Shown here: piece by piece, positions 1 through 64,000 of the stretch | Layout of the letters: each line of letters opens with the position of its first letter | Numbering within the stretch: position 1 is the first letter of the stretch | From: Paraescarpia echinospica | Lineage: Eukaryota; Annelida; Polychaeta; Sabellida; Siboglinidae | Reading direction: 5' to 3' | DNA: 64,000 nucleotides | NCBI GenBank assembly: GCA_020002185.1 | Contig: CM034531.1 | Span: forward strand, 81,673,360 to 81,737,359 | The notes under the pieces: model-generated | Told to the model about the DNA's origin: nothing | Seen by the model: the letters and a program-made list of their open reading frames with translations, nothing else | The model's database searches: none | Position numbers and translations under genes: made by a program

Positions 1-10
1 GGGCATCGAG
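1..10 (+). CDS. PLAC8-like gene, copy A: 3' end of an exon cut by the window edge
   Basis: The first ten bases end in codons for Gly-Ile-Glu and are followed at once by a strong donor (gtacgt). Joined to the exon at 1375 in phase 0 they give GIE-GSFIND, the usual KxGIxGSxxND junction of PLAC8-domain proteins. In copy B the matching exon reads on upstream as PCFIAIVRKDIRHKKGIN, which supports the assignment. Only the exon tail is inside the window. The call rests on family resemblance plus conserved phase. Confidence 0.6.
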
Positions 11-1167
11 GTACGTATCCTTTTAAACAGACGCATTCGACGTGGTTGTGGTCGCTCTAATGTTGACGTCGTTGGACTTCTAGTCGTTTTTTTTCTCAAA
101 GTCGTTCCAATAAAAGTACTGCGATACTAATATATATATATATATATTATGAGCAGTTTATATGTTTTGGTAACCGGTGCGTGAAAACATGCATGTCAAG
201 CTAAGTCGTTTGCGAACACCCGACGTCGTCTTCTGTCATTCATTGTTGACCAACTCTCGTCGGTGCGCTGTCCGACTATTTACGACACTTTCAACCATAT
301 CAAATTGATTAAATTCGCAAGACAGAATTCGTTTTTTTGTAGAAAAACGACCGTGCGTTGCTTGCCATAGCGTGCTGAGTCGTCGCCCTAAGTATGCTGC
401 GAGGGCCGTTGACATCAGTCAAATTGAGACAATATAAAAAATGGGTGATCGCACATCCAAACGTAGTTCTATGACGTTCATTTCGGGCATATGAAGTAAA
501 CACAAATCAACTGCTGCTGAAAGATTGCTTCCGAGTAATGACCATCATACAATATGCAGTATCTATGTAGCATGAATTGTTAAACACCCACAGCATGTTT
601 GGGCGTTACGATGCGTCCTACGATGCCGAGAAACCACAGACAGACCATATGTAAAGAACCAGCGCATCGGCCAAAACGTTATGTTTTATCGCATCTTCAC
701 TAACATTTCTGCTGAAATTAGGTACTTGCTAAGTTGCTTCGTCGTGTTGACACCATGAAATTAGTTTATATAATAATATTCGTGTGCATTTGGAGCCTAT
801 GTACAACAAATGATTTAGGTCTATTACGGTATAGACATTCGGAATATCGCACCTACCTATCGTTTAAAAATGCGTTTATCTCAAAGTGTTCCAAACACGC
901 CTATTCCTCCATGTATATACTGTTAATCTGTGAATAGGTGTTGTTTGGCACTTTTGGCACTTGTTCATGTTGTCTGTTTGTCGTATCGGCGTAGATCAGG
1001 TAACGACTGACGCGTTCCGCCATTGTTTGATACAGATACCGACACTGACCATTTATTGCCATGATCAACTTGTATAAACTATATGTCAATTAGGAATGGG
1101 TTTTGGCGTTGTGCATTCAGCCACAGAAATCATACTACATACAACTAAATAGTATTACCGCCTATAT

Positions 1168-1308
1168 CGCATGCAACACACATGCGTGCAACACACATGC
1201 ATGCAACACGCATGCATGCAACACACATGCATGCAACACATGCATGACACACACATTCTTGCAACACACTTGCATGCAACACACATGCATGCAATACACA
1301 TGCATGTA
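1168..1308. repeat. 15-bp minisatellite (ATGCATGCAACACAC type)
   Basis: About nine imperfect copies of a 15-bp unit lie in the intron just before the PLAC8-like exon at 1375. The unit is rich in ATGCATGC palindromes. A shorter version sits at the same place in copy B, so the array predates the duplication and has changed length since. The ORFs through it are low-complexity and not genes. Confidence 0.85.
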
Positions 1309-1374
1309 GTGCGTTTCGTTGTTGCCGATGAATCAGCCAATCAACCCATGAATATTTGTCTTCGTCTCTTGCAG

Positions 1375-1443
1375 GGGTCGTTCATCAATGATATCGTCAT
1401 GTCGTGCTTCTGTGGTCTATGCGTCATTGTACAAATGGGACAG
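1375..1443 (+). CDS. PLAC8-like gene, copy A: internal coding exon
   Basis: The exon is 69 nt, phase 0 at both ends, with a pyrimidine-rich acceptor (ttcgtctcttgcag) and a gtaatg donor. It encodes 23 residues beginning GSFIND and containing SCFCGLCVIVQMGQ. This is the second half of a PLAC8 (onzin/cornifelin-like) domain: GSxxND, then a Cys cluster, then xxQMxx. PLAC8 proteins are small Cys-rich proteins of about 100-120 residues with roles in membrane association, cell size or metal handling in plants and animals; the role here is unknown. Copy B has the same exon with CCPC where this copy has CGLC, and CCPC is closer to the family pattern. Confidence 0.72.
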
Positions 1444-2694
1444 GTAATGTGACATCATGTATACACGGCTTAAGTGGTAATGACAAAAACACGATTAGTT
1501 ACCAATCGCATGTCGAAAGGTACAGAGTTTAAGTGTCATCGTAAAACACGTTATATCTTCATACAATTTACATACGCAAACTAACATATACCCAGTCCAT
1601 ATGTAAATGAGTGAACCATAGTGTTTAAATATAATGTAACTGTTGTCTGCTACTTTGAGTATTTCATGTCCTGTTTACTTTTCTTGCTGAGCAACGAGAT
1701 CGATATTCATAAACATAACATTATGTTGAAAAAGTATTTTTTTTTATGTTTGGTCGGTTTGGTCGGTCAGCGTCTTAGAATATACGCTTTATATTACAGA
1801 ACGAGATGTTTTGATAAAAAACACGATCAGAAATAAATAAAAGTCTGTTGCGAAAAGTTATTTCACAAACCAAATTGTGAAGTCGATGACTCGATATCAG
1901 GTTTGGGAGAGAGAGGCTGGCAGCACGCTAGCATGCGGGTACAAATCAATATGTGTTCGATAACACAAAGTGATTTCAGTGCGTCTTTGCAAGTGCACTG
2001 AACTGTAAACACGAGAGCGGGAACGTCGAATGCCATGAGCTAAGAACTATATTTCAAAACATGTTTATACACATGTCCAAAATCTCAAGGTGGTATAAGT
2101 TTACTAATTAGTTTGATATGATTTATGGATGTATTCGCTATTATAAGTCTAGTCAAAATTAGTCAACGCGGATATATTTGTCATGCAACAAATGCTATAA
2201 TGACTAAGTTGGCAAGCAACACGTTTGGCAGTCGTGTTGTATCGCCTGATTAACCTACGCTGTGACAACAGAGTCGCGATGATTATAACATTTATAGATC
2301 GATTAATGATGCATGCCCCGACCACGCCGGCCAAAATATGCGGCTATTCAGACTTTTCTGACCACGTGGGATACCAGCACCTGAAACTATCAACAACTGG
2401 TTGTCATAAGCCGGGTCACGGTAAACAATGGTATCCAATGATCGAGGCGGCGTAAATAACTGATTAGACGCAATCTATTGATCCGGTCATTGTGGTCGGT
2501 CGGTGCACACGATCGTGTTTGTAGAGTAAGCTGTCACGGCACTACTTCGTGGGCACTGTATATAAAGTTGCTAGGCACAGTTGCTAGGTGTTCGCCAATG
2601 TTTGTTCGACCCAATCTTAACGATTCGTTTCGAGCGGTAGAACGAGCTACTCGTCTGGGCACGCCCGGTCAGCCGCAGCGGTGTCTTTTGTCAG

Positions 2695-4541
2695 TGTACA
2701 AACAGGGGTATCGCCTCTCAAACAAAATGGAATCCTACACTCAAAACCTAAAGCCAAAGCGGAGATACTAAATCAGCAGTTTCAATCAGTCTTTACAGAT
2801 GACCCATCTCCCCAAGTAACCAAACTACCCAATCCAACACTACCAGAAATGCCAGAAATATAAATTACACAAGCTGGTGTACTAAAACTCCTACAAAATC
2901 TTTAACCTTATAAAGCACAAGGACCAGACAACATCAACCCAAGAATTCTAAAAGAATTGACTTGAAATTGCGCCATCGCTAACTTTAATCTTTCAGAAGT
3001 CATATGCTACAGGAAAAGTCCCCACAAACTGGCTAAAAGCAAATGTCTCACCTATTTTCAAGAATGGTCAAAAATACATAGTTTCAAATTATAGGCCCAT
3101 TTCCCTGACATGCATAGCATCAAAACTAATGGAACATGTCTTGGTTAGTAGTATAATGAAACATGCACATTCACACAACATTCTTTATCATCTTCAACAT
3201 GGCTTTCGCTCCCAAGTATCTTGCGAGACACAGCTTATTCAGTTCATACATGACTTAGTTACCCATATGCAGTCTAGCACGCAAACGGATGTCATAGTGA
3301 TGGATTTCTCTAAAGCATTTGATAAGGTCAGCCATAAAAAACTGATTTACAAACTCCATCACTATGACATCCAAGGCAAAACAAATTCCTGGATTCGATC
3401 ATTTTTATCGAACAGAACTCAAAGAGTCATGATAGAGGGCGAGGCCTCCTCTGAGGTACCCGTAACATCAGGAGTACCACAAGGCTCTGTATTTGGCCCT
3501 TGTCTATTCCTCTTTTACATAAATGACATCCCAGACAATATTACATCTACAGTTAGACGTTTAGCTGATGACACCATAATGTATATAGCCCTTAAGCCTA
3601 AGAAAAATACAGCTGTGCTCCAGGAAGATCTTCACAAACTTGGAAAATGGGCCATAACCTGGAACATGGAATTAAATCTTAAAAAATGCCATGTCATACC
3701 TGTAACAAGAAACAAAACTGTCATTAACAATCCATACATGATTCATGGTCAAACACTAGAAACTGTTTCACAGGTAAAATATCTTGGTATAACCATAACC
3801 TCAGATCTCCGGTGGAATGCCCACATAAATAACGTTTGTCTAAAAGCAAATAGATCACTAGGCTTCCTCCGCAGAAATCTCAAAGTTCCGTCAATTCAAA
3901 TAAAAACTCAGGCCTACTTCACCTTTGTCAGACCCATCGTGGAGAACACCTGTACTGTCTGGGATCCATATACCCTTACACAAATAAACAAACTAGAAAT
4001 GATTCAACGCCGTGCAGCCCGATATGTCTTATATCGCCACCACGATACCTCCAGTGTAACATACATGCTCCAGACATAAGGATGGAGATCCCTATCAGAC
4101 AGAAGAATCGATGCAAAACTATGTATGATGTACAAGATAGCAAATGGCCTAGTGGGTATACCAGCAAACCAATACCTTATTCCTGTAAATATAGTCACTA
4201 GAAAACAACATTCCTTACCTTACCTTATCCCTCAATCCAGATGCAACTACCACTTGTATTCTTTTTTCCCCAGTACCATTCGACTTTGGAATTCCCTCCC
4301 TCAATATATTGTAAATCAAAACAGTCTGGATGCGTTTAAAAGCAACATCCAGACTTTGCACTACCCGATGTGTTAGACGTTAACAAGTTCTTCTGCACGT
4401 ATTTATGTTTATTTACACGATAATTTGTGTTCTTATATATTGCACTCTAAAAACAAACAAAAAATTCCAGTTCGCCTGACTTGCCACGGCACCGCCTGTA
4501 TCCTCAGCATGTTGAGGCTAGGCGTGTATTGGAAGAAGAAG
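2695..4541 (+). mobile_element. 5'-truncated jockey/CR1-like LINE with (GAA)n tail
   Basis: The element starts in ORF2 before the reverse transcriptase. Visible RT blocks are DFSKAFDKVSHKKL, SGVPQGSVFGPCLF and LADDTIMY (normally FADD), then the usual C-terminal region ending WNSLPQYIVNQNSLDAF. The ORF is open from 3129 to 4079, is stopped by TAA at 4077-4079, and continues in frame to 4376; the part before 3129 has several stops. The 3' end runs through a CCTCAGCATGTTGAGG palindrome into GGAAGAAGAAG. Copy B at 18203/18204 lacks the whole segment and shows the empty site. I see no clear target-site duplication. A close relative is on the minus strand at 15703-16838. Confidence 0.9.
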
Positions 4542-5458
4542 AGTAACCACGCACGGAACAATTTCTTTGAAGAGATTGGTATTTCGTAAAAACGTTTCCC
4601 GTAAAAAAGACATCATATGTCTACCATTAGCTCTGTAAATTGTACGTTTTTTCAAATGAGATACGATTTGTTAATTTGTAGCGTTTGCGTAAAATTGTGG
4701 CCCTAATTTTATGATTTTACGTCACTACTGGGTTTTTGCATGGAATATAATAATTATTATCCACACTATATAAACAGTAACTTTATTAGTGTCAGATCCT
4801 GGTCGCGGTGCAACGGCTCGACATAGAACTATCCAGCACACAGTATTGAGTTATCGTACAAATCCTCCTGTACGCACGCCGTATGCACTATACACCACAC
4901 CTGCCAGGGAGTAAAGTCTAAAGCACCTCGAGCAGTCCAGTCGTAATGATTGGATATCGCGCTATATAAGAGCTTACTTATTACTATATTTTTGAAATAC
5001 GATTAATTTGAAATTTAACCATATACGATTATGCTTATAGTACTTTTTATTGAAACATAACTAAGTGTTGGATCGAGTATATATATATATATATATATAT
5101 AAATTCCGCCAATAATATCGATGTCAAACATTAAAATAGCTTGGCGCTCTAATAATAAGCACGATAGGCTCTCTCCTGATACGTGCGTACATTTTGTTGT
5201 ACAGACATATATCTGCGATAATACATGTCGAGAACTCATCGATCCATATAGTATATTACCTGGCGGCGTCAGGGCTTTGATGACGATTCGTAGCATATAA
5301 CGAAAAAAACGGCTTCAGTCTACTCGCCTATCAGCCTCGTCCAAACTGTTTTCTCCAAGTGTCAGCTTGACCCGACAAGACAAGATAATATTATCATCAC
5401 CGGTAGTAGCAATAGCACATTAATAAATGCATAATGTCAGAACATCGTGTACTTAATA

Positions 5459-6328
5459 CTCCGGATTTATATCACCATTCTTACAAACTAGAAGTATTAT
5501 GTCACCAGCAATGTATCATGTACTAATAATATAGTTATTAATACAAAATAAATTATGAATAAAAGAACGGGGTGTTCTTTGTAATGAAAGTTATAATAAT
5601 TTGCAATATAATAAGACTTTTGCAAAGGCTATTGGAAGATTAGACGATGTCCGAGAACAGCCCTATTAACAATGTTCCATTCCAACGCACAACACGCCAC
5701 GGTCTGTGGCGGTCGCTGGAAACGTGATTTAATCTGCTGCTACCAATGGTTACTTCGTATAGTTACCATAGCATCGTTGTCGCCGCTGTACGTAGCTAAT
5801 TGGCAAATGGAACTTTACGAATAACCAGTCTATAGCTTGGTGATTAGATTGTTTCACAACCTCTGTGCACCAAACTTCGGTATATATCCATGATATTATA
5901 TATGCTATTCAATTAAACTATGTATTACCAAGTGAGAAATAAACAAAGCAAACTACAAAGCAATATAAAATAACATAAAACATTTACAAATGAAATTGGT
6001 GGAAGATTGAAGTGTAGTACTTATTAATCACAAGGTTAGTTGACGAATATTTTTGTTAGCCTCAACTTAAACGGTTCGTTCTCATACAAGAGTTTCCTCT
6101 TTAGTAAGACACACGCGACAGAGTACATACTTTTAGCAGCACTAGAAGTGGATTCTAACTTCATTTACTCGGACGCTGTTTATAACACAATATATAGTTA
6201 AATAGAAAGGAGAGTACTTTATATTTGTATACTAAAACATATTTTGTGTCGTATTCATAGCAAAATGTGCGACATAAAATACATTGCTTTAAATATCTTA
6301 AGAAAACAAAGCGGGACTGTTACATACT
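5459..6328. other. Non-coding stretch, no feature recognised
   Basis: AT-rich DNA to the right of the duplication. I see no ORF with family resemblance, no long inverted or tandem repeat and no tRNA-like sequence. If the exon at 8847 belongs to the PLAC8-like gene, this is intron. Confidence 0.5.
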
Positions 6329-6583
6329 TAGTCTCGCTTAACCGACTCTTGCCTGGCTGCGTGACTTCGCCAGGAAGATAGTCTGGCCCTGAATGGCTAT
6401 ACTGAATGTTACCCGCTAGATAGCAACACTGGTATACTCATGAATTAAACCGTCATCAATTTATCAAGTTATACGTGACGTATTGTCAGGATTTGCCGTG
6501 TTTTAATAATTATTAGTCCCGCTTAACCGACTCTCGCCTGGCTGCGTGACTTCGCCAGGAAGATAGTCTGACTCAGAATCGCG
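6329..6583. repeat. Pair of about 68-bp direct repeats
   Basis: A block beginning TCCCGCTTAACCGACTC at about 6515 repeats one at about 6330 (CTCGCTTAACCGACTC). Both continue through CTGGCTGCGTGACTTCGCCAGGAAG in two pieces and into ATAGTCTG, with only a few differences. Roughly 115 bp separate the copies. They could be terminal repeats of a small element or a local duplication. Confidence 0.7.
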
Positions 6584-6755
6584 TTTTGACGGCTCACTGC
6601 CAGATAGCACATCTATCCACCAGAATGTTTATATATTAGGCCCTATGTATGTTTTCAATAACAAAATGAAATTACGAAATAGTGCCCGAAATACTATTAT
6701 ACCAAATAAAATGAATATTTTACTAAATGAACACAAACAAAAGTTTCGCGTACTC

Positions 6756-6832
6756 TGCGGGATTCGAACCGAGGACCCTAAAAATAGTTGCGATACACGC
6801 TCTCGACTTATAGCCACCAAGATCAGCACGTT
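6756..6832 (-). repeat. tRNA-derived SINE-like fragment
   Basis: On the minus strand there is an A-box-like TGGCTATAAGTCG followed about 35 nt later by the B-box GGTTCGAATCC. The arms do not fold into a convincing tRNA, so a SINE head or tRNA pseudogene is more likely than a working tRNA. Confidence 0.4.
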
Positions 6833-7610
6833 TTGGTTGTACTTTGGCGACTACATGTATTGGTTAGCAGTCCGACCGTTGCGCGAGACATCGATTGGAC
6901 TTTGTTTAATTAAATGTGTCCTTGTTTGGTATTTATATCATGCTTATTCACACTTAGTCTTTTGTTTCTTTTGTTATGCTCGAGCATAAGCAAAGAACGT
7001 CAATACGGAATCTTCGACAGCCACGACAGCTGCCACCTAGTGAATGCATGTGATTAAAAGGCACTAAACTACGAAAAACAGTTTAATGTCGGTTTATTTT
7101 GTGTGTGACATATTTCAATATACGTTTAATGTTAAATAGTTGTCATAGTATAGTATTATCTGATACAAATGTATCCTTATTTAATTTGTTATTTCACAGT
7201 TGGCCTGAGAGCCAATCATCGTCTCTACCCGAATCTGGGGGTAAAGTCCCCTACCGGTAACATTGGCTTGAGCTTAATAATCTAGGCCGCAGTGATGGGA
7301 CAATGCTCTGCCACCACACGGCGCCTGGATAATCGAGGCTATTACATACTTTTAATGTGATTATGTCTGGCCTGCAACGAGTGACAAAACTGTCAATTAC
7401 AGCACTAGACACCATAAAGTCTATAAAGCTTAACACCAACTAATACTCGCCGTTGTGTACTGCCGTGCTGCTGACAAGAAATCATTTAGCAGGTGGAACC
7501 ATCCTCGCAAGCCAGGGTTGTTTGCCATGCAAAACTAGCCCTGGCTCATCCCCTATGCGAAGTGCGGAAGTTAGCTGAGTCAAACTAGTAATTGACTTCG
7601 CCAGTCGCGA

Positions 7611-7672
7611 CTGCATCACACGCGAGAACAGCGCAAATACCCGCCCCAATTTGAAGACGTATAATTAAACGA
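7611..7672. repeat. Dispersed repeat, partner near 20236-20300
   Basis: The run GCATCACACGCGAGAACAG, then CGCAAATACCCGCCCC and a few more bases, recurs with small changes near 20238. Outside it the flanks differ. It is a fragment of an unidentified dispersed element. Confidence 0.6.
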
Positions 7673-7911
7673 CTTCTGAGAATCCCAATATAATGACCCG
7701 TTCGCCCATTAGCACGAGCCGCTGAGCGGTATTGTGTATTCGGATAATTGCTTCTACTTCCTAAACATTGAATGTAACACGAGCCATGGTTGGTTGAAAT
7801 TAGTTTTATTATGACCACCTGACCTGCCTACATCCACTGATCTAATGAGCGATTTCATAGGCTGAGCTTAAATTCAGAGTTTCGCAAAGCGATCAGCTGC
7901 TGGAGGGTACT

Positions 7912-8366
7912 GGGGTAAGACCACATTAAGGATTCGTCCGCCATTACCAACCGAAAGAGTGCCCTTGAAAATACCATTTTGGTGGCATGTGTGAATTGTT
8001 TTCGAGCACTTTGGCATGGCACATGTCAGTCCAGTGAATACTAAATGTACTACTACATTATATCTTTCACGAGGTAGCAATAAACATACGCTAGTCGCTC
8101 GCGTATTCACACAGTGGCTATTTTGCAGAACGCACCAATATTTCAAAATCCGTCACCAGATTGGGGCGAAATTGAGGGGTGTCAGGTTTGGGTTGATTTT
8201 TCTGAAAACTGAGGTATGAGAATTTTACGAGTTTTCCATAGCACTTGTGTCAATGGAGGTTAAATATGCTGTGAAATTTGCAAGAAATTTTTTCGTCAAA
8301 TTTAGCAGGAAATGAAGGAAACGTTATAATGGCCGCCTATGTAAAATTTAAATGTGGTCTTACCCC
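7912..8366. mobile_element. MITE-like element with 16-bp terminal inverted repeats
   Basis: The left end GGGGTAAGACCACATT is matched in reverse complement at the right end (AATGTGGTCTTACCCC, 8351-8366). TACT directly precedes the left end and directly follows the right end, fitting a 4-bp target duplication. The 455-bp interior has no transposase-like ORF, so it is non-autonomous. I cannot name the superfamily. Confidence 0.65.
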
Positions 8367-8846
8367 TACTGCTGGCTGGCACTGACGTAATCAGCAGCAC
8401 CGAACCCTGGCGCGCGAGGATGGGTGGAACAGTTACTCTGCCTTCTGTTATAATTACACCCGTGTGTATAATGTAAGCATAAATCATAGTCTACCCGTCT
8501 AGGTATGTGCATGAATGGAACGAATTAGATTCGGCGTAGATGCCAGTCATTAACGTTAATGCGTTTAAAACAAAGAAAACATTAATTTTGTAAGAAAAAG
8601 TCAGACGTTACGACAGAAATAGACACAGCATTATAATGTCGTCTTTCCCCGGGGCATAACAGGCGAGGAGTTTGTTGCTTCGGTGACAATGGTCTCCGCG
8701 AACTAACGATTGTTCAAAGGGGACAGCACACATTGACATATGCATGTCTATTGATAAGCATGTATTATAAACATTATGACCCGATGCTTAGCATGCCACA
8801 ACATTGAGCGCTGTTATTTGCATTCCTGTGTGTTCTTCGTTCACAG

Positions 8847-8891
8847 GAAGTGGGAGGCGGCGCGCAGGCGCAGAGCATTGACCGCGCATAA
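8847..8891 (+). CDS. Candidate last coding exon of PLAC8-like copy A
   Basis: A good pyrimidine tract and acceptor (gtgtgttcttcgttcacag) lead into a phase-0 stretch encoding EVGGGAQAQSIDRA and then TAA. Joined to the exon ending at 1443 this gives QMGQ-EV..., the way PLAC8 domains end (Q-x-x-x-E). It would close the protein at about the family's usual length. The surroundings are GC- and CpG-rich unlike the flanks, and AATAAA occurs at 9129-9134. The intron would be 7.4 kb. No counterpart exists near copy B, because the duplication stops at 19140. A different frame of the same stretch stays open longer but resembles nothing. Confidence 0.38.
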   Translation, partial: EVGGGAQAQSIDRA

Positions 8892-8969
8892 GACAAGGGA
8901 CGAGCTGAAAGATAAAGTAGCACTGTCTTGTTGGCCGTATCTGGTGTCGCCGTTACTGGCACCGCCCAG

Positions 8970-9044
8970 ACACGGTGGAACGAGTGCGGTGTTTACACGG
9001 TGTTACGAGTGCGGTGTTTACACGGTGTAACGAATGCGGTGTTT
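8970..9044. repeat. 25-bp minisatellite, three copies
   Basis: Three imperfect copies of a unit reading ACGAGTGCGGTGTTTACACG plus five bases lie just 3' of the GC-rich candidate exon. Confidence 0.75.
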
Positions 9045-9723
9045 GTGTTTACAATGCGTGGATGGGTGTAATTGCACACATGTTGTAGACCCTCTGTAAA
9101 TATGCAAGATTAGTTATTTTAACTACATAATAAAATGTCAGTAAATTGTGCAAGGTTATCTGTGTTAGATATCGGTCAGCCGATCGATCAATGCCAATAG
9201 ACGTTGTTTGGGAAAACTTGTTCTTCAGCCATGTCCTTGTTTGCACATGTTCTGCTAACATATGTTTATTCTTTTATGGCAGGTGGGGAGATAGTCAGCC
9301 GAACATTATATTTAAGTTTCCATGTATAGGATATCCGAACCATGCTATATTGTGTATATGTTATGGTTGAATGCCTCACAATAATGGTATTACTTGAAAT
9401 GTATTCCATTGTCAGTCTGTTTGATCTGATTGATAAGTTCCCCCGAAGACACACGCGATATGTCAACCAAATTTGGCAATGTGATTTAACAATGTCTGAT
9501 AAGGATTCTTGATGGTTTGGGTCGGATATTGTTTATATCTCCCAATCAAAAATAGTGATATATTTGTATAACAAATTATATTGCATCACACTCATAATAA
9601 AATATGCGACACTGATTTATTGCTTTTGCTTTGATATTTCATTAGTGTCTGTGTGTGTGCGTGCGTGCGTGTGTGCGTGTGTGCGAATGTGTGAAGTGAA
9701 CGTTTAAACGTAATGTTTTAGTC

Positions 9724-9964
9724 CAGTGGTTCTCAATCTGGTTTGAGCGATTACCCATTTTGACAAGGTTGTCCTCTTAGTGAGCCCCAGCCTCATTTCA
9801 ACGGGTTTGCACAGAAATTGTAACATAACCATACAATGGAGAATCACGACGGTCGTAACCGCTAGGGTGTCGTAACCGCTAGGGTGTCGTAACCGCTAGG
9901 GTGTCGTAACCGCTAGGGTGTCGTAACCGCTAGGGTGTCGTCACCTCCAGTTTGAGAACCACTG
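9724..9964. mobile_element. hAT-type MITE (CAGTGGTTCTCAA ends)
   Basis: The left end CAGTGGTTCTCAA and right end TTTGAGAACCACTG form inverted repeats of the type typical of hAT elements. The 8-bp flanks TTTTAGTC and TTTTATAT agree at five positions, so the target duplication is degraded or chance. The 241-bp interior contains a 17-bp tandem array and no coding sequence. Confidence 0.65.
9854..9938. repeat. 17-bp perfect tandem repeat, five copies
   Basis: Five identical copies of CGTAACCGCTAGGGTGT lie inside the hAT-type MITE. Perfect identity implies recent expansion. Each copy contains CTAGGGT, one base from the TTAGGGT of animal telomeres, probably by chance. Confidence 0.9.
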
Positions 9965-10017
9965 TTTTATATAGAGTCTTATAGACCATCAAAATTGGTG
10001 CAAATGTATACTGTGAT

Positions 10018-10458
10018 ATATCCACCCTCTCCCAACACGACACATACAGCCTCTCTCAACACGATACATGCATCCACCCTCTCTCAACACGATACACCTA
10101 CCCTCTCTCAACACGATATATCCACCACCACCGAATACAATACATCCACCCTCTCTCAACACGATACATCCACGCTCTCTCAACACGGTACATCCACCCC
10201 CTCTGAACACGATACATCCACCCTCTCTCAACACGGTACATCCACCCTCTCTCAACACGGTACATCCACCCCCTCTCAACACGATACAACCACACTCTCT
10301 CAACACGATACATCCATCCACTCTGAACACGATACATCCACCCTCTTCCAACACGATACGTCCATACTACTCCAACACGATACGTCCTCCCTCTCTCAAC
10401 ACGATATGTCCACCCTCTCTCAACACGATACGTCCACCCTCTCTCAACACGACATACC
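10018..10458. repeat. 25-bp minisatellite, about 17 copies
   Basis: Imperfect units of the type CTCTCTCAACACGATACATCC plus ACC fill this segment. Both strands have long low-complexity ORFs because stops are rare in the unit; I regard these as artefacts. Confidence 0.9.
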
Positions 10459-11133
10459 CACTTAGCAGTTCAAACTGTGATTGCCACAACTAAACAACAG
10501 TATCACGTAAATTGTATATGATGTTATCCGCGTGGTAGGTAAGTCAACCGTCTGCAATGGCTTCCGGTCCTCCTCGATCTTGGTGGACCGGAAGATGGAA
10601 TGACGTAATTCATCGTCGTCGGACCCAAACTAACTAACAGCTGATCAAAGGTTAGCATCACACAGATCAGACCTTAAAGCGTACTTAAAGTTATGCAGTT
10701 ACTTGGCGTCACGTGTTTGCGTAAACGCCTATGTTCGCTTATATTAAACAAATCACGTCATTTCCCAAGACAATCATCTTAGCGTTAAGAATGTTCTTAG
10801 CCGCTTCATGAAACCAGCCCCTGATTCGTAAGCACATTAACCACCTGGTTGCGGAACTACTTATACTCACGCTCTCATCACCTCTAGACTGGACACGGCC
10901 TCAACAAATCACAACTACAACGACTCCGGCGACTACAAAACACTGCGGCCACACTGTATCTAAGCCTAACTTGAATACATTGTCATCGACATCGTAACTA
11001 GGTAAGGCACGGTGTGTCATTGTGTGTTAACAAATATAACTAACTATAACCTAAACAATCTTGCGTAAATTCTACACAGAAAAGTCTTTTCAAAGACTAT
11101 ATAAAACTATTTTGAACATAAATAAATTCTGAT
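10459..11133. other. Stretch upstream of CR1 ORF1; probable 5' UTR in its right part
   Basis: No coding sequence is recognised. The few hundred bases before 11134 probably belong to the 5' UTR of the CR1 element, but I cannot place its 5' end without another copy to compare. Confidence 0.4.
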
Positions 11134-12492
11134 ATGGCACCTTGCAAGCGGCAGCTCAGGGCAAAACGACACTTAGTTTGCAGCGACTGCCAGAGCTGGG
11201 TGGATTTTGCGTTGTCTGGCTGTCCAAAATCATGGGCAGAAACCAAAGATGATGGATTCACCTTTCGGTGTATGGGGTGTTTGAGGGTGGAATGTCTGAT
11301 GAAGAAGGTGTGTAAGTTGACGGATATAGTGAAGGAGATGGAGGTGAGACTCAACATAGAAATAGATGGAGCAGAGAGGGATGACGCAGAGAGAGTTGAG
11401 AATTCTACAACACATAAGGAGCCGAGTTGTGACACAGAGACTGAAGAAAGGAGACTGAGAGGAGGGAAGGTGACCGGTATGAAGGAACAAGAAATTGAGA
11501 AGACAGAGGGACGGAGGAAAAGTGTTCGGCAGAGGAAAAGAAAACGGGTCAGTGGGGATAGATCAACAGGTAGTCAGACTGTAGAGAACGAGGGGAGACG
11601 CGACAGCGATACAGGTGGTGAAGAGGTAGATACCACGGAGGCAGTTAGTAAGACTGTGAGACAGAAGACTGATGGAAGAAGACAGAGTGTTCAGCAAAAA
11701 ACAGAAAACATGACAGGCGTAAAGGTGACAGGGGAAAAAGTGACCGTAGTGAAGGAGGTAAGGAAGATGAAGGGACGAAAGGAAGTGAGAGTAAATGTGC
11801 TAGAAGAGAAGATGACAGGAGGAAAGGGGACAAGAGAAAACGCGACAGGAAAGAAGGAAATGGAAGAGAATGTGACAGGAGAGAAGATGGCAAGAGGAAA
11901 AGACAACAACCAGACATATGCAAACAGGAGGAGCTACTCCAAGGCAGTGATTGATGGGGTTAGGAGAAAAGAGAGAGTGTTTATGGGCGATTCAATTCTG
12001 AGAAAAACAGACAAGACTATATGCGAGGGGAAGGACGTTGTTGTATGTCTACCGGGGGCTAGAATAGAGCATGTGACTGAAAGGGTAGAGAAGGTATTGG
12101 GGCATGGCAAGGGAGGGTCGATACTAGTACACGTTGGGACAAACAATGCAGACAAGGAGGGAACAACTGGGATAGTTCAGAAGTACAGACATCTAGTAAG
12201 GAAGCTAAAGAAGACAAGAGTGGAACAGGTTGTTCTCTCAGGAATTTTGCCAGTAATCGGAGGAAGGGGGTCATCATACAGAAACTGTAAGAGGATGGCG
12301 ATCAACGCATTAGTTGAGCAGATGTGTGAAGAAGAGGGCGTGGGATTCATAGATTTATGGGGGTACTTTGTTGGGAGAGAAGATATGTACATGAGAGATG
12401 GCCTCCATCTAAGTGGAAAGGGGGCAGCAGTATTCTCAGAGAATCTGCTGAGATCTGTTGACAGTGGGACAGGTTGCATCTATTTAAACTAA
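11134..12492 (+). CDS. CR1 ORF1: zinc finger plus SGNH/GDSL esterase-like protein
   Basis: An intact 452-codon ORF. The N-terminus holds a Cys cluster (CSDCQSWVDF, then CMGC) like the PHD-type finger of CR1 ORF1 proteins. Residues about 60-275 are very rich in Lys, Glu, Arg, Gly and Thr, suggesting a disordered nucleic-acid-binding linker. The C-terminal third is an SGNH hydrolase: block I GDS at 285-287, HVGTNN at 333-338, and the Asp-His pair in RDGLH at 422 and 425. Such an esterase is known in ORF1 of CR1 elements; its substrate is unclear. The stop overlaps the ORF2 start by 19 nt, suggesting coupled translation. The minus-strand ORFs are mirror images of the purine-rich linker. Confidence 0.9.
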   Translation: MAPCKRQLRAKRHLVCSDCQSWVDFALSGCPKSWAETKDDGFTFRCMGCLRVECLMKKVCKLTDIVKEMEVRLNIEIDGAERDDAERVENSTTHKEPSCDTETEERRLRGGKVTGMKEQEIEKTEGRRKSVRQRKRKRVSGDRSTGSQTVENEGRRDSDTGGEEVDTTEAVSKTVRQKTDGRRQSVQQKTENMTGVKVTGEKVTVVKEVRKMKGRKEVRVNVLEEKMTGGKGTRENATGKKEMEENVTGEKMARGKDNNQTYANRRSYSKAVIDGVRRKERVFMGDSILRKTDKTICEGKDVVVCLPGARIEHVTERVEKVLGHGKGGSILVHVGTNNADKEGTTGIVQKYRHLVRKLKKTRVEQVVLSGILPVIGGRGSSYRNCKRMAINALVEQMCEEEGVGFIDLWGYFVGREDMYMRDGLHLSGKGAAVFSENLLRSVDSGTGCIYLN

Positions 12493-15367
12493 ATTCGCAG
12501 GGGGGACTCGCAGAGAAGCCTGAAAATGGAGGCATAGATAAAGACAGCAAAAATAATTCAGCAAAGAACAGTCTGGAAAACTTTTCTGAAGCTGGATATA
12601 AATGTGTTTGTTTAAATGCAAGGAGTATAGTAAACAAAAGAAATGAACTAAACATTATGGTAGAAGATATTGACCCTCACATAATAGGTATAACCGAATC
12701 ATGGGCAACCACCGATGTATCAGATGCCGAATTGGGACTGACAGGATATGTAATGTTTAGGAAAGATAGTATAGAAAGAAGGGGAGGTGGAGTTATTTTA
12801 TATATTAAAGAATATATCCAGGCTTATGAAATAAAATTAGACAGAGAAGCAGATTGCGAAGAAGCTGTTTGGTGTAACATAGTTACAGGAAAGTCAACGT
12901 TAACGGTTGGATTAGTTTATCGAAGTCCAAACATAAGCATAGAAGAGAATGAAAAAATACAAAACGCTATAAGGGAAGTAAGCAAACGGGACTGTATTAT
13001 TATGGGGGATTTTAACCACGGGCATATACAATGGAAAACTCTACAGAGTATGGGGAGTGAGTACGACAAGTTTTTAGTTTTAGTTCAAGATACATTCCTT
13101 TCTCAACATGTGCTAGAACCAACCAGGGGTGAGAATGTGTTAGACATAGTTTTGTCCTCACAGAATGAATTAGTTGACAATGTCAAGATATATGAGCCAC
13201 TGGGGAGTAGCGATCACAACCAGATACATTTTACCATCAAAGTAAAATCAGAAAGGAATAGTAAAAAGCAGTATAGGAGAAATTTCCACAAAGGAAGGTA
13301 TAAGGACATGAGGAAATATTTAGCAAAGATAGACTGGAATAACACACTGAAAAATAAGACGGCAACAGAATGCTGGAATATATTAAAGAGTGAAATTAAG
13401 TGCATAGTCGATAAATTTGTACCCTTCAAAAAACAAGGGAAACGGTCCAAAAAGAAACACTTATCGAAAGAAGCCATTAGAAAAATTAAGTATAAACAAA
13501 TGATGTGGAAGTCATGTAGATGTACTGGAAATGATGAAGACTACAACAGTTATAAAGAAGCACTTAACCAAGCTACAGCTGAAATTAGAAAGTCAAAGAG
13601 AAGCTATGAACAACAATTAGCTAGTAATATAAAACATGACAGCAAGAGTTTTTATGCGTATGTTCGAAGCAAACAGAAAGTTCGAGATAAGGTCGGTCCT
13701 CTAGAAGATAGTGCTGGAAATATAATATCAGAGGGATTCTTAATGGCAGAAGACCTGAATGAGTACTTTAGTTCAGTGTTTACCAGGGAAGATATTAGTT
13801 CACTGCCAGTACCAGAGGCTAAGTTCAAGGGGGCAGATTCAGACTATTTAGGACAATTAATTGTAACCCCGGAAATGGTAGCTAAGAAAATAAGGGCTAT
13901 GAAGGATAATAAATCACCTGGAGTGGATGGTATTCCACCCAAACTACTATTGGAAATTGTAGAACAAATTAGCATACCGCTTGCAACAGTTTTCAACTTG
14001 TCATTAGAAGAGGGAGTGGTTCCTTTAGAATGGAAAGAAGCAAACATTATACCGTTATTCAAAAAAGGTTCGAGAAACAAGTCAGAGAACTATAGACCAG
14101 TGAGTTTAACATCAGTGACTTGTAAATTATTAGAAAGACTAATTAAAGATCACATGGTGGATTTTCTTGTTAAACAAAACTTGATTAACCCATCTCAACA
14201 TGGTTTTTTTAAAGCGAGGTCATGCTTAACAAATATGTTATGTTTTTTGGAAGACATCACTAAGTGGGTAGATGAGGGATCACCAGTAGATATCGTCTAC
14301 TTAGATTTTCAAAAAGCTTTCGACAAAGTACCACATCAAAGATTACTGCTTAAACTAAAGGCCAATGGCATAGGAAATGGTATAATAAACTGGATAGAAC
14401 AATGGCTGATTGACAGAAGACAACGCGTAGTAGTTGATGGGGAGGCTTCAAACTGGAAATCGGTATTGAGTGGGGTACCACAGGGATCAGTATTAGGACC
14501 TATATTATTCTTAATATATATCAACGATTTGGATGATGAAATAACAAGCAAGGTGTTGAAATTTGCGGATGATACAAAAGTGTTTAGAAGGATTAAAAGT
14601 GATGGAGATAGACAGCATTTACAAGATGACCTTGACAAGTTGATCAAATGGTCTGAAAAGTGGCATATGCTGTAAAATTTTGGGAAATGTAAATGCCCCC
14701 ACACAGGACATGGGAACGAAGAGGTAGAATATACAATGGGGGGTACTGTACAAAGTACTACTGTAAAAGAAAAGGACTTAGGGTTAACCATTAGTGCTGA
14801 TATGAAGGTTTCAGAGCAGTGCGGAATTGCAGCTTCAAAGGGAAATCAAATCCTTGGATTAATTAGGCGAAACATAACGTATAAGGAAAAAGAGCTAATA
14901 ATACCGCTGTACAAAACAATAGTTAGGCCTCATTTAGAATATTGTATTCAAACGTGGAGATCATATCGCAGGAAGGACATAGATATGCTAGAAAGAGTGC
15001 AGAGGAGAGCAACTAAAATGATACCAAAACTGAGGGATCTTAGTTACGAAATACGCCTAAAAAATGCGGTTTAACAACACTAGAGACCAGGAGATGGAGA
15101 GATCAGATAGAAGTGTTTAAAATATTGAAGGGTTATGAAAATATTGATAGAAATATTTTTTTCTCAGTTAAGAAAGATAGAAGGGCTAGCGGACATGAAC
15201 TTACATTGGCAAAGGAGCAGAGTAGATTGGATATAAGAAAGTTTTAATTTTCACAAAGGACTGTAAATGAATGGAACAGATTACCTGCTGATTGTGTGGG
15301 TGCTAGTAGCGTGAATATGTTTAAAAAAAATATCGACACATACCTCAGACGGGCGGGATACACATAG
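12474..15367 (+). pseudogene. CR1 ORF2: AP-endonuclease and reverse transcriptase, three lesions
   Basis: The ATG at 12474 overlaps the end of ORF1 in another frame. Endonuclease motifs: CLNARSIVNKRNEL, GITESW, GGGVILYI, MGDFNH and SSDHN. RT motifs: YRPVSLTSVTCKLLERLI, DFQKAFDKVPH, SGVPQGSVLGP and FADD at residues 697-700. The reading is open for 733 codons to TAA at 14673-14675. It resumes in the same frame, then shifts at an A-run near 15066, and has a TAA at 15245-15247 before its natural end at 15367, where the frame reads RRAGYT. Full length would be about 963 codons, normal for CR1. Endonuclease and RT catalytic motifs all look intact, but this copy cannot make the whole protein. Confidence 0.9.
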
Positions 15368-15564
15368 ATAAAAGGGTCGGACTCTCGATAAGCCAAAGGG
15401 CTTCCTTGTCCACCTGCCACCTAGAGTTAATTCTCTGGGTGGCAATCTTGTTAAATCTTGTTAAAACTCGCCATCACGTCTTATTCGCCTCCGTCTCTCT
15501 TCCACGCAAGACGTGAAGTTGCTTTTACTCAGTCGTAGAAAAGAACGAAGGAGAAACGTCGAAG

Positions 15565-15702
15565 ATGTCTGGTCAGTGGGCGCACGGACTGTGTAGTTGT
15601 TTCGACAACCCAAAGCTTTGCATCATCACCTACTTCATCCCGTTTAACACAGCCGGAAACAATGCTGCCGCCGACGGCAAAAAATGCATCTTGTGGGGTT
15701 GT
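15565..15702 (+). CDS. PLAC8-like gene, copy B: first coding exon, 5' half
   Basis: ATG at 15565 opens 46 codons beginning MSGQWAHGLCSCFDNP and ending DGKKCILWGC. The pattern W-x(3)-LC-x-CF, spaced Cys, then G before KKC matches the N-terminal half of PLAC8 domains. The exon stops abruptly at 15702, where the (TTC)n tail of a minus-strand LINE begins. Its continuation is at 16902. The ATG is the first in the stretch after the CR1 3' end and is preceded by GAAACGTCGAAG. A ttttactcag acceptor-like site at about 15521-15530 could mark a 5' UTR intron. Confidence 0.75.
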
Positions 15703-16898
15703 CTTCTTCTTCTTCTTCCAATACACGCCTAGCCTCAACATGCTGAGGATACAGGCGGTGCCATGGCATGGCAGGCGAACAGGACATTTTTGTTTTGTTT
15801 TTAGAGTGCAATATATAAGAACACAAATTATCGTGTAAATAAACATAAATACGTGCAGAAGAACTTGTTAACGTCTAAAACATGGGGTACTGCAAAGTCT
15901 GGATGTTGCTTTTAAACGCATACAGGCTGTTTTGATTTACAATATATTGAGGGAGGGAATTCCAAAGTCGAATGGTACTGGGGAAAAAAGAATACAAGTG
16001 GTAGTTGCATCTGGAGTGAGGGATAAGGTAAGATAAGGAATGTTGTTTTCTAGTGACTATATTTACAGGAATAAGGTATTGGTTTGCTGGTATACCCACT
16101 AGGCCATTTGCTATCTTGTACATCATACATAGTTTTGCATCAGTTCTTCTGTCTGATAAGGATCTCCATCCTAATGTCTGGAGCATGTCTGTTACACTGG
16201 AGGTATTGTGGTGGCGATATAAGACATATCGGGCTGCACGGCGTTGAATCATTTCTAGTTTGTTTATTTGTGTAAGGGTATATGGATCCCAGACAGTACA
16301 GCTGTTCTCCACGATGGGTCTGACAAAGGTGAAGTAGGCCTGAGTTTTTATTTGAATTGACGGAACTTTGAGATTTCTGCGGAGGAAGCCTAGTGATCTA
16401 TTTGCTTTTAGACAAATGTTATTTATGTGGGCATTCCACCGGAGATCTGAGGTTATGGTTATACCAAGATATTTTACCTGTGAAACAGTTTCTAGTGTTT
16501 GACCGTGAAGCATGTATTGATTGTTAATGACAGTTTTGTTTCTTGTTACAGGTATGACATGGCATTTTTGAAGATTGAATTCCATGTTCCAGGTTATGGC
16601 CCATTTTCCAAGTTTGTGAAGATCTTCCTGGAGCACAGCTGTATTTGTCTTAGGCTTAAGGGCTATATACATTATGGTGTCATCAGCAAAAAGTCTAACT
16701 GTAGATGTAATATTGTCTGGGATGTCATTTATGTAAAAGAGGAATAGACAAGGGCCAAGTACAGAGCCTTGTGGTACTCCTGATGTTACGGGTACCTCAG
16801 AGGAGGCCTCGCCCTCTATTATGACTCTTTGAGTTCTGTCTGTGCACACGAAGAATAGGGTGGCAATCTTGTTAAATTGAAACTTTCTTATATCCAAT
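15703..16898 (-). mobile_element. 5'-truncated jockey/CR1-like LINE inserted in the PLAC8-like exon
   Basis: The same family as 2695-4541, reversed. The coding part runs from about 16838 down to 15875 without a stop, from EGEASSEVPVTSGVPQGS through LFADDTIMY to the C-terminus, and the 3' end has the same palindrome and (GAA)n tail. About 60 bp at 16839-16898 is not this LINE: it joins the CR1 3' end (GGTGGCAATCTTGTTAAAT) to a piece complementary to CR1 near 15226-15249. TTGT occurs on both sides of the insertion, a possible short target duplication. The open reading through the PLAC8 flank to 17113 is accidental. Confidence 0.88.
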
Positions 16899-16901
16899 TG
16901 T

Positions 16902-16970
16902 TTGAGCATACTCGCTCCCTGCTTCATCGCCATTGTCCGCAAAGACATCCGACACAAGAAGGGTATCAAC
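16902..16970 (+). CDS. PLAC8-like gene, copy B: first coding exon, 3' half after the LINE
   Basis: This stretch encodes LSILAPCFIAIVRKDIRH and then KKGIN. Read directly after the Cys codon at 15700-15702 it completes a PLAC8 domain core (PCF, basic RxxIRxKxGI). The next exon at 17625 follows in phase 0 as GIN-GSFIND. The exon end is followed by gcacgt where copy A has gtacgt, so the donor here is GC or dead. The gene therefore has a split exon and a doubtful donor and is probably a pseudogene. Confidence 0.7.
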
Positions 16971-17447
16971 GCACGTATCCTTTTAGACAGACGCATTCGA
17001 CGTGGTTGTGGTCGCTCTAATGTTGACGTCGTTGGACTTCTAGTCGTTAATATTCTTCGTGTGCATTTGGAGCCTATGTACAACAGATGATTTAGGTCTA
17101 TTACGGTAGACATTCGGAATATCGCACCTATCTATCGTTTAAAAATGCGTTTATCTCAAAGTGTTCCAAACACGCCTATTCCTCCATTTATATACTGTGT
17201 ATCTGTGAATAGGTGTTGTTTGGCACTTGTTCATGTTGTCTGTTTGTCGTATCGGCGTAGAGCAGGTAACGACGAGCAGGTAACGACTGACGCGTTCCGC
17301 CGTTGTTTGATACAGATACCGACACGGACCATTTATTGCCATGATCAACATGTATAAACTATATGTCAATTAGGAATGGGTTTTGGCGTTGTACATTCAG
17401 CCACAGAAATCATACTACATACAACTAAATAGTATTACCGCCTATAC

Positions 17448-17560
17448 CGCATGCAACACGCATGCATGCAACACAGGTGCATGCAACACATGCATGACAC
17501 ACACATTCTTGCAACACACATGCATGCAACACACATGCATGCAATACACTTGCATGCAGT
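17448..17560. repeat. 15-bp minisatellite, copy B version
   Basis: Shorter counterpart of the array at 1168-1308, with the same ATGCATGCAACACAC-type units, at the same distance before the PLAC8-like exon. Confidence 0.8.
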
Positions 17561-17624
17561 GTGTTTCGTTGTAGCCGATGAATCAGCCAATCAACCCATG
17601 AATATGTATCTTTGTCTATTGCAG

Positions 17625-17693
17625 GGGTCGTTCATCAATGATATCGTCATGTCGTGCTTCTGTTGTCCATGCGTCATTGTACAAATGGGACAG
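17625..17693 (+). CDS. PLAC8-like gene, copy B: internal coding exon
   Basis: A 69-nt exon in phase 0 with acceptor tttgtctattgcag and donor gtaaag. It encodes GSFIND followed by SCFCCPCVIVQMGQ, matching the C-terminal half of PLAC8 domains including the CCPC motif. It differs from copy A at the two codons giving CP instead of GL. Reading frame and both splice sites are intact although the exon before it is broken. I find no exon after it in this copy. Confidence 0.72.
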
Positions 17694-18750
17694 GTAAAGT
17701 GACATCATGTATACACGGCTTAAGTCGTAATGACAAAAACACGATTTGTTACCAATCGCATGTCGAAAGGTACAGAGTTTAATATTGTCATCGCAAAACA
17801 CGTTATATCTTCATACAATTTACATACGCAAACTAACATATCCCCAGTCCATATGTAAATGAGTGAACCAGTGTTTAAATATAATGTAACTGTTGTCTGC
17901 TACTTTGAGTATTTCATGTCCTGTTTACTTTTTTTGCAATGGTATCCAATGATCGACGCGGCGTAAACAACCGATTAGACGCAATCTATTGATCCGGTCA
18001 TTGTGGTCGGTCGGTGCACACGATCGTGTTTGCAGAGTTAGTTGTCATGGCACTACAGGGTGGGCACTATAAATAAAGTTGCTAGGCACAGTTGCTAGGT
18101 GTTCGCCAATGTCTGTTCGACCCAATCTTAACGATTCGTTTCGAGCGGTAGAAGGAGCTATTCGTCTGGGCACGCCCGGTCAGCCGCAGCGGTGTCTTTT
18201 GTCAGAGTAACCACGCACGGCACAATTTCTTTGAAGAGATTGGTATTTCGTAAAAACATTTCCCGTAAAAAAGACATCATATATCTACCATTAGCTCGGT
18301 AAATTGTACGATTTTTTAAAATGAGTATACTAAGATAAGATTTGTTAATTTGTAGCGTTTGCGTAAAATTGTGGCCCTAATGTTACGTTCTTACGTCACT
18401 ACTGGGTTTGTGCATGGAATATAATAATTATTATCCACACTATATAAACTGTAACTTTATTAGTGTCAGATCCTGGTCGCGGTGCAACGGCTCGACATAG
18501 AACTATCCAGCACACAGTATTGAGTTATCGTACAAATCCTCCTGTACGCACGCCGTGTGCACTATACACCACACCTGCCAGGGAGTAAAGTCTAAAGCAC
18601 CTCGAGCAGTCCAGTCGTAATGATTGGATGTCGCGCTATATAAGAGCTTACTTATTACTATATTTTTGAAATACGATTAATTTTAAATGTAACCATATAC
18701 GATTATGCTTATAGTACTTTTTATTGAAACATAACTAAGTGTTGTATCGA

Positions 18751-18786
<36 letters not shown>

Positions 18787-19140
18787 TCCGCCAATAATAT
18801 CGATGTCAAACATTAAAACAGCTTGGCGCTCTAATAATAAGCACGATAGGCTCTCTCCTGATACGTGCGTACATTTTGTTGTACAGACATATATCTGCGA
18901 TAATACATGTCGAGAACTCATCGATCCATATAGTATATTACCTGGCGGCGTCAGGGCTTTGATGACGACGATCTGTAACATATAACGAAAAAACGGCTTC
19001 AATCTACTCGCCTATCAGCCTCGTCAAACTGTATTCTCCAAGTGTCAGCTTGACCCGACAAGACAATATAATATATTATCATCACCGGTAGTAGCAATAG
19101 CACATTAATAAATGCATAATGTCAGAACATCGTGTACTTA

Positions 19141-19785
19141 AAGGAAATAAAAACAAGGCATTAGCTAAAATCCAGAAAGTTTAATATTGCATGTAACATT
19201 CGAGAACATTAAAAAAATACAGAAAAATACTTTTGTAGCATAAATTCGATTTTAAACCCGTCTGTGTAGCGATTCCCGCGGAAAATAAAATTTTAATGAG
19301 CTAGGCGATCACGTGGTATCTTAACGTCACACATGACTCACACTCGCAGCAGGCCGACCCTTTCTATGCATTCAGAGCATGTTTACATGGATAATGTTGG
19401 GGTCGAAACGAGCATCTGAATTAGTTGTTATGCAATAATCCGATGTAATATAAACACTAGTCATCATAGAGGAACAAGCAGTTATCTTACGGTTCCACAT
19501 GAATTAAAGTTTATTCAAAACAATGAATGCGAATGAGCCTACAACTTGTAGTACAACTACAAGTCGACTAGGTTTCGCCGAGCTTGGGCTCGTTTTCAGA
19601 ATAATTATATCGAATGCAACCAACGGGAGATAAGGTACACCAATATACATACATAGCAAACATATATCGTATCCAACTACAGAAAGTAACGTGTAAAATC
19701 TCATAATATCACTAGAATATCGATGTATGAAGGAGGAGTTGTACAATTTATCATAACAACTGAAATCATTCAGCGAATTTCTGCC
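19141..19785. other. Non-coding stretch, no feature recognised
   Basis: No convincing ORF, RNA gene or repeat. A short perfect palindrome-like pair (ACTTGTAGTACAACTACAAGT) lies near 19540-19565. Confidence 0.4.
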
Positions 19786-19870
19786 GGCCCCGGTAGCTCA
19801 CTTGGTAAACGCTTTGGTTCATTGGCGTTTGTTTTACAATCGGGCGATGCCGGTTCAATCCTGACAGCAT
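19786..19870 (+). repeat. tRNA-derived SINE head
   Basis: CCCCGGTAGCTCACTTGGTA is an A-box-type sequence, followed about 60 nt later by the B-box GGTTCAATCC at 19852-19861. The spacing fits a tRNA-derived SINE promoter for RNA polymerase III. The acceptor stem does not close, so it is not a working tRNA. Confidence 0.5.
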
Positions 19871-19962
19871 GCAAACTATTGATTTTCTTTACACTTTTTT
19901 TGTTTATGTTTTCACGAAGTAATATAAACCAAATAATTTAATATACTATGATGCACTGTTTG

Positions 19963-20237
19963 TAAATATTTTTTTTTTGTAGTAATTATTTATTCCCCAC
20001 AAATGAAAATATGGTCATTATTTATAACGATGTTTCTAAATTGTATTTATCCAGACAGATCACAATCTTTTTCACATATATAATTACAATATATTACTGT
20101 ACAATATATTTACAATTAATAAATTATATAGCCATTACATTATATTTGTTTGGATAAATAAAATTTAGAAACATCGTTATATAATGACCATATTTTCATT
20201 TTTGTGGCGAATAAATAATTACCACAAAAATAAAAAT
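19963..20237. mobile_element. Foldback/MITE-like element with about 80-90 bp inverted arms
   Basis: The left arm (to about 20056) and right arm (20146-20237) are reverse complements with few mismatches; for example GAAAATATGGTCATTAT and ACGATGTTTCTAAATT occur in one and their complements in the other. About 90 bp of AT-rich DNA separates them. There is no coding sequence, and I see no clear target duplication. Confidence 0.8.
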
Positions 20238-20300
20238 TGCATCACCCGTGAGAACAGAACAACGCAAATACCCGCCCCAGTTTGAAGGCATGATTTCCTC
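20238..20300. repeat. Dispersed repeat, partner of 7611-7672
   Basis: It shares ACGCAAATACCCGCCCCA and neighbouring bases with the segment near 7640. It directly adjoins the right arm of the foldback element. Confidence 0.55.
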
Positions 20301-20399
20301 TAATATAACTACAGTAAAAAGGCGACACCAAGGCTCGGTTAGCTCATGAACTTTTGCACTAGAAAACTGGTCATAACTCATTCCGTAAAAAAAGACATA

Positions 20400-20835
20400 G
20401 ATAAGTTATAAAAAATACGACGAACAGCAACTAAGCTGATTCCTAAACTACAAGATCTTAGTTATGAAAGCCACCTATTAGAACGCGGGTTGACAACACC
20501 AGAGATTAGAAAATTAAGAGGAGACCAAATATAAGTTTTTAATACATTGAATGGTTATGAAGGCACAATACTGCATTAGTCAAGGAACAGTGTAGGTTGG
20601 ATAAGAACAACTACTCATTTTCACAGAAGACAGCAAATGACTGGAACAAATTATCCGATTGCTGTGTTAATGCTAGCAGTGTGAATATGTTCAAAAATAA
20701 AATTGACAGCTATCTGATGAGGGCGGGTTATACAAATAGGTGGACAATTGGCGGACTCTCAATTAGCCAAAGGCTGCAATGTCCGCAAGCCGTCTGGAGC
20801 TTGTAGCTATGGACGGCAATCTTATTAAATATTGT
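20400..20835 (+). mobile_element. CR1 3' fragment
   Basis: A decayed copy of the end of CR1 ORF2 and its 3' UTR. Recognisable pieces include RTATKLIPKLQDLSYE and, at 20597-20806, SFSQKTANDWNKLSDCCVN and YLMRAGYT, as in the CR1 at 15000-15367. It ends in GGCAATCTTATTAAATATTG. An internal part between the two pieces is deleted. Confidence 0.85.
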
Positions 20836-21085
20836 TAAAACGTATATTTGTTAATTAAGTCCCTGGGCTTCGCATTGACTTCCTTTCAACTGCCATTGCT
20901 AAGGGTAAACAAATAAACAAACGTACGTGACGGAAAACGATGCACCCATCTCGTGAGAAACTGCGAGCTTCACCAGCTGAAATAAATAGGCTTATATAAG
21001 CGTTCATTTACATAACCGGAATCTGCCCCCTAGAACCGTCACACGGGTTCGAATGCACCCCCTGCTCAGGGTCACTATGCCACTG

Positions 21086-21330
21086 AGACTAAGAGGAGAC
21101 CAGATAGAAGCGTTTAAACTAATGAATTGTTATGAAGATATTGAGAAGGGTAGGTATATTTGTTTTCAAAATAATGAAGGCGGTATACCAAGAGGGCACA
21201 ATGCTGATATAGGCAGGTTATATACGTAGGTAGAACATTGTTGAACTCTCGATAAGCCCAATGTTTCTTATTCCACATACCATCGGCATCCGGAGTATGA
21301 AGCATTTGATGAATCTTGTTAAACTTAAAA
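21086..21330 (+). mobile_element. Second CR1 3' fragment
   Basis: AAGAGGAGACCAGATAGAAG, then a match to the CR1 segment from about 15090, ending GAATCTTGTTAAACTT like the CR1 3' terminus. It is more degraded than the fragment at 20400. Confidence 0.7.
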
Positions 21331-22584
21331 ACGTTTGTATTATTCCTGTACGCAGTGGGTCCGACAGTGGCTCCGCGACTCGGCCAAGCTGGTATGACAA
21401 CATGGTTGCAGTAGTTCCGCCACCAAGCGACCAACCATTAAATCATTTTTTATTATGAGGCTGTTTCATGAAGGCAATAGGATAATTATCATGTATATTT
21501 TATACACCGCAGGCATATTCTTCCTGGAATATAGCACTATAATTGGATTTAACTGAACTGCAGCTGACATCCAGTATAATATTTGTATGCATAACTTCAA
21601 ATTTAATGTATTAGATATCAGGTGAGATCATAACAATTACTTGTAATCAGGAAACTTATATTAACTAAGTAATAATACGTTATCTAAATGTCGTGATTTC
21701 CTGCGGTCTCCATCCTCGAGAGATTGTATAGCTAACACGTTAGTTTGTTTATATTTTGTCTGACCCTATCGACTTCCAGTTCCGGTGTCACGGGAGAACC
21801 GTCCAATCAATCTGCCGCTTATGACTTTTTCCCGCGAAATTTTCTCGATGCGTTCGAAGTAAGACTAAGAATCTACGTCGTCAACGATTTTACCAGACTG
21901 TCTACAAATGTGCGCTTAAGTCGTGAGTATAGTATTGTATTTAGAAGCAGTGTGTGTTAGGGAAGTGACATTTGTCTGTCAACGTAATATGCGTGACCTT
22001 GTTATTCAAAAACATTAACCTGTTGCACGTGAACTCAAAAACATTGGCTGAAACCCGTGGCGTGGGCCTGTAGTGTGTTCGTGCTGACAAATCACCATGC
22101 TGACACCATTGTATTTTTACTTACCTAGGTAGGCTTAGGTACCGAACGAGAGTGCATGCAGGCAATGTCAATGGGCCATGGTTGATTGGGCGATGATCTT
22201 TTCCTGTCTGGCCTAACCTGATCATTGCATATCGTCCACCGTGATCATGATTAATGAACTTGAAGGTCGGATAGGCGTCGTGAACTCTTCATGAATACAC
22301 TGGCCTAGAATTAGACTAGACTAGTCTAGAGTCTACTACTACTAACTAACTAGTAGTAGTACTTTTAACTAATCTGAGTAGATGTACTCGAGCAAACGAA
22401 ATGTATCAAATAAATAAAGCGCTTGACTTGACTGCTGTTAATCTTTGCCAGTTCCTAAAACTTGTCATTTTGAAACATTGGTTGGCATTAATTAAAACCC
22501 AACATATTGCGATAAATGTGAGCGGCATATATGTGAAATGGCCAGTATATTAATGTAATATTATTTATGACTATGAGACAGTAA
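21331..22584. other. Non-coding stretch, no gene recognised
   Basis: No ORF with family resemblance. CTAGACTAGTCTAG palindromes and (ACT/AGT)n runs lie at 22310-22365. AATAAAGCGCTTGACTTGAC at 22411-22430 resembles the end of an L2/CR1-like LINE. Confidence 0.4.
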
Positions 22585-22820
22585 ACAGAACCACCAGAAT
22601 AGCTCAAACTATTTTTTATAAAATCCAATATAAATTGTTTCCCATAGATGCCTACCTCTCCCCAGCCTCATCAAAAACTAGATCCAATCATTCCCTTAAG
22701 TTCTGTCAGTTTCCTGCACGCACAGATGTATTTAAATACAGTTTTTTCCCCATGGTCATTCCTGTGTGGAACTCTTTGTCAGCACGTGTTGCTGAGGCTC
22801 CCAGTTTGGGTATTTTCTAA
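22585..22820 (+). mobile_element. LINE ORF2 C-terminal fragment
   Basis: The reading around FYKIQYKLFPIDAYLSPAS and FFPMVIPVWNSLSA is the usual end of jockey/CR1-like ORF2 proteins (RSxxxxxFFPRxIxxWNxLP). It differs from the other LINE families in the window. The RT itself is absent, so this is a 5'-truncated remnant, followed by a T-rich region. Confidence 0.7.
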
Positions 22821-25129
22821 AGGGAGCTAGCCCATCTTTCCTTCTGATTTATTTGTATTTAAGACTTTGTTCCTGTCCGAAGTAGGGTAAATGAGGGACT
22901 AGGACTATGTCGGCCGGGGTTTATCTGCAGGGACTGCTATGGTTGCCGAATTGACCTGATACCTGAAAAAGACAAGGACAATTTTACTTTTTTTCTCTTC
23001 TCTCATACTTTTGATCTTTTGTATATTTAATTTTTCTTCTCTTTTTTTGTTTGCTCCAACAATAAACCAACCGTTGTTTAATGATCAAGATTGATCGGTC
23101 ACTGTGTCATACAGATATAGAGATGCACACTTCCTAATAGATGCACACACCCCCTTTTTACAGAAGTGAAACCATGTATGAAAACATAGGAATGTGCACT
23201 TTAATAATGCCAGATACGGTATACCCTCGCTAGTGCCACCTTGTGCATACTTTCTAGACAACAATTATTTGTTAACAATGCAGTGGTCAAAATAACTTGA
23301 TATTCATAATCATGTAACCTTATGTAGCCACAAGGATGGGTCAGAAGAACGAAGAGCGCCTGGATGTCCGACATAATGTCACCGGGAATCGCTCCCATTC
23401 GTACAGTGTTCGCAGTTCGTTGCCCGGACGTTGGCAAAGCACGCGATTTTGAATTATTTTAATCCCGATTCAGCACTTGTGGAGGATTTCCTACATTGTC
23501 CAATGGTATTTATCCAACGATGTTGTCTGGCTAACACAATGATTGTCTGTTTAGCATCGCTCAAATAATCGAATCAGTCTGACTCTATTCACCCTTTCTG
23601 TCATGTACCGTGGTCTGTCAATTGAATGCCGGCCGTTTTGGTAGATGTGCTGAATCCGTCCTTGCTACGTGTTGCCTGCCTTAGAGTTGCATCTGTGTGA
23701 CGTGTGTGCAAGTTATGCGTCCGCCCACCCCACACAGCTTGTGCTACATATGTCATGTGATAAATTAATAGACGCACACCCAAGCCCTTGCACTCGTCCA
23801 CTGCGTGTCTGTTGGGGATAATACGGTATTGATTACACAACATTTTTCAAACTTGTAAGATCCATAAATAATTGATACTTTGAATTTGAAAATGCTAAAT
23901 TCCTTAATTTGTGTTAAGGTGGCTGCATCGGCTATTATATGCTTCTTTTGAATTAATAATTTCTAATATAAGTTTTGAAGATAAGCTAACCATTTTTTCT
24001 CATAGGTTGCCTCAGATACTAAACAATACTCCAGACCAAAAATAATTGATTTTTTATGTTGTTTAGATATATTTAAATGTGTTTATAGACAATTAAAAAA
24101 TATGTCAAAAATCACCTTAAAATGGCATTTTATATTAAGAAACTCCCCAAAAGAAAAATTTGTATGGTTGTAAGTACAAACATGTTATTGACATTCATAC
24201 GAATAAAGAATAAAGAAATCAACTGACATGATACCCAGTGCAGCTACCTTAAAAGGGGACAAAATGTGTCAAAATGGACACCTTTTAAAAGGTTTATAAC
24301 TTTGATCTAATTGAGCTAGACTGCTACAGTAATAAATTTGATATCTATGGAATTGTTAAGTTTCACCATTACATCTAACACATTAACTTAATAATATTTA
24401 GCATAATGTTGACTTGCAAAGGCAATAATTAATGGGCAACATATCGTAATTGTATCAGGCCTCAAAGTTAATATTTTGAGCTAGGATAATTAAATTAATT
24501 AGGCGCAAAACATTTAGTTTAGGAGCATTTGACTAATTTAATGCAAAACTAAATGTGTGGTGGGTTTTATTTTATATACAACTTTTTTATAATAAATTCC
24601 AGATACAGTTATGTAATTTGACCTAGCCATGCATTCTACCCGATAATTTAGTTGTTATTTATAACCATAACAATTATTTAAGCGATTTATTATTTAAGCA
24701 CATTTATTTTGACTGTGTGTATTTCCATATAATACCACATGGAACACTCTCTCCCCTTTATGTTCTGATAGGCTTTGTATTGAAAGTGATTTCACTGTTT
24801 AAACTTTAAAAAAACCTAGCTAGTTAGTAAATTGTTGCCCCTTTCTGTAACTGAATACCCAAATACAGGGATGCTTGCATAGCAAAAAAGTCGTCATTCA
24901 CATGCTACAATGTATCAATATTTTACAGCCCTAGCCTGGTAAACAGGAACAGAGAAAGAGGTTAAATGTCATCATGCGTAATTTGTTTGATGGCTCAAAT
25001 GGTCAGTTTCCTGGCATGACAATAATTAATGGACAACATTCCAAGTAGCACATTGGGACTAAAGCAGTTCATCTAGTCGCAGGCGTAAGATTATACTCGC
25101 AAATGTTCCAACTTGAAGCCCTGTTGTAC
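22821..25129. other. AT-rich non-coding stretch
   Basis: More than 2 kb without a supportable gene or RNA. Short ORFs have no recognisable domain. A TCTTTT-rich segment at 22985-23050 probably belongs to the LINE remnant to its left. Confidence 0.45.
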
Positions 25130-25395
25130 TAATGTAGGAAAGCTGCCTGTCTTGCGCTATCTAGAGCTGCCAAATGGTGCCCTTCCACTACTCGTCTAGT
25201 TCGTCTCTCCACCATCTCGTTGGTCTTCCTCTAGATTGGTGCCCTTCGTAAGGTCTCCAGGTTGTGATACGTGATGTCCATCGGCTATCTCGTAGTCTGC
25301 TGATGTGCCCTGCCCAGCTCCACTTCTGTCTTCTGATAACAGACATATCAGTTCTGTAGTTCTTTATGTCTCTTATTTCCCTTCTTGAAGATTAT
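25130..25395 (-). mobile_element. RTE-like LINE 3' fragment
   Basis: On the minus strand the conceptual translation contains RRQKWSWAGHISRLRDSRW, then TTWRPYEGHQSRGRPTRWWR, the characteristic C-terminus of RTE/BovB-type RT proteins (KWxWAGHIxR...GRPxxRW). A stop interrupts it shortly after. No RT core is present. Confidence 0.75.
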
Positions 25396-26294
25396 TACCA
25401 TCTTTGCGTTCTCTATATTTTTTTGACTTGTCTGGTGACCCTGGACGCTATGTTTACTGCAGTGTGAATCCGGTATACTTCGCTAAAATGGTGTGAACAT
25501 TTCATATTCACCAAGACTAACTGATTTAGGATGAATAGTATTTTTTTACCAATTACTGCTGCAATGGTTGTCAACAGAATGTTTTAAAGCATCGACAGTG
25601 GCCGCGAGAGATCTGTGTGTATGTTCCGTCCAGTCTATAACTAAATCAGACCTAGTTTTGATCGAACTCGCTGTCACAGTAAACTTTGTTTTGTCACTAT
25701 GTGATCGCACATTTGATGTTGGACACTTTGAATAATCAAAACCCATCTCAACACGAACTTCTGTACCGAACTGTGTTAGTATGCCGTGTTACATCTAACT
25801 TGTCACTGCCGGCTATACTAAATTCGTCTTTATCACATCTTTGGACAATAGTTCATGTACGGATGACGTTAACCAGCAGGTTTATTTCAGATTCTCTCTT
25901 ACTACATATTTTGTGTTATACAAATATTGCTAAAACCGATTAAATGTACTGCTAAATTAATAAACGTTTTGTTAACGCCATAATTGAATATGAACAGGGA
26001 TACCTATTTATCCATAAATGATAATGTCATAAATAATGACATTGATGAAATGTAATAATGTATACAGCTGTACCACTTTTGCATATTGTCTTAAATTTAA
26101 TCTTTCTATCTCCGATGAAGTTGATGCCCGATTACACCACAAACTTTATACTCCGCTTTTGTTTGTTGTGACACAACAGTCGAGGTGATGTCACCGCAGG
26201 TAGACTGCTAGGATTTAGCATGGTGCGCATCTATGCGGGTTGGTGTTTCAGGCCGTACCTAAATTTGCAATCGCAAAATTTAATATTATTTTAG

Positions 26295-26650
26295 ATCACT
26301 GTAAAGATAATAATCTTACCTTCAAAGATGTCGTTAGATGCACGCAGGAATTTTGTTTACTTTTTTAAGTTATTGCCATTTGAACATTTCGTATACTCAA
26401 ACTTCCAATGGGATTTTAATTTTGTTGATAGAGTAAAGATAATAATCGTATCTACAAATATGCCGCTGAGTGTACCCATGATTTAGTTTTAGTTTTTGAG
26501 TGATTGCCGTTTGAACATTACGAATGCTTAGCGGATATAATGCAAGGTTGAGTATTCGTGACGTTCAAACGGCAATAACTCAAAAAATTAACACAATTCA
26601 TGTGTGCATCCAGCAACAAACTTGTAGATAAGATTACTATCTTTACTGTT
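26295..26650. repeat. Three copies of a about 95-bp dispersed repeat, one inverted
   Basis: Copies at about 26295-26395 and 26430-26530 are in the same orientation (GATAATAATC ... ATTGCCRTTTGAACATT), and a third at about 26548-26650 is inverted (GTTCAAACGGCAATAACTCA ... GATTACTATCTTTACTG). A fourth lies in a RIF1 intron near 34629-34730. This points to a multicopy foldback or MITE family. Confidence 0.75.
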
Positions 26651-26654
26651 TCTC

Positions 26655-26990
26655 ACCTTTCCTGCCTTCTCCCTGTGCGGGGTGGCGATTCTTGCAGTCT
26701 CTTCCACTTCTTGTCCTGAGCCCATTCTTCCTTCATCTGCCATGCCTTTAAATCTTCACTGTGTCCTACCATCTAAACTTGGGCCTCCCTCTCGCTCGTT
26801 TCCCCTCTATCTTCATCTCCATGGTGGGTATTATGTCTTCCCTTTCTTTCCTTCTTTTCACATGACCAAACCACTCCAGCCGTCTTCTCCTCATGATGAC
26901 AACAATGCTCTCCACATCGGATTCTTTCAAGATGTCCTCTTTCCTCCGGTGCTCTTGCAGGCTTACTGTGATGTAAAAAAATATTAAATT
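26655..26990 (-). mobile_element. RT-derived LINE 3' fragment, second RTE-like family
   Basis: The minus strand reads RRRRLEWFGHVKRRKER, then KIEGKRARGRPKFRW, the usual C-terminal block of RTE-like and related non-LTR proteins (RLxWFGHVxR...GKRxRGRPxxRW). It differs from the fragment at 25130. Confidence 0.75.
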
Positions 26991-27802
26991 CCGTGATTGC
27001 TATTCCATGTACAGTCTGAAACAAGAAGCCTCACTGTCGCTCGCCGTGCTCAGGAGTATTGCCTGTGGTGACGTCAGCAACATCTGATGGGCTGGTTGCT
27101 TTGTGACACGCAAATGACCACATTTGAGCAGGCTTAGTGACATGATTTTCTTCAAATTTGGCGCATTATTTAACAAGCGTATTAAGTTTACCTATACAAA
27201 TTTCATTTCACTTAGTCTTTGGGGAAACTTTTAGTATTAAATTCTATGGTTTCGTTTTGGAACATGTGTGGAAGGCCAAACGTCTTCCCTTTAACTTCTG
27301 CATAATATTAACTCCACCCGGGGCCGTATGCTGTCTTCCACCAAGTCCAGAAGAGAGGTATTATAAAAATGTTGACGTCGCAAAAATGAAATGTGGCTTC
27401 CCACCACGACCGACCACTATCAATTTAAAAAAATCATCAACAAATAAAGCAGACTTACGACATAATTAACATTTAATGATCACTGAACGACAGAAGAATG
27501 ATAGATTTGTCAGTGGGAGTCAGTTGTATTGTTGTGAATCATTTTGGTGATTTGATAGCGACTTTTGAACATGCTGCAAAACTGGGCTTCTGCGGCAAAT
27601 TTTGCCTCAGAAGGTACCCACTTTGGAATACCTATAAATAGCCAGCTTTAGCATTTCCGACTTATTACTGGTTTTGATGGAGTGGATTACATTAATACAT
27701 TGTTCAAAAGTTTGTGAATTGTTGGGCTGTCTTTGAGACGAAGGTTTGAGACACCCTGTGAATGTGAACCGTCTCTGACATGTCATGTCTTTCACGCTTC
27801 AG
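26991..27802. other. Region 5' of the RIF1 start; no promoter identified
   Basis: No ORF resembles a known protein. A palindromic CRE-type site TGACGTCA lies at 27069-27076, about 740 bp before the start codon. I see no TATA box or CpG-rich core. The RIF1 promoter or a 5' UTR exon should lie here or further left. Confidence 0.3.
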
Positions 27803-27813
27803 GTTACTGAAAG

Positions 27814-27923
27814 ATGGTTGCCGTGGCAACCGAGCAGTCTGGCTGGCAACAGTTGTTTCACACACTTAGTAACAAGTCTGCAACGGATCCAGAGAGAATT
27901 GTCATTTATCAGAAACTTGGCAG
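27814..27923 (+). CDS. RIF1: RIF1 exon 1 (residues 1-37)
   Basis: Starts at ATG 27814 (MVAVATEQSGWQQLFHTL). An upstream ATG at 27785 is in another frame and leads nowhere. A good acceptor (tctttcacgcttcag) ends at 27802, so a 5' UTR exon probably lies further left and this exon begins at 27803. Donor gtatgt, phase 2. Confidence 0.8.
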
Positions 27924-30900
27924 GTATGTTACATGTGTATTGCAAGCAGGGTTCGCACAGGTCCCCGAAAGTCTTGAATGTTCTTGGATTTGATTTTTTT
28001 GTTCGAGTACCCTCGAATGTTATTGAATTTTACTGGATGTTCTTGAATCAGATTTTCATGGACATTCAAGCACATTACTGACGAGTTGTCAACGAAATAA
28101 TTGTAATAATATTGTGTCGAACCCGTCAGTAATTTTTGTCATAAAATTGGTTATTAAAATTTCTGACAATTTTGCAAAAACAACATGGGGGAAGATGAAA
28201 ATTAGCGGTAACACGATTCAATAGATAGTGCCACATGAAATAGCAGTATGCATTATCGCAGACCTGCCTACCATTCCGCATTGTCTGGAATAATTCCGGA
28301 AATACACCTAAAATTACGGTATTACGATGAGGGATGAAAATATTACGAATTCTTTTGTTGTCACAATGAGCGTCAATCAATTCCGTACTCCTCAAATTTA
28401 GCTTCACTTTAATCAACAGGTGGCAGCATATATACGTTGCTTGTTGTGACATGGTTTTTCATTCGCTGCTTCTGGTCGTAATCTGGCCAATATGAAACAG
28501 CATTACGACAAATTCGCATTTCCGTGCTCAGGCGCTCAAACAAAACGAAGTCACGACTCACGCGGCCCGAAATGATGCCGGGGAATGAAACAGCACCACT
28601 ACCAGCCAAGAAGAAACGTGTACTGCAAACGTGTATAACAGCATGCACGCAGACATGGCCCGCTTTGTCAAGTTTAAAGAAGGGGGTTGGCTTTAGATAT
28701 TGCCAGATACACAAAATTTATTTTCCTATTTCACATGGTCACTGGTGACCGGGATAATTGCAGGTACTGACTACGTAATTAGACTAGTACTAGTGACAGA
28801 GTAGTGGGAGTTGTACTTGTAGTGTTAGGCCAACTGACTGTACTATGACTAAGTTAGTGTATTTATTGAGTTTAGTCTATCATTTACAGCCTATAACGAT
28901 GTCGATGACTAGCGTAACGTAACGGTTTTGACGTCCCTCGGCATGACTGTCTTTGATCTAGTCAAGCTACTATACTGTGTAGTCTATAGCCTGGCCCTAG
29001 GTATACCGGCTACTAATATTAATCCTAATCATAGGCTAATGACATCACAAATAGACAATGACGTGATGCATTGTTATAATTTGGCAAGTTTTTGTAGTCA
29101 GCATTTGAAATTTACATAAAATCAGAATTACAATATGGATACACTCATTTATATTACAGTTTCGCTTCTTCACGTTTGATTTCCATCAATGCTGCTTATG
29201 AACATCTACCTTACCTTGTTAACTGAACACTTCAAAACACCTCATAGTTTATTAGAGACAATTATGTTTTGGGTGCAACTATCATCATAGTCACAGTATC
29301 AAAGTATTACTGACAGTGGTGTTCTTTTCATGACAATATCTGACACGGTTCTGAACTATTACTGACAGCAAGCCTATATTCCTGAAAATCAGTGTAAATG
29401 GGAAGATGGATTACTGACAGGAAGTTTTTATGGTAGGCAGGTCTGTAATCACTAGATGTCGCCATCTAAACGCGTGAACCAATCAGATGCGCTCTTTCTC
29501 CATGTGTGCGGTCACTCGCCAACGTCCATATTGTTTATTTTAAATTTTGTTTCCATCATGTGTTCTTCAGTTTATGATTGACAATCGCCATACCTTGAGT
29601 TATGGATGACAGTTGATTCAGAGATGAGTGGTTACTGGATGGTGGTTATAAAAAATTGGGTTGTGAATATGATTGCCGTGACATTCAGATGTAAGTGCGA
29701 TGCAAGGAATGATACCAAAATAATGTGGACATCGGCTCTCAATCGTCATCACACACGCAGGCATTGCAAGCCTAAGGCAAATATAAAATGTCAGAAATCG
29801 AATGAAGGAAGAAAGCACCAGAAGAAATGTATTAGATTGACAATATATGAATAGTATTTTACTCCCCGGAGGAGAAACTTGTGGACACTGCTAATAATTT
29901 AATCAAGTTAAGTAAAAGATTGCTTTTTAAAGCATATAATTAAAGGCCAGGCCTAGGGTAAGGCAAAGCAGAAGACAACATTTTGAAAAATGAATATCAC
30001 ATCTTGGACTTGCCAAGACTGACTTGCATAGGCAATATCTCAGACTCACTGGGAAATTATGTGCACAGTTAGCCTAATGAGAATCTTAGTGAAAACATGA
30101 CACACTAAGCATCATTGCCATTGTCATGATTGTGAAAAGCAATTTTATTAGAGTTTAATAGTCTTCTGTGAGAATCTTCTAATCAAAACTTGTCATAAAA
30201 ACACCTATACACAATTACAAAAAAAGTAAATTCATAATAAAAAGGAGTGACACCGACTTACATCTAGTGGAAATGACATTAAATATTATATAAATATATA
30301 AATTATATAAATACTTTAACCGTTACGCTACCCACACTCGTCAACATTGTAAATGCGTCACTAAACACAGGAGTGTTTCCTGGTGAACTGAAAATTGCCC
30401 TAGTGACACCGTTACTGAAGAAAGCCTCACTTGACCAGAACGAACTGGAGAACTATCGTCCCATCTCCAACCTCGCTTTCATAGGAAAGTTGATCGAGCA
30501 AGTCGTCCTCAAATGCCTGAATCTGCACATGGCAACGAATAAGCTGCATGATGAAATGCAGTCGGCTTATAGACAACATCATTCTACAGTAACGGCTCTG
30601 ATGAAAGTACAACACGACATCGTGCGCAACCTTGACTCGGGACGTTGTGTCATGCTGGTTCTTCTTGACACGAGTGCAGCATTCGACACGATCAACCTTG
30701 ACAAATTGTTGAACACTCTGGTTTCACGATTCAACATCGGCGGTATGGCACTTGACTGGTTTAGATCATACTTGACCGGCAGATTTCAATGTGTGACAAT
30801 TGGTTCGTCTTCTTCGAACGCAATCCCCATCTACCACGGTGTACCTCAGGGTTCAGTACTTGGACCAGTGATGTTCAACACATATACGACACCCATTGCT

Positions 30901-33900
30901 GACATCTGCAAGAAACATCATATGCTTTACCACCGATTCGCCGATGACATCCAGCTATATGTCAGCTATAACCCTATGGTGTCTGGAAAACGCTAAACAG
31001 CTGCTCATCCAGTGCATCGCCGAGATTAGAGATCAACTTAAACTCAACAATGACAAAACTGAGTTTATCGTGCTGCAGTCACCGCACAATCTACGTGTTT
31101 ATGGCAGCCCCAGCTTGGAACTACCTGGACTTACCTTGCAATCAACAGATGCAGCCAGAAATCTAGGCTGCTACTTCGACCGACACATGCAGTTAGACCA
31201 CCTCGTCTCCAGCTACTGTTCTTCGGCCTACTACCATCTATGCCTGATCGGCAGAATTCGTCACCTGCTGACGCGAGACGCGTGCCATGCTGCAGTACGC
31301 TGTCTTGTGCTAAGTCGCCTCGACTACTGCAATGCTCTACTCGGTGGATTGAACAATGGACAGACCAACAGACTTCAACGAGCACAGAACTCAGCCGCTC
31401 GCCTCATCAACTGCGTCAGACGGCGAGATAACATCACACCAATTCTGCAATCACTGCATTGGCTGCCGATCAGAATGAGAATTACTTTCAAGATATGTAC
31501 TTACATATTTAAGATCCTGCATGGCTTAGCCCCGAACTATCTCAACTGTGCGATAGCTCGCAACACGCCCACACATGCATTGCGACCGGCGAGTGACGCA
31601 ACGCTTCTCGTGGTGACGGTGTCTAAGAGAACTGTCAGACGGGGCAGCTTTGCAGTGACAGGTCCACATATGTGGAATAGCTTGCCAAAGTGTATGCGAT
31701 CAGTTGGAACATTGGCGGCTTTCCGGAAACAACGTAAAACCCATCTATTTCGCCTGCACTACATGCCTTGATGCAAGCACTGCTGCCACATCTAAATGAC
31801 ACTGGTTTCTATTTGATAGTATTGATTGGTTTTTAATTTCATTGTTTGAAATTGTATTTTTACACCCTAATTTATTTATTTTTATTTCTGTATTTATATA
31901 TATATATATCTTTCTTTTATTTATTTGTTTATTTATTTATTTTTTTAATATTTATTTATTATTATTTTATCTTAGCTTTATTTATTTAATTAATTTATAT
32001 TTTAGCATTTAGTGAACACGTCATTTTAGTATGTGAAGCGCTTTGATTAGTATTTACTTACTTAAAAAGCGCTATATATTAAAAAACTGAATTATTATTA
32101 TAAGTATTGAACTTTTTTTTATAACACTAGAAAATGTTAATGAAAAGTCCTACTTTTTCCCCCAAAAAAGTTCTTGAATTTGACTTTGCTCATTCTGTAT
32201 GAACCCTGATTGCAAGTGTACTGCTGCAGGAACAACTACAGTCTCTAGGATTGTTTGTATGGTCTCTAGGACCATCTGTACGGTCTCTAGGACCATCTGT
32301 ACAGTCTGAACGACTGCCTAGAGCTACGGTCTCTAGGACCACCTAGAGCTGCGGTCTAGGACCGCACAGAGCTACAGTCTCTAGGATTGCCTAGAGCTAC
32401 AGTCTCTAGGACCGTCTATAGCTATGGTTTCTAGGACCATATAGAGCTACGGTCTCTAGGATTGCCCTTATGGTCTCATAAAATTCGATTTTGGCATAAC
32501 AAAATATTCCACTGACAAATATCACCATTTGTCATTTAGCAAACAAATGATTAAACATTATTATAACAAATGCGAGACCATTTGGCAATTTCAAGTCACT
32601 TAGCAAACTTACAAAAATAAAGAAAGAAACAGTTGTGATCCCAAACTAGGGATACAATTTATGCCTTTGTGCTCAGCACACAAAATGGTTTAAACATTTC
32701 AATTAATGCATAATCCTATGTCTTACTTTCATTGGTAATTGTTTTAAAAGGCTATGTCAATGTTAGACACATTTGTGTTACTAGGTAAATCTGAATTGTT
32801 TTTGTGGCAGTTTTATATTTTGTGTTATTTCAATTTTTTTGTGTTAATTATACAACATTTTTTTAACTGTGTTACAGCGAGCTTTGTGAAGTCCCTTCAG
32901 ATTGTTCCCTCGATGACATTCAAGATGATTTTACAAACACTGTGGCAGTAATATGTGGCGACATCAAGTGTGAGGATGAAGAACTAGCTCTGTGTGCGCT
33001 TTACGCAATGGGGCTCTGTCTACATCACCAACATATGGTGAGGTAGGTCACATGTGCAACTTGTAGGTAGGTAGATCACCTACACGTCTGTTTGTTTCCA
33101 CAAATCCTCTCATCTTACTAAATCACAGCACATTTCTATGTCAGTTCCTTCTGATTAGTTCCAGCGTTTTTCAATTACATTTTCCTCCATTACTGATTCT
33201 GTGTCATAGCTGTATCCACACCACTATCTCGCATTTACCATGCCCCCATAGATGTTGCGTTCACCATGCCCCCATAGATGTTGCATTCATCATCCCCCAT
33301 AGATGTCGCGTTCACCATCCCCCCATAGATGTCGCATTCATCATCCCCCATAGATGTCGTGTTCACCATCCCCTCATAGATGTCGCGTTCACCATACCCC
33401 ATAGATGTCGCGTTCACCATCCCCCCATAGATGTCGCGTTCACCACTTGCAACCACCCTTCACTTCCTTCAGTCCTATAATCGTCGTGGTTCCCTCCACT
33501 CCCAAATCATCCGCTCTCTCCATTGGCAGTTCCTGTCCATTCCATAGCTCTAATCCAGTTTATAACATGAATGTTCCAGCTTGATTGTATCTTCCTGTGT
33601 GTTGCAGTTTGTTGGGGAAAGACCAAATATCAGGTCTGTTGCGGGCTCTTTGTGACGTAGTCATGAAAACAACAAACAAGAACATCTGCACCAGAGCCCT
33701 CTGGTGTTTCGCCAAACAGAACCTTCCCGTGGAGGCCATAGAGGCTGAGGTAGGTACTGCACCTGTATGTCGATGTTGCATCAACTGTATTTGTCATGCT
33801 GCAGTGTCTATTGTTGCACATGGTTAGGGTCAGTTGGGGCTAGGCCTGGCAATAAGTATTTGAAAAAATCTCGTTTATTTTTCCATAAGAAGAAAAATAT

Positions 33901-36900
33901 GATATGTGTGCATTTGTGTGTGTGTTATATAATCAAACAGTAATGCCAAGCAATGGTCTACTTATAGTAGATGTAGAAATGCAGAAGTATGTTTTTGAAC
34001 AAGATCAATTGACCATACTTCAGTGGGGTGGGGGGTTGTAAGTGTATTCCCACACAACGTGCTTGGACTTATTTAGCTTCCATTTATATGATTACTAGGT
34101 GAGTTACCCCACGTTGCCTAGGGAAAAAAGGCAGTCATATACATCCTCAAATCATTTGCACTGAAATCTATAAAAAAAAGTATTGTTGACATAATTATGT
34201 ACATTAAAAATAGACCAAACCTCAAATGCCCAACCTTTGAGTTCCAAACATCCAAAACCCATCCCAAATGCTTCCAGCTTACCCACATTAATAATTGTAA
34301 CTGGTCATTGGCCTAGTTGTTAGGACAACCTTTTGCCAGAAATCGCACGCGCTCACCCGTGTAACTGACGTAACCAGCAACAGGCAGCTGGGTTATGCGT
34401 CCAGGATTTTGTAACGTTAATAACAAAACTAATACATTTGTTTGCATACACCCAGTGACACCTGTACAATGATACAGAAAACCATAAAATTCCATGGCTG
34501 GAACTCCACGGAATTGTTGCAGTGTGTTGTTTGCCAGACGTAGCACGCGCTCACGGAGTTGACTGGGCGAAATGCTTACATGACCAGCGACAGTTAGACC
34601 TGGTGCATGTTAAGCGCTGAAGATTTTCAAACATCAATAACTTAAAAAACGATTCAAAATTTCTGCATACATCCAGCGACATATTTGTAGATGACATAAT
34701 TGTCTTTACGATGGTATAGGACAACATTAAATTCCACTGCTGGAACTCCACGTACAGCCTTTTGAAATATTGAGCCCACGAGTTCTCCATCTCCCGGACG
34801 ACGAATTTTCGAAAATGTATAAATCTACGAACCATCTCAATGGGCCCGGTAGATCACATGGGAAAATTTCAGCCCGATATATGCAAAACTGATGGAGATG
34901 TGGGTGCACTGAACTGTTTTATAATGTAGATGTTGATAGAAATTACCCGTGTATGTATGTTGCAGCTCCCCGGCATACTGTCGACCATCGAACATGGTCA
35001 GTGTCGCAAGAACCTGCAGTCAATGACAGTTGAACATGAAGCTCTCAACGCCATCATCAGGTAAGTACACATATGTGCCGCAGTTATGTGGTCTTTGACA
35101 GCTTTGATAGGACAGAGAAACTGTTATGCAATGCATTGTGGGCTAATGATGACAATACTCGTTTTTAATGCACATTGTTTAGTAAGTATTAATTCAGTAA
35201 CTAATGACTATTTGTTTGTATTAGTTCTGGCATGATTATTATGAATTGATTTATACAAACAGCTATTATTTATTGATACTTTCTAAGCATTTGTCTTTCA
35301 AGTTTGATTGTTCAAGTTTGTTGATGTTAATTTTGTAATTTAGAAGTTTGACTTTGGTATGGTAGTGACTTTAGACGCAAGTTATTATCTCGTATTTCTG
35401 TAGAACTGACAAAACAAACATTTTGTCAAATGTCCTTTCAAACAGGATACAGGGTGAATAATAATAGAGAAAAGGCAATGCATTGGCTGATTGCATTTTG
35501 AATAACAACTGCAAAGGAAAAACAAAGCTATCCTTGTTCAGCCTTAAGGGGAGACACGGCAGTCTGAAATACGTCAATAATTATTTTTATGAAATTTTTT
35601 GTTTCAGTTTTTGACAGATTGACATATCTACTTCACAATAAAGATCGTTTTTTAACAGTTACTCACCGCTAAGTCATTATATTAGCACTAACTTAGATGG
35701 CCCATCAAATGTGAAATGACAATAAATATTTGAATCGATGAAACACGCCAAAAGTAATCCAAGTTTATGCCTTGACAACGACCACGTTTGTTCATGATAC
35801 GCCATTTTGTTTGGTATCAAAAGAACGGCCGTCTTCTTGGCTATCTGTCAGTTATGTTGATAGTCACACCCCTTTTCTCCAAAGTTGAGTTTTCCCGCGT
35901 TGAAACTGAGTCCAAATTTCCGATGATCTCCTTATTTAGCACATAATTATGCAAATGAGACATGGAACTGGCTGAAAGCCTCACATTCGTGGTTTTATGA
36001 CGCGTTTTTTCTCAAAATGAGGCACGGAACTGGCCGAAAGCAAGTTCAAGGATCACTCAATTGGTTTTATGACACGTCTTCGTTCAAAACGAGGCAAATC
36101 AATCCCACGATGCTTTACGTTGTCTACTTGCCTGTTTACATTGTTGCTACGGAGAACAGTTTGACACTCGATAAACGGACGATATATTTTGTTAAAAAGA
36201 GAGTTTAAATGAGATGCCGCCAAAGAAATCAAAAGTTATACGCAAGCGCCTGAGTGAGTGCAATGCTGCGACACTGCGATTGACACTGACAGCGCCAGGA
36301 AGATCGCAACAGCTGACGCCGGAGCGACTGCACAGCTACCAGGAACGGCCCAGGCAACACCGTGTCGCACTAGTCGTCTCGTCATGCAAAATTATCACCA
36401 TGAACGCCGTTAATTAAATGTGACAACCCTGACGAACAGAGGGAACTGAGCAGTCGAGATTGGTGTATTGTCGATGTTGGTCAACTCATTGAAGTGGTCG
36501 CTGATGTCTCCTACCTTGCCTGTCACCGAGTTGGTGCACTGTCAGTGGTGAAAGATGAACTGCAGCCGATGGGATTTGCTGAATCACTCCATCTTCAGTG
36601 CCCACACTGCCCATAAACTGGCAGTTGTGTGTATTCTTCGCCTCGCCTGCATGATCCCAACAAGCAGAATGTTGTCTTCGAGATCAACACAGTCATGACA
36701 ATGCTGACCCACGAGGCATTACAGACGATGCAGAAGGTGCTGGGTGTCAACAATATGCATCTCAAGACATTCCAGCGACACAACCACACATCCCAGCAGG
36801 CGTGCCAGTCAGTTGTGACAACAGTTTGGACACTGCTGCCGACGTGATCCGTGGGGTGTATGGGGACATGATGGACGATGCCGGGGTCATTGATTTGACC

Positions 36901-39900
36901 GTGAGCTATGACGGCACATGGCAGAAACGAGGATTTACGTCCCATCACGTTGTCGGTGTCGTCATCGAGGTCCAGACCGGACTTGTGATAGACTATGAGG
37001 TCATCTCCAACTACTGCCATGAGAACCAATTCGGCGTGAGTTCAGCAGCACTGCAAGCCTGGCAAGCTGCACATACTGGATGCGATCGAAACTTCGACGG
37101 CTCTTCGAAGGCGATGGAAGCTGAGGCAGCCAGGCGGATCTGGAGTCGCTCCATGCAGACGTACTCGTTTTGCTACTCACAGATCCTGAGTGACGGCGAC
37201 TCGAGTACGTTTGCTGCTCTGACACAATTGGAGCCCTATGAGCCAAACCACACCATTGCCAAGCTCGACTGTCTTAACCATGCTGAGAAGAGAATGGGTA
37301 CGGCACTATGGAAGGCTGCCAAATCGGCAAAGTTAGGTGGCCGTGGTGTTGGCCGTCTAACTTCACTGAAATCTACGAAGCTGCAGACTTACTACGGCCG
37401 TGCACTTCAAGGCAATGTAGGAAATGCAGTTGCAACAAAGCAGGCTGTGTGGGCAACACTGTTCCATCGATGTCCACCAACGATGACCCACACCACCAGA
37501 GATGCCCACATGGACAGGACAGTTGGTGTGTTTTTAACAAGTCCGTAGCTCTGGGACTGCCGATGCCATTGCACGATGCCAGTACTGTGGGCACACTGCT
37601 CGACCGTGATGTGGCCCAGGAACTCATCCCCATCTACCAGCGAATGACTGATGACAATCTGTTGGTGCGCATGACGACTGGTGGCACACAGAATGCGAAC
37701 GAGAGCCTGAACAGCCTAATCTGGCTGTACTGCCCAAAGACACAGTTTGTGGCTCACCGGAAAGTAGTCAGTGCGGTGCAGTCGGCTGTGTGTCGCTTCA
37801 ATGGTGGTGCCACTGCTACCACTGAAAGAATGCGGTGTTTATGCATTGAGAGCCTACTGAGATGCAGTTGGCCTGCACGGTGAAGACTGACCAGTGCAGG
37901 GTGTAGAGTGCAATGCGGGCAGCGGATGACAATGTCAAGATTGTTCGCAAGAATCGCCAGATAGCACAGAAGCGGGCAATGATGTTGTGTTATATATAGC
38001 AAATGTTTCAGAGTTAGTGATGATTGACTGACATGTCAAACATGTGATGATTGTGTATGGACACACTGCTGTTGCATTTGTAAAAGCCTCGGTGAAGTGG
38101 TGCTTAGGTTGATAATTATCATAAAACCTATTTCTACACATGCAAGTTTGAAGCAAGCAAGTCTATGGAGTGCTACATGCAATTATTATTCATGTTTCAT
38201 GTAGGTCACAAGTCACAACCTGTGCAGAGTGGGAAACTGTCCGAATTCTTGCTTCAGCTATGATTCCTGGCATTATAATGTGTGGGGTGGCAGTGGGGGG
38301 GAGGTGAAAATTTTATAATGATGTCACATTTAATGGACTATTAATCCTATAAATGTTTATGTATATTACATCTTTATCTAACATGCATTTCAGAGTTGAA
38401 GAAAACAGGCTGACATGTCACGACTGTATGTGGATACATACAAGCTGCATTTGTAAAAGTGAAGTGATGCTTACTTAGGAAAATACCTCTCTGATCTCAT
38501 AATCAGGTTTCTTTGCATGATAACCAATGCATATGGACTGTTACATGCTATCAGTATGCATGTTTTATGTTGAACACAAGTCACAATGTATGCAATGTGG
38601 ATTATATGTGAAAACTGTCAGAATTGGTGCGTCGACCATGATTACTCGCATTATGAATTAGGGGGGTAGAGGTAAACAATGACATAATTGTGTCACTGTT
38701 AATGAAATGTTTCACTTAGAAACACTCACATATTGTACATACATGGTAAGCCTACCATACTGATGCTTATTTGCAACATCTAGTATGTGCAAGACATTAA
38801 AATTACTTTGTTCATACTTTGAGTGCCGTTTTCTCAGTTATCACTTTTTTGTAGGAAAAATTAATCGAACTCCAAAACTAACCAAGCAATTCATACAAAC
38901 TTTTTACACAGTAATAATGACAACTATCTACATTCCTGTGCATTGAAATTATGATCAGTCATTTGGATTATATCCCATAGGGGTTTGAATGTGAAAATGT
39001 TGAAGAAAAAATTAAAATAAAAAATAATTCAAAAAAAATCTGAATAACATACAATTGGCTATACACAGAAAGTTAGAATAGTTCATTATCTAAATAAAAA
39101 CATTTGAATTGCATAAATTAGTATAGGGGTTTCACTGTTCTATTCATTTAAACTTTTGCTGTTTTATGACTTATTTTTTCGATTAAAACCCCCTAGCGCA
39201 CTTAAATATTAGAAAACAAAAATTTAAATCATGAAATATCCTTAGTTTTAGTACAGTAACTTCATACAATACCTAGTTGGTGAAATTTATCAGCTTTAAT
39301 TTTTTTTCGTGTCCTGTGATCCCTTAAATGAAATTATCTCCAATAACCAATCTTGTCTTTCAGGTTGTTGGAAGTCGTTCCTGTCCCCATGGCTAACCAC
39401 ACTGGGGTATGGGCAAAGCTAATTTACCCCCTCCTTGTTCATGGTGCCCACAAAGTACGTGACCGGGCCATGGTTGCCGTGGAGATGGGGTTATCAGCCA
39501 TGATGCAACATCAGGCGGAATTCAGCAAAAATCTGGAAGACGATTTGAAAACGGTAATCATGGTTCTGTTTAGAAGAAACAATCGAGTCCCTGTAAAGCG
39601 CTCATTAAAGAGACACATCAAATTGAGAAGACACTGTGAATTCACTGGCTGCACTTGTAGGCTGAAGAATGCAGGCAGTCTCTGGTTGCAATGTAATATA
39701 ATTATTTAATAGTTGTCATTGGTTTAACTTATCATCACATACGCCTGTTGTACTCCACTTTCAATACACCACTACATTGAGCTTAACTGCCAATATATTA
39801 AAAACTACTTCAAACTCAGTAAAGGAAATAAATATAAATCTGCATGGAAATCGTGTCCATATGTCTTACAAAACGATTGAAGGTTATTTACTAAATTCTA

Positions 39901-42900
39901 CCACAAGATCTGATTAGTTGCCGCTAACGTGTCATAATCAGTTAACCGTTGCACTAATGTTATATCCACAGTCTCCCTTCCCGTGGCCACCCATTCACAC
40001 AGTTTAGGAGATGTTCCTCATAAACCTATACAATCTTAACTTTCTAGAAGGAAAAACTACTGGTTGTTCATAGTGATGGTGACATTTGATGATGGTCACT
40101 AGCCAATATGTTCGTGTGGGGTCCAAGGCAGTTTAAAGTTATGTCAGAGTTCATGTTTTGACGATGCTAAACAGTCTAACCTTCATCCAGAAAATAAAAC
40201 ATTTCTGTCTCTTCAGCTGCTGATTGGAGAGCTCCACAAGTTGATGTCGGCGGGAGAAGAGAGCTACGCCCTCAGGGTGTGGGGCGTATACATCAAACTC
40301 CTCGGAAAGGTGTGTCTTGCGTGATGTCATGGTGTAGCCACCTTATCTGTTCCCAGAATCACCCCCTCGTAATAGTATTGGCAGGAGGTTTGCTGGATCA
40401 AGTCTACTTTAGCCCACTTACTGTCATGTTGGGGGAACCAGGCCACACACTCAACATCAAAGAGCAATTCCTGGAACTGGCAGTTTGAATATTTCGCATA
40501 CAACTGGAGTGTTCCATGAGTGAAATGTTCAAGTTATGAACATCGCTGTGAGCTCATCGGACACAGTTTGGCCTTCACTGTATTTATGCGTGATTTTTGT
40601 ATTAGTAATTATTAATAAATGACGAACAATCTAAGTTGGTTTTATAAATAGTGTTGTGCTCATAACAGTTTATCCTCATGTTTGGAGAAGGTTAATTTAA
40701 CACATTCGGTGATTTACATATTTGAAAATAATGAAGATAAAATGTGAGTGAACAATCAGATCCACATTTGTTTATCATTAATCCCCTCTTGCTGTGTTTT
40801 CAGACTCTACATCGTAGCCCCCTCATCAACCTTCGCTTGCTGTATCCTTTCAAACCCTACATCGTAGCCCCCTCATCAACCTCCGCTTGCTGTATGCTTT
40901 CAGACCCTACATCGGAGCCCCCTCATCAACCTCCGCTTGCTGTATGTTTTCAGACCCTACATCGTAGCCCCCTCATCAACCCCCGCTTGCCGTATGTTTT
41001 CAAACCCTACATCGGAGCTCCCTCATCAACCCCCTTTTGCTGTGTGTTTTCAAACCCTACATCGTAGCCCCTTCATCAACTCCCTCTTGCTGTATGTTTT
41101 CAAACCCTACATCGGAGCTCCCTCATCAACCCCCGCTTGCTGTATGTTTCAAACCCTACATCAGAGCTCCCTCATCAACCCCCTTTTGCGTTGTGTTTTC
41201 AAACCCTACATCGTAGCCCCCTCATCAACTCCCTCTTGCTGTATGTTTTCAGACCCTACATTGTAGCCCCCTCATCAACCTCCGCTTGCTGTATGCTTTC
41301 AGACCCTACATCGTAGCCCCCTCATCAACCTCCGCTTGCTGTATGCTTTCAGAACCTACATCGTAGCTCCCTCATCAACTCCCTCTTGCTGTATGTTTTC
41401 AAACCCTACATTGTAGCCCCCTCATCAACCTCCGCTTGCTGTATGCTTTCAGACCCTACATCGTAGCCCCCTCATCCACCTCCGCTTGCTGTATGCTTTC
41501 AGACCCTACATTGTAGCCCCCTCATCAACTCCCTCTTGCTGTATGCTTTCAGACCCTACATCGGAGCTCCCTCATCAACTCCCTTTTGCTGTGTTTTCAG
41601 ACCCTATATCGGAGCCCCCTCATTAACCCCCTCTTGCTGTATGTTTTCAAACCCTACATCAGCGCCCCCTCATCAACCCCCTCTTGCTGTATGTTTTCAA
41701 ACCCTACATCAGCGCTCCCTCATCAACCCCCTCTTGCTGTATGTTTTCAGACCCTACATCGGAGCCCCCTCATCAACCCCCTCTTGCTGTATGTTTTCAG
41801 ACCCTACATCGTAACCCCCTCATCAACACCCTCTTGCTGTATGTTTTCAGACCCTACATCGGAGCCCCCTCATCAACCCCCGCTTGCTGTATGTTTTCAA
41901 ACCCTACATCGGAGCTCCCTCATCAACCCCTGCTTGCTGTGTGTTTTGAAACCCTACATCGTAGCCCCCTCATCAACTCCCTCTTGCTGTATGCTTTCAG
42001 ACCCTACATCGGAGCCCCCTCATCAACCCCCTCTTGCTGTATGTTTTTAAACCCTACATCGGAGCTCCCTCATCAACTCCCTTTTGCTGTGTTTTCAGAC
42101 CCTATATTGGAGCCCCCTCATTAACCCCCTCTTGCTGTATGTTTTCAAACCCTACATCAGCGCCCCCTCATCAACCCCCTCTTGCTGTATGTTTTGAGAC
42201 CCTACATCGGAGCCCCCTCATCAACCCCCTCTTGCTGTATGTTTTCAGACCCTACATTGTAGCCCCCTCATCAACCCCCTCTTGCTGTATGTTTTAAGAC
42301 CCTATATCGGAGCCCCCTCATTAACCCCCTCTTGCTGTATGTTTTCAAACCCTACATCAGAGCCCCCTGATCAACCCCCTCTTGCTGTATGTTTTCAGAC
42401 CCTACATCGTAGCCCCCTCATCAACCCCATCTTGCTGTATGTTTTCAAACCCTACATCGGAGCTCCCTCATCAACCCCGTTTTGCTGTGTTTTGAGAGCC
42501 TATATCGGAGCCCCCTCATTAACCCCCTCTTGCTGTATGTTTTCAAACCCTACATCAGAGCCCCCTCATCAACCCCCTCTTGCTGTATGTTTTCAAACCC
42601 TACATTGTAGCCCCCTCATCAACTCCCTCTTGCTGTATGCTTTCAGACCCTACATCGGAGCCCCCTCATCAACCCCCGCTTGCTGTATGTTTTTAAACCC
42701 TACATCGGAGCTCCCTCATCAACCCCGTTTTGCTGTGTTGTCAGATCCTATATCGGAGCCCCCTCATTAACCCTCTCTCGCTGTATGTTTTCAAACCTTA
42801 CATCAGAGCCCCCTCATCAACCCCCTCTTGCTGTATGTTTTCAAACCCTACATCGGAGCCCCCTCATCAACCCCCTCTTGCTGTATGTTTTCAGACCCTA

Positions 42901-45900
42901 TGCCGGAGTCCCCTCATCAACCCCCTCTTGCTGTATGTTTTCAGACCCTACATCGGAGCTCCCTCATCAACCCCCTCTTGCTGTATGTTTTCAGACCCAA
43001 TGCCGGAGCCCCCTCATCAACCCCCTCTTGCTGTATGTTTTCAGACCCTACGCAGGAGCCCCCTCATCAACCCCCTCTTGCTGTATGTTTTCAGACTCTA
43101 CATCGGAGCCCCCTCATCAACCCCCTCCTGCGTATACCCCAGCAGGGGTTCCGTCACTCCAGCTCTAGTGTCAAATGCACCACCTTTGGCGCATGGAAGA
43201 CGCTCATTGACAACTTCGCTTTGAGTCCTGGTAATTATTTCTTGCATTTTAAATATTTTGTTGGATGTTTTTTACTACCTAAAGATTTTGATTTCACATA
43301 TAATAACAAAGTAATTTGAATAAGCTTTCCAAGAATCTGACACAAACATTTTGTGACCTGAGTTGTGAGACATTTTGAAACTGGGTGTCTTACTCTGACA
43401 ACAAGATACAGTGCAACACACTTATAATGAACTACTTTTTGGGTAGCTAATGAGTTCGTTATATCTGTGATTTCGTTATATCCGTGTACGTGTTTACCCG
43501 CTAGGTGGCAGTATTGTATGTGAGTTTTTAAACTATTCGCCAGGTGTCTATCAAATGCAAATATATTTTGTAGTGTAACATTTATTTAGATGACATAAAA
43601 CTGTTACAAATGTTACTATTAAGTGTAGTTATAGTATGACATAGCAGTCCACCGTCTGTGAAGAAGTAACGAAATATAACATGGTGAGCATGCTGCATCC
43701 AAGCACACTAAAACGCGAACTGTGGCAGGATGGAGCCACGGTAACTAGTACTACTTCTTGTACAACACACAGAATGACACCAATTAATCTGCTTTGAAGA
43801 AGTTCTCCATTGTTGTTTGTTTGCTGTTGGCTAGGGCACCAGACAACAGGAACTCCTTAAGCCAGTTGCAGTGCGGTACAGCATCGTTTGACTGCGTAGC
43901 CCTGTTACGGATGAACTGTCGTATAACGCGCTGCTAGCAATCACCTTTGATGTTTTTCCTCATTGACTTAACACACACAGAATGACACCAGTTAATCTGT
44001 TTGGAGAAGTCCTGGCTGCGTAGCCCTGTTACGAATGATTTCCCTCATTGACCTAATTACTTTGGTACTGGTGCGTTGAGCGGCCACGGCATGGCTTCCA
44101 GGTCACGGGGGGAGTATTTACGAACAACCGAGCGATTTTCAGTTGGACAGAACTTCGTTATACGATAAAAGGTGTTCGTAATAACCGTGGATTCGTTATA
44201 CCCGTGTTCATAATATGCGTGAATGCTTATAATGGAAAAGATGTTCACATTTTGTTGTACCATGTCATCCATCATCATTCTGGTCTTTCTGTAGGCTCTG
44301 CCACTGTTACATAGTTTGGGAATGTCCACTGGTACAAAAGACCCATTCTTGTGAAAGACCCATCCACTGCGGGTTCAGTCCAAGTGCGTATTTCTGCAGC
44401 AGTTTTATATTTAGTTTATTTCTGAGACACTGCATCAGGTGTCATCGTTATTGACCGTGTATTGGAGATGATAGAGCCACCTTGCAGGTGATTCTGTGTG
44501 AGTGCAGCGTGCTGTCTGCGCCGTGTGTATCGTGTTTTACTTGTTTGCAGACATCATCGGTGACCACAGCCGAGTGAAACTCATCATGCAGGTGTTTGCG
44601 AGACTCAACGCAAAAGACGAGTCCTTGGCTATGGCAAAGATCGATGCCTGGTGGCATTTTCTGTCAAAACTCGGCACTAAACTGCCACTATACTTTGAAC
44701 AGGTTCGTACTTTCTCATCAAATAAGCCAAAACTACGACTTGACGTTCACATAGAAACCAAAAACAAAAGGTTTGGCATTTCTAAATTGGCTAGAATTTG
44801 TTTTTTTTAACTTTACACTTTCATTTTGTTATTGATTTCAAAAGAATAAACCAGAAAGATGCTCCCTGGCATAAACTGTTTCTGGTTTATTCTTTTGAAA
44901 TCAATAACAAAATGAAAGTGTAAAGTTAAAAAAATCAAATTCTAGCCAATTTAGAATTGTAAATTTCTGTTACAGTGACTAGCCAGACGTGGTCACATGA
45001 TAAAATCTGGTAAATCAAAGAAGTCGGAAAAAAAAAAATTTGTGTACCACTTTTAATTGTTGTTAGTGCATACTTTTGAAACATCTTATATTTACACAAT
45101 ACAGTGTTCCCAGATGTTGATATTGTCTTCACAGGTTTGTGTGCCGTTGCTGCAGTTTTGCACAGGAGGGGTAGTCAATTCTGTGGGGTTCACACCTGCA
45201 AAATCAGGGGCAAGAACTCCGACGCACAATAAATTGGGTGAGACATTATTCTACTTTATGAGATTCTCACTTGATGCACAAACATTCGGTAGTATTGGAT
45301 GTCTTCAAACCTATCCAATTTAAAAAAGACATTGTTGTTTTTTATTTTACACAAAGTGAATGCTGAAGGAATTTATATTTTGTATTAATGAATTGTTACC
45401 TGATCAATAATCCTGTAAAAGATGTAAAAAACATTATATTTATCTTCCTGAACATTTATGTTGTTTATTGTTTTGTCACTAGACAGAGGAGGCTTTGGAA
45501 GCCCAGGTACTCCCCAGATGAATCTCACCGCAAACCCGGGTTCATCCGTTTCCACATTCCCCATGATACAGAGGAAGGGGTTCGAAGTGATTGCTCACTT
45601 CCTGGGCACCCCGGCCAAAGACATTGACACCCCAACCCCTCCACTCAGTCTAGGTGAGGGACAGTCTCTGCCTTCAGCCTGAAATTTAGAAACTCTACAT
45701 ATATATGTAAATACACAGTCATTTTGTGATGATAAATGTGTATATGTAAGTAAAAAAATCGCTGTAAACTGATGCGACTATGCGTTAAGCAACTAGAACT
45801 ACAGCTGTTGTTTGTGGTTTCAGGTGCGCTGAAGCAGTGTGTCATCACAGGCGTACCGTTCTTTGTGAAACACGCGTCAGTTCTCATCGCTGCCGTCAGG

Positions 45901-48900
45901 GGGAGCATCGTGTCCCAGGGAGACAAGGTCGCAGGTAAACAGGGGTTGGCTGAAAGAAGCAACAATTTCAAGGTTCAGTGTGCTCCTGTAAAGAATTGTC
46001 AGTGTATTGGATAGATAAAACCACACATTTCGAGGTATTGTTAGTCTCATTGCTTTTATTTTCAAATCATGTTATATCATAAAAACTCGTCTAACATCTT
46101 AACACCCAAGTGTGTCTTAAAATGATCTGCTTGTTTCAAATGTTGTTGACTGTTAACTTTTTTGAATGTTGTTGAACAGAATGTTTATATTTTATAACTA
46201 AGATTAAACTTGTAAATCCTCTCTAAGAAATTGTTGGTTTATGGTTGAGTGGTAGTTAGGACAAAAACATTATAATTAAATTTGTTGAGTTTAAGGGAAA
46301 CTGAGTTGAGAAGAAGTGAAGCTGTGTACGTTGTCCTGTTTCTGTGCAGATGGTCTGCTGTACTCTATCTGGTATGCGTTGGTGGCCCACGTTAAGAATG
46401 TACTCGACACAGCAGCAAAGAGGGATGGCGTTGATGTATTCGTCTGCTTCCTCAAGAATCTCCGTCAAATAGTTCACAGTGACACCCTCGCGGCAGACAA
46501 AATTCTTGTAAGTTTTCATCAGCTTCACCCGAAAATGTTATTTAAAAAACATTGGTCAGTGATATAGGGTATATGATACAAGAATATGAGACATTAACAT
46601 TGGTCAGTGATATACGGTATATGATACAAGAATATGAGACATTAACATTGGTCAGTGATATACGGTATATGATACAAGAATATGAGACATTAACATTGGT
46701 CAGTGATATACGGTATATGATACAAGAATATGAGACATTAACATTGGTCAGTGATATGCGGTATATGATACAAGAATATGAGACATTAACATTGGTCAGT
46801 GATATACGATATACGATACAAGAATATGAGACATTAACATTGGTCCGTGATATAGGGTATACGATACAAGAATATGAGACATTAACATTGGTCAGTGATA
46901 TGCGGTTTATGATACAAGAATATGAGACATTAACATTGGTCAGTGCTATGCGGTATATGATACAAGAATATGAGACATTAACATTGGTCAGTGATATGCG
47001 GTATATGATACAAGAATATGAGACATTAACATTGGTCAGTGATATACGGTATACGATACAAGAATATGAGACATTAACATTGGTCCGTGATATAGGGTAT
47101 ACGATACAAGAATATGAGACATTAACATTGGTCAGTGATATGCGGTTTATGATACAAGAATATGAGACATTAACATTGGTCAGTGCTATGCGGTATATGA
47201 TACAAGAATATGAGACATTAACATTGGTCAGTGATATGCGGTATATGATACAAGAATATGAGACATTAACATTGGTCAGTGATATGCGGTATATGATACA
47301 AGAATATGAGACATTAACATTGGTCAGTGATATACGGTATATGATACAAGAATATGAGACATTAACATTGGTCAGTGATATGCGGTATATGATACAAGAA
47401 TATGAGACATTAACATTGGTCAGTGATATACGGTATATGATACAAGAATATGAGACATTAACATTGGTCAGTGATATAGGGTATATGATACAAGAATATG
47501 AGACATTAACATTGGTCAGTGATATGCGGTATATGATACAAGAATATGAGACATTAACATTGGTCAGTGATATGCGGTATATGATACAAGAATATGAGAC
47601 ATTAACATTGGTCAGTGATATACGGTATATGATACAAGAATATGAGACATTAACATTGGTCAGTGATATACGGTATATGATACAAGAATATGAGACATTA
47701 ACATTGGTCAGTGATATGCGGTATATGATACAAGAATATGAGACATTAACATTGGTCAGTGATATGCGGTATATGATACAAGAATATGAGACATTAACAT
47801 TGGTCAGTGATATGCGGTATATGATACAAGAATATGAGACATTAACATTGGTCAGTGATATACGGTATATGATACAAGAATATGAGACATTAACATGGCA
47901 TAATTGTACGAAACTGTGGCAGAATACCAGAAATAATTGGACATGAAAATTCAAAGTTGTACATTTACCTGCTGTATTGTACGTGATGTCATAATTAATC
48001 ATTTTATTATCGCATATTTTGTAAACAGTAACCACAGCATAATGTAAACAAATAGTTTCAGTGCAGTTGGATTGAAATAAATGTTTTTGTTTCCTAGAAA
48101 CTACTCCAAGCTGTACTTTGCCTTCCGGCCCGAACTCTTGTTTCTGCTGCGTACTCGACAGGTGGCACCACTGAAGTCATGCAGGTGACTCCGGAGATTT
48201 CCTAGTTTTCCTCGTAATTAGTTTCTATTAATGGACTGTTGCGCAAAGCGCAAAGTATTAGTGCAATAATAGACTGGTTATAGTTTTCTTCTGTCTGAGA
48301 AATATATAAAATACTGGTACATTATATTTTGTACAATCAGACATTGGTTATGTTATATAATACTTTATCAATTCTATGGTGCCCCAGAAAGGACACAAAA
48401 ACTCAAGACAACCTGTTTAATTTTTGAAGATTCTATTTCAGTAATGATGGTAACTTTTTGTAAAACCAGGTAAAATGAGTGAAATTGATATCAAGTTGCA
48501 GTATTTGTAAACACCGTGGTTGTTGACAGAACTGCCCGGCTCTTGTTCTTATGGACCTGTTGCTTCACCGCAGTATCGTCGACTCCAACTCCTCCCATCA
48601 GAGGTCAGTACTGGTTTTGTTGAAAATACATGTTTGCTATCGGTTGATTGTTGAGTCCTTGCGGAACACTGATTTCGGGACTTAATTGTTCCTAGTTCTG
48701 CAAGAAATTCAAATTAGTGTGTCTTGTGGTTTTGAATATTACATATAGCATTATGGAGGGCGAATACCACGAATTCAAGGGAATGAAGCCTTACATTTTT
48801 TAGGTTTTTAAAATCCATTTTACCCCGAAAGACAAAGTCTTGGTAAAAATGGGGTTTACTATCATTTTTTAATGGCTTCTCTCATTCCAATAAACACATT

Positions 48901-51900
48901 AAATGCAAATAATTGTTTTGTGTATTTAGGGTAGCCGTTGGTCCTAAAGTAACTATGGGCCATATCTTGGTGAAAACTCATCTTCATAAAATTTAAGTAT
49001 TACATTTATCAGTTTAACAAGATTTAACAAGATTGCCACCCAGAGAATTAACTCTAGGTGGCAGGTGGACAAGGAAGCCTTTGGCTTATCGAGAGTCCAA
49101 CCCTTTTATCTATGTTTATCCCACCCTTCTGAGGTATGTGTCGATTTTATTTTTAAAATTCACGCTACTAGCACCCACACAATCAGCAGATAATCTGTTC
49201 CATTCATTTACAGTCCTTTATGAAAATGAAAACTTTCTTATATATAATCTACACTACTCCTTTGCTAATGTAACTTCATGTCCTCTAGTCCTTCTATCTT
49301 TCTTAACTGAGAAAAACATATTTCTGTCAATATTTTCATAACCATTTATTATTTTAAACACTTCTATCTGATCTCCTCTCAATCTCCTGGTCTCTAGTGT
49401 TGTTTAGTGAAGGTTGTTGAACATGTGAAAAATCTGCTAATTTGCAGAACTGTTGCCATGGCAACAACGATTTATGTGCCTGTGGATGTATGCCCCCATG
49501 AGAAAAATTATTCAGAGTAAGCGATAGCAAATCCCATCATAACATTGCAATAAGTTGTTTGTTGGAATGTTACTTTGTGCAATAAGGTGGTTTTGGGATC
49601 TGACTTCAAGTGTTCTATGACCATAGTGAATTGCACCGTTGAGATGAAGATTAAAAAAGTCCCTAATTGTTTGACCCTTGTTTAAAAACCCTTAAAATAA
49701 ATATGTGACATCAAAGTAGCTCATTGCACCTGGAACATTACAAAGAATAACTGGTAAAAAAATTCAATTCTCTGGTGTAGTTTTTTTCGAAATATTTTTT
49801 GCCAGTGTCACAGATGGTCAAAAATATTGTTTTCAGAAAAGGCTAAAACAAAATAAGAACATTAAGCAGAACGGGCAGATATACATAATCTAATCATAGG
49901 TATTTGTAATAAGAATCTTGAAAAATGCAATGTATTGGGAATGCATAACATGTTAAAAAAGATGAAATCCCAAAATGAAAAAAAATATATAATTTAAGAC
50001 CAGCGGCTACCCTTAACATATTAATATATAATGGTGAGAAAATATCAGTATGTTGGCTGTGCATATTGTATAATTTATAATCCTAACGATACAATTACAC
50101 ATTGTCACAAACCATGACTTAGTCGACTTAGCACTTACTATAAAGTGCGCTGGTTGATTACTTTTGTATAGTAGTCACCTTAAGAGGAATTATAATCAGT
50201 TGGAATGAAAGGAAATCTAACTAAAGCTTTCCCACAGCAGTGTGAGATGACATTTACAAAGAGAAACATTTTGAAAGAAACTTGATATTCGTTCTGAACA
50301 TGTGTCTGCCAAATATTTAGGCCGACTTGTTCAGCCTTTGTTTACCGACACATTTCAAGAAACCGGAATGACAATCCATTCAACGATTAGAGCAATTTCA
50401 GGTTTTTCAATCTGCTCGAGAAACTGATTTCCTGCGGCTTCAGTCACGGCTGTAGTGCACTTGACTTCAGCCAGGTGGCCCTGCAACTTATTGATAGAGC
50501 TGCGTCGTATTCACAGAACAAGGACGCCCTCTGGCAGATGTGGGCAGCGATCGTCCAACCAGTGAAGGAACACATTACCAAGGTGTGTGTGGTGGTGTCT
50601 ATGCATATGGGGGTGTGTATGTGTGTGGGGGTGGGGGTGTGTATGTGTGGGGTGTGTATTTGTGTGTATATATGTACTGATGTGTGTGGGGTGTGTATGT
50701 GTGTGGGGGTGTGTATGTGTAGATCCAAACATTCAGGGATTCCTATACAGTACGAGGAAACCTGATTATTACCCTTTCTAGGAAAAATCCAAGTATAATT
50801 GTTCAGGTCACATCATCTGTCCCCAACTGATCCGTGGAGGGTTGACGTTGCTTGGAACAACATCATCTGTCCCCAACTGATCCGTGGAGGGTTGACGTTG
50901 CTTGGAACAACATCATCTGTCCCCAACTGATCCGTGGAGGGTTGACGTTTGGAACAACATCATCTGTCCCCAACTGATCCGTGGAGGGTTGACGTTGTTT
51001 GGAACAACATCATCTGTCCCCAACTGATCCGTGGAGGGTTGACGTTGTTTGGAACAACATCACCTGTCTCCAACTGATCCGTGGATGGTTGACGTTGCTT
51101 GGAACACCATCATCTGTCCCCAACTGATCCGTGGAGGGTTGACGTTGTTTGGAACAACATCATCTGTCCCCAACTGATCCGTGGAGGGTTGACGTTGTTT
51201 AGAACATCATCTGTCTCCAACTGATCCGTGGTGGGTTGACGTTGTTTGGAACAACATCATCTGTCCCCAACTGATCCGTGGATGGTTGACGTTGTTTAGA
51301 ACATCGTCTGTCCCCAACTGATCCTTGGAGGGTTGACGTTGTTTGGAACAACATCATCTGTCCCCAACTGATCCGTGGATGGTTGACGTTTTTTAGAACA
51401 TCGTCTGTCCCCAACTGATCCTTAGAGGGTTGACGTTGTTTGGAACAACATCATCTGTCCCCAACTGATCCGTGGATGGTTGACGTTGTTTAGAACATCG
51501 TCTGTCCCCAACTGATCCTTGGAGGGTTGACGTTGTTTCGAACAACATCATCTGTCTCCAACTGATCCGTGGTGGGTTGACGTTGTTTGGAACAACATCA
51601 TCTGTCCCCAACTGATCCGTGGAGGGTTGACGTTGTTTGGAACAACATCATCTGTCTCCAACTGATCCGTGGAGGGTTGACGTTGTTTGGAACAACATCA
51701 TCTGTCCCCAACTGATCCGTGGAGGGTTGACGTTGTTTGGAACAACATCATCTGTCCCCAACTGATCCGTGGAGGGTTGACGTTGTTTGGAACAACACCA
51801 TCTGTCCCCAACTGATCCGTGGAGGGTTGACGTTGGTTGGAACAACATCATCTGTCTCCAACTGATCCGGGGAGGGTTGACGTTGGTTGGAACAACATCA

Positions 51901-54900
51901 TCTGTCTCCAACTGATCCGTGGAGGGTTGATTTTGCTTGGAACAACATCATCTGTCTCCAACTGATCCGTAGAGGGTTGATGTTGCTTGGAACAATATCG
52001 TCTGTCTCCAACTGATCCGTGGAGGGTTGATGTTGCTTGGAACAATATCGTCTGTCTCCAACTGATCCGTGGAGGGTTGATGTTGCTTGGAACAACATCA
52101 TCTGTCTCCAACTGATCCGTGGTGGGTTGACGTTGGTTGGAACAACATCGTCCGTCTCCAGCTGATCCGTGGAGGGTTGATGTTGCTTGGAACAATATCG
52201 TCTGTCTCCAACTGATCCGTGGAGGGTTGACGTTGTTTGGAACAACATCATCTGTCTCCAACTGATCCGTGGTGGGTTGACGTTGGTTGGAACAACATCG
52301 TCCGTCTCCAACTGATCCGTGGAGGGTTGAAGTTGCTTGGAACAATATCGTCTGTCTCCAACTGATCCGTGGAGGGTTGACGTTGCTTGGAACAACATCA
52401 TCTGTCTCCAACTGATCCGTAGAGGGATGGTGTTGCTTGGAACAACATCATCTGTCTCCAACTGATCCGTAGAGTGTTGGTGTTGCTTGGAACAACATCA
52501 TCTGTCTCCAACTGATCCGTAGAGGGTTGATGTTACTTGGAACAACATCATCTTTCTCCAACTGATCCGTGGAGGGTTGATGTTGCTTGGAACAATATCG
52601 TCTGTCTCCAACTGATCCGTGGAGGGTTGATTTTGCTTGGAACAACATCGTCTGTCTCCAACTGATCCGTGGTGGGTTGACGTTGGTTGGAACAACATCG
52701 TCCGTCTCCAACTGATCCGTGGAGGGTTGACGTTGCTTGGAACAACATCATCTGTCTCCAACTGATCCGTGGATGTAGAGGGTTGACGTTGGTTGGAACA
52801 ACATCATCTGTCTCCAACTGATCCGTGGACGTAGAGGGTTGACGTTGGTTGGAACAACATTGTCCGTCTCCAATTGATCCGGGGAGGGTTGACGTTGTTT
52901 GGAACAACATCATCTGTCCCCAACTGATCCGTGGAGGGTTGACGTTGTTTGGAACAACATCATCTGTCCCCAACTGATCCGTGGAGGGTTGACGTTGTTT
53001 GGAACAACACCATCTGTCCCCAACTGATCCGTGGAGGGTTGACGTTGGTTGGAACAACATCATCTGTCTCCAACTGATCCGTGGAGGGTTGACGTTGGTT
53101 GGAACAACATCATCTGTGTCCAACTGATCCGTGGAGGGTTGATTTTGCTTGGAACAACATCATCTGTCTCCAACTGATCCGTAGAGGGTTGATGTTGCTT
53201 GGAACAATATCGTCTGTCTCCAACTGATCCGTGGAGGGTTGATTTTGCTTGGAACAACATCATCTGTCTCCAACTGACCCGTAGAGGGTTGATGTTGCTT
53301 GGAACAATATCGTCTGTCTCCAACTGATCCGTGGAGGGTTGATGTTGCTTGGAACAATATCGTCTGTCTCCAACTGATCCGTGGAGGGTTGATGTTGCTT
53401 GGAACAACATCATCTGTCTCCAACTGATCCGTGGTGGGTTGACGTTGGTTGGAACAACATCGTCCGTCTCCAACTGATCCGTGGAGGGTTGATGTTGCTT
53501 GGAACAATATCGTCTGTCTCCAACTGATCCGTGAAGGGTTGACGTTGTTTGGAACAACATCATCTGTCTCCAACTGATCCGTGGTGGGTTGACGTTGGTT
53601 GGAACAACATCGTCCGTCTCCAACTGATCCGTGGAGGGTTGAAGTTGCTTGGAACAATATCGTCTGTCTCCAACTGATCCGTGGAGGGTTGACGTTGCTT
53701 GGAACAACATCATCTGTCTCCAACTGATCCGTAGAGCGTTGGTGTTGCTTGGAACAATATCATCTGTCTCCAACTGATCCGTAGAGTGTTGGTGTTGCTT
53801 GGAACAACATCATCTGTCTCCAATTTATCCGTAGAGGGTTGATGTTACTTGGAACAACATCATCTTTCTCCAACTGATCCGTGGAGGGTTGATGTTGCTT
53901 GGAACAATATCGTCTGTCTCCAACTGATCCGTGGAGGGTTGATTTTGCTTGGAACAACATCGTCTGTCTCCAACTGATCCGTGGTGGGTTGACGTTGGTT
54001 GGAACAACATCGTCCGTCTCCAACTGATCCGTGGAGGGTTGACGTTGCTTGGAACAACATCATCTGTCTCCAACTGATCCGTGGACGTAGAGGGTTGACG
54101 TTGGTTGGAACAACATTGTCCGTCTCCAATTGATCCGGGGAGGGTTGACGTTGCTTGGAACAACATCATCTGTCTCCAACTAATCCGTGGAGGGTTGATG
54201 TTGCTTGGAACAACATCATCTGTCTCCAACTGATCCGTAGAGGGTTGATGTTGCTTGGAACAACATCATCTGTCTCCAACTGATCCGTAGAGGGTTGATG
54301 TTGCTTGGAACAATCAGAACGCACACAGTTCTTTGAACTACTATTCAGATTTGTATAATCTTTCCCAAACATCCACTATAAATACTTTGTACAAGAGTTG
54401 TCTGTGTATGAATTCCTTTCTAGCACAAAATATTGACCTAAGGACTTGGTTGCTTGGTTTCTGACATAACTATGAAGATCATGTTTAACCACTTTTGAAC
54501 TACTAAGTACTCCTGACCAGAGAGTTCCAGTAGTTTGTAGAAGTAACTTTGTTGTTTGTAGACGAGTGATGTGAATCAAGGGGACCTGGTGGAGCACAAC
54601 TTCAGCTGCCTCTATGTTGATGTAACTTTGTTATTTGTAAACAAGTGATGTGAATCAAGGGGACCTGCTGGAGCACAACTTCAGCTGCCCCTATGTAGAA
54701 GTAACTTTGTTGTTTGTAGACGAGTGATGTGAATCAAGGGGACCTGGTGGAGCACAACTTCAGCTGCCGCTATGTTGATGTAACTTTGTTGTTTGTAAAC
54801 GAGTGATGTGAATCAAAAGGACCTGCTTGAGCACAACTTCAGCTGCCTCTGTTGATGTAACTTTGTTGTTTGTAAACGAGTGATGTGAATCAAAGGGACC

Positions 54901-57900
54901 TGCTGGAGCACAACTTCAGCTGCCTCTATGTTGATGTAACTTTGTTGTTTGTAAACGAGTGATGTGAATCAAAAGGACCTGCTTGAGCACAACTTCAGCT
55001 GCCTCTGTTGATGTAACTTTGTTGTTTGTAAACGAGTGATGTGAATCAAAGGGACCTGCTGGAGCACAACTTCAGCTGCTTCTATGTTGATGTAACTTTG
55101 TTATTTGTAAACGAGTGATGTGAATCAAAGGGACCTGCTGGAGCACAACTTCAGCTGCCTCTATGTTGATGTAACTTTGTTGTTTGTAAACGTGTGATGT
55201 GAATCGAAGGGACCTGCTGGAGCACAACTTCAGCTGCCTCTATGTTGATGTAACTTTGTTGTTTGTAAACGAGTGATTTGAATCAAAGGGACCTGCTGGA
55301 GCACAACTTCAGCTGCCTCTATGTTGATGTAACTTTGTTATTTGTAAACGAGTGATGTGAATCAAAGGGACCTGCTGGAGCACAACTTCAGCTGCCTCTA
55401 TGTTGATGTAACTTTGTTGTTTGTAAACGTGTGATGTGAATCAAAGGGACCTGCTGGAGCACAACTTCAGCTGCCTCTATGTTGATGTAACTGTTGTTTG
55501 TAAACGAGTGATTTGAATCAAAGGGACCTGCTGGAGCACAACTTCAGCTGCCTCTATGTTGATGTAACTTTGTTATTTGTAAACGAGTGATGTGAATCAA
55601 AGGGACCTGCTGGAGCACAACTTCAGCTGCCTCTATGTTGATGTAACTTTGTTATTTGTAAATGAGTGATGTGAATCAAGGGGACCTGCTGGAGCAAAAC
55701 TTCAGCTGCCTCTAAGTAGAAGTAATTTTGTTGTTTGTAGACGAGTGATGTGAATCAAGGGGACCTGCTGGAGCACAACTTCAGCTGCCTCTATGTAGAA
55801 GTAACTTTGTTATTTGTAAACGAGTGATGTGAATCAAAGGGACCTGCTGGAGCACAACTTCAGCTGCCTCTATGTTGATGTAACTTTGTTGTTTGTAAAC
55901 GAGTGGTGTGAATCAAAGGGACCTGCTGGAGCACAACTTCAGCTGCCTCTATGTTGATGTAACTTTGTTGTTTGTAAACGATTGATGTGAATCATAGGGA
56001 CCTGCTGGAGCACAACTTCAGCTGCCTCTATGTTGATGTAACTGTTGTTTGTAAACGAGTGATTTGAATCAAAGGGACCTGCTGGAGCACAACTTCAGCT
56101 GCCTCTATGTTGATGTAACTTTGTTATTTATGCTTGGTGAATCAAAGGGACCTGCTGGAGCACAACTTCAGCTGCCTCTATGTTGATGTAACTTTGTTGT
56201 TTGTAAACGAGTGGTGTGAATCAAAGGGACCTGCTGGAGCACAACTTCAGCTGCCTCTATGTTGATGTAACTTTGTTGTTTGTAAACGAGTGGTGTGAAT
56301 CAAAGGGACCTGCTGGAGCACAACTTCAGCTGCCTCTATGTTGATGTAACTTTGTTGTTTGTAAACGATTGATGTGAATCATAGGGACCTGCTGGAGCAC
56401 AACTTCAGCTGCCTCTATGTTGATGTAACTGTTGTTTGTAAACGAGTGATTTGAATCAAAGGGACCTGCTGGAGCACAACTTCAGCTGCCTCTATGTTGA
56501 TGTAACTTTGTTATTTGTAAACGAGTGATGTGAATCAAAGGGACCTGCTGGAGCACAACTTCAGCTGCCTCTATGTTGATGTAACTTTGTTGTTTGTAAA
56601 CGAGTGATGTGAATTAAAGGGTCCTGCTGGAGCACAACTTCAGCTGCCTCTATGTTGATGTAACTTTGTTATTTGTAAACGAGTGATGTGAATCAAAGGG
56701 ACCTGCTGGAGCACAACTTCAGCTGCCTCTATGTTGATGTAACTTTGTTGTTTGTAAACGAGTGGTGTGAATCAAAGGGACCTGCTGGAGCACAACTTCA
56801 GCTGCCTCTATGTTGATGTAACTTTGTTGTTTGTAAACGAGTGATGTGAATCATAGGGACCTGCTGGAGCACAACTTCAGCTGCCTCTATGTTGATGTAA
56901 CTTTGTTGTTTGTAAACGATTGATGTGAATCATAGGGACCTGCTGGAGCACAACTTCAGCTGCCTCTATGTTGATGTAACTTTGTTGTTTGTAAACGATT
57001 GATGTGAATCATAGGGACCTGCTGGAGCACAACTTCAGCTGCCTCTATGTTGATGTAACTTTGTTGTTTGTAAACGATTGATGTGAATCATAGGGACCTG
57101 CTGGAGCACAACTTCAGCTGCCTCTATGTAGAAGTAACTTTGTTGTTTGTAGACGAGTGATGTGAATCAAGGGGACCTGCTGGAGCACAACTTCAGCTGC
57201 CTCTATGCTCTCCTCATGTTCCCCGTCCAACACCTCCTGCCCTTCCGCATGCTGCAGGTCAGTCCAAGGTCACGGGGTCAGAGTTTGGGAGAAACTAATT
57301 CCTTCAAGGTCAACAACAATTTGGTTTGGAATTATAGTTTGTGTATGTTAACCAGTTAGTTTGTTAAATATGTTTTGAAAGATTATCAACAGAAAAGGAT
57401 AATTGTATGTGTGCAGGATGTTTAGACAAATAGGTTCTGGTCTGGTGAGATTCTTCCACACATTGACATAAACATTGAAAAGTTGTCACTGTATTGACTT
57501 GTCCAAGGTACTAAAGTGCACATTGTGAAGTAAAAAATTGACTTTGAATTAGGAATTCTTACAATCATAATTTAAGTGTAAACATTCATATGTTGTTTTG
57601 TTTCGTCAGTCGATGCAGAAATCTCTGATGAAGACATGGACTGAATTATGTAACATGTTCGCCCGCCTCGCTGCCATGGTAATCAACGCCGAGGCTAATA
57701 TCTGGGTTGAGGAGCTCTGTAGCAAGATTTATGACATTCTTCCCTTGATCGACTATCAGGTAATTTAAGTAAAGCTAATAAATATATATTTTTCAGACAT
57801 TTCCGGGCATTACCTGTTTCTTTGAGTTATAATGATTGTTGTCAGTCTCGCACTGTATAATTGTGGTATTTTAATGGTAAATATCTGTACTTGCGAAATT

Positions 57901-60900
57901 GTATTTTTTATAAAAACAATGTAGCACTCTCAACCTGTATGAAATCATTGCTGTATTTCACAGGTAAAATTGTTATTCTGTTAAGACTTCAAATCAAACA
58001 TTATAGTGAAAGTTTTTTTATTGTATAATATTGTTGCATTTCAGTGGTTTGATGCATGATAGCGTCTGTTTGCTTATAGCCAAGCATTTGTTAATGAGTG
58101 ATTTCATAGTTTAATTTGACAATTTATTGAAGTATTGATCGGTGTCGCAGGGGGCTCAGTGTGTTGACAGCCTGCTCCAAGTCTGCCTTGTTGTCATCGG
58201 CGACATTGACTTTTCCGCTCCAGTTTCTCACGGTTTGCTCACTGCTAAAAGTCATCATCGTAAGTGTTGAGACAAGAACATGAAACTATTTCTAACAATC
58301 TGACACCTTGTTGATGGTTAACTAGTTATAAATTAGATTCATCGACAGTTGGTAAAATTCAATAATGACAAAATATCTGAAGTTGAAATTGTAATAACTT
58401 TGTTGAAACTGAATAATTGTAATCAAGCTAGTAAGCGTGTTTTTAAATCCCCCATTAAGGTTTTTTTACCCAGTTTTATGGTTCGTGCTGATGTTAAACG
58501 AACGTTACTTAATTGTTCACAATGTCAGTCGTGTGTTCTGTGAAGTTTGTCGATCAGTTGGCGATGGTTTACATAACTTCCATTGTGAAACTGCAGAAAT
58601 TCATATCGTAACAAATGCCATGTTTGAATAGTTTGGGAAAATGTCTTCTGTGTATGTAGCGACCTGTGGAGGATGGGCAATGTTGTAATGGCTTATTTGT
58701 TTTTATTTATATTAATCAATCAGAGAACATTCCATCAGTTTCAAACTGGGCACACACATAAAATGTGTTTTATTTATTTTTATTATTCTCAAACATCTGT
58801 TTCAGTTGGGCCAAACCCGACGTCGTTTGGGCGATGGAAACAGAAGCCATTGGGCAACCTGCACTCTGTCGTGCGTCTTGTCGCCCAACTATTGGGCATA
58901 TTGTGTCAGCTCATTCAGCAACCTCAGGCAGACAGTGAAACTAAGGTGTGCATGAACGTTTATGAAATTCAATATATATTTACTGGGTATTAATTTATTT
59001 TAAAAAGAATCTCAGTAATTTAGTGAGCAGTTTAAGTGAAGTTATTATGTTGGATTGTAAATGCACATTAGTGTTATAATATACTAAGCACAGGTTGTAA
59101 CAAGGTCAATCAAATAAAGTTTGTGTCTGTTTGTAGTGTTTTATATGTAGCATTATGAAATTTTGTCAGGATTAAGATTTTGTTTTGGCCATGCACAGAA
59201 TGTTGTATTCCATCATGGTAGCAGTCAAGTTACACAACAGATGCTAAACAAACTGTCATTGTGAAGTTTATTATGTAATTAAGTTCTATAAACTCTATTC
59301 CATGTTTCAGAAGATGCCCAACTCAGCGTTCCAGCCGCCCGCCCTGACCGCGATCCATGCACTCAACTCGCTCTTCTCGAACGTCTCTGTCTCCACGGTG
59401 ATTGCAGACATGATAGCGAGGCTCTCCCCAAGCATGAGCGCCCTCTATACCATCGCGATGAAGCGATCCAGCCAGAAAGTGTTTTCTGCTCCGGTTCTAG
59501 AGAAGGTGAGTAATTAAACTGTAAGTAACAATATTAATTTTTTTATTTCCAGAATCTTAAAAAGTTGGTAACTTATTTTTAAAGCTACCATTCGATGGCG
59601 TAACAGATATAGTCAAATCAATGATTTATTGATGGGTGAAACATTTTTACAAATACTCCAACTTGATTTGTGGTGAACACATATTTGTATTCACATAGGA
59701 AAGCTCATTTTATGTTATCCTATATTATAGAAACAACTATAAAGTAAACAAGATTTTTTTCTCGCACACCAACCCCATTATTGTTTAAGATGTACTCTAT
59801 ATAAGTTTATGTAATTTAAAATAAAAAAATCTTGAGTGAATCTAACCATACATCGAGCAAGGTTTCCTGCCCTGCAGCTGGACTCCCTCTGGGCAATGTT
59901 TGCTGCGATGATGAAGACACGATTCACGGGCATCCACGACTCCGAGTTACTGCTACAGATGGCGCCACTGTTTGAAGTTGGATTCACACACCCACGGAAA
60001 CTCATCAAGAATCAGACGATATCACTGTGGAATACAACCTTTGGCCAGGGGGCGCCACTGAAGTACCCGGACACACTCAAGTATGCGCAACAAGATGTAG
60101 AAATTGTATTGATGTTGGTCACTAACCTTTAGTAAGGTGGTTAAGTAGTACGTTTCAAGTTTTGTTTATGTTGTTGAAATTTGTAAAAAATTAGGTAGGT
60201 TTTTTGTATTTATGCAGTTGAAATTCTTTCAGTGAGATGTTTGATAATCAGTGTCTGCATGCATTTGTACAGATATTATATGTTCAGATATAAACAACTC
60301 ATTGTTTACAAGTGCGGGATTGGAATGGCTCAATAAAATGATGGTGTTGCATTTGCTGCAGACCTGTGATTGCGAAGGTGCAGAGAACGGCCACCTTACT
60401 GCTGCCTGGCTGGGATGGAACCAATGTCACGCAGGACTATGATGTCACTTTCTCCGAGGTCACACAGGTAGGGTGATTTAACACGACAATTACAATAATA
60501 CTTACAAGGCTTTTTTGTGATACATTTACATTTTTTGACATCATGCCAAATTTGTTTCAGTTATGAAAAACCAGTTGTTCTCCCCATCTGTTGAATGTCA
60601 TTTTTACTTTTGTATCGTTAATTGGTTCTGCCTTTCTCCACCAGGGGGAGTCTCAAAGTGTCCTACCAAACATTATTGGGTTTCCGTCGCCACTGAAAGG
60701 TTGTGGCAGTTTCCTGCACAAGACTGTCTCGCCAAACATCAAGAAGTCACCGCTGCCTACTAGTCCATCACCATGCCAACAGAGGGCAGCCACCGCACGA
60801 CGCAAGTTGCCTCTCATAGATGATCGCTGCAAGGAGGTAGCTTTTGTTGATGGGTTGCTCCCAAAATCATTAAAAACTTACATGTCTAGAGAGAGCGTGA

Positions 60901-63011
60901 ATAGAAGCTTATTTTTCTACTGTACCAGTTGTCAAAATCAACCAAAAGTGCATTTTGAAATTGTCACTTGAAGTTAGCATATTGTTGTATTGCTGAGCCT
61001 TTTTCATATTATTGTGATGCTGGTTTTTTCTGATGGTTGTTTTGTAAGTAAATTGTGAAGTTCCTATATATTTTGTTGCTAAGGAAACTTTGGGTATCAG
61101 AAAACCTTCTATGAGTTTAATAGCATTTTTAGCAATTATTTGGACATTGACCCACATGGAGAGCACTGTCAATTTCAACTTTATTTTTGTTTAAGAACAC
61201 ATTAAAATAATACTAACATACATTAAAAACAACCATACCTTGGAAAAATGCCCGGGAAAATTCTGAAAAAGAGAAGTTGTGAATACAGCTCCCTTGAAAT
61301 TTTGCATTTCTGCAAACAAATATTTCTGCTTTGTAATGTTATTCCAGTTAGCACTAATTATCTTATGCTTGTTTAATATTCTTGCAGGATGATTTTGTTG
61401 TGATTGCGGAGTTGCCAAAAAAGAAACAAGTTCTGACAGAGCACCAGAAAGAGGTGAAGCGACAACGCAGGTGTGACAACAAATCATTCTTTCAACTTTT
61501 GAGTCTTTTCAACCACAATGTCAATTTGTTAGTTCCTCATTTGATCTGTGTAAAATATAAAGTAAACAGACCTGTTGTATTCACTGGTCTCTGTTGTGTC
61601 TTTCTAGTAAACAGAACAGTTGTATTCGCTGGTCTCTGTTGTGTCTTTACTGTAAACAGAACAGTTGTATTCACTGGTCTCTGTTGTGTCTTTACAGTAA
61701 ACAGAACAGTTGTATTCGCTGGTCTCTGTTGTGTCTTTACAGTAAACAGAACAGTTGCATTCGCTGGTCTCTATTGCGTCTTTACAGTAAACAGAACAGT
61801 TGTGTTCGCTGGTCTCTGTTGTGTCTTTACAGTAAACAGAACAGTTGCATTCGCTGGTCTCTATTGCGTCTTTACAGTAAACAGAACAGTTGTGTTCGCT
61901 GGTCTCTGTTGTGTCTTTACAGTAAACAGAACAGTTGTATTCACTGGTCTCTGGTGTCTTTATAATAAACAGAACAGTTGTATTCACTGGTCTCTGTTGT
62001 GTCTTTACAGTAAACAGAATATTTTTATTCACTGGTCTCTGTTGTGTCTTTACAGTAAACAAATACACATCTTGTTTAATGGTTTTCTGCAACATTTAGT
62101 ACATCTAAAGATATGTTATTGTGCCTCTTTGTCCGTTTTTTTGTAATCTTACAAAAAGCATAATATTGCGGCTTCATTGATGTCACGTCTTATTGCAACA
62201 CTGAAATGAAAAACTAACATTGCAGGGGTGACCAAAATAGGGTCTACAGTTACTGGTATGTGAAATGTGCAGTAACGTTTCTGTTTTGTACAGTTTTCCT
62301 GCTTTATTTAAACTTTGCTGTTGTGATGGTTCTTAGTGATCTACTGATTGCACGACATTAATGCATGTTCTCTTGTTGTTTGTAATGCATGACATTTTTA
62401 TTTTATGTTTAATATCATTTTAAAATCACAATTTAAAAACAAATACTGAGTATTTTGGTATATTGTTTTATGTTAAAAAAAATCTCAATTTACACCTGAA
62501 TTTGTTAACATTCTTGTATAAGATACTTGTGTGTTTAATCAGAATTGTTTAGAAGTACAGTTTGTTTGTTTTGGATTCAAAGCATGTTTAGCATAAGTTT
62601 GATTAAAATTTCACTAACATCGTCTAAATACTGAGTTTGTAAAATTGCAGAAAAATTCAGTTGTTTAACTGCATACACATCTTACTGATACTATATTTAT
62701 TAAAAACTTTCAAATGGCTTTATATCGATCCACAACATGCATTACATAATAATATGGTTAAACCATATTTAATTATTTTGATTAAACAAAAATGAACACC
62801 CTTCTGTCGTATGTGTGTAACTGATGGTAAAGTGGGTGAATGTAATAAATATTTAAAATTGATTAAGGTATTACAGAGGCTGTCATAATATCAGTGATAA
62901 AGTGAAAGTGTTGTGTGTTGCCAGGGTACTGCCGGTGATGTACAACAACCTGGACGCCTCCCAAGACACACAGCTCGACAGCCTCGATTACACACAGATG
63001 ACAAGTTGGGA
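27814..63011 (+). CDS. RIF1: RIF1 orthologue, N-terminal HEAT-repeat region, 25 exons (gene continues past window)
   Basis: RIF1 is a large nuclear protein that brings PP1 phosphatase to origins to set replication timing and acts with 53BP1 in double-strand break repair; its N-terminal half is a long HEAT-repeat solenoid. I assembled 25 coding exons from 27814 to 63011. All junctions are GT-AG, the phases match at every join, and the sum is 3,338 nt (about 1,112 residues). Segments that line up with vertebrate RIF1 as I know it include RALWCFAKQ, AWKTLIDNFALSP, WAKLIYPLLVHGAHKV, VNQGDLLEHNFS, SLWNTTFG and YNNLDASQDT. The order is the same throughout. The disordered middle and the C-terminal PP1- and DNA-binding parts are not in the window. 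No exon shows a stop or frameshift. Introns are stuffed with transposons and seven tandem arrays. Confidence 0.95.
28259..29445. mobile_element. Second, nested TIR element (hAT-like) within the first
   Basis: Left end CAGACCTGCCTACCAT and right end ATGGTAGGCAGGTCTG are perfect inverted repeats. The interior carries TWPALSSLKKGVGFRYCQIH and then FPISHG at about 28645-28740, resembling the TTF/BED-type zinc finger start of a hAT transposase. I cannot see a target duplication (CATTATCG against TAATCACT). No catalytic domain is present. Confidence 0.65.
30340..32105 (+). mobile_element. L2/CR1/Rex-like LINE, 5'-truncated, inside the hAT element
   Basis: The RT is read in one frame from 30373 to 30996 (LENYRPISNLAFIGKLIEQ, DTSAAFDTINLDKLL, HGVPQGSVLGPVMF, FADDIQLY), shifts frame near 30975, and continues open to 31771 (LGCYFDRHMQLDHLV, LHWLPIRMRITFK, GPHMWNSLP). 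The 3' UTR ends with AAGCGCTATATATT and an ATT-repeat tail, typical of this LINE group. One frameshift in 1.4 kb suggests a fairly young insertion. Confidence 0.85.
32235..32470. repeat. Imperfect 20-45 bp tandem repeat (GGTCTCTAGGACC) in RIF1 intron 1
   Basis: About ten occurrences of GGTCTCTAGGACC or GGTCTCTAGGATT with CTAGAGCTACAG between them. The unit is partly palindromic. It lies directly right of the hAT insertion. Confidence 0.75.
32878..33042 (+). CDS. RIF1: RIF1 exon 2 (residues 37-92)
   Basis: Acceptor ttaactgtgttacag, donor gtaggt; phase 2 in and out. Contains CEVPSDCSLDDIQDDF and ALYAMGLCLHHQHMV, the counterpart of vertebrate AALQALGFCLYNPKI, the first HEAT helix pair. Confidence 0.9.
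33238..33445. repeat. About 26-bp minisatellite in RIF1 intron 2, eight copies
   Basis: Units of CATAGATGTCGCGTTCACCA plus CCCCC; the minus-strand ORF made from it is low-complexity. Confidence 0.85.
33608..33749 (+). CDS. RIF1: RIF1 exon 3 (residues 92-139)
   Basis: Acceptor cttcctgtgtgttgcag, donor gtaggt; ends in phase 0. Contains TNKNICTRALWCFAKQNLP, matching the vertebrate NVRTRALWVISKQ segment. It is one of the most conserved blocks. Confidence 0.93.
34415..34760. repeat. Dispersed repeats in RIF1 intron 3
   Basis: The segment at 34629-34730 (ATCAATAACTTAAAAAACGA ... TGCATACATCCAGCGACA ... TAATTGTCTTTACGATGG) is a diverged copy of the family at 26295-26650. A further relative lies at about 34420-34490 (TTGCATACACCCAGTGACAC). 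Both are followed by AAATTCC and GGCTGGAACTCCACG-type sequence. Confidence 0.65.
34966..35060 (+). CDS. RIF1: RIF1 exon 4 (residues 140-171)
   Basis: Acceptor tgtatgttgcag, donor gtaagt; phase 0 in, phase 2 out. Encodes LPGILSTIEHGQCRKNL and EHEALNAII, the counterpart of vertebrate VVDFEALNVIVRL. Confidence 0.9.
35548..39323. mobile_element. TTAA-flanked DNA transposon filling RIF1 intron 4
   Basis: TTAA stands at 35544-35547 and 39324-39327. The ends inside it (GGGGAGACACGGCA on the left, and GGGATCACAGGACA as the reverse complement of the right) are imperfect inverted repeats. The interior encodes a broken Mutator-like transposase. A TTAA target with GGG ends fits Kolobok or piggyBac-type insertion; the transposase is not piggyBac. 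The right end is 40 bp before exon 5. The boundaries are less certain than the transposase. Confidence 0.6.
36214..37950 (+). pseudogene. Broken Mutator-like (PF20700-type) transposase
   Basis: Pieces in three frames: MPPKKSKVIRKRLSE near 36214; a Cys-containing region near 36440-36615 ending in a stop (LQCPHCP); FEINTVMTMLTHEALQTM at 36670-36720; SYDGTWQKRGFTSHHVVGVV from about 36905; ILSDGDSSTF near 37190; MSTNDDPHHQRCPHGQDSWC near 37475; and GTQNANESLNSLIW near 37690. DGTW, DGDS and NESLN supply the likely Asp, Asp and Glu of the catalytic site. At least two frameshifts (about 36810-36840 and about 37465) and stops before them make it inactive. This family is common in cnidarians, molluscs and other invertebrates. 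Confidence 0.82.
39364..39553 (+). CDS. RIF1: RIF1 exon 5 (residues 171-234)
   Basis: Acceptor ccaatcttgtctttcag, donor gtaatc; ends in phase 0. Contains WAKLIYPLLVHGAHKVRDRA and VEMGLSAMMQHQAEF, in register with vertebrate WAKLVIPLVVHSAQKV and LEMGMPLLLQKQQE. Confidence 0.95.
40217..40309 (+). CDS. RIF1: RIF1 exon 6 (residues 235-265)
   Basis: Acceptor tttctgtctcttcag, donor gtgtgt; phase 0 both ends. Encodes LLIGELHKLMSAGEESYALR and VWGVYIKLLGK, matching vertebrate LISELQKLF...LWPLFVKLLGR. Confidence 0.93.
40804..43131 (+). repeat. Splice-acceptor minisatellite: 47 copies of the RIF1 exon 7 acceptor and exon start
   Basis: The unit is about 50 bp: 37 nt equal to the start of exon 7 (ACYCTACATCGGAGCCCCCT and on) plus 13 nt of intron end (TGTATGTTTTCAG). 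The last copy runs into the real exon at 43095. I count 47 copies. About 27 keep AG at the acceptor position and about 20 have AA, the last five all AG. Only the first and last copies read ACTCTAC; the others read ACCCTAC. Several long low-complexity ORFs here are by-products. Unit length varies slightly (47-50), so frame rotates from copy to copy. Confidence 0.96.
43095..43230 (+). CDS. RIF1: RIF1 exon 7 (residues 266-311), acceptor = last copy of the array
   Basis: Acceptor tgtatgttttcag, donor gtaatt; phase 0 in, phase 1 out. Encodes TLHRSPLINPLLRIPQQGFR and AWKTLIDNFALSP. Vertebrate RIF1 has TLHRSGSFINSLL ... AWKSLIDNFALNPD, so the in-frame start at the last array copy is supported by homology. 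The next in-frame AG acceptor upstream is at 42945 and would add 50 residues. Confidence 0.92.
43405..44240. mobile_element. Possible pogo/Tigger-like MITE in RIF1 intron 7
   Basis: CAGTGCAACACACTTATAAT followed by TTCGTTATATC repeats resembles pogo/Tigger termini, and TTCGTTATAC motifs reappear in both orientations near 44155-44210. A segment around ACACAGAATGACACCA is repeated (about 43769 and 43977). I cannot define the right terminus, and no transposase is visible. Confidence 0.35.
44551..44702 (+). CDS. RIF1: RIF1 exon 8 (residues 311-361)
   Basis: Acceptor cgtgttttacttgtttgcag, donor gttcgt. Contains RVKLIMQVFARLNAKDESLA and WWHFLSKLGTKLP, matching vertebrate RLKLLMQPL ... VWWYLLMRLGPHLPANFEQ. 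Confidence 0.94.
44782..44954. repeat. Long hairpin: 74-bp inverted arms, 25-bp spacer, RIF1 intron 8
   Basis: 44782-44855 and 44881-44954 are reverse complements with about one mismatch; the spacer is 44856-44880. There is no coding sequence and no clear target duplication. The transcript would form a near-perfect 74-bp duplex. Confidence 0.93.
45135..45237 (+). CDS. RIF1: RIF1 exon 9 (residues 362-396)
   Basis: Acceptor attgtcttcacag, donor gtgaga; phase 1 out. Starts VCVPLLQFC, matching vertebrate VCVPLIQ; the rest is a loop rich in Gly and Thr (TPAKSGARTPTHNKLG). Confidence 0.9.
45483..45653 (+). CDS. RIF1: RIF1 exon 10 (residues 396-453)
   Basis: Acceptor tgttttgtcactag, donor gtgagg; phase 1 in and out. 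GFGSPGTPQMNLTANPGSS parallels vertebrate YGAPGTPRMNLSSNLGG, then FEVIAHFLGTPAKD parallels LEMLLHFLLGPEA. Confidence 0.93.
45824..45934 (+). CDS. RIF1: RIF1 exon 11 (residues 453-490)
   Basis: Acceptor ttgtttgtggtttcag, donor gtaaac; phase 1 both ends. PFFVKHASVLIAAVRGSIV corresponds to vertebrate SFFSKHANTLITAVHDSFV. Confidence 0.94.
46350..46507 (+). CDS. RIF1: RIF1 exon 12 (residues 490-542)
   Basis: Acceptor gtcctgtttctgtgcag, donor gtaagt; ends phase 0. SIWYALVAHVKNVLD parallels vertebrate AIWKELISLVKSV, and CFLKNLRQIV parallels LLLKSLESIV. Confidence 0.92.
46548..47897. repeat. 48-bp minisatellite, about 28 copies, RIF1 intron 12
   Basis: The unit is ATTGGTCAGTGATATACGGT plus 28 bases. 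Because 48 is divisible by 3 and the unit has no stop, both strands read open for more than 460 codons (+ unit peptide MIQEYETLTLVSDIRY; - strand likewise). I treat these as artefacts. A five-unit block (variants GTCCGTGATATAGGG and AGTGCTATGCGG) is present twice, 240 bp apart. Confidence 0.95.
48098..48184 (+). CDS. RIF1: RIF1 exon 13 (residues 543-571)
   Basis: Acceptor tgtttttgtttcctag, donor gtgact; phase 0. Encodes KLLQAVLCLPARTLVSAAYS and TGGTTEVMQ, the place of vertebrate GLPQKVLGSPAYQ. Confidence 0.85.
48530..48603 (+). CDS. RIF1: RIF1 exon 14 (residues 572-596)
   Basis: Acceptor gtggttgttgacag, donor gtcagt; phase 2 out. NCPALVLMDLLLHRSIVDSN parallels vertebrate GTPALFLIQLIFNNFLECGV. 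Confidence 0.87.
49018..49420 (-). mobile_element. CR1 3' fragment in RIF1 intron 14
   Basis: The reverse complement of the CR1 at about 15080-15465, beginning on this strand with the terminal AACAAGATTTAACAAGATT motif and the CCACCCAGAGAATTAACTCT hairpin. It is much closer to the 11-15 kb element than the 20-21 kb fragments are, so it is a recent 5'-truncated insertion. Confidence 0.9.
50402..50582 (+). CDS. RIF1: RIF1 exon 15 (residues 596-656)
   Basis: Acceptor gattagagcaatttcag, donor gtgtgt; phase 2 in, phase 0 out. Encodes FFNLLEKLISCGFSHG ... ALDFSQVALQLIDRAAS ... NKDALWQMWAAIVQPV, matching vertebrate ENKEHLWKMWSVIVTPL. Confidence 0.93.
50583..50722. repeat. GT-rich microsatellite at the start of RIF1 intron 15
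   Basis: Imperfect (GTGTGTATGTGTGGG)n starting at the donor itself. The first bases of the intron are part of the repeat, so the 5' splice site lies at its edge. Confidence 0.9.
50811..54314. repeat. 50-bp minisatellite, about 70 copies, RIF1 intron 15
   Basis: Unit CATCATCTGTCYCCAACTGA plus 30 bases ending GGTTGACGTTGYTTGGAACAA. Variants are arranged in a higher-order duplication: markers such as TCTTTCTCC (52551 and 53863) and AGAGTGTTGG (52471 and 53783) are both 1,312 bp apart. Long minus-strand ORFs result from the repeat and are not genes. The unit does not match an exon boundary. Confidence 0.96.
54538..57207 (+). repeat. Splice-acceptor minisatellite: about 33 copies of the RIF1 exon 16 acceptor and exon start
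   Basis: The 79-bp unit is 24 nt of intron end (TAGAAGTAACTTTGTTGTTTGTAG type) plus 55 nt identical to the start of exon 16. Two subtypes exist: GTAGAAGTAAC...TTTGTAG|ACG with the acceptor, and GTTGATGTAAC...TTTGTAA|ACG without it. I find the AG form at exon-like starts 54562, 54720, 55741 and the last copy 57153; all or nearly all others are AA. Small variants (ACGATTGATG, CATAGGG) cluster near the right end, showing local spread. Confidence 0.96.
57153..57257 (+). CDS. RIF1: RIF1 exon 16 (residues 657-691), acceptor = last copy of the array
   Basis: Acceptor tttgttgtttgtag, donor gtcagt; phase 0. Encodes TSDVNQGDLLEHNFSCLYAL, LMFPVQHLLPFRMLQ. Vertebrate RIF1 has TNEVNQGDALEHNFSAIYGAL followed by LPVNHIF, an excellent match that fixes the exon start at the last array copy. 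Confidence 0.95.
57610..57759 (+). CDS. RIF1: RIF1 exon 17 (residues 692-741)
   Basis: Acceptor gttgttttgtttcgtcag, donor gtaatt; phase 0. SLMKTWTELCNMFARLAAMV parallels vertebrate TLLRTWSELYRAFARCAALV; then EELCSKI parallels EELSSKI. Confidence 0.95.
58151..58259 (+). CDS. RIF1: RIF1 exon 18 (residues 742-778)
   Basis: Acceptor gatcggtgtcgcag, donor gtaagt; phase 1 out. VDSLLQVCLVVIGDIDFSAP parallels vertebrate VDRIIYIITVMVDCIDFSPY. Confidence 0.9.
58806..58945 (+). CDS. RIF1: RIF1 exon 19 (residues 778-824)
   Basis: Acceptor ctcaaacatctgtttcag, donor gtgtgc; ends phase 0. WKQKPLGNLHSVVRLVAQLL parallels vertebrate KKNEPLGKLTSLFKLIVKVI. Confidence 0.93.
59311..59505 (+). CDS. RIF1: RIF1 exon 20 (residues 825-889)
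   Basis: Acceptor ttccatgtttcag, donor gtgagt; phase 0. ALNSLFSNVSVSTVIADMIA and RLSPSMSALY match vertebrate ITGIISSVLGHISLPSMIR ... LTRPLALFYENSK. Confidence 0.92.
59878..60080 (+). CDS. RIF1: RIF1 exon 21 (residues 890-957)
   Basis: Acceptor tttcctgccctgcag, donor gtatgc; phase 2 out. TRFTGIHDSELLLQMAPLF and LIKNQTISLWNTTFG match vertebrate FSYTGTYDSELLEQLSPLL and IRKQSAQFWNATFA. Note that the retained reading to 60132 is intron. Confidence 0.95.
60362..60467 (+). CDS. RIF1: RIF1 exon 22 (residues 957-992)
   Basis: Acceptor gttgcatttgctgcag, donor gtaggg; ends phase 0. With the split codon it reads KPVIAKVQRTATLLLPGWDG, matching vertebrate KPVLTQAKQKFLLLLPGLE. This marks the end of the HEAT domain. 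Confidence 0.93.
60645..60836 (+). CDS. RIF1: RIF1 exon 23 (residues 993-1056)
   Basis: Acceptor ttctgcctttctccaccag, donor gtagct; phase 0. Low-conservation linker rich in Ser, Pro and Lys (SPNIKKSPLPTSPSPCQQRA) with several SP/TSP sites, suited to CDK phosphorylation, though this is inference. Confidence 0.82.
61388..61470 (+). CDS. RIF1: RIF1 exon 24 (residues 1057-1084)
   Basis: Acceptor gtttaatattcttgcag, donor gtgtga; phase 2 out. DDFVVIAELPKKKQVLTEHQ then KEVKRQRR parallels vertebrate TDFVFIPPEG ... RILTDHQKEVLKTKR. The donor GTGTGAC would itself encode the Cys-Asp that follows KR in vertebrates, so a slightly later donor is not excluded. Confidence 0.9.
61565..62060. repeat. About 46-bp minisatellite, eleven copies, RIF1 intron 24
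   Basis: Unit AGTAAACAGAACAGTTGTAT plus TCGCTGGTCTCTGTTGTGTCTTTAC in two parts. Each unit ends in a pyrimidine tract and CAG (ctgttgtgtctttacag), an acceptor-like string, but the DNA after it is not an exon. Units of 45-46 bp leave both strands open for up to 160-250 codons, an artefact. Confidence 0.92.
62925..63011 (+). CDS. RIF1: RIF1 exon 25 (residues 1084-1112)
   Basis: Acceptor gtgttgtgtgttgccag, donor gtgagt; phase 2 in and out. VLPVMYNNLDASQDTQLDSL and DYTQMTSWE parallel vertebrate IPAMYNNLDVSQDTLFTQYS. It is the last exon I can find in the window. Confidence 0.92.
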
Positions 63012-64000
63012 GTGAGTTGTCTTACGTACGAGAAAAGTAGCACTCGTACTTCAAAATATTTCAAAAACAACCACACTATTTTTATGTATGAATTTGGCAT
63101 TTTTTATTGTGGCATGTTTGAACCAGTTAGAACTTAGTGGCATCAAGCAGGGCAGACCGGTAAGTTTGGGGGAGGATTGGTCCACTAAGTCATCTGTTTA
63201 GTTACATTGGGGAGAACTATTCCCAGTGCAATGCTGTGCGGTGTAATTCATGGATGATGAGAGAGTACCATGAAAATGCTGATTTTTGCATTTTGGGAAT
63301 CCAATTGGGTTATTCCTGTAATTCGTCCAGATCCGAGGAGAAATTTAGGGGGATTTATATATGGGGGGTCTCAAAGCTGAGTTAAAAAAAAAAGTTCGGG
63401 CGTTTGCTCAAGAGATATGATCCGACCGAATTTAATAAAAATTTAATGACATCAACATATCTTGTTTCCATTTGGGAACTCCGTGGAACCATGCAGTGTA
63501 ACACCAAATCAGCGTCTGGCGACTTCGCTGTTGGTTAATAATCATGTCATTTCCTGACTTGACAGTGACGACCTACAGTGGTATGTTAGTGGAGCATATC
63601 GAACTAACGTGTTGATATACTCAATTCTGCTGTGTTGTGAACAAAACAAAGACTTACGCAATATTGCTATGGAAGCGTTAGCTTTCATGCAGATTTTGGT
63701 ATCTCGGTTTTGTTTACTGCCTTCCGATGTTTCCGCTAGGTGGAAAGATACACCTGTCAACTGATAGGCAAGGAACCAAGGAATGCTTATTGGCGGCCTC
63801 GTGCGTTTACTGTAACCAACTAAATCATGTTTTGCATTTTGTGTGTTTTATAATGACACAGTGAAGTACGGTGGGCGTGGTTTTGTGTCAATAAGGGACC
63901 ACATTCTTACTGATAAACACTGTACACGACACGAACACCACTATTTTATTGCCTTCGGATCGCTTACTTCAACAGTTACACCCAGCACTGCGGCGCGGAA
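63012..64000. other. RIF1 intron 25 (start); no exon recognised
   Basis: Short ORFs here do not resemble RIF1. The following RIF1 region is poorly conserved between animals, so a small exon could be missed. I see no repeat array or transposase. Confidence 0.5.

Follow-up and report, generated by a model that had tools for sequence, protein, structure and literature searches.

Minisatellites whose unit spans an exon/intron boundary, termed mirage minisatellites, have been described in amphioxus, where passages of the globin paper place them in Adh3 and in the globins BflGb6 and BflGb9, with troponin C added by citation (PMC3087553). Extracts of two papers have them at both donor and acceptor sides (PMC3087553, PMC3902484), and the globin paper, in the part concerned, calls the way in which they are born unclear (PMC3087553). 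The tandem repeats of lancelet PGBD5 were judged by the authors, in the section that deals with them, to be real and harmless to splicing (PMC3902484). For human segmentally duplicated genes, excerpts of the corresponding study describe variable internal tandem repeats at exon-intron boundaries that can alter splicing and that are reported to come with a second form of the transcript in 66% of cases (PMC2812944).

Here we describe a RIF1 gene that begins within a 64,000-nt stretch of DNA (the window, which is the whole stretch analysed) and that, unlike the amphioxus cases, carries three mirages in one gene, in a lophotrochozoan. The arrays hold 47, 34 and 54 acceptor positions, compared with 3-6 units in BflGb6.

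The RIF1 gene model

The gene was identified as RIF1, in agreement with the earlier note on this DNA, by its Rif1_N domain (Pfam, 4.2e-52) and by the homologs listed, which align through both array junctions in the window. The window contains exons 1-25 on the + strand (27814..63011, from the ATG exon to the final exon detected), which amount to 3338 nt without a stop in the gene model. Past the window, the gene goes on at least as far as exon 31, and the 31 exons, with the last copy of each array spliced, give 2409 codons without a stop. With the ATG exon at 27814-27923 as exon 1, the exon at 43095-43230 is exon 7, the number it had been given before. Exon 6 (40217..40309, + strand) lies in one open frame of the gene model and has a GT donor, which faces array 1 after 40309, while exon 7 (43095..43230, + strand, 136 nt, phase 0) and exon 16 (57153..57257, + strand, 105 nt) are each placed by an open frame and by homologs.

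Altogether 663 RIF1 homologs were matched, the named ones being mostly fish, and the best 120 of them were listed. All 120 align through the junctions of exons 7 and 16, the former being crossed with one residue more in 119 of the 120, and the latter without a gap in every case. None of the matches listed (3, and the best 120 of 663) is close, the best being 39% to Pinctada, and an 11-row tree has long branches and no resolution. RIF1 occupies a single locus in the assembly, and seven arrays make up 31% of its stretch in the window. In the window, no Rfam family reached its gathering score and no tRNA was detected, and no solved structure was matched by sequence at E 0.001.

Arrays at three splice acceptors

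The tandem array before exon 7 was recovered by Tandem Repeats Finder at 40775-43135, with a period of 50, 47.5 copies and 88% matches; its start had previously been put at 40804, and the repeat begins at 40775. In the unit alignment, array 1 (40775..43094, + strand) consists of a partial first copy and 46 full 50-bp units, followed by the real exon 7. The alignment agrees with the composition proposed for the unit in the earlier note, namely 13 nt of intron end and 37 nt in register with the start of exon 7, and also with the array running into the exon at 43095, where the last unit joins it. The full units have a mean pairwise identity of 88%, and 39 of the 46 are distinct, varying by substitutions and 2-nt deletions. 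The motif ACTCTA is found in the first full unit and in the real exon, with C at its third position in the remaining 45 units, and the edges of the array differ from the homogenised interior units, as is characteristic of mirages. The acceptors, which had been described as dozens of near-identical ones, are dozens but not near-identical, as, with the real one counted, 27 of the 47 acceptor positions have an intact AG (24 TCAG, 2 TGAG and 1 TAAG) and 20 have lost it. A branch-point-like yTnAy motif is present in all 46 units, in the final one at a distance of 28 nt upstream of the AG.

In addition, we identified two further arrays of this kind. Array 2 (54536..57152, + strand) adjoins exon 16 and has a 79-bp unit made of about 54 nt of the exon start and 25 nt of the intron end. 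Its AG is intact in 4 of 34 acceptor positions, counting the real one, both the AG and column 19 differ between the edges and most interior units, and the sole yTnAy motif of the last unit is 71 nt from the AG. Directly upstream, in intron 15, lies an ordinary intronic minisatellite (50810..54313, + strand; 50-bp unit, 70 copies). Array 3, at exon 30, is 12-14 kb beyond the window and has a 45-bp unit (about 16 nt of exon and 29 nt of intron), with the AG intact in 53 of 54 acceptor positions and a yTnAy motif 20 nt before the AG of the last unit. The unit holds both an intron end and an exon start in all three arrays. The resemblance to amphioxus mirages had already been noted for the first. 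That the terminal copy coincides with the real exon boundary rests for arrays 1 and 2 on the gene model together with the homolog alignment, and for array 3 on the gene model. The earlier note lacked arrays 2 and 3, the loss of AG and the premature stops described below.

Tandem arrays are hard to assemble, and an assembly artefact has to be weighed for that reason, but we regard it as extremely unlikely given that most array 1 units are distinct, by substitutions as well as deletions, that one gene carries three different arrays, and that the window lies within a 96.7-Mb scaffold with one RIF1 locus. The copy number of the arrays could still be off in the assembly.

The reading frame bears on whether upstream acceptors could yield longer RIF1 isoforms with 50-residue repeats. 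The last three units of array 1 (42945..43094, + strand) are preceded by an AG acceptor at 42943-42944, three units up from the real one, which is the sole AG decoy of the 26 in this array that would keep the RIF1 frame (+150 nt); the other 25 would lead to a premature stop. The frame is kept by 0 of 3 AG decoys in array 2 and by 0 of 52 in array 3. No such insertion occurs in any of the 120 homologs listed, and in 28 of the 33 full units of array 2 an A at column 19 would place Arg where all 120 have Gly. A coding repeat is, on these data, highly improbable.

Choice among the acceptors

We consider it probable that the arrays are mirage minisatellites grown from local duplications, in which the 3'-most copy is picked by exon definition and the upstream copies are mostly inert. 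The homologous proteins imply that the last acceptor is the one likely to be used. The spliceosome would most likely take the 3'-most copy by its nearness to the downstream donor, the upstream copies would mostly behave as inert intron sequence, and nearly every wrong choice is computed to give a premature stop. The true exon would survive since no copy but the 3'-most one leads into the complete exon with its donor.

Acceptors were scored with a small matrix derived from the gene itself. In array 1, the real site is equalled or outscored by 15 of the 26 AG decoys, and the four nearest score 5.5 versus 5.9 for the real site, so that the local acceptor score does not single out the real exon 7 site. 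The earlier note had attributed the choice to position or to subtle differences between copies; position is plausible, as no other acceptor than the last one borders on the complete exon with its donor, but for the differences there is no support at the acceptor itself, judged by the nearest four decoys, which all keep TCAG. In human genes, the relevant portion of one study reports that, with long flanking introns, preference goes to the splice site closest across the exon, and that for 3' splice sites under exon definition the upstream preference is reduced, not plainly reversed (PMC9225289). These human proximity data may not carry over to the RIF1 gene studied here, and the introns downstream of exons 16 (352 nt) and 30 (232 nt) are short, which makes for a poorer fit to exon definition. 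A further point against is the distance of 71 nt to the yTnAy motif in the last unit of array 2, compared with 28 and 20 nt in arrays 1 and 3. The human boundary repeats that alter splicing, as far as the published extracts describe them, also count against the view of the RIF1 copies as inert (PMC2812944).

The upstream acceptors might instead bind splicing factors or be used at times, giving stop-bearing transcripts, with array length tuning RIF1 output. The three arrays have 81 AG-bearing decoys (26, 3 and 52), all 26 of those in array 1 match or exceed the score of the weakest among the gene's 22 genuine acceptors in a leave-one-out comparison, every unit of that array has its yTnAy motif, and the mis-choices end almost without exception in premature stops. 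Exon-intron boundary minisatellites of human duplicated genes are, moreover, reported to generate alternative splicing (PMC2812944). Against such a function, acceptors are lost in 20 of 47 positions in array 1 and 30 of 34 in array 2, and the mirages in Adh3 and the globins of amphioxus leave regular splicing undisturbed, according to passages of the globin paper (PMC3087553). We hold a functional or leaky decoy array to be rather unlikely.

The loss of acceptors could also reflect selection that disarms the decoys, intact acceptors mis-splicing so that units with a broken AG spread, which is compatible with the arrays being a mirage by-product. No column of array 2 has changed more than that of the last intron G (rank 1 of 79), and in array 1 this column comes third of 50, behind two that differ at the edges only; in array 1 it also has the most parsimony steps of the 50 columns (12, the next having 7), and the G lies outside CpG. 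However, steps accumulate more readily in a column at intermediate frequency, and step and change counts are not independent events since units are copied. The loss of AG in array 2 needs just 3 steps, like one linked sweep, the four decoys nearest exon 7 all have TCAG, and array 3 keeps its AG in all but one position, the last intron G being constant in the 52 units compared. Selection against decoys was rejected as a general rule, as arrays 1 and 2 speak for it and array 3 against it; as a contribution to the pattern it is possible, if doubtful.

Origin of the arrays

The interior units of array 1 are hybrids. All 46 show the exon state at column 27 and the intron state at column 34, and 41 of them show the exon state at column 24 as well. 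Such a mixture would be expected if a crossover fell within an imperfect direct repeat of 18 bp. Its intron-side half, TCATTAATCCCCTCTTGC (40775..40792, + strand), is identical in 15 of 18 positions to its exon-side half, TCATCAACCCCCTCCTGC (43114..43131, + strand). A match of at least 15/18 is found at 0 of the 22 other acceptors of the gene model and in 0 of 462 cross pairs, the maximum being 14 in both. Judging from the sequence, array 1 was probably born by misalignment at this repeat common to the intron end and the exon start, and 40775..40792 is its probable birth point. The intron end and the exon start would have misaligned in replication or recombination, duplicating the intervening 50 bp. 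A point against the proposed explanation is that the birth point of array 2 has only a few shared bases on reading of the sequences.

In the 1.08-Gb assembly, the pattern of array 1 has 19 matches and that of array 2 has 9, all of them inside the respective RIF1 array, and the reversed control patterns have 0. As the two patterns occur nowhere else, these arrays appear to have been born in place. Local tandem duplications would have chanced to straddle a splice acceptor and then expanded, with unequal exchange or slippage amplifying and partly homogenising the units, while both edges, as their sequence shows, retain the older state. The arrays are most simply viewed as a tolerated by-product of what would be a high minisatellite turnover in this genome.

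Over the longer gene, 0.60 arrays are expected to end on splice junctions and 3 are seen (P about 0.023), and for the two within the window P is 0.086, both being post hoc and weak tests. Junction arrays are thus somewhat commoner than chance, and the by-product reading may be incomplete. Within the first 25 exons, two of the 24 acceptors have tandem copies and none of the 25 donors does. Because the locus is full of arrays, at least three tandem copies also turn up at 63 of 200 random centres placed in 28-63 kb.

Other boundary arrays in the genome

The genome survey covered 60 exon loci, 30 taken from 76 myosin matches and 30 from 128 kinesin matches, with some near-duplicates among them, and 4 of the 60 have an array of period at least 20 within 40 bp of the match. 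One, L053 in a kinesin gene, is a clear donor-side mirage, and L050 is a probable donor mirage. In L066 the array ends, on reading of the sequence, within the intron, and L067 is the fourth locus with a nearby array.

Hox genes of the Lox2/Lox4/Lox5 type, recognised by flanking motifs that we take to be the marker motifs, point to a lophotrochozoan genome. A myosin exon matches about equally well what are presumably vertebrate and invertebrate muscle chains, and the COX1 family has no match in the assembly. GFP and molluscan haemocyanin families were without a match too, but so were the controls, and this result carries no weight. Of the 120 proteins listed among 927 in the LINE search, 119 are nameless and one is named as a bacterial metagenome bin.

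A more far-reaching reading would have mirage arrays arise independently in lophotrochozoans, reach about fifty acceptor copies and serve in RIF1 as splicing decoys of variable length, with the 81 decoys of the three arrays making output depend on array length and repeat instability feeding back on a replication-timing and repair gene. We consider this whole scenario very unlikely.

Comparison with known systems

Each RIF1 array puts the choice of a splice site to a natural test, with dozens of acceptors whose differences are known, one donor and one correct answer. The contrast in acceptor decay (27/47, 4/34 and 53/54 intact) offers a ready test of decoy cost, and the hybrid units of array 1 supply a concrete mechanism of birth.

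The RIF1 units, at 45-79 bp, compare with a unit length of 150-160 bp in amphioxus (Adh3 10-72 bp). Like those of RIF1, the tandem repeats of lancelet PGBD5 (60 and 108 bp) overlap exon ends and include splice sites, and their copies number 2 or 7 and 3 or 6 depending on the assembly, according to the section on this gene (PMC3902484). The human boundary repeats average 30-bp units in four copies and, in the excerpts concerned, form novel introns within exons and alternative transcripts (PMC2812944), whereas our model of the RIF1 arrays needs no new intron and leaves the real exon intact. In the Rogers model, as cited in a passage of the globin paper, introns are gained by duplication of a segment bearing AG/GT, which likewise straddles a splice signal (PMC3087553), but no new intron or exon is evident in the RIF1 arrays. 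These arrays extend an oddity of amphioxus to a different phylum, with copy numbers much higher than those reported in the two amphioxus papers cited here (PMC3087553, PMC3902484).

RIF1 gene model

Exons 1 to 25 of our RIF1 gene model lie on the + strand of the window, from the ATG exon (exon 1, 27814-27923) to position 63011. They are stop-free over 3338 nt, and each coding exon is flanked by AG before and GT after. The protein of exons 2-25 matches Pfam Rif1_N (4.2e-52) and is 39% identical to RIF1 of Pinctada, 37% to that of Saccoglossus and 35% to that of a fish. Once 60 kb downstream is added, the model comprises 31 exons and 2409 codons, still stop-free. Exon 27 (6618-9905 of the downstream stretch L009) is large, with coding tandem repeats of 39 bp (about 4 copies) and 36 bp (about 5).

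Three mirage arrays on the acceptor side

Exon 7 is preceded by a mirage minisatellite, in which the tandem unit spans the intron/exon boundary and the terminal copy is the real one. This array (array 1, 40775-43094, + strand) consists of a partial copy and 46 full 50-bp units. The earlier note had described the unit as 13 nt of intron end plus the initial 37 nt of exon 7, and this was confirmed, with exon 7 joined at 43095. The units have a mean pairwise identity of 88%, 39 of the 46 being distinct, and measure 50 (41 units), 48 (4) or 49 bp (1). Counting the real acceptor, there are 47 acceptor positions, 27 of which retain AG. With a small and crude matrix built on 22 other RIF1 acceptors, the real acceptor scores 5.9, a value equalled or exceeded by 15 of the 26 AG-bearing upstream copies (decoys), while the strongest, the first copy, reaches 10.1. 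A yTnAy motif is present in all 46 units, and that of the last lies 28 nt before the AG.

Array 2, directly before exon 16 (57153), has a 79-bp unit made of about 54 nt of exon start and 25 nt of intron end, and AG in 4 of 34 acceptor positions. An A at column 19 in 28 of its 33 full units changes the Gly of an NQGD motif to Arg; this Gly is retained in the real exon 16 and in all 120 listed homologs (of 663 found). Array 3, with a 45-bp unit, lies 12-14 kb downstream of the window (1845-4249 of the fetched stretch L010), before exon 30 (78250, window-relative). Here AG is present in 53 of 54 acceptor positions, and 13 of 53 decoys score at least as high as the real site with a 27-acceptor matrix. 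All three RIF1 arrays are located on the acceptor side. The three exons behind them (43095, 57153 and L010 4250) all begin with AC.

Decay of the decoys and choice of acceptor

The last intron G of the array 1 units requires 12 parsimony steps, the most of 50 columns (next 7), and among the 79 columns of array 2 this G shows the most change, whereas in array 3 it is unchanged across the 52 units compared. Decoy decay is present in two arrays and absent in the third; there is no general rule. The four array 1 decoys closest to exon 7 have intact acceptors.

The listed homologs (120 of 663; those with names are mostly fish) align gap-free across the exon 16 junction, and at the exon 7 junction 119 of the 120 have one extra residue and the other has none. 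Since the homologs are continuous across both junctions, the last acceptor yields the conserved product. Of the 26 AG decoys in array 1, a single one, three units upstream of the real site, would preserve the reading frame if used (+150 nt); in arrays 2 and 3 the corresponding counts are 0 of 3 and 0 of 52.

Exons 7, 16 and 30 measure 136, 105 and 75 nt, with upstream introns of 2785, 6570 and 2766 nt and downstream introns of 1320, 352 and 232 nt, respectively. In human data, the nearest sites across the exon are preferred when introns are long, and for 3' sites the upstream preference is reduced, according to the text of that study (PMC9225289). We infer that the real acceptors in the RIF1 arrays are chosen by exon definition.

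Origin of the arrays and minisatellite background

When short patterns from the two arrays in the window were sought in the 1.08-Gb genome, array 1 gave 19 matches and array 2 gave 9, all within the respective array. Over 18 bases, exon 7 from 43114 agrees with the intron flank from 40775 at 15 positions; among the 22 other acceptors of the gene, and likewise among 462 cross pairs, the best agreement is 14. The interior units of array 1 are hybrid across this 18-bp repeat, resembling the exon in its left part and the intron in its right part, which is the pattern that a crossover inside the repeat would produce. The likeness could also result in part from the array itself, rather than predate it. 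At the array 2 junction just a few bases are in common.

Within the window, minisatellites account for 31% of the RIF1 stretch, in seven arrays. Two arrays straddle a junction there, with 0.48 expected by chance (P 0.086), and three do so in the longer gene, with 0.60 expected (P 0.023). The array in intron 12 (46548-47896; 48-bp unit, 28 copies, 97% matches) is open on both strands, for 466 and 544 codons from stop to stop, since its period is a multiple of three. The intron 24 array (61561-62061; 45 bp, 11 copies) has an acceptor-like TTTACAG in its unit, and no match of the unit to an exon was seen.

A survey of 60 myosin and kinesin exon loci, out of 204 matches in the same assembly, yielded one clear donor-side mirage, in a kinesin gene (locus L053, 1700-2763), with a 66-bp unit of about 53 nt of exon end and 13 nt of intron start and GT intact at all 16 donor positions. 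Another kinesin gene (locus L050, 492-1512) probably carries a second, its units each including roughly 15 nt from the exon end.

Mobile elements and identity of the host

A LINE at 11122-14675 contains a pair of long open frames, of 456 and 737 codons from stop to stop. The second is 60-87% identical to the 120 relatives listed for it. Further LINE-like frames are found at 2961-4079, 15875-17131 (minus strand) and 30283-31771. Two overlapping open frames in RIF1 intron 4 (36655-37883) are, by their look, presumably transposase-like.

Fourteen scaffolds of the assembly are 55-97 Mb long, the remaining ones of noted length being 10-103 kb. On one large scaffold a Hox cluster (C3:41985280-42522051) gave nine homeodomain matches, and six of the nine genes were read. 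Shortly after the homeodomains are found IQAIKELN, KQQIKDLN and KLTGP, which we assign to Lox4, Lox2 and Lox5 as their UbdA-type and Lox5 signatures, a set typical of lophotrochozoans; the mirage host is therefore not amphioxus. No separate Antp-type gene was present among the six genes read.

Comparison with known systems

The likeness to amphioxus mirages proposed in the earlier note is borne out. PMC3087553 documents amphioxus mirages in globin genes, where they have 3-6 units, as well as in Adh3, with other loci by citation; PMC3902484 adds PGBD5 and cites troponin C as a further case. Exon-intron boundary minisatellites are also reported from segmentally duplicated genes of human, averaging 30 bp times four and able to alter splicing (PMC2812944). 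An intronic minisatellite of C. elegans is tied to alternative splicing, not to boundaries (PMC4039745). No mirage reports in molluscs, annelids or kin were found in the open-licence literature covered, mainly through listings; some may nonetheless exist. The RIF1 arrays and the amphioxus mirages are both boundary minisatellites, but the RIF1 host belongs to a different phylum. The RIF1 arrays extend the known mirage kind to a new phylum, and on a larger scale than the published cases compared.
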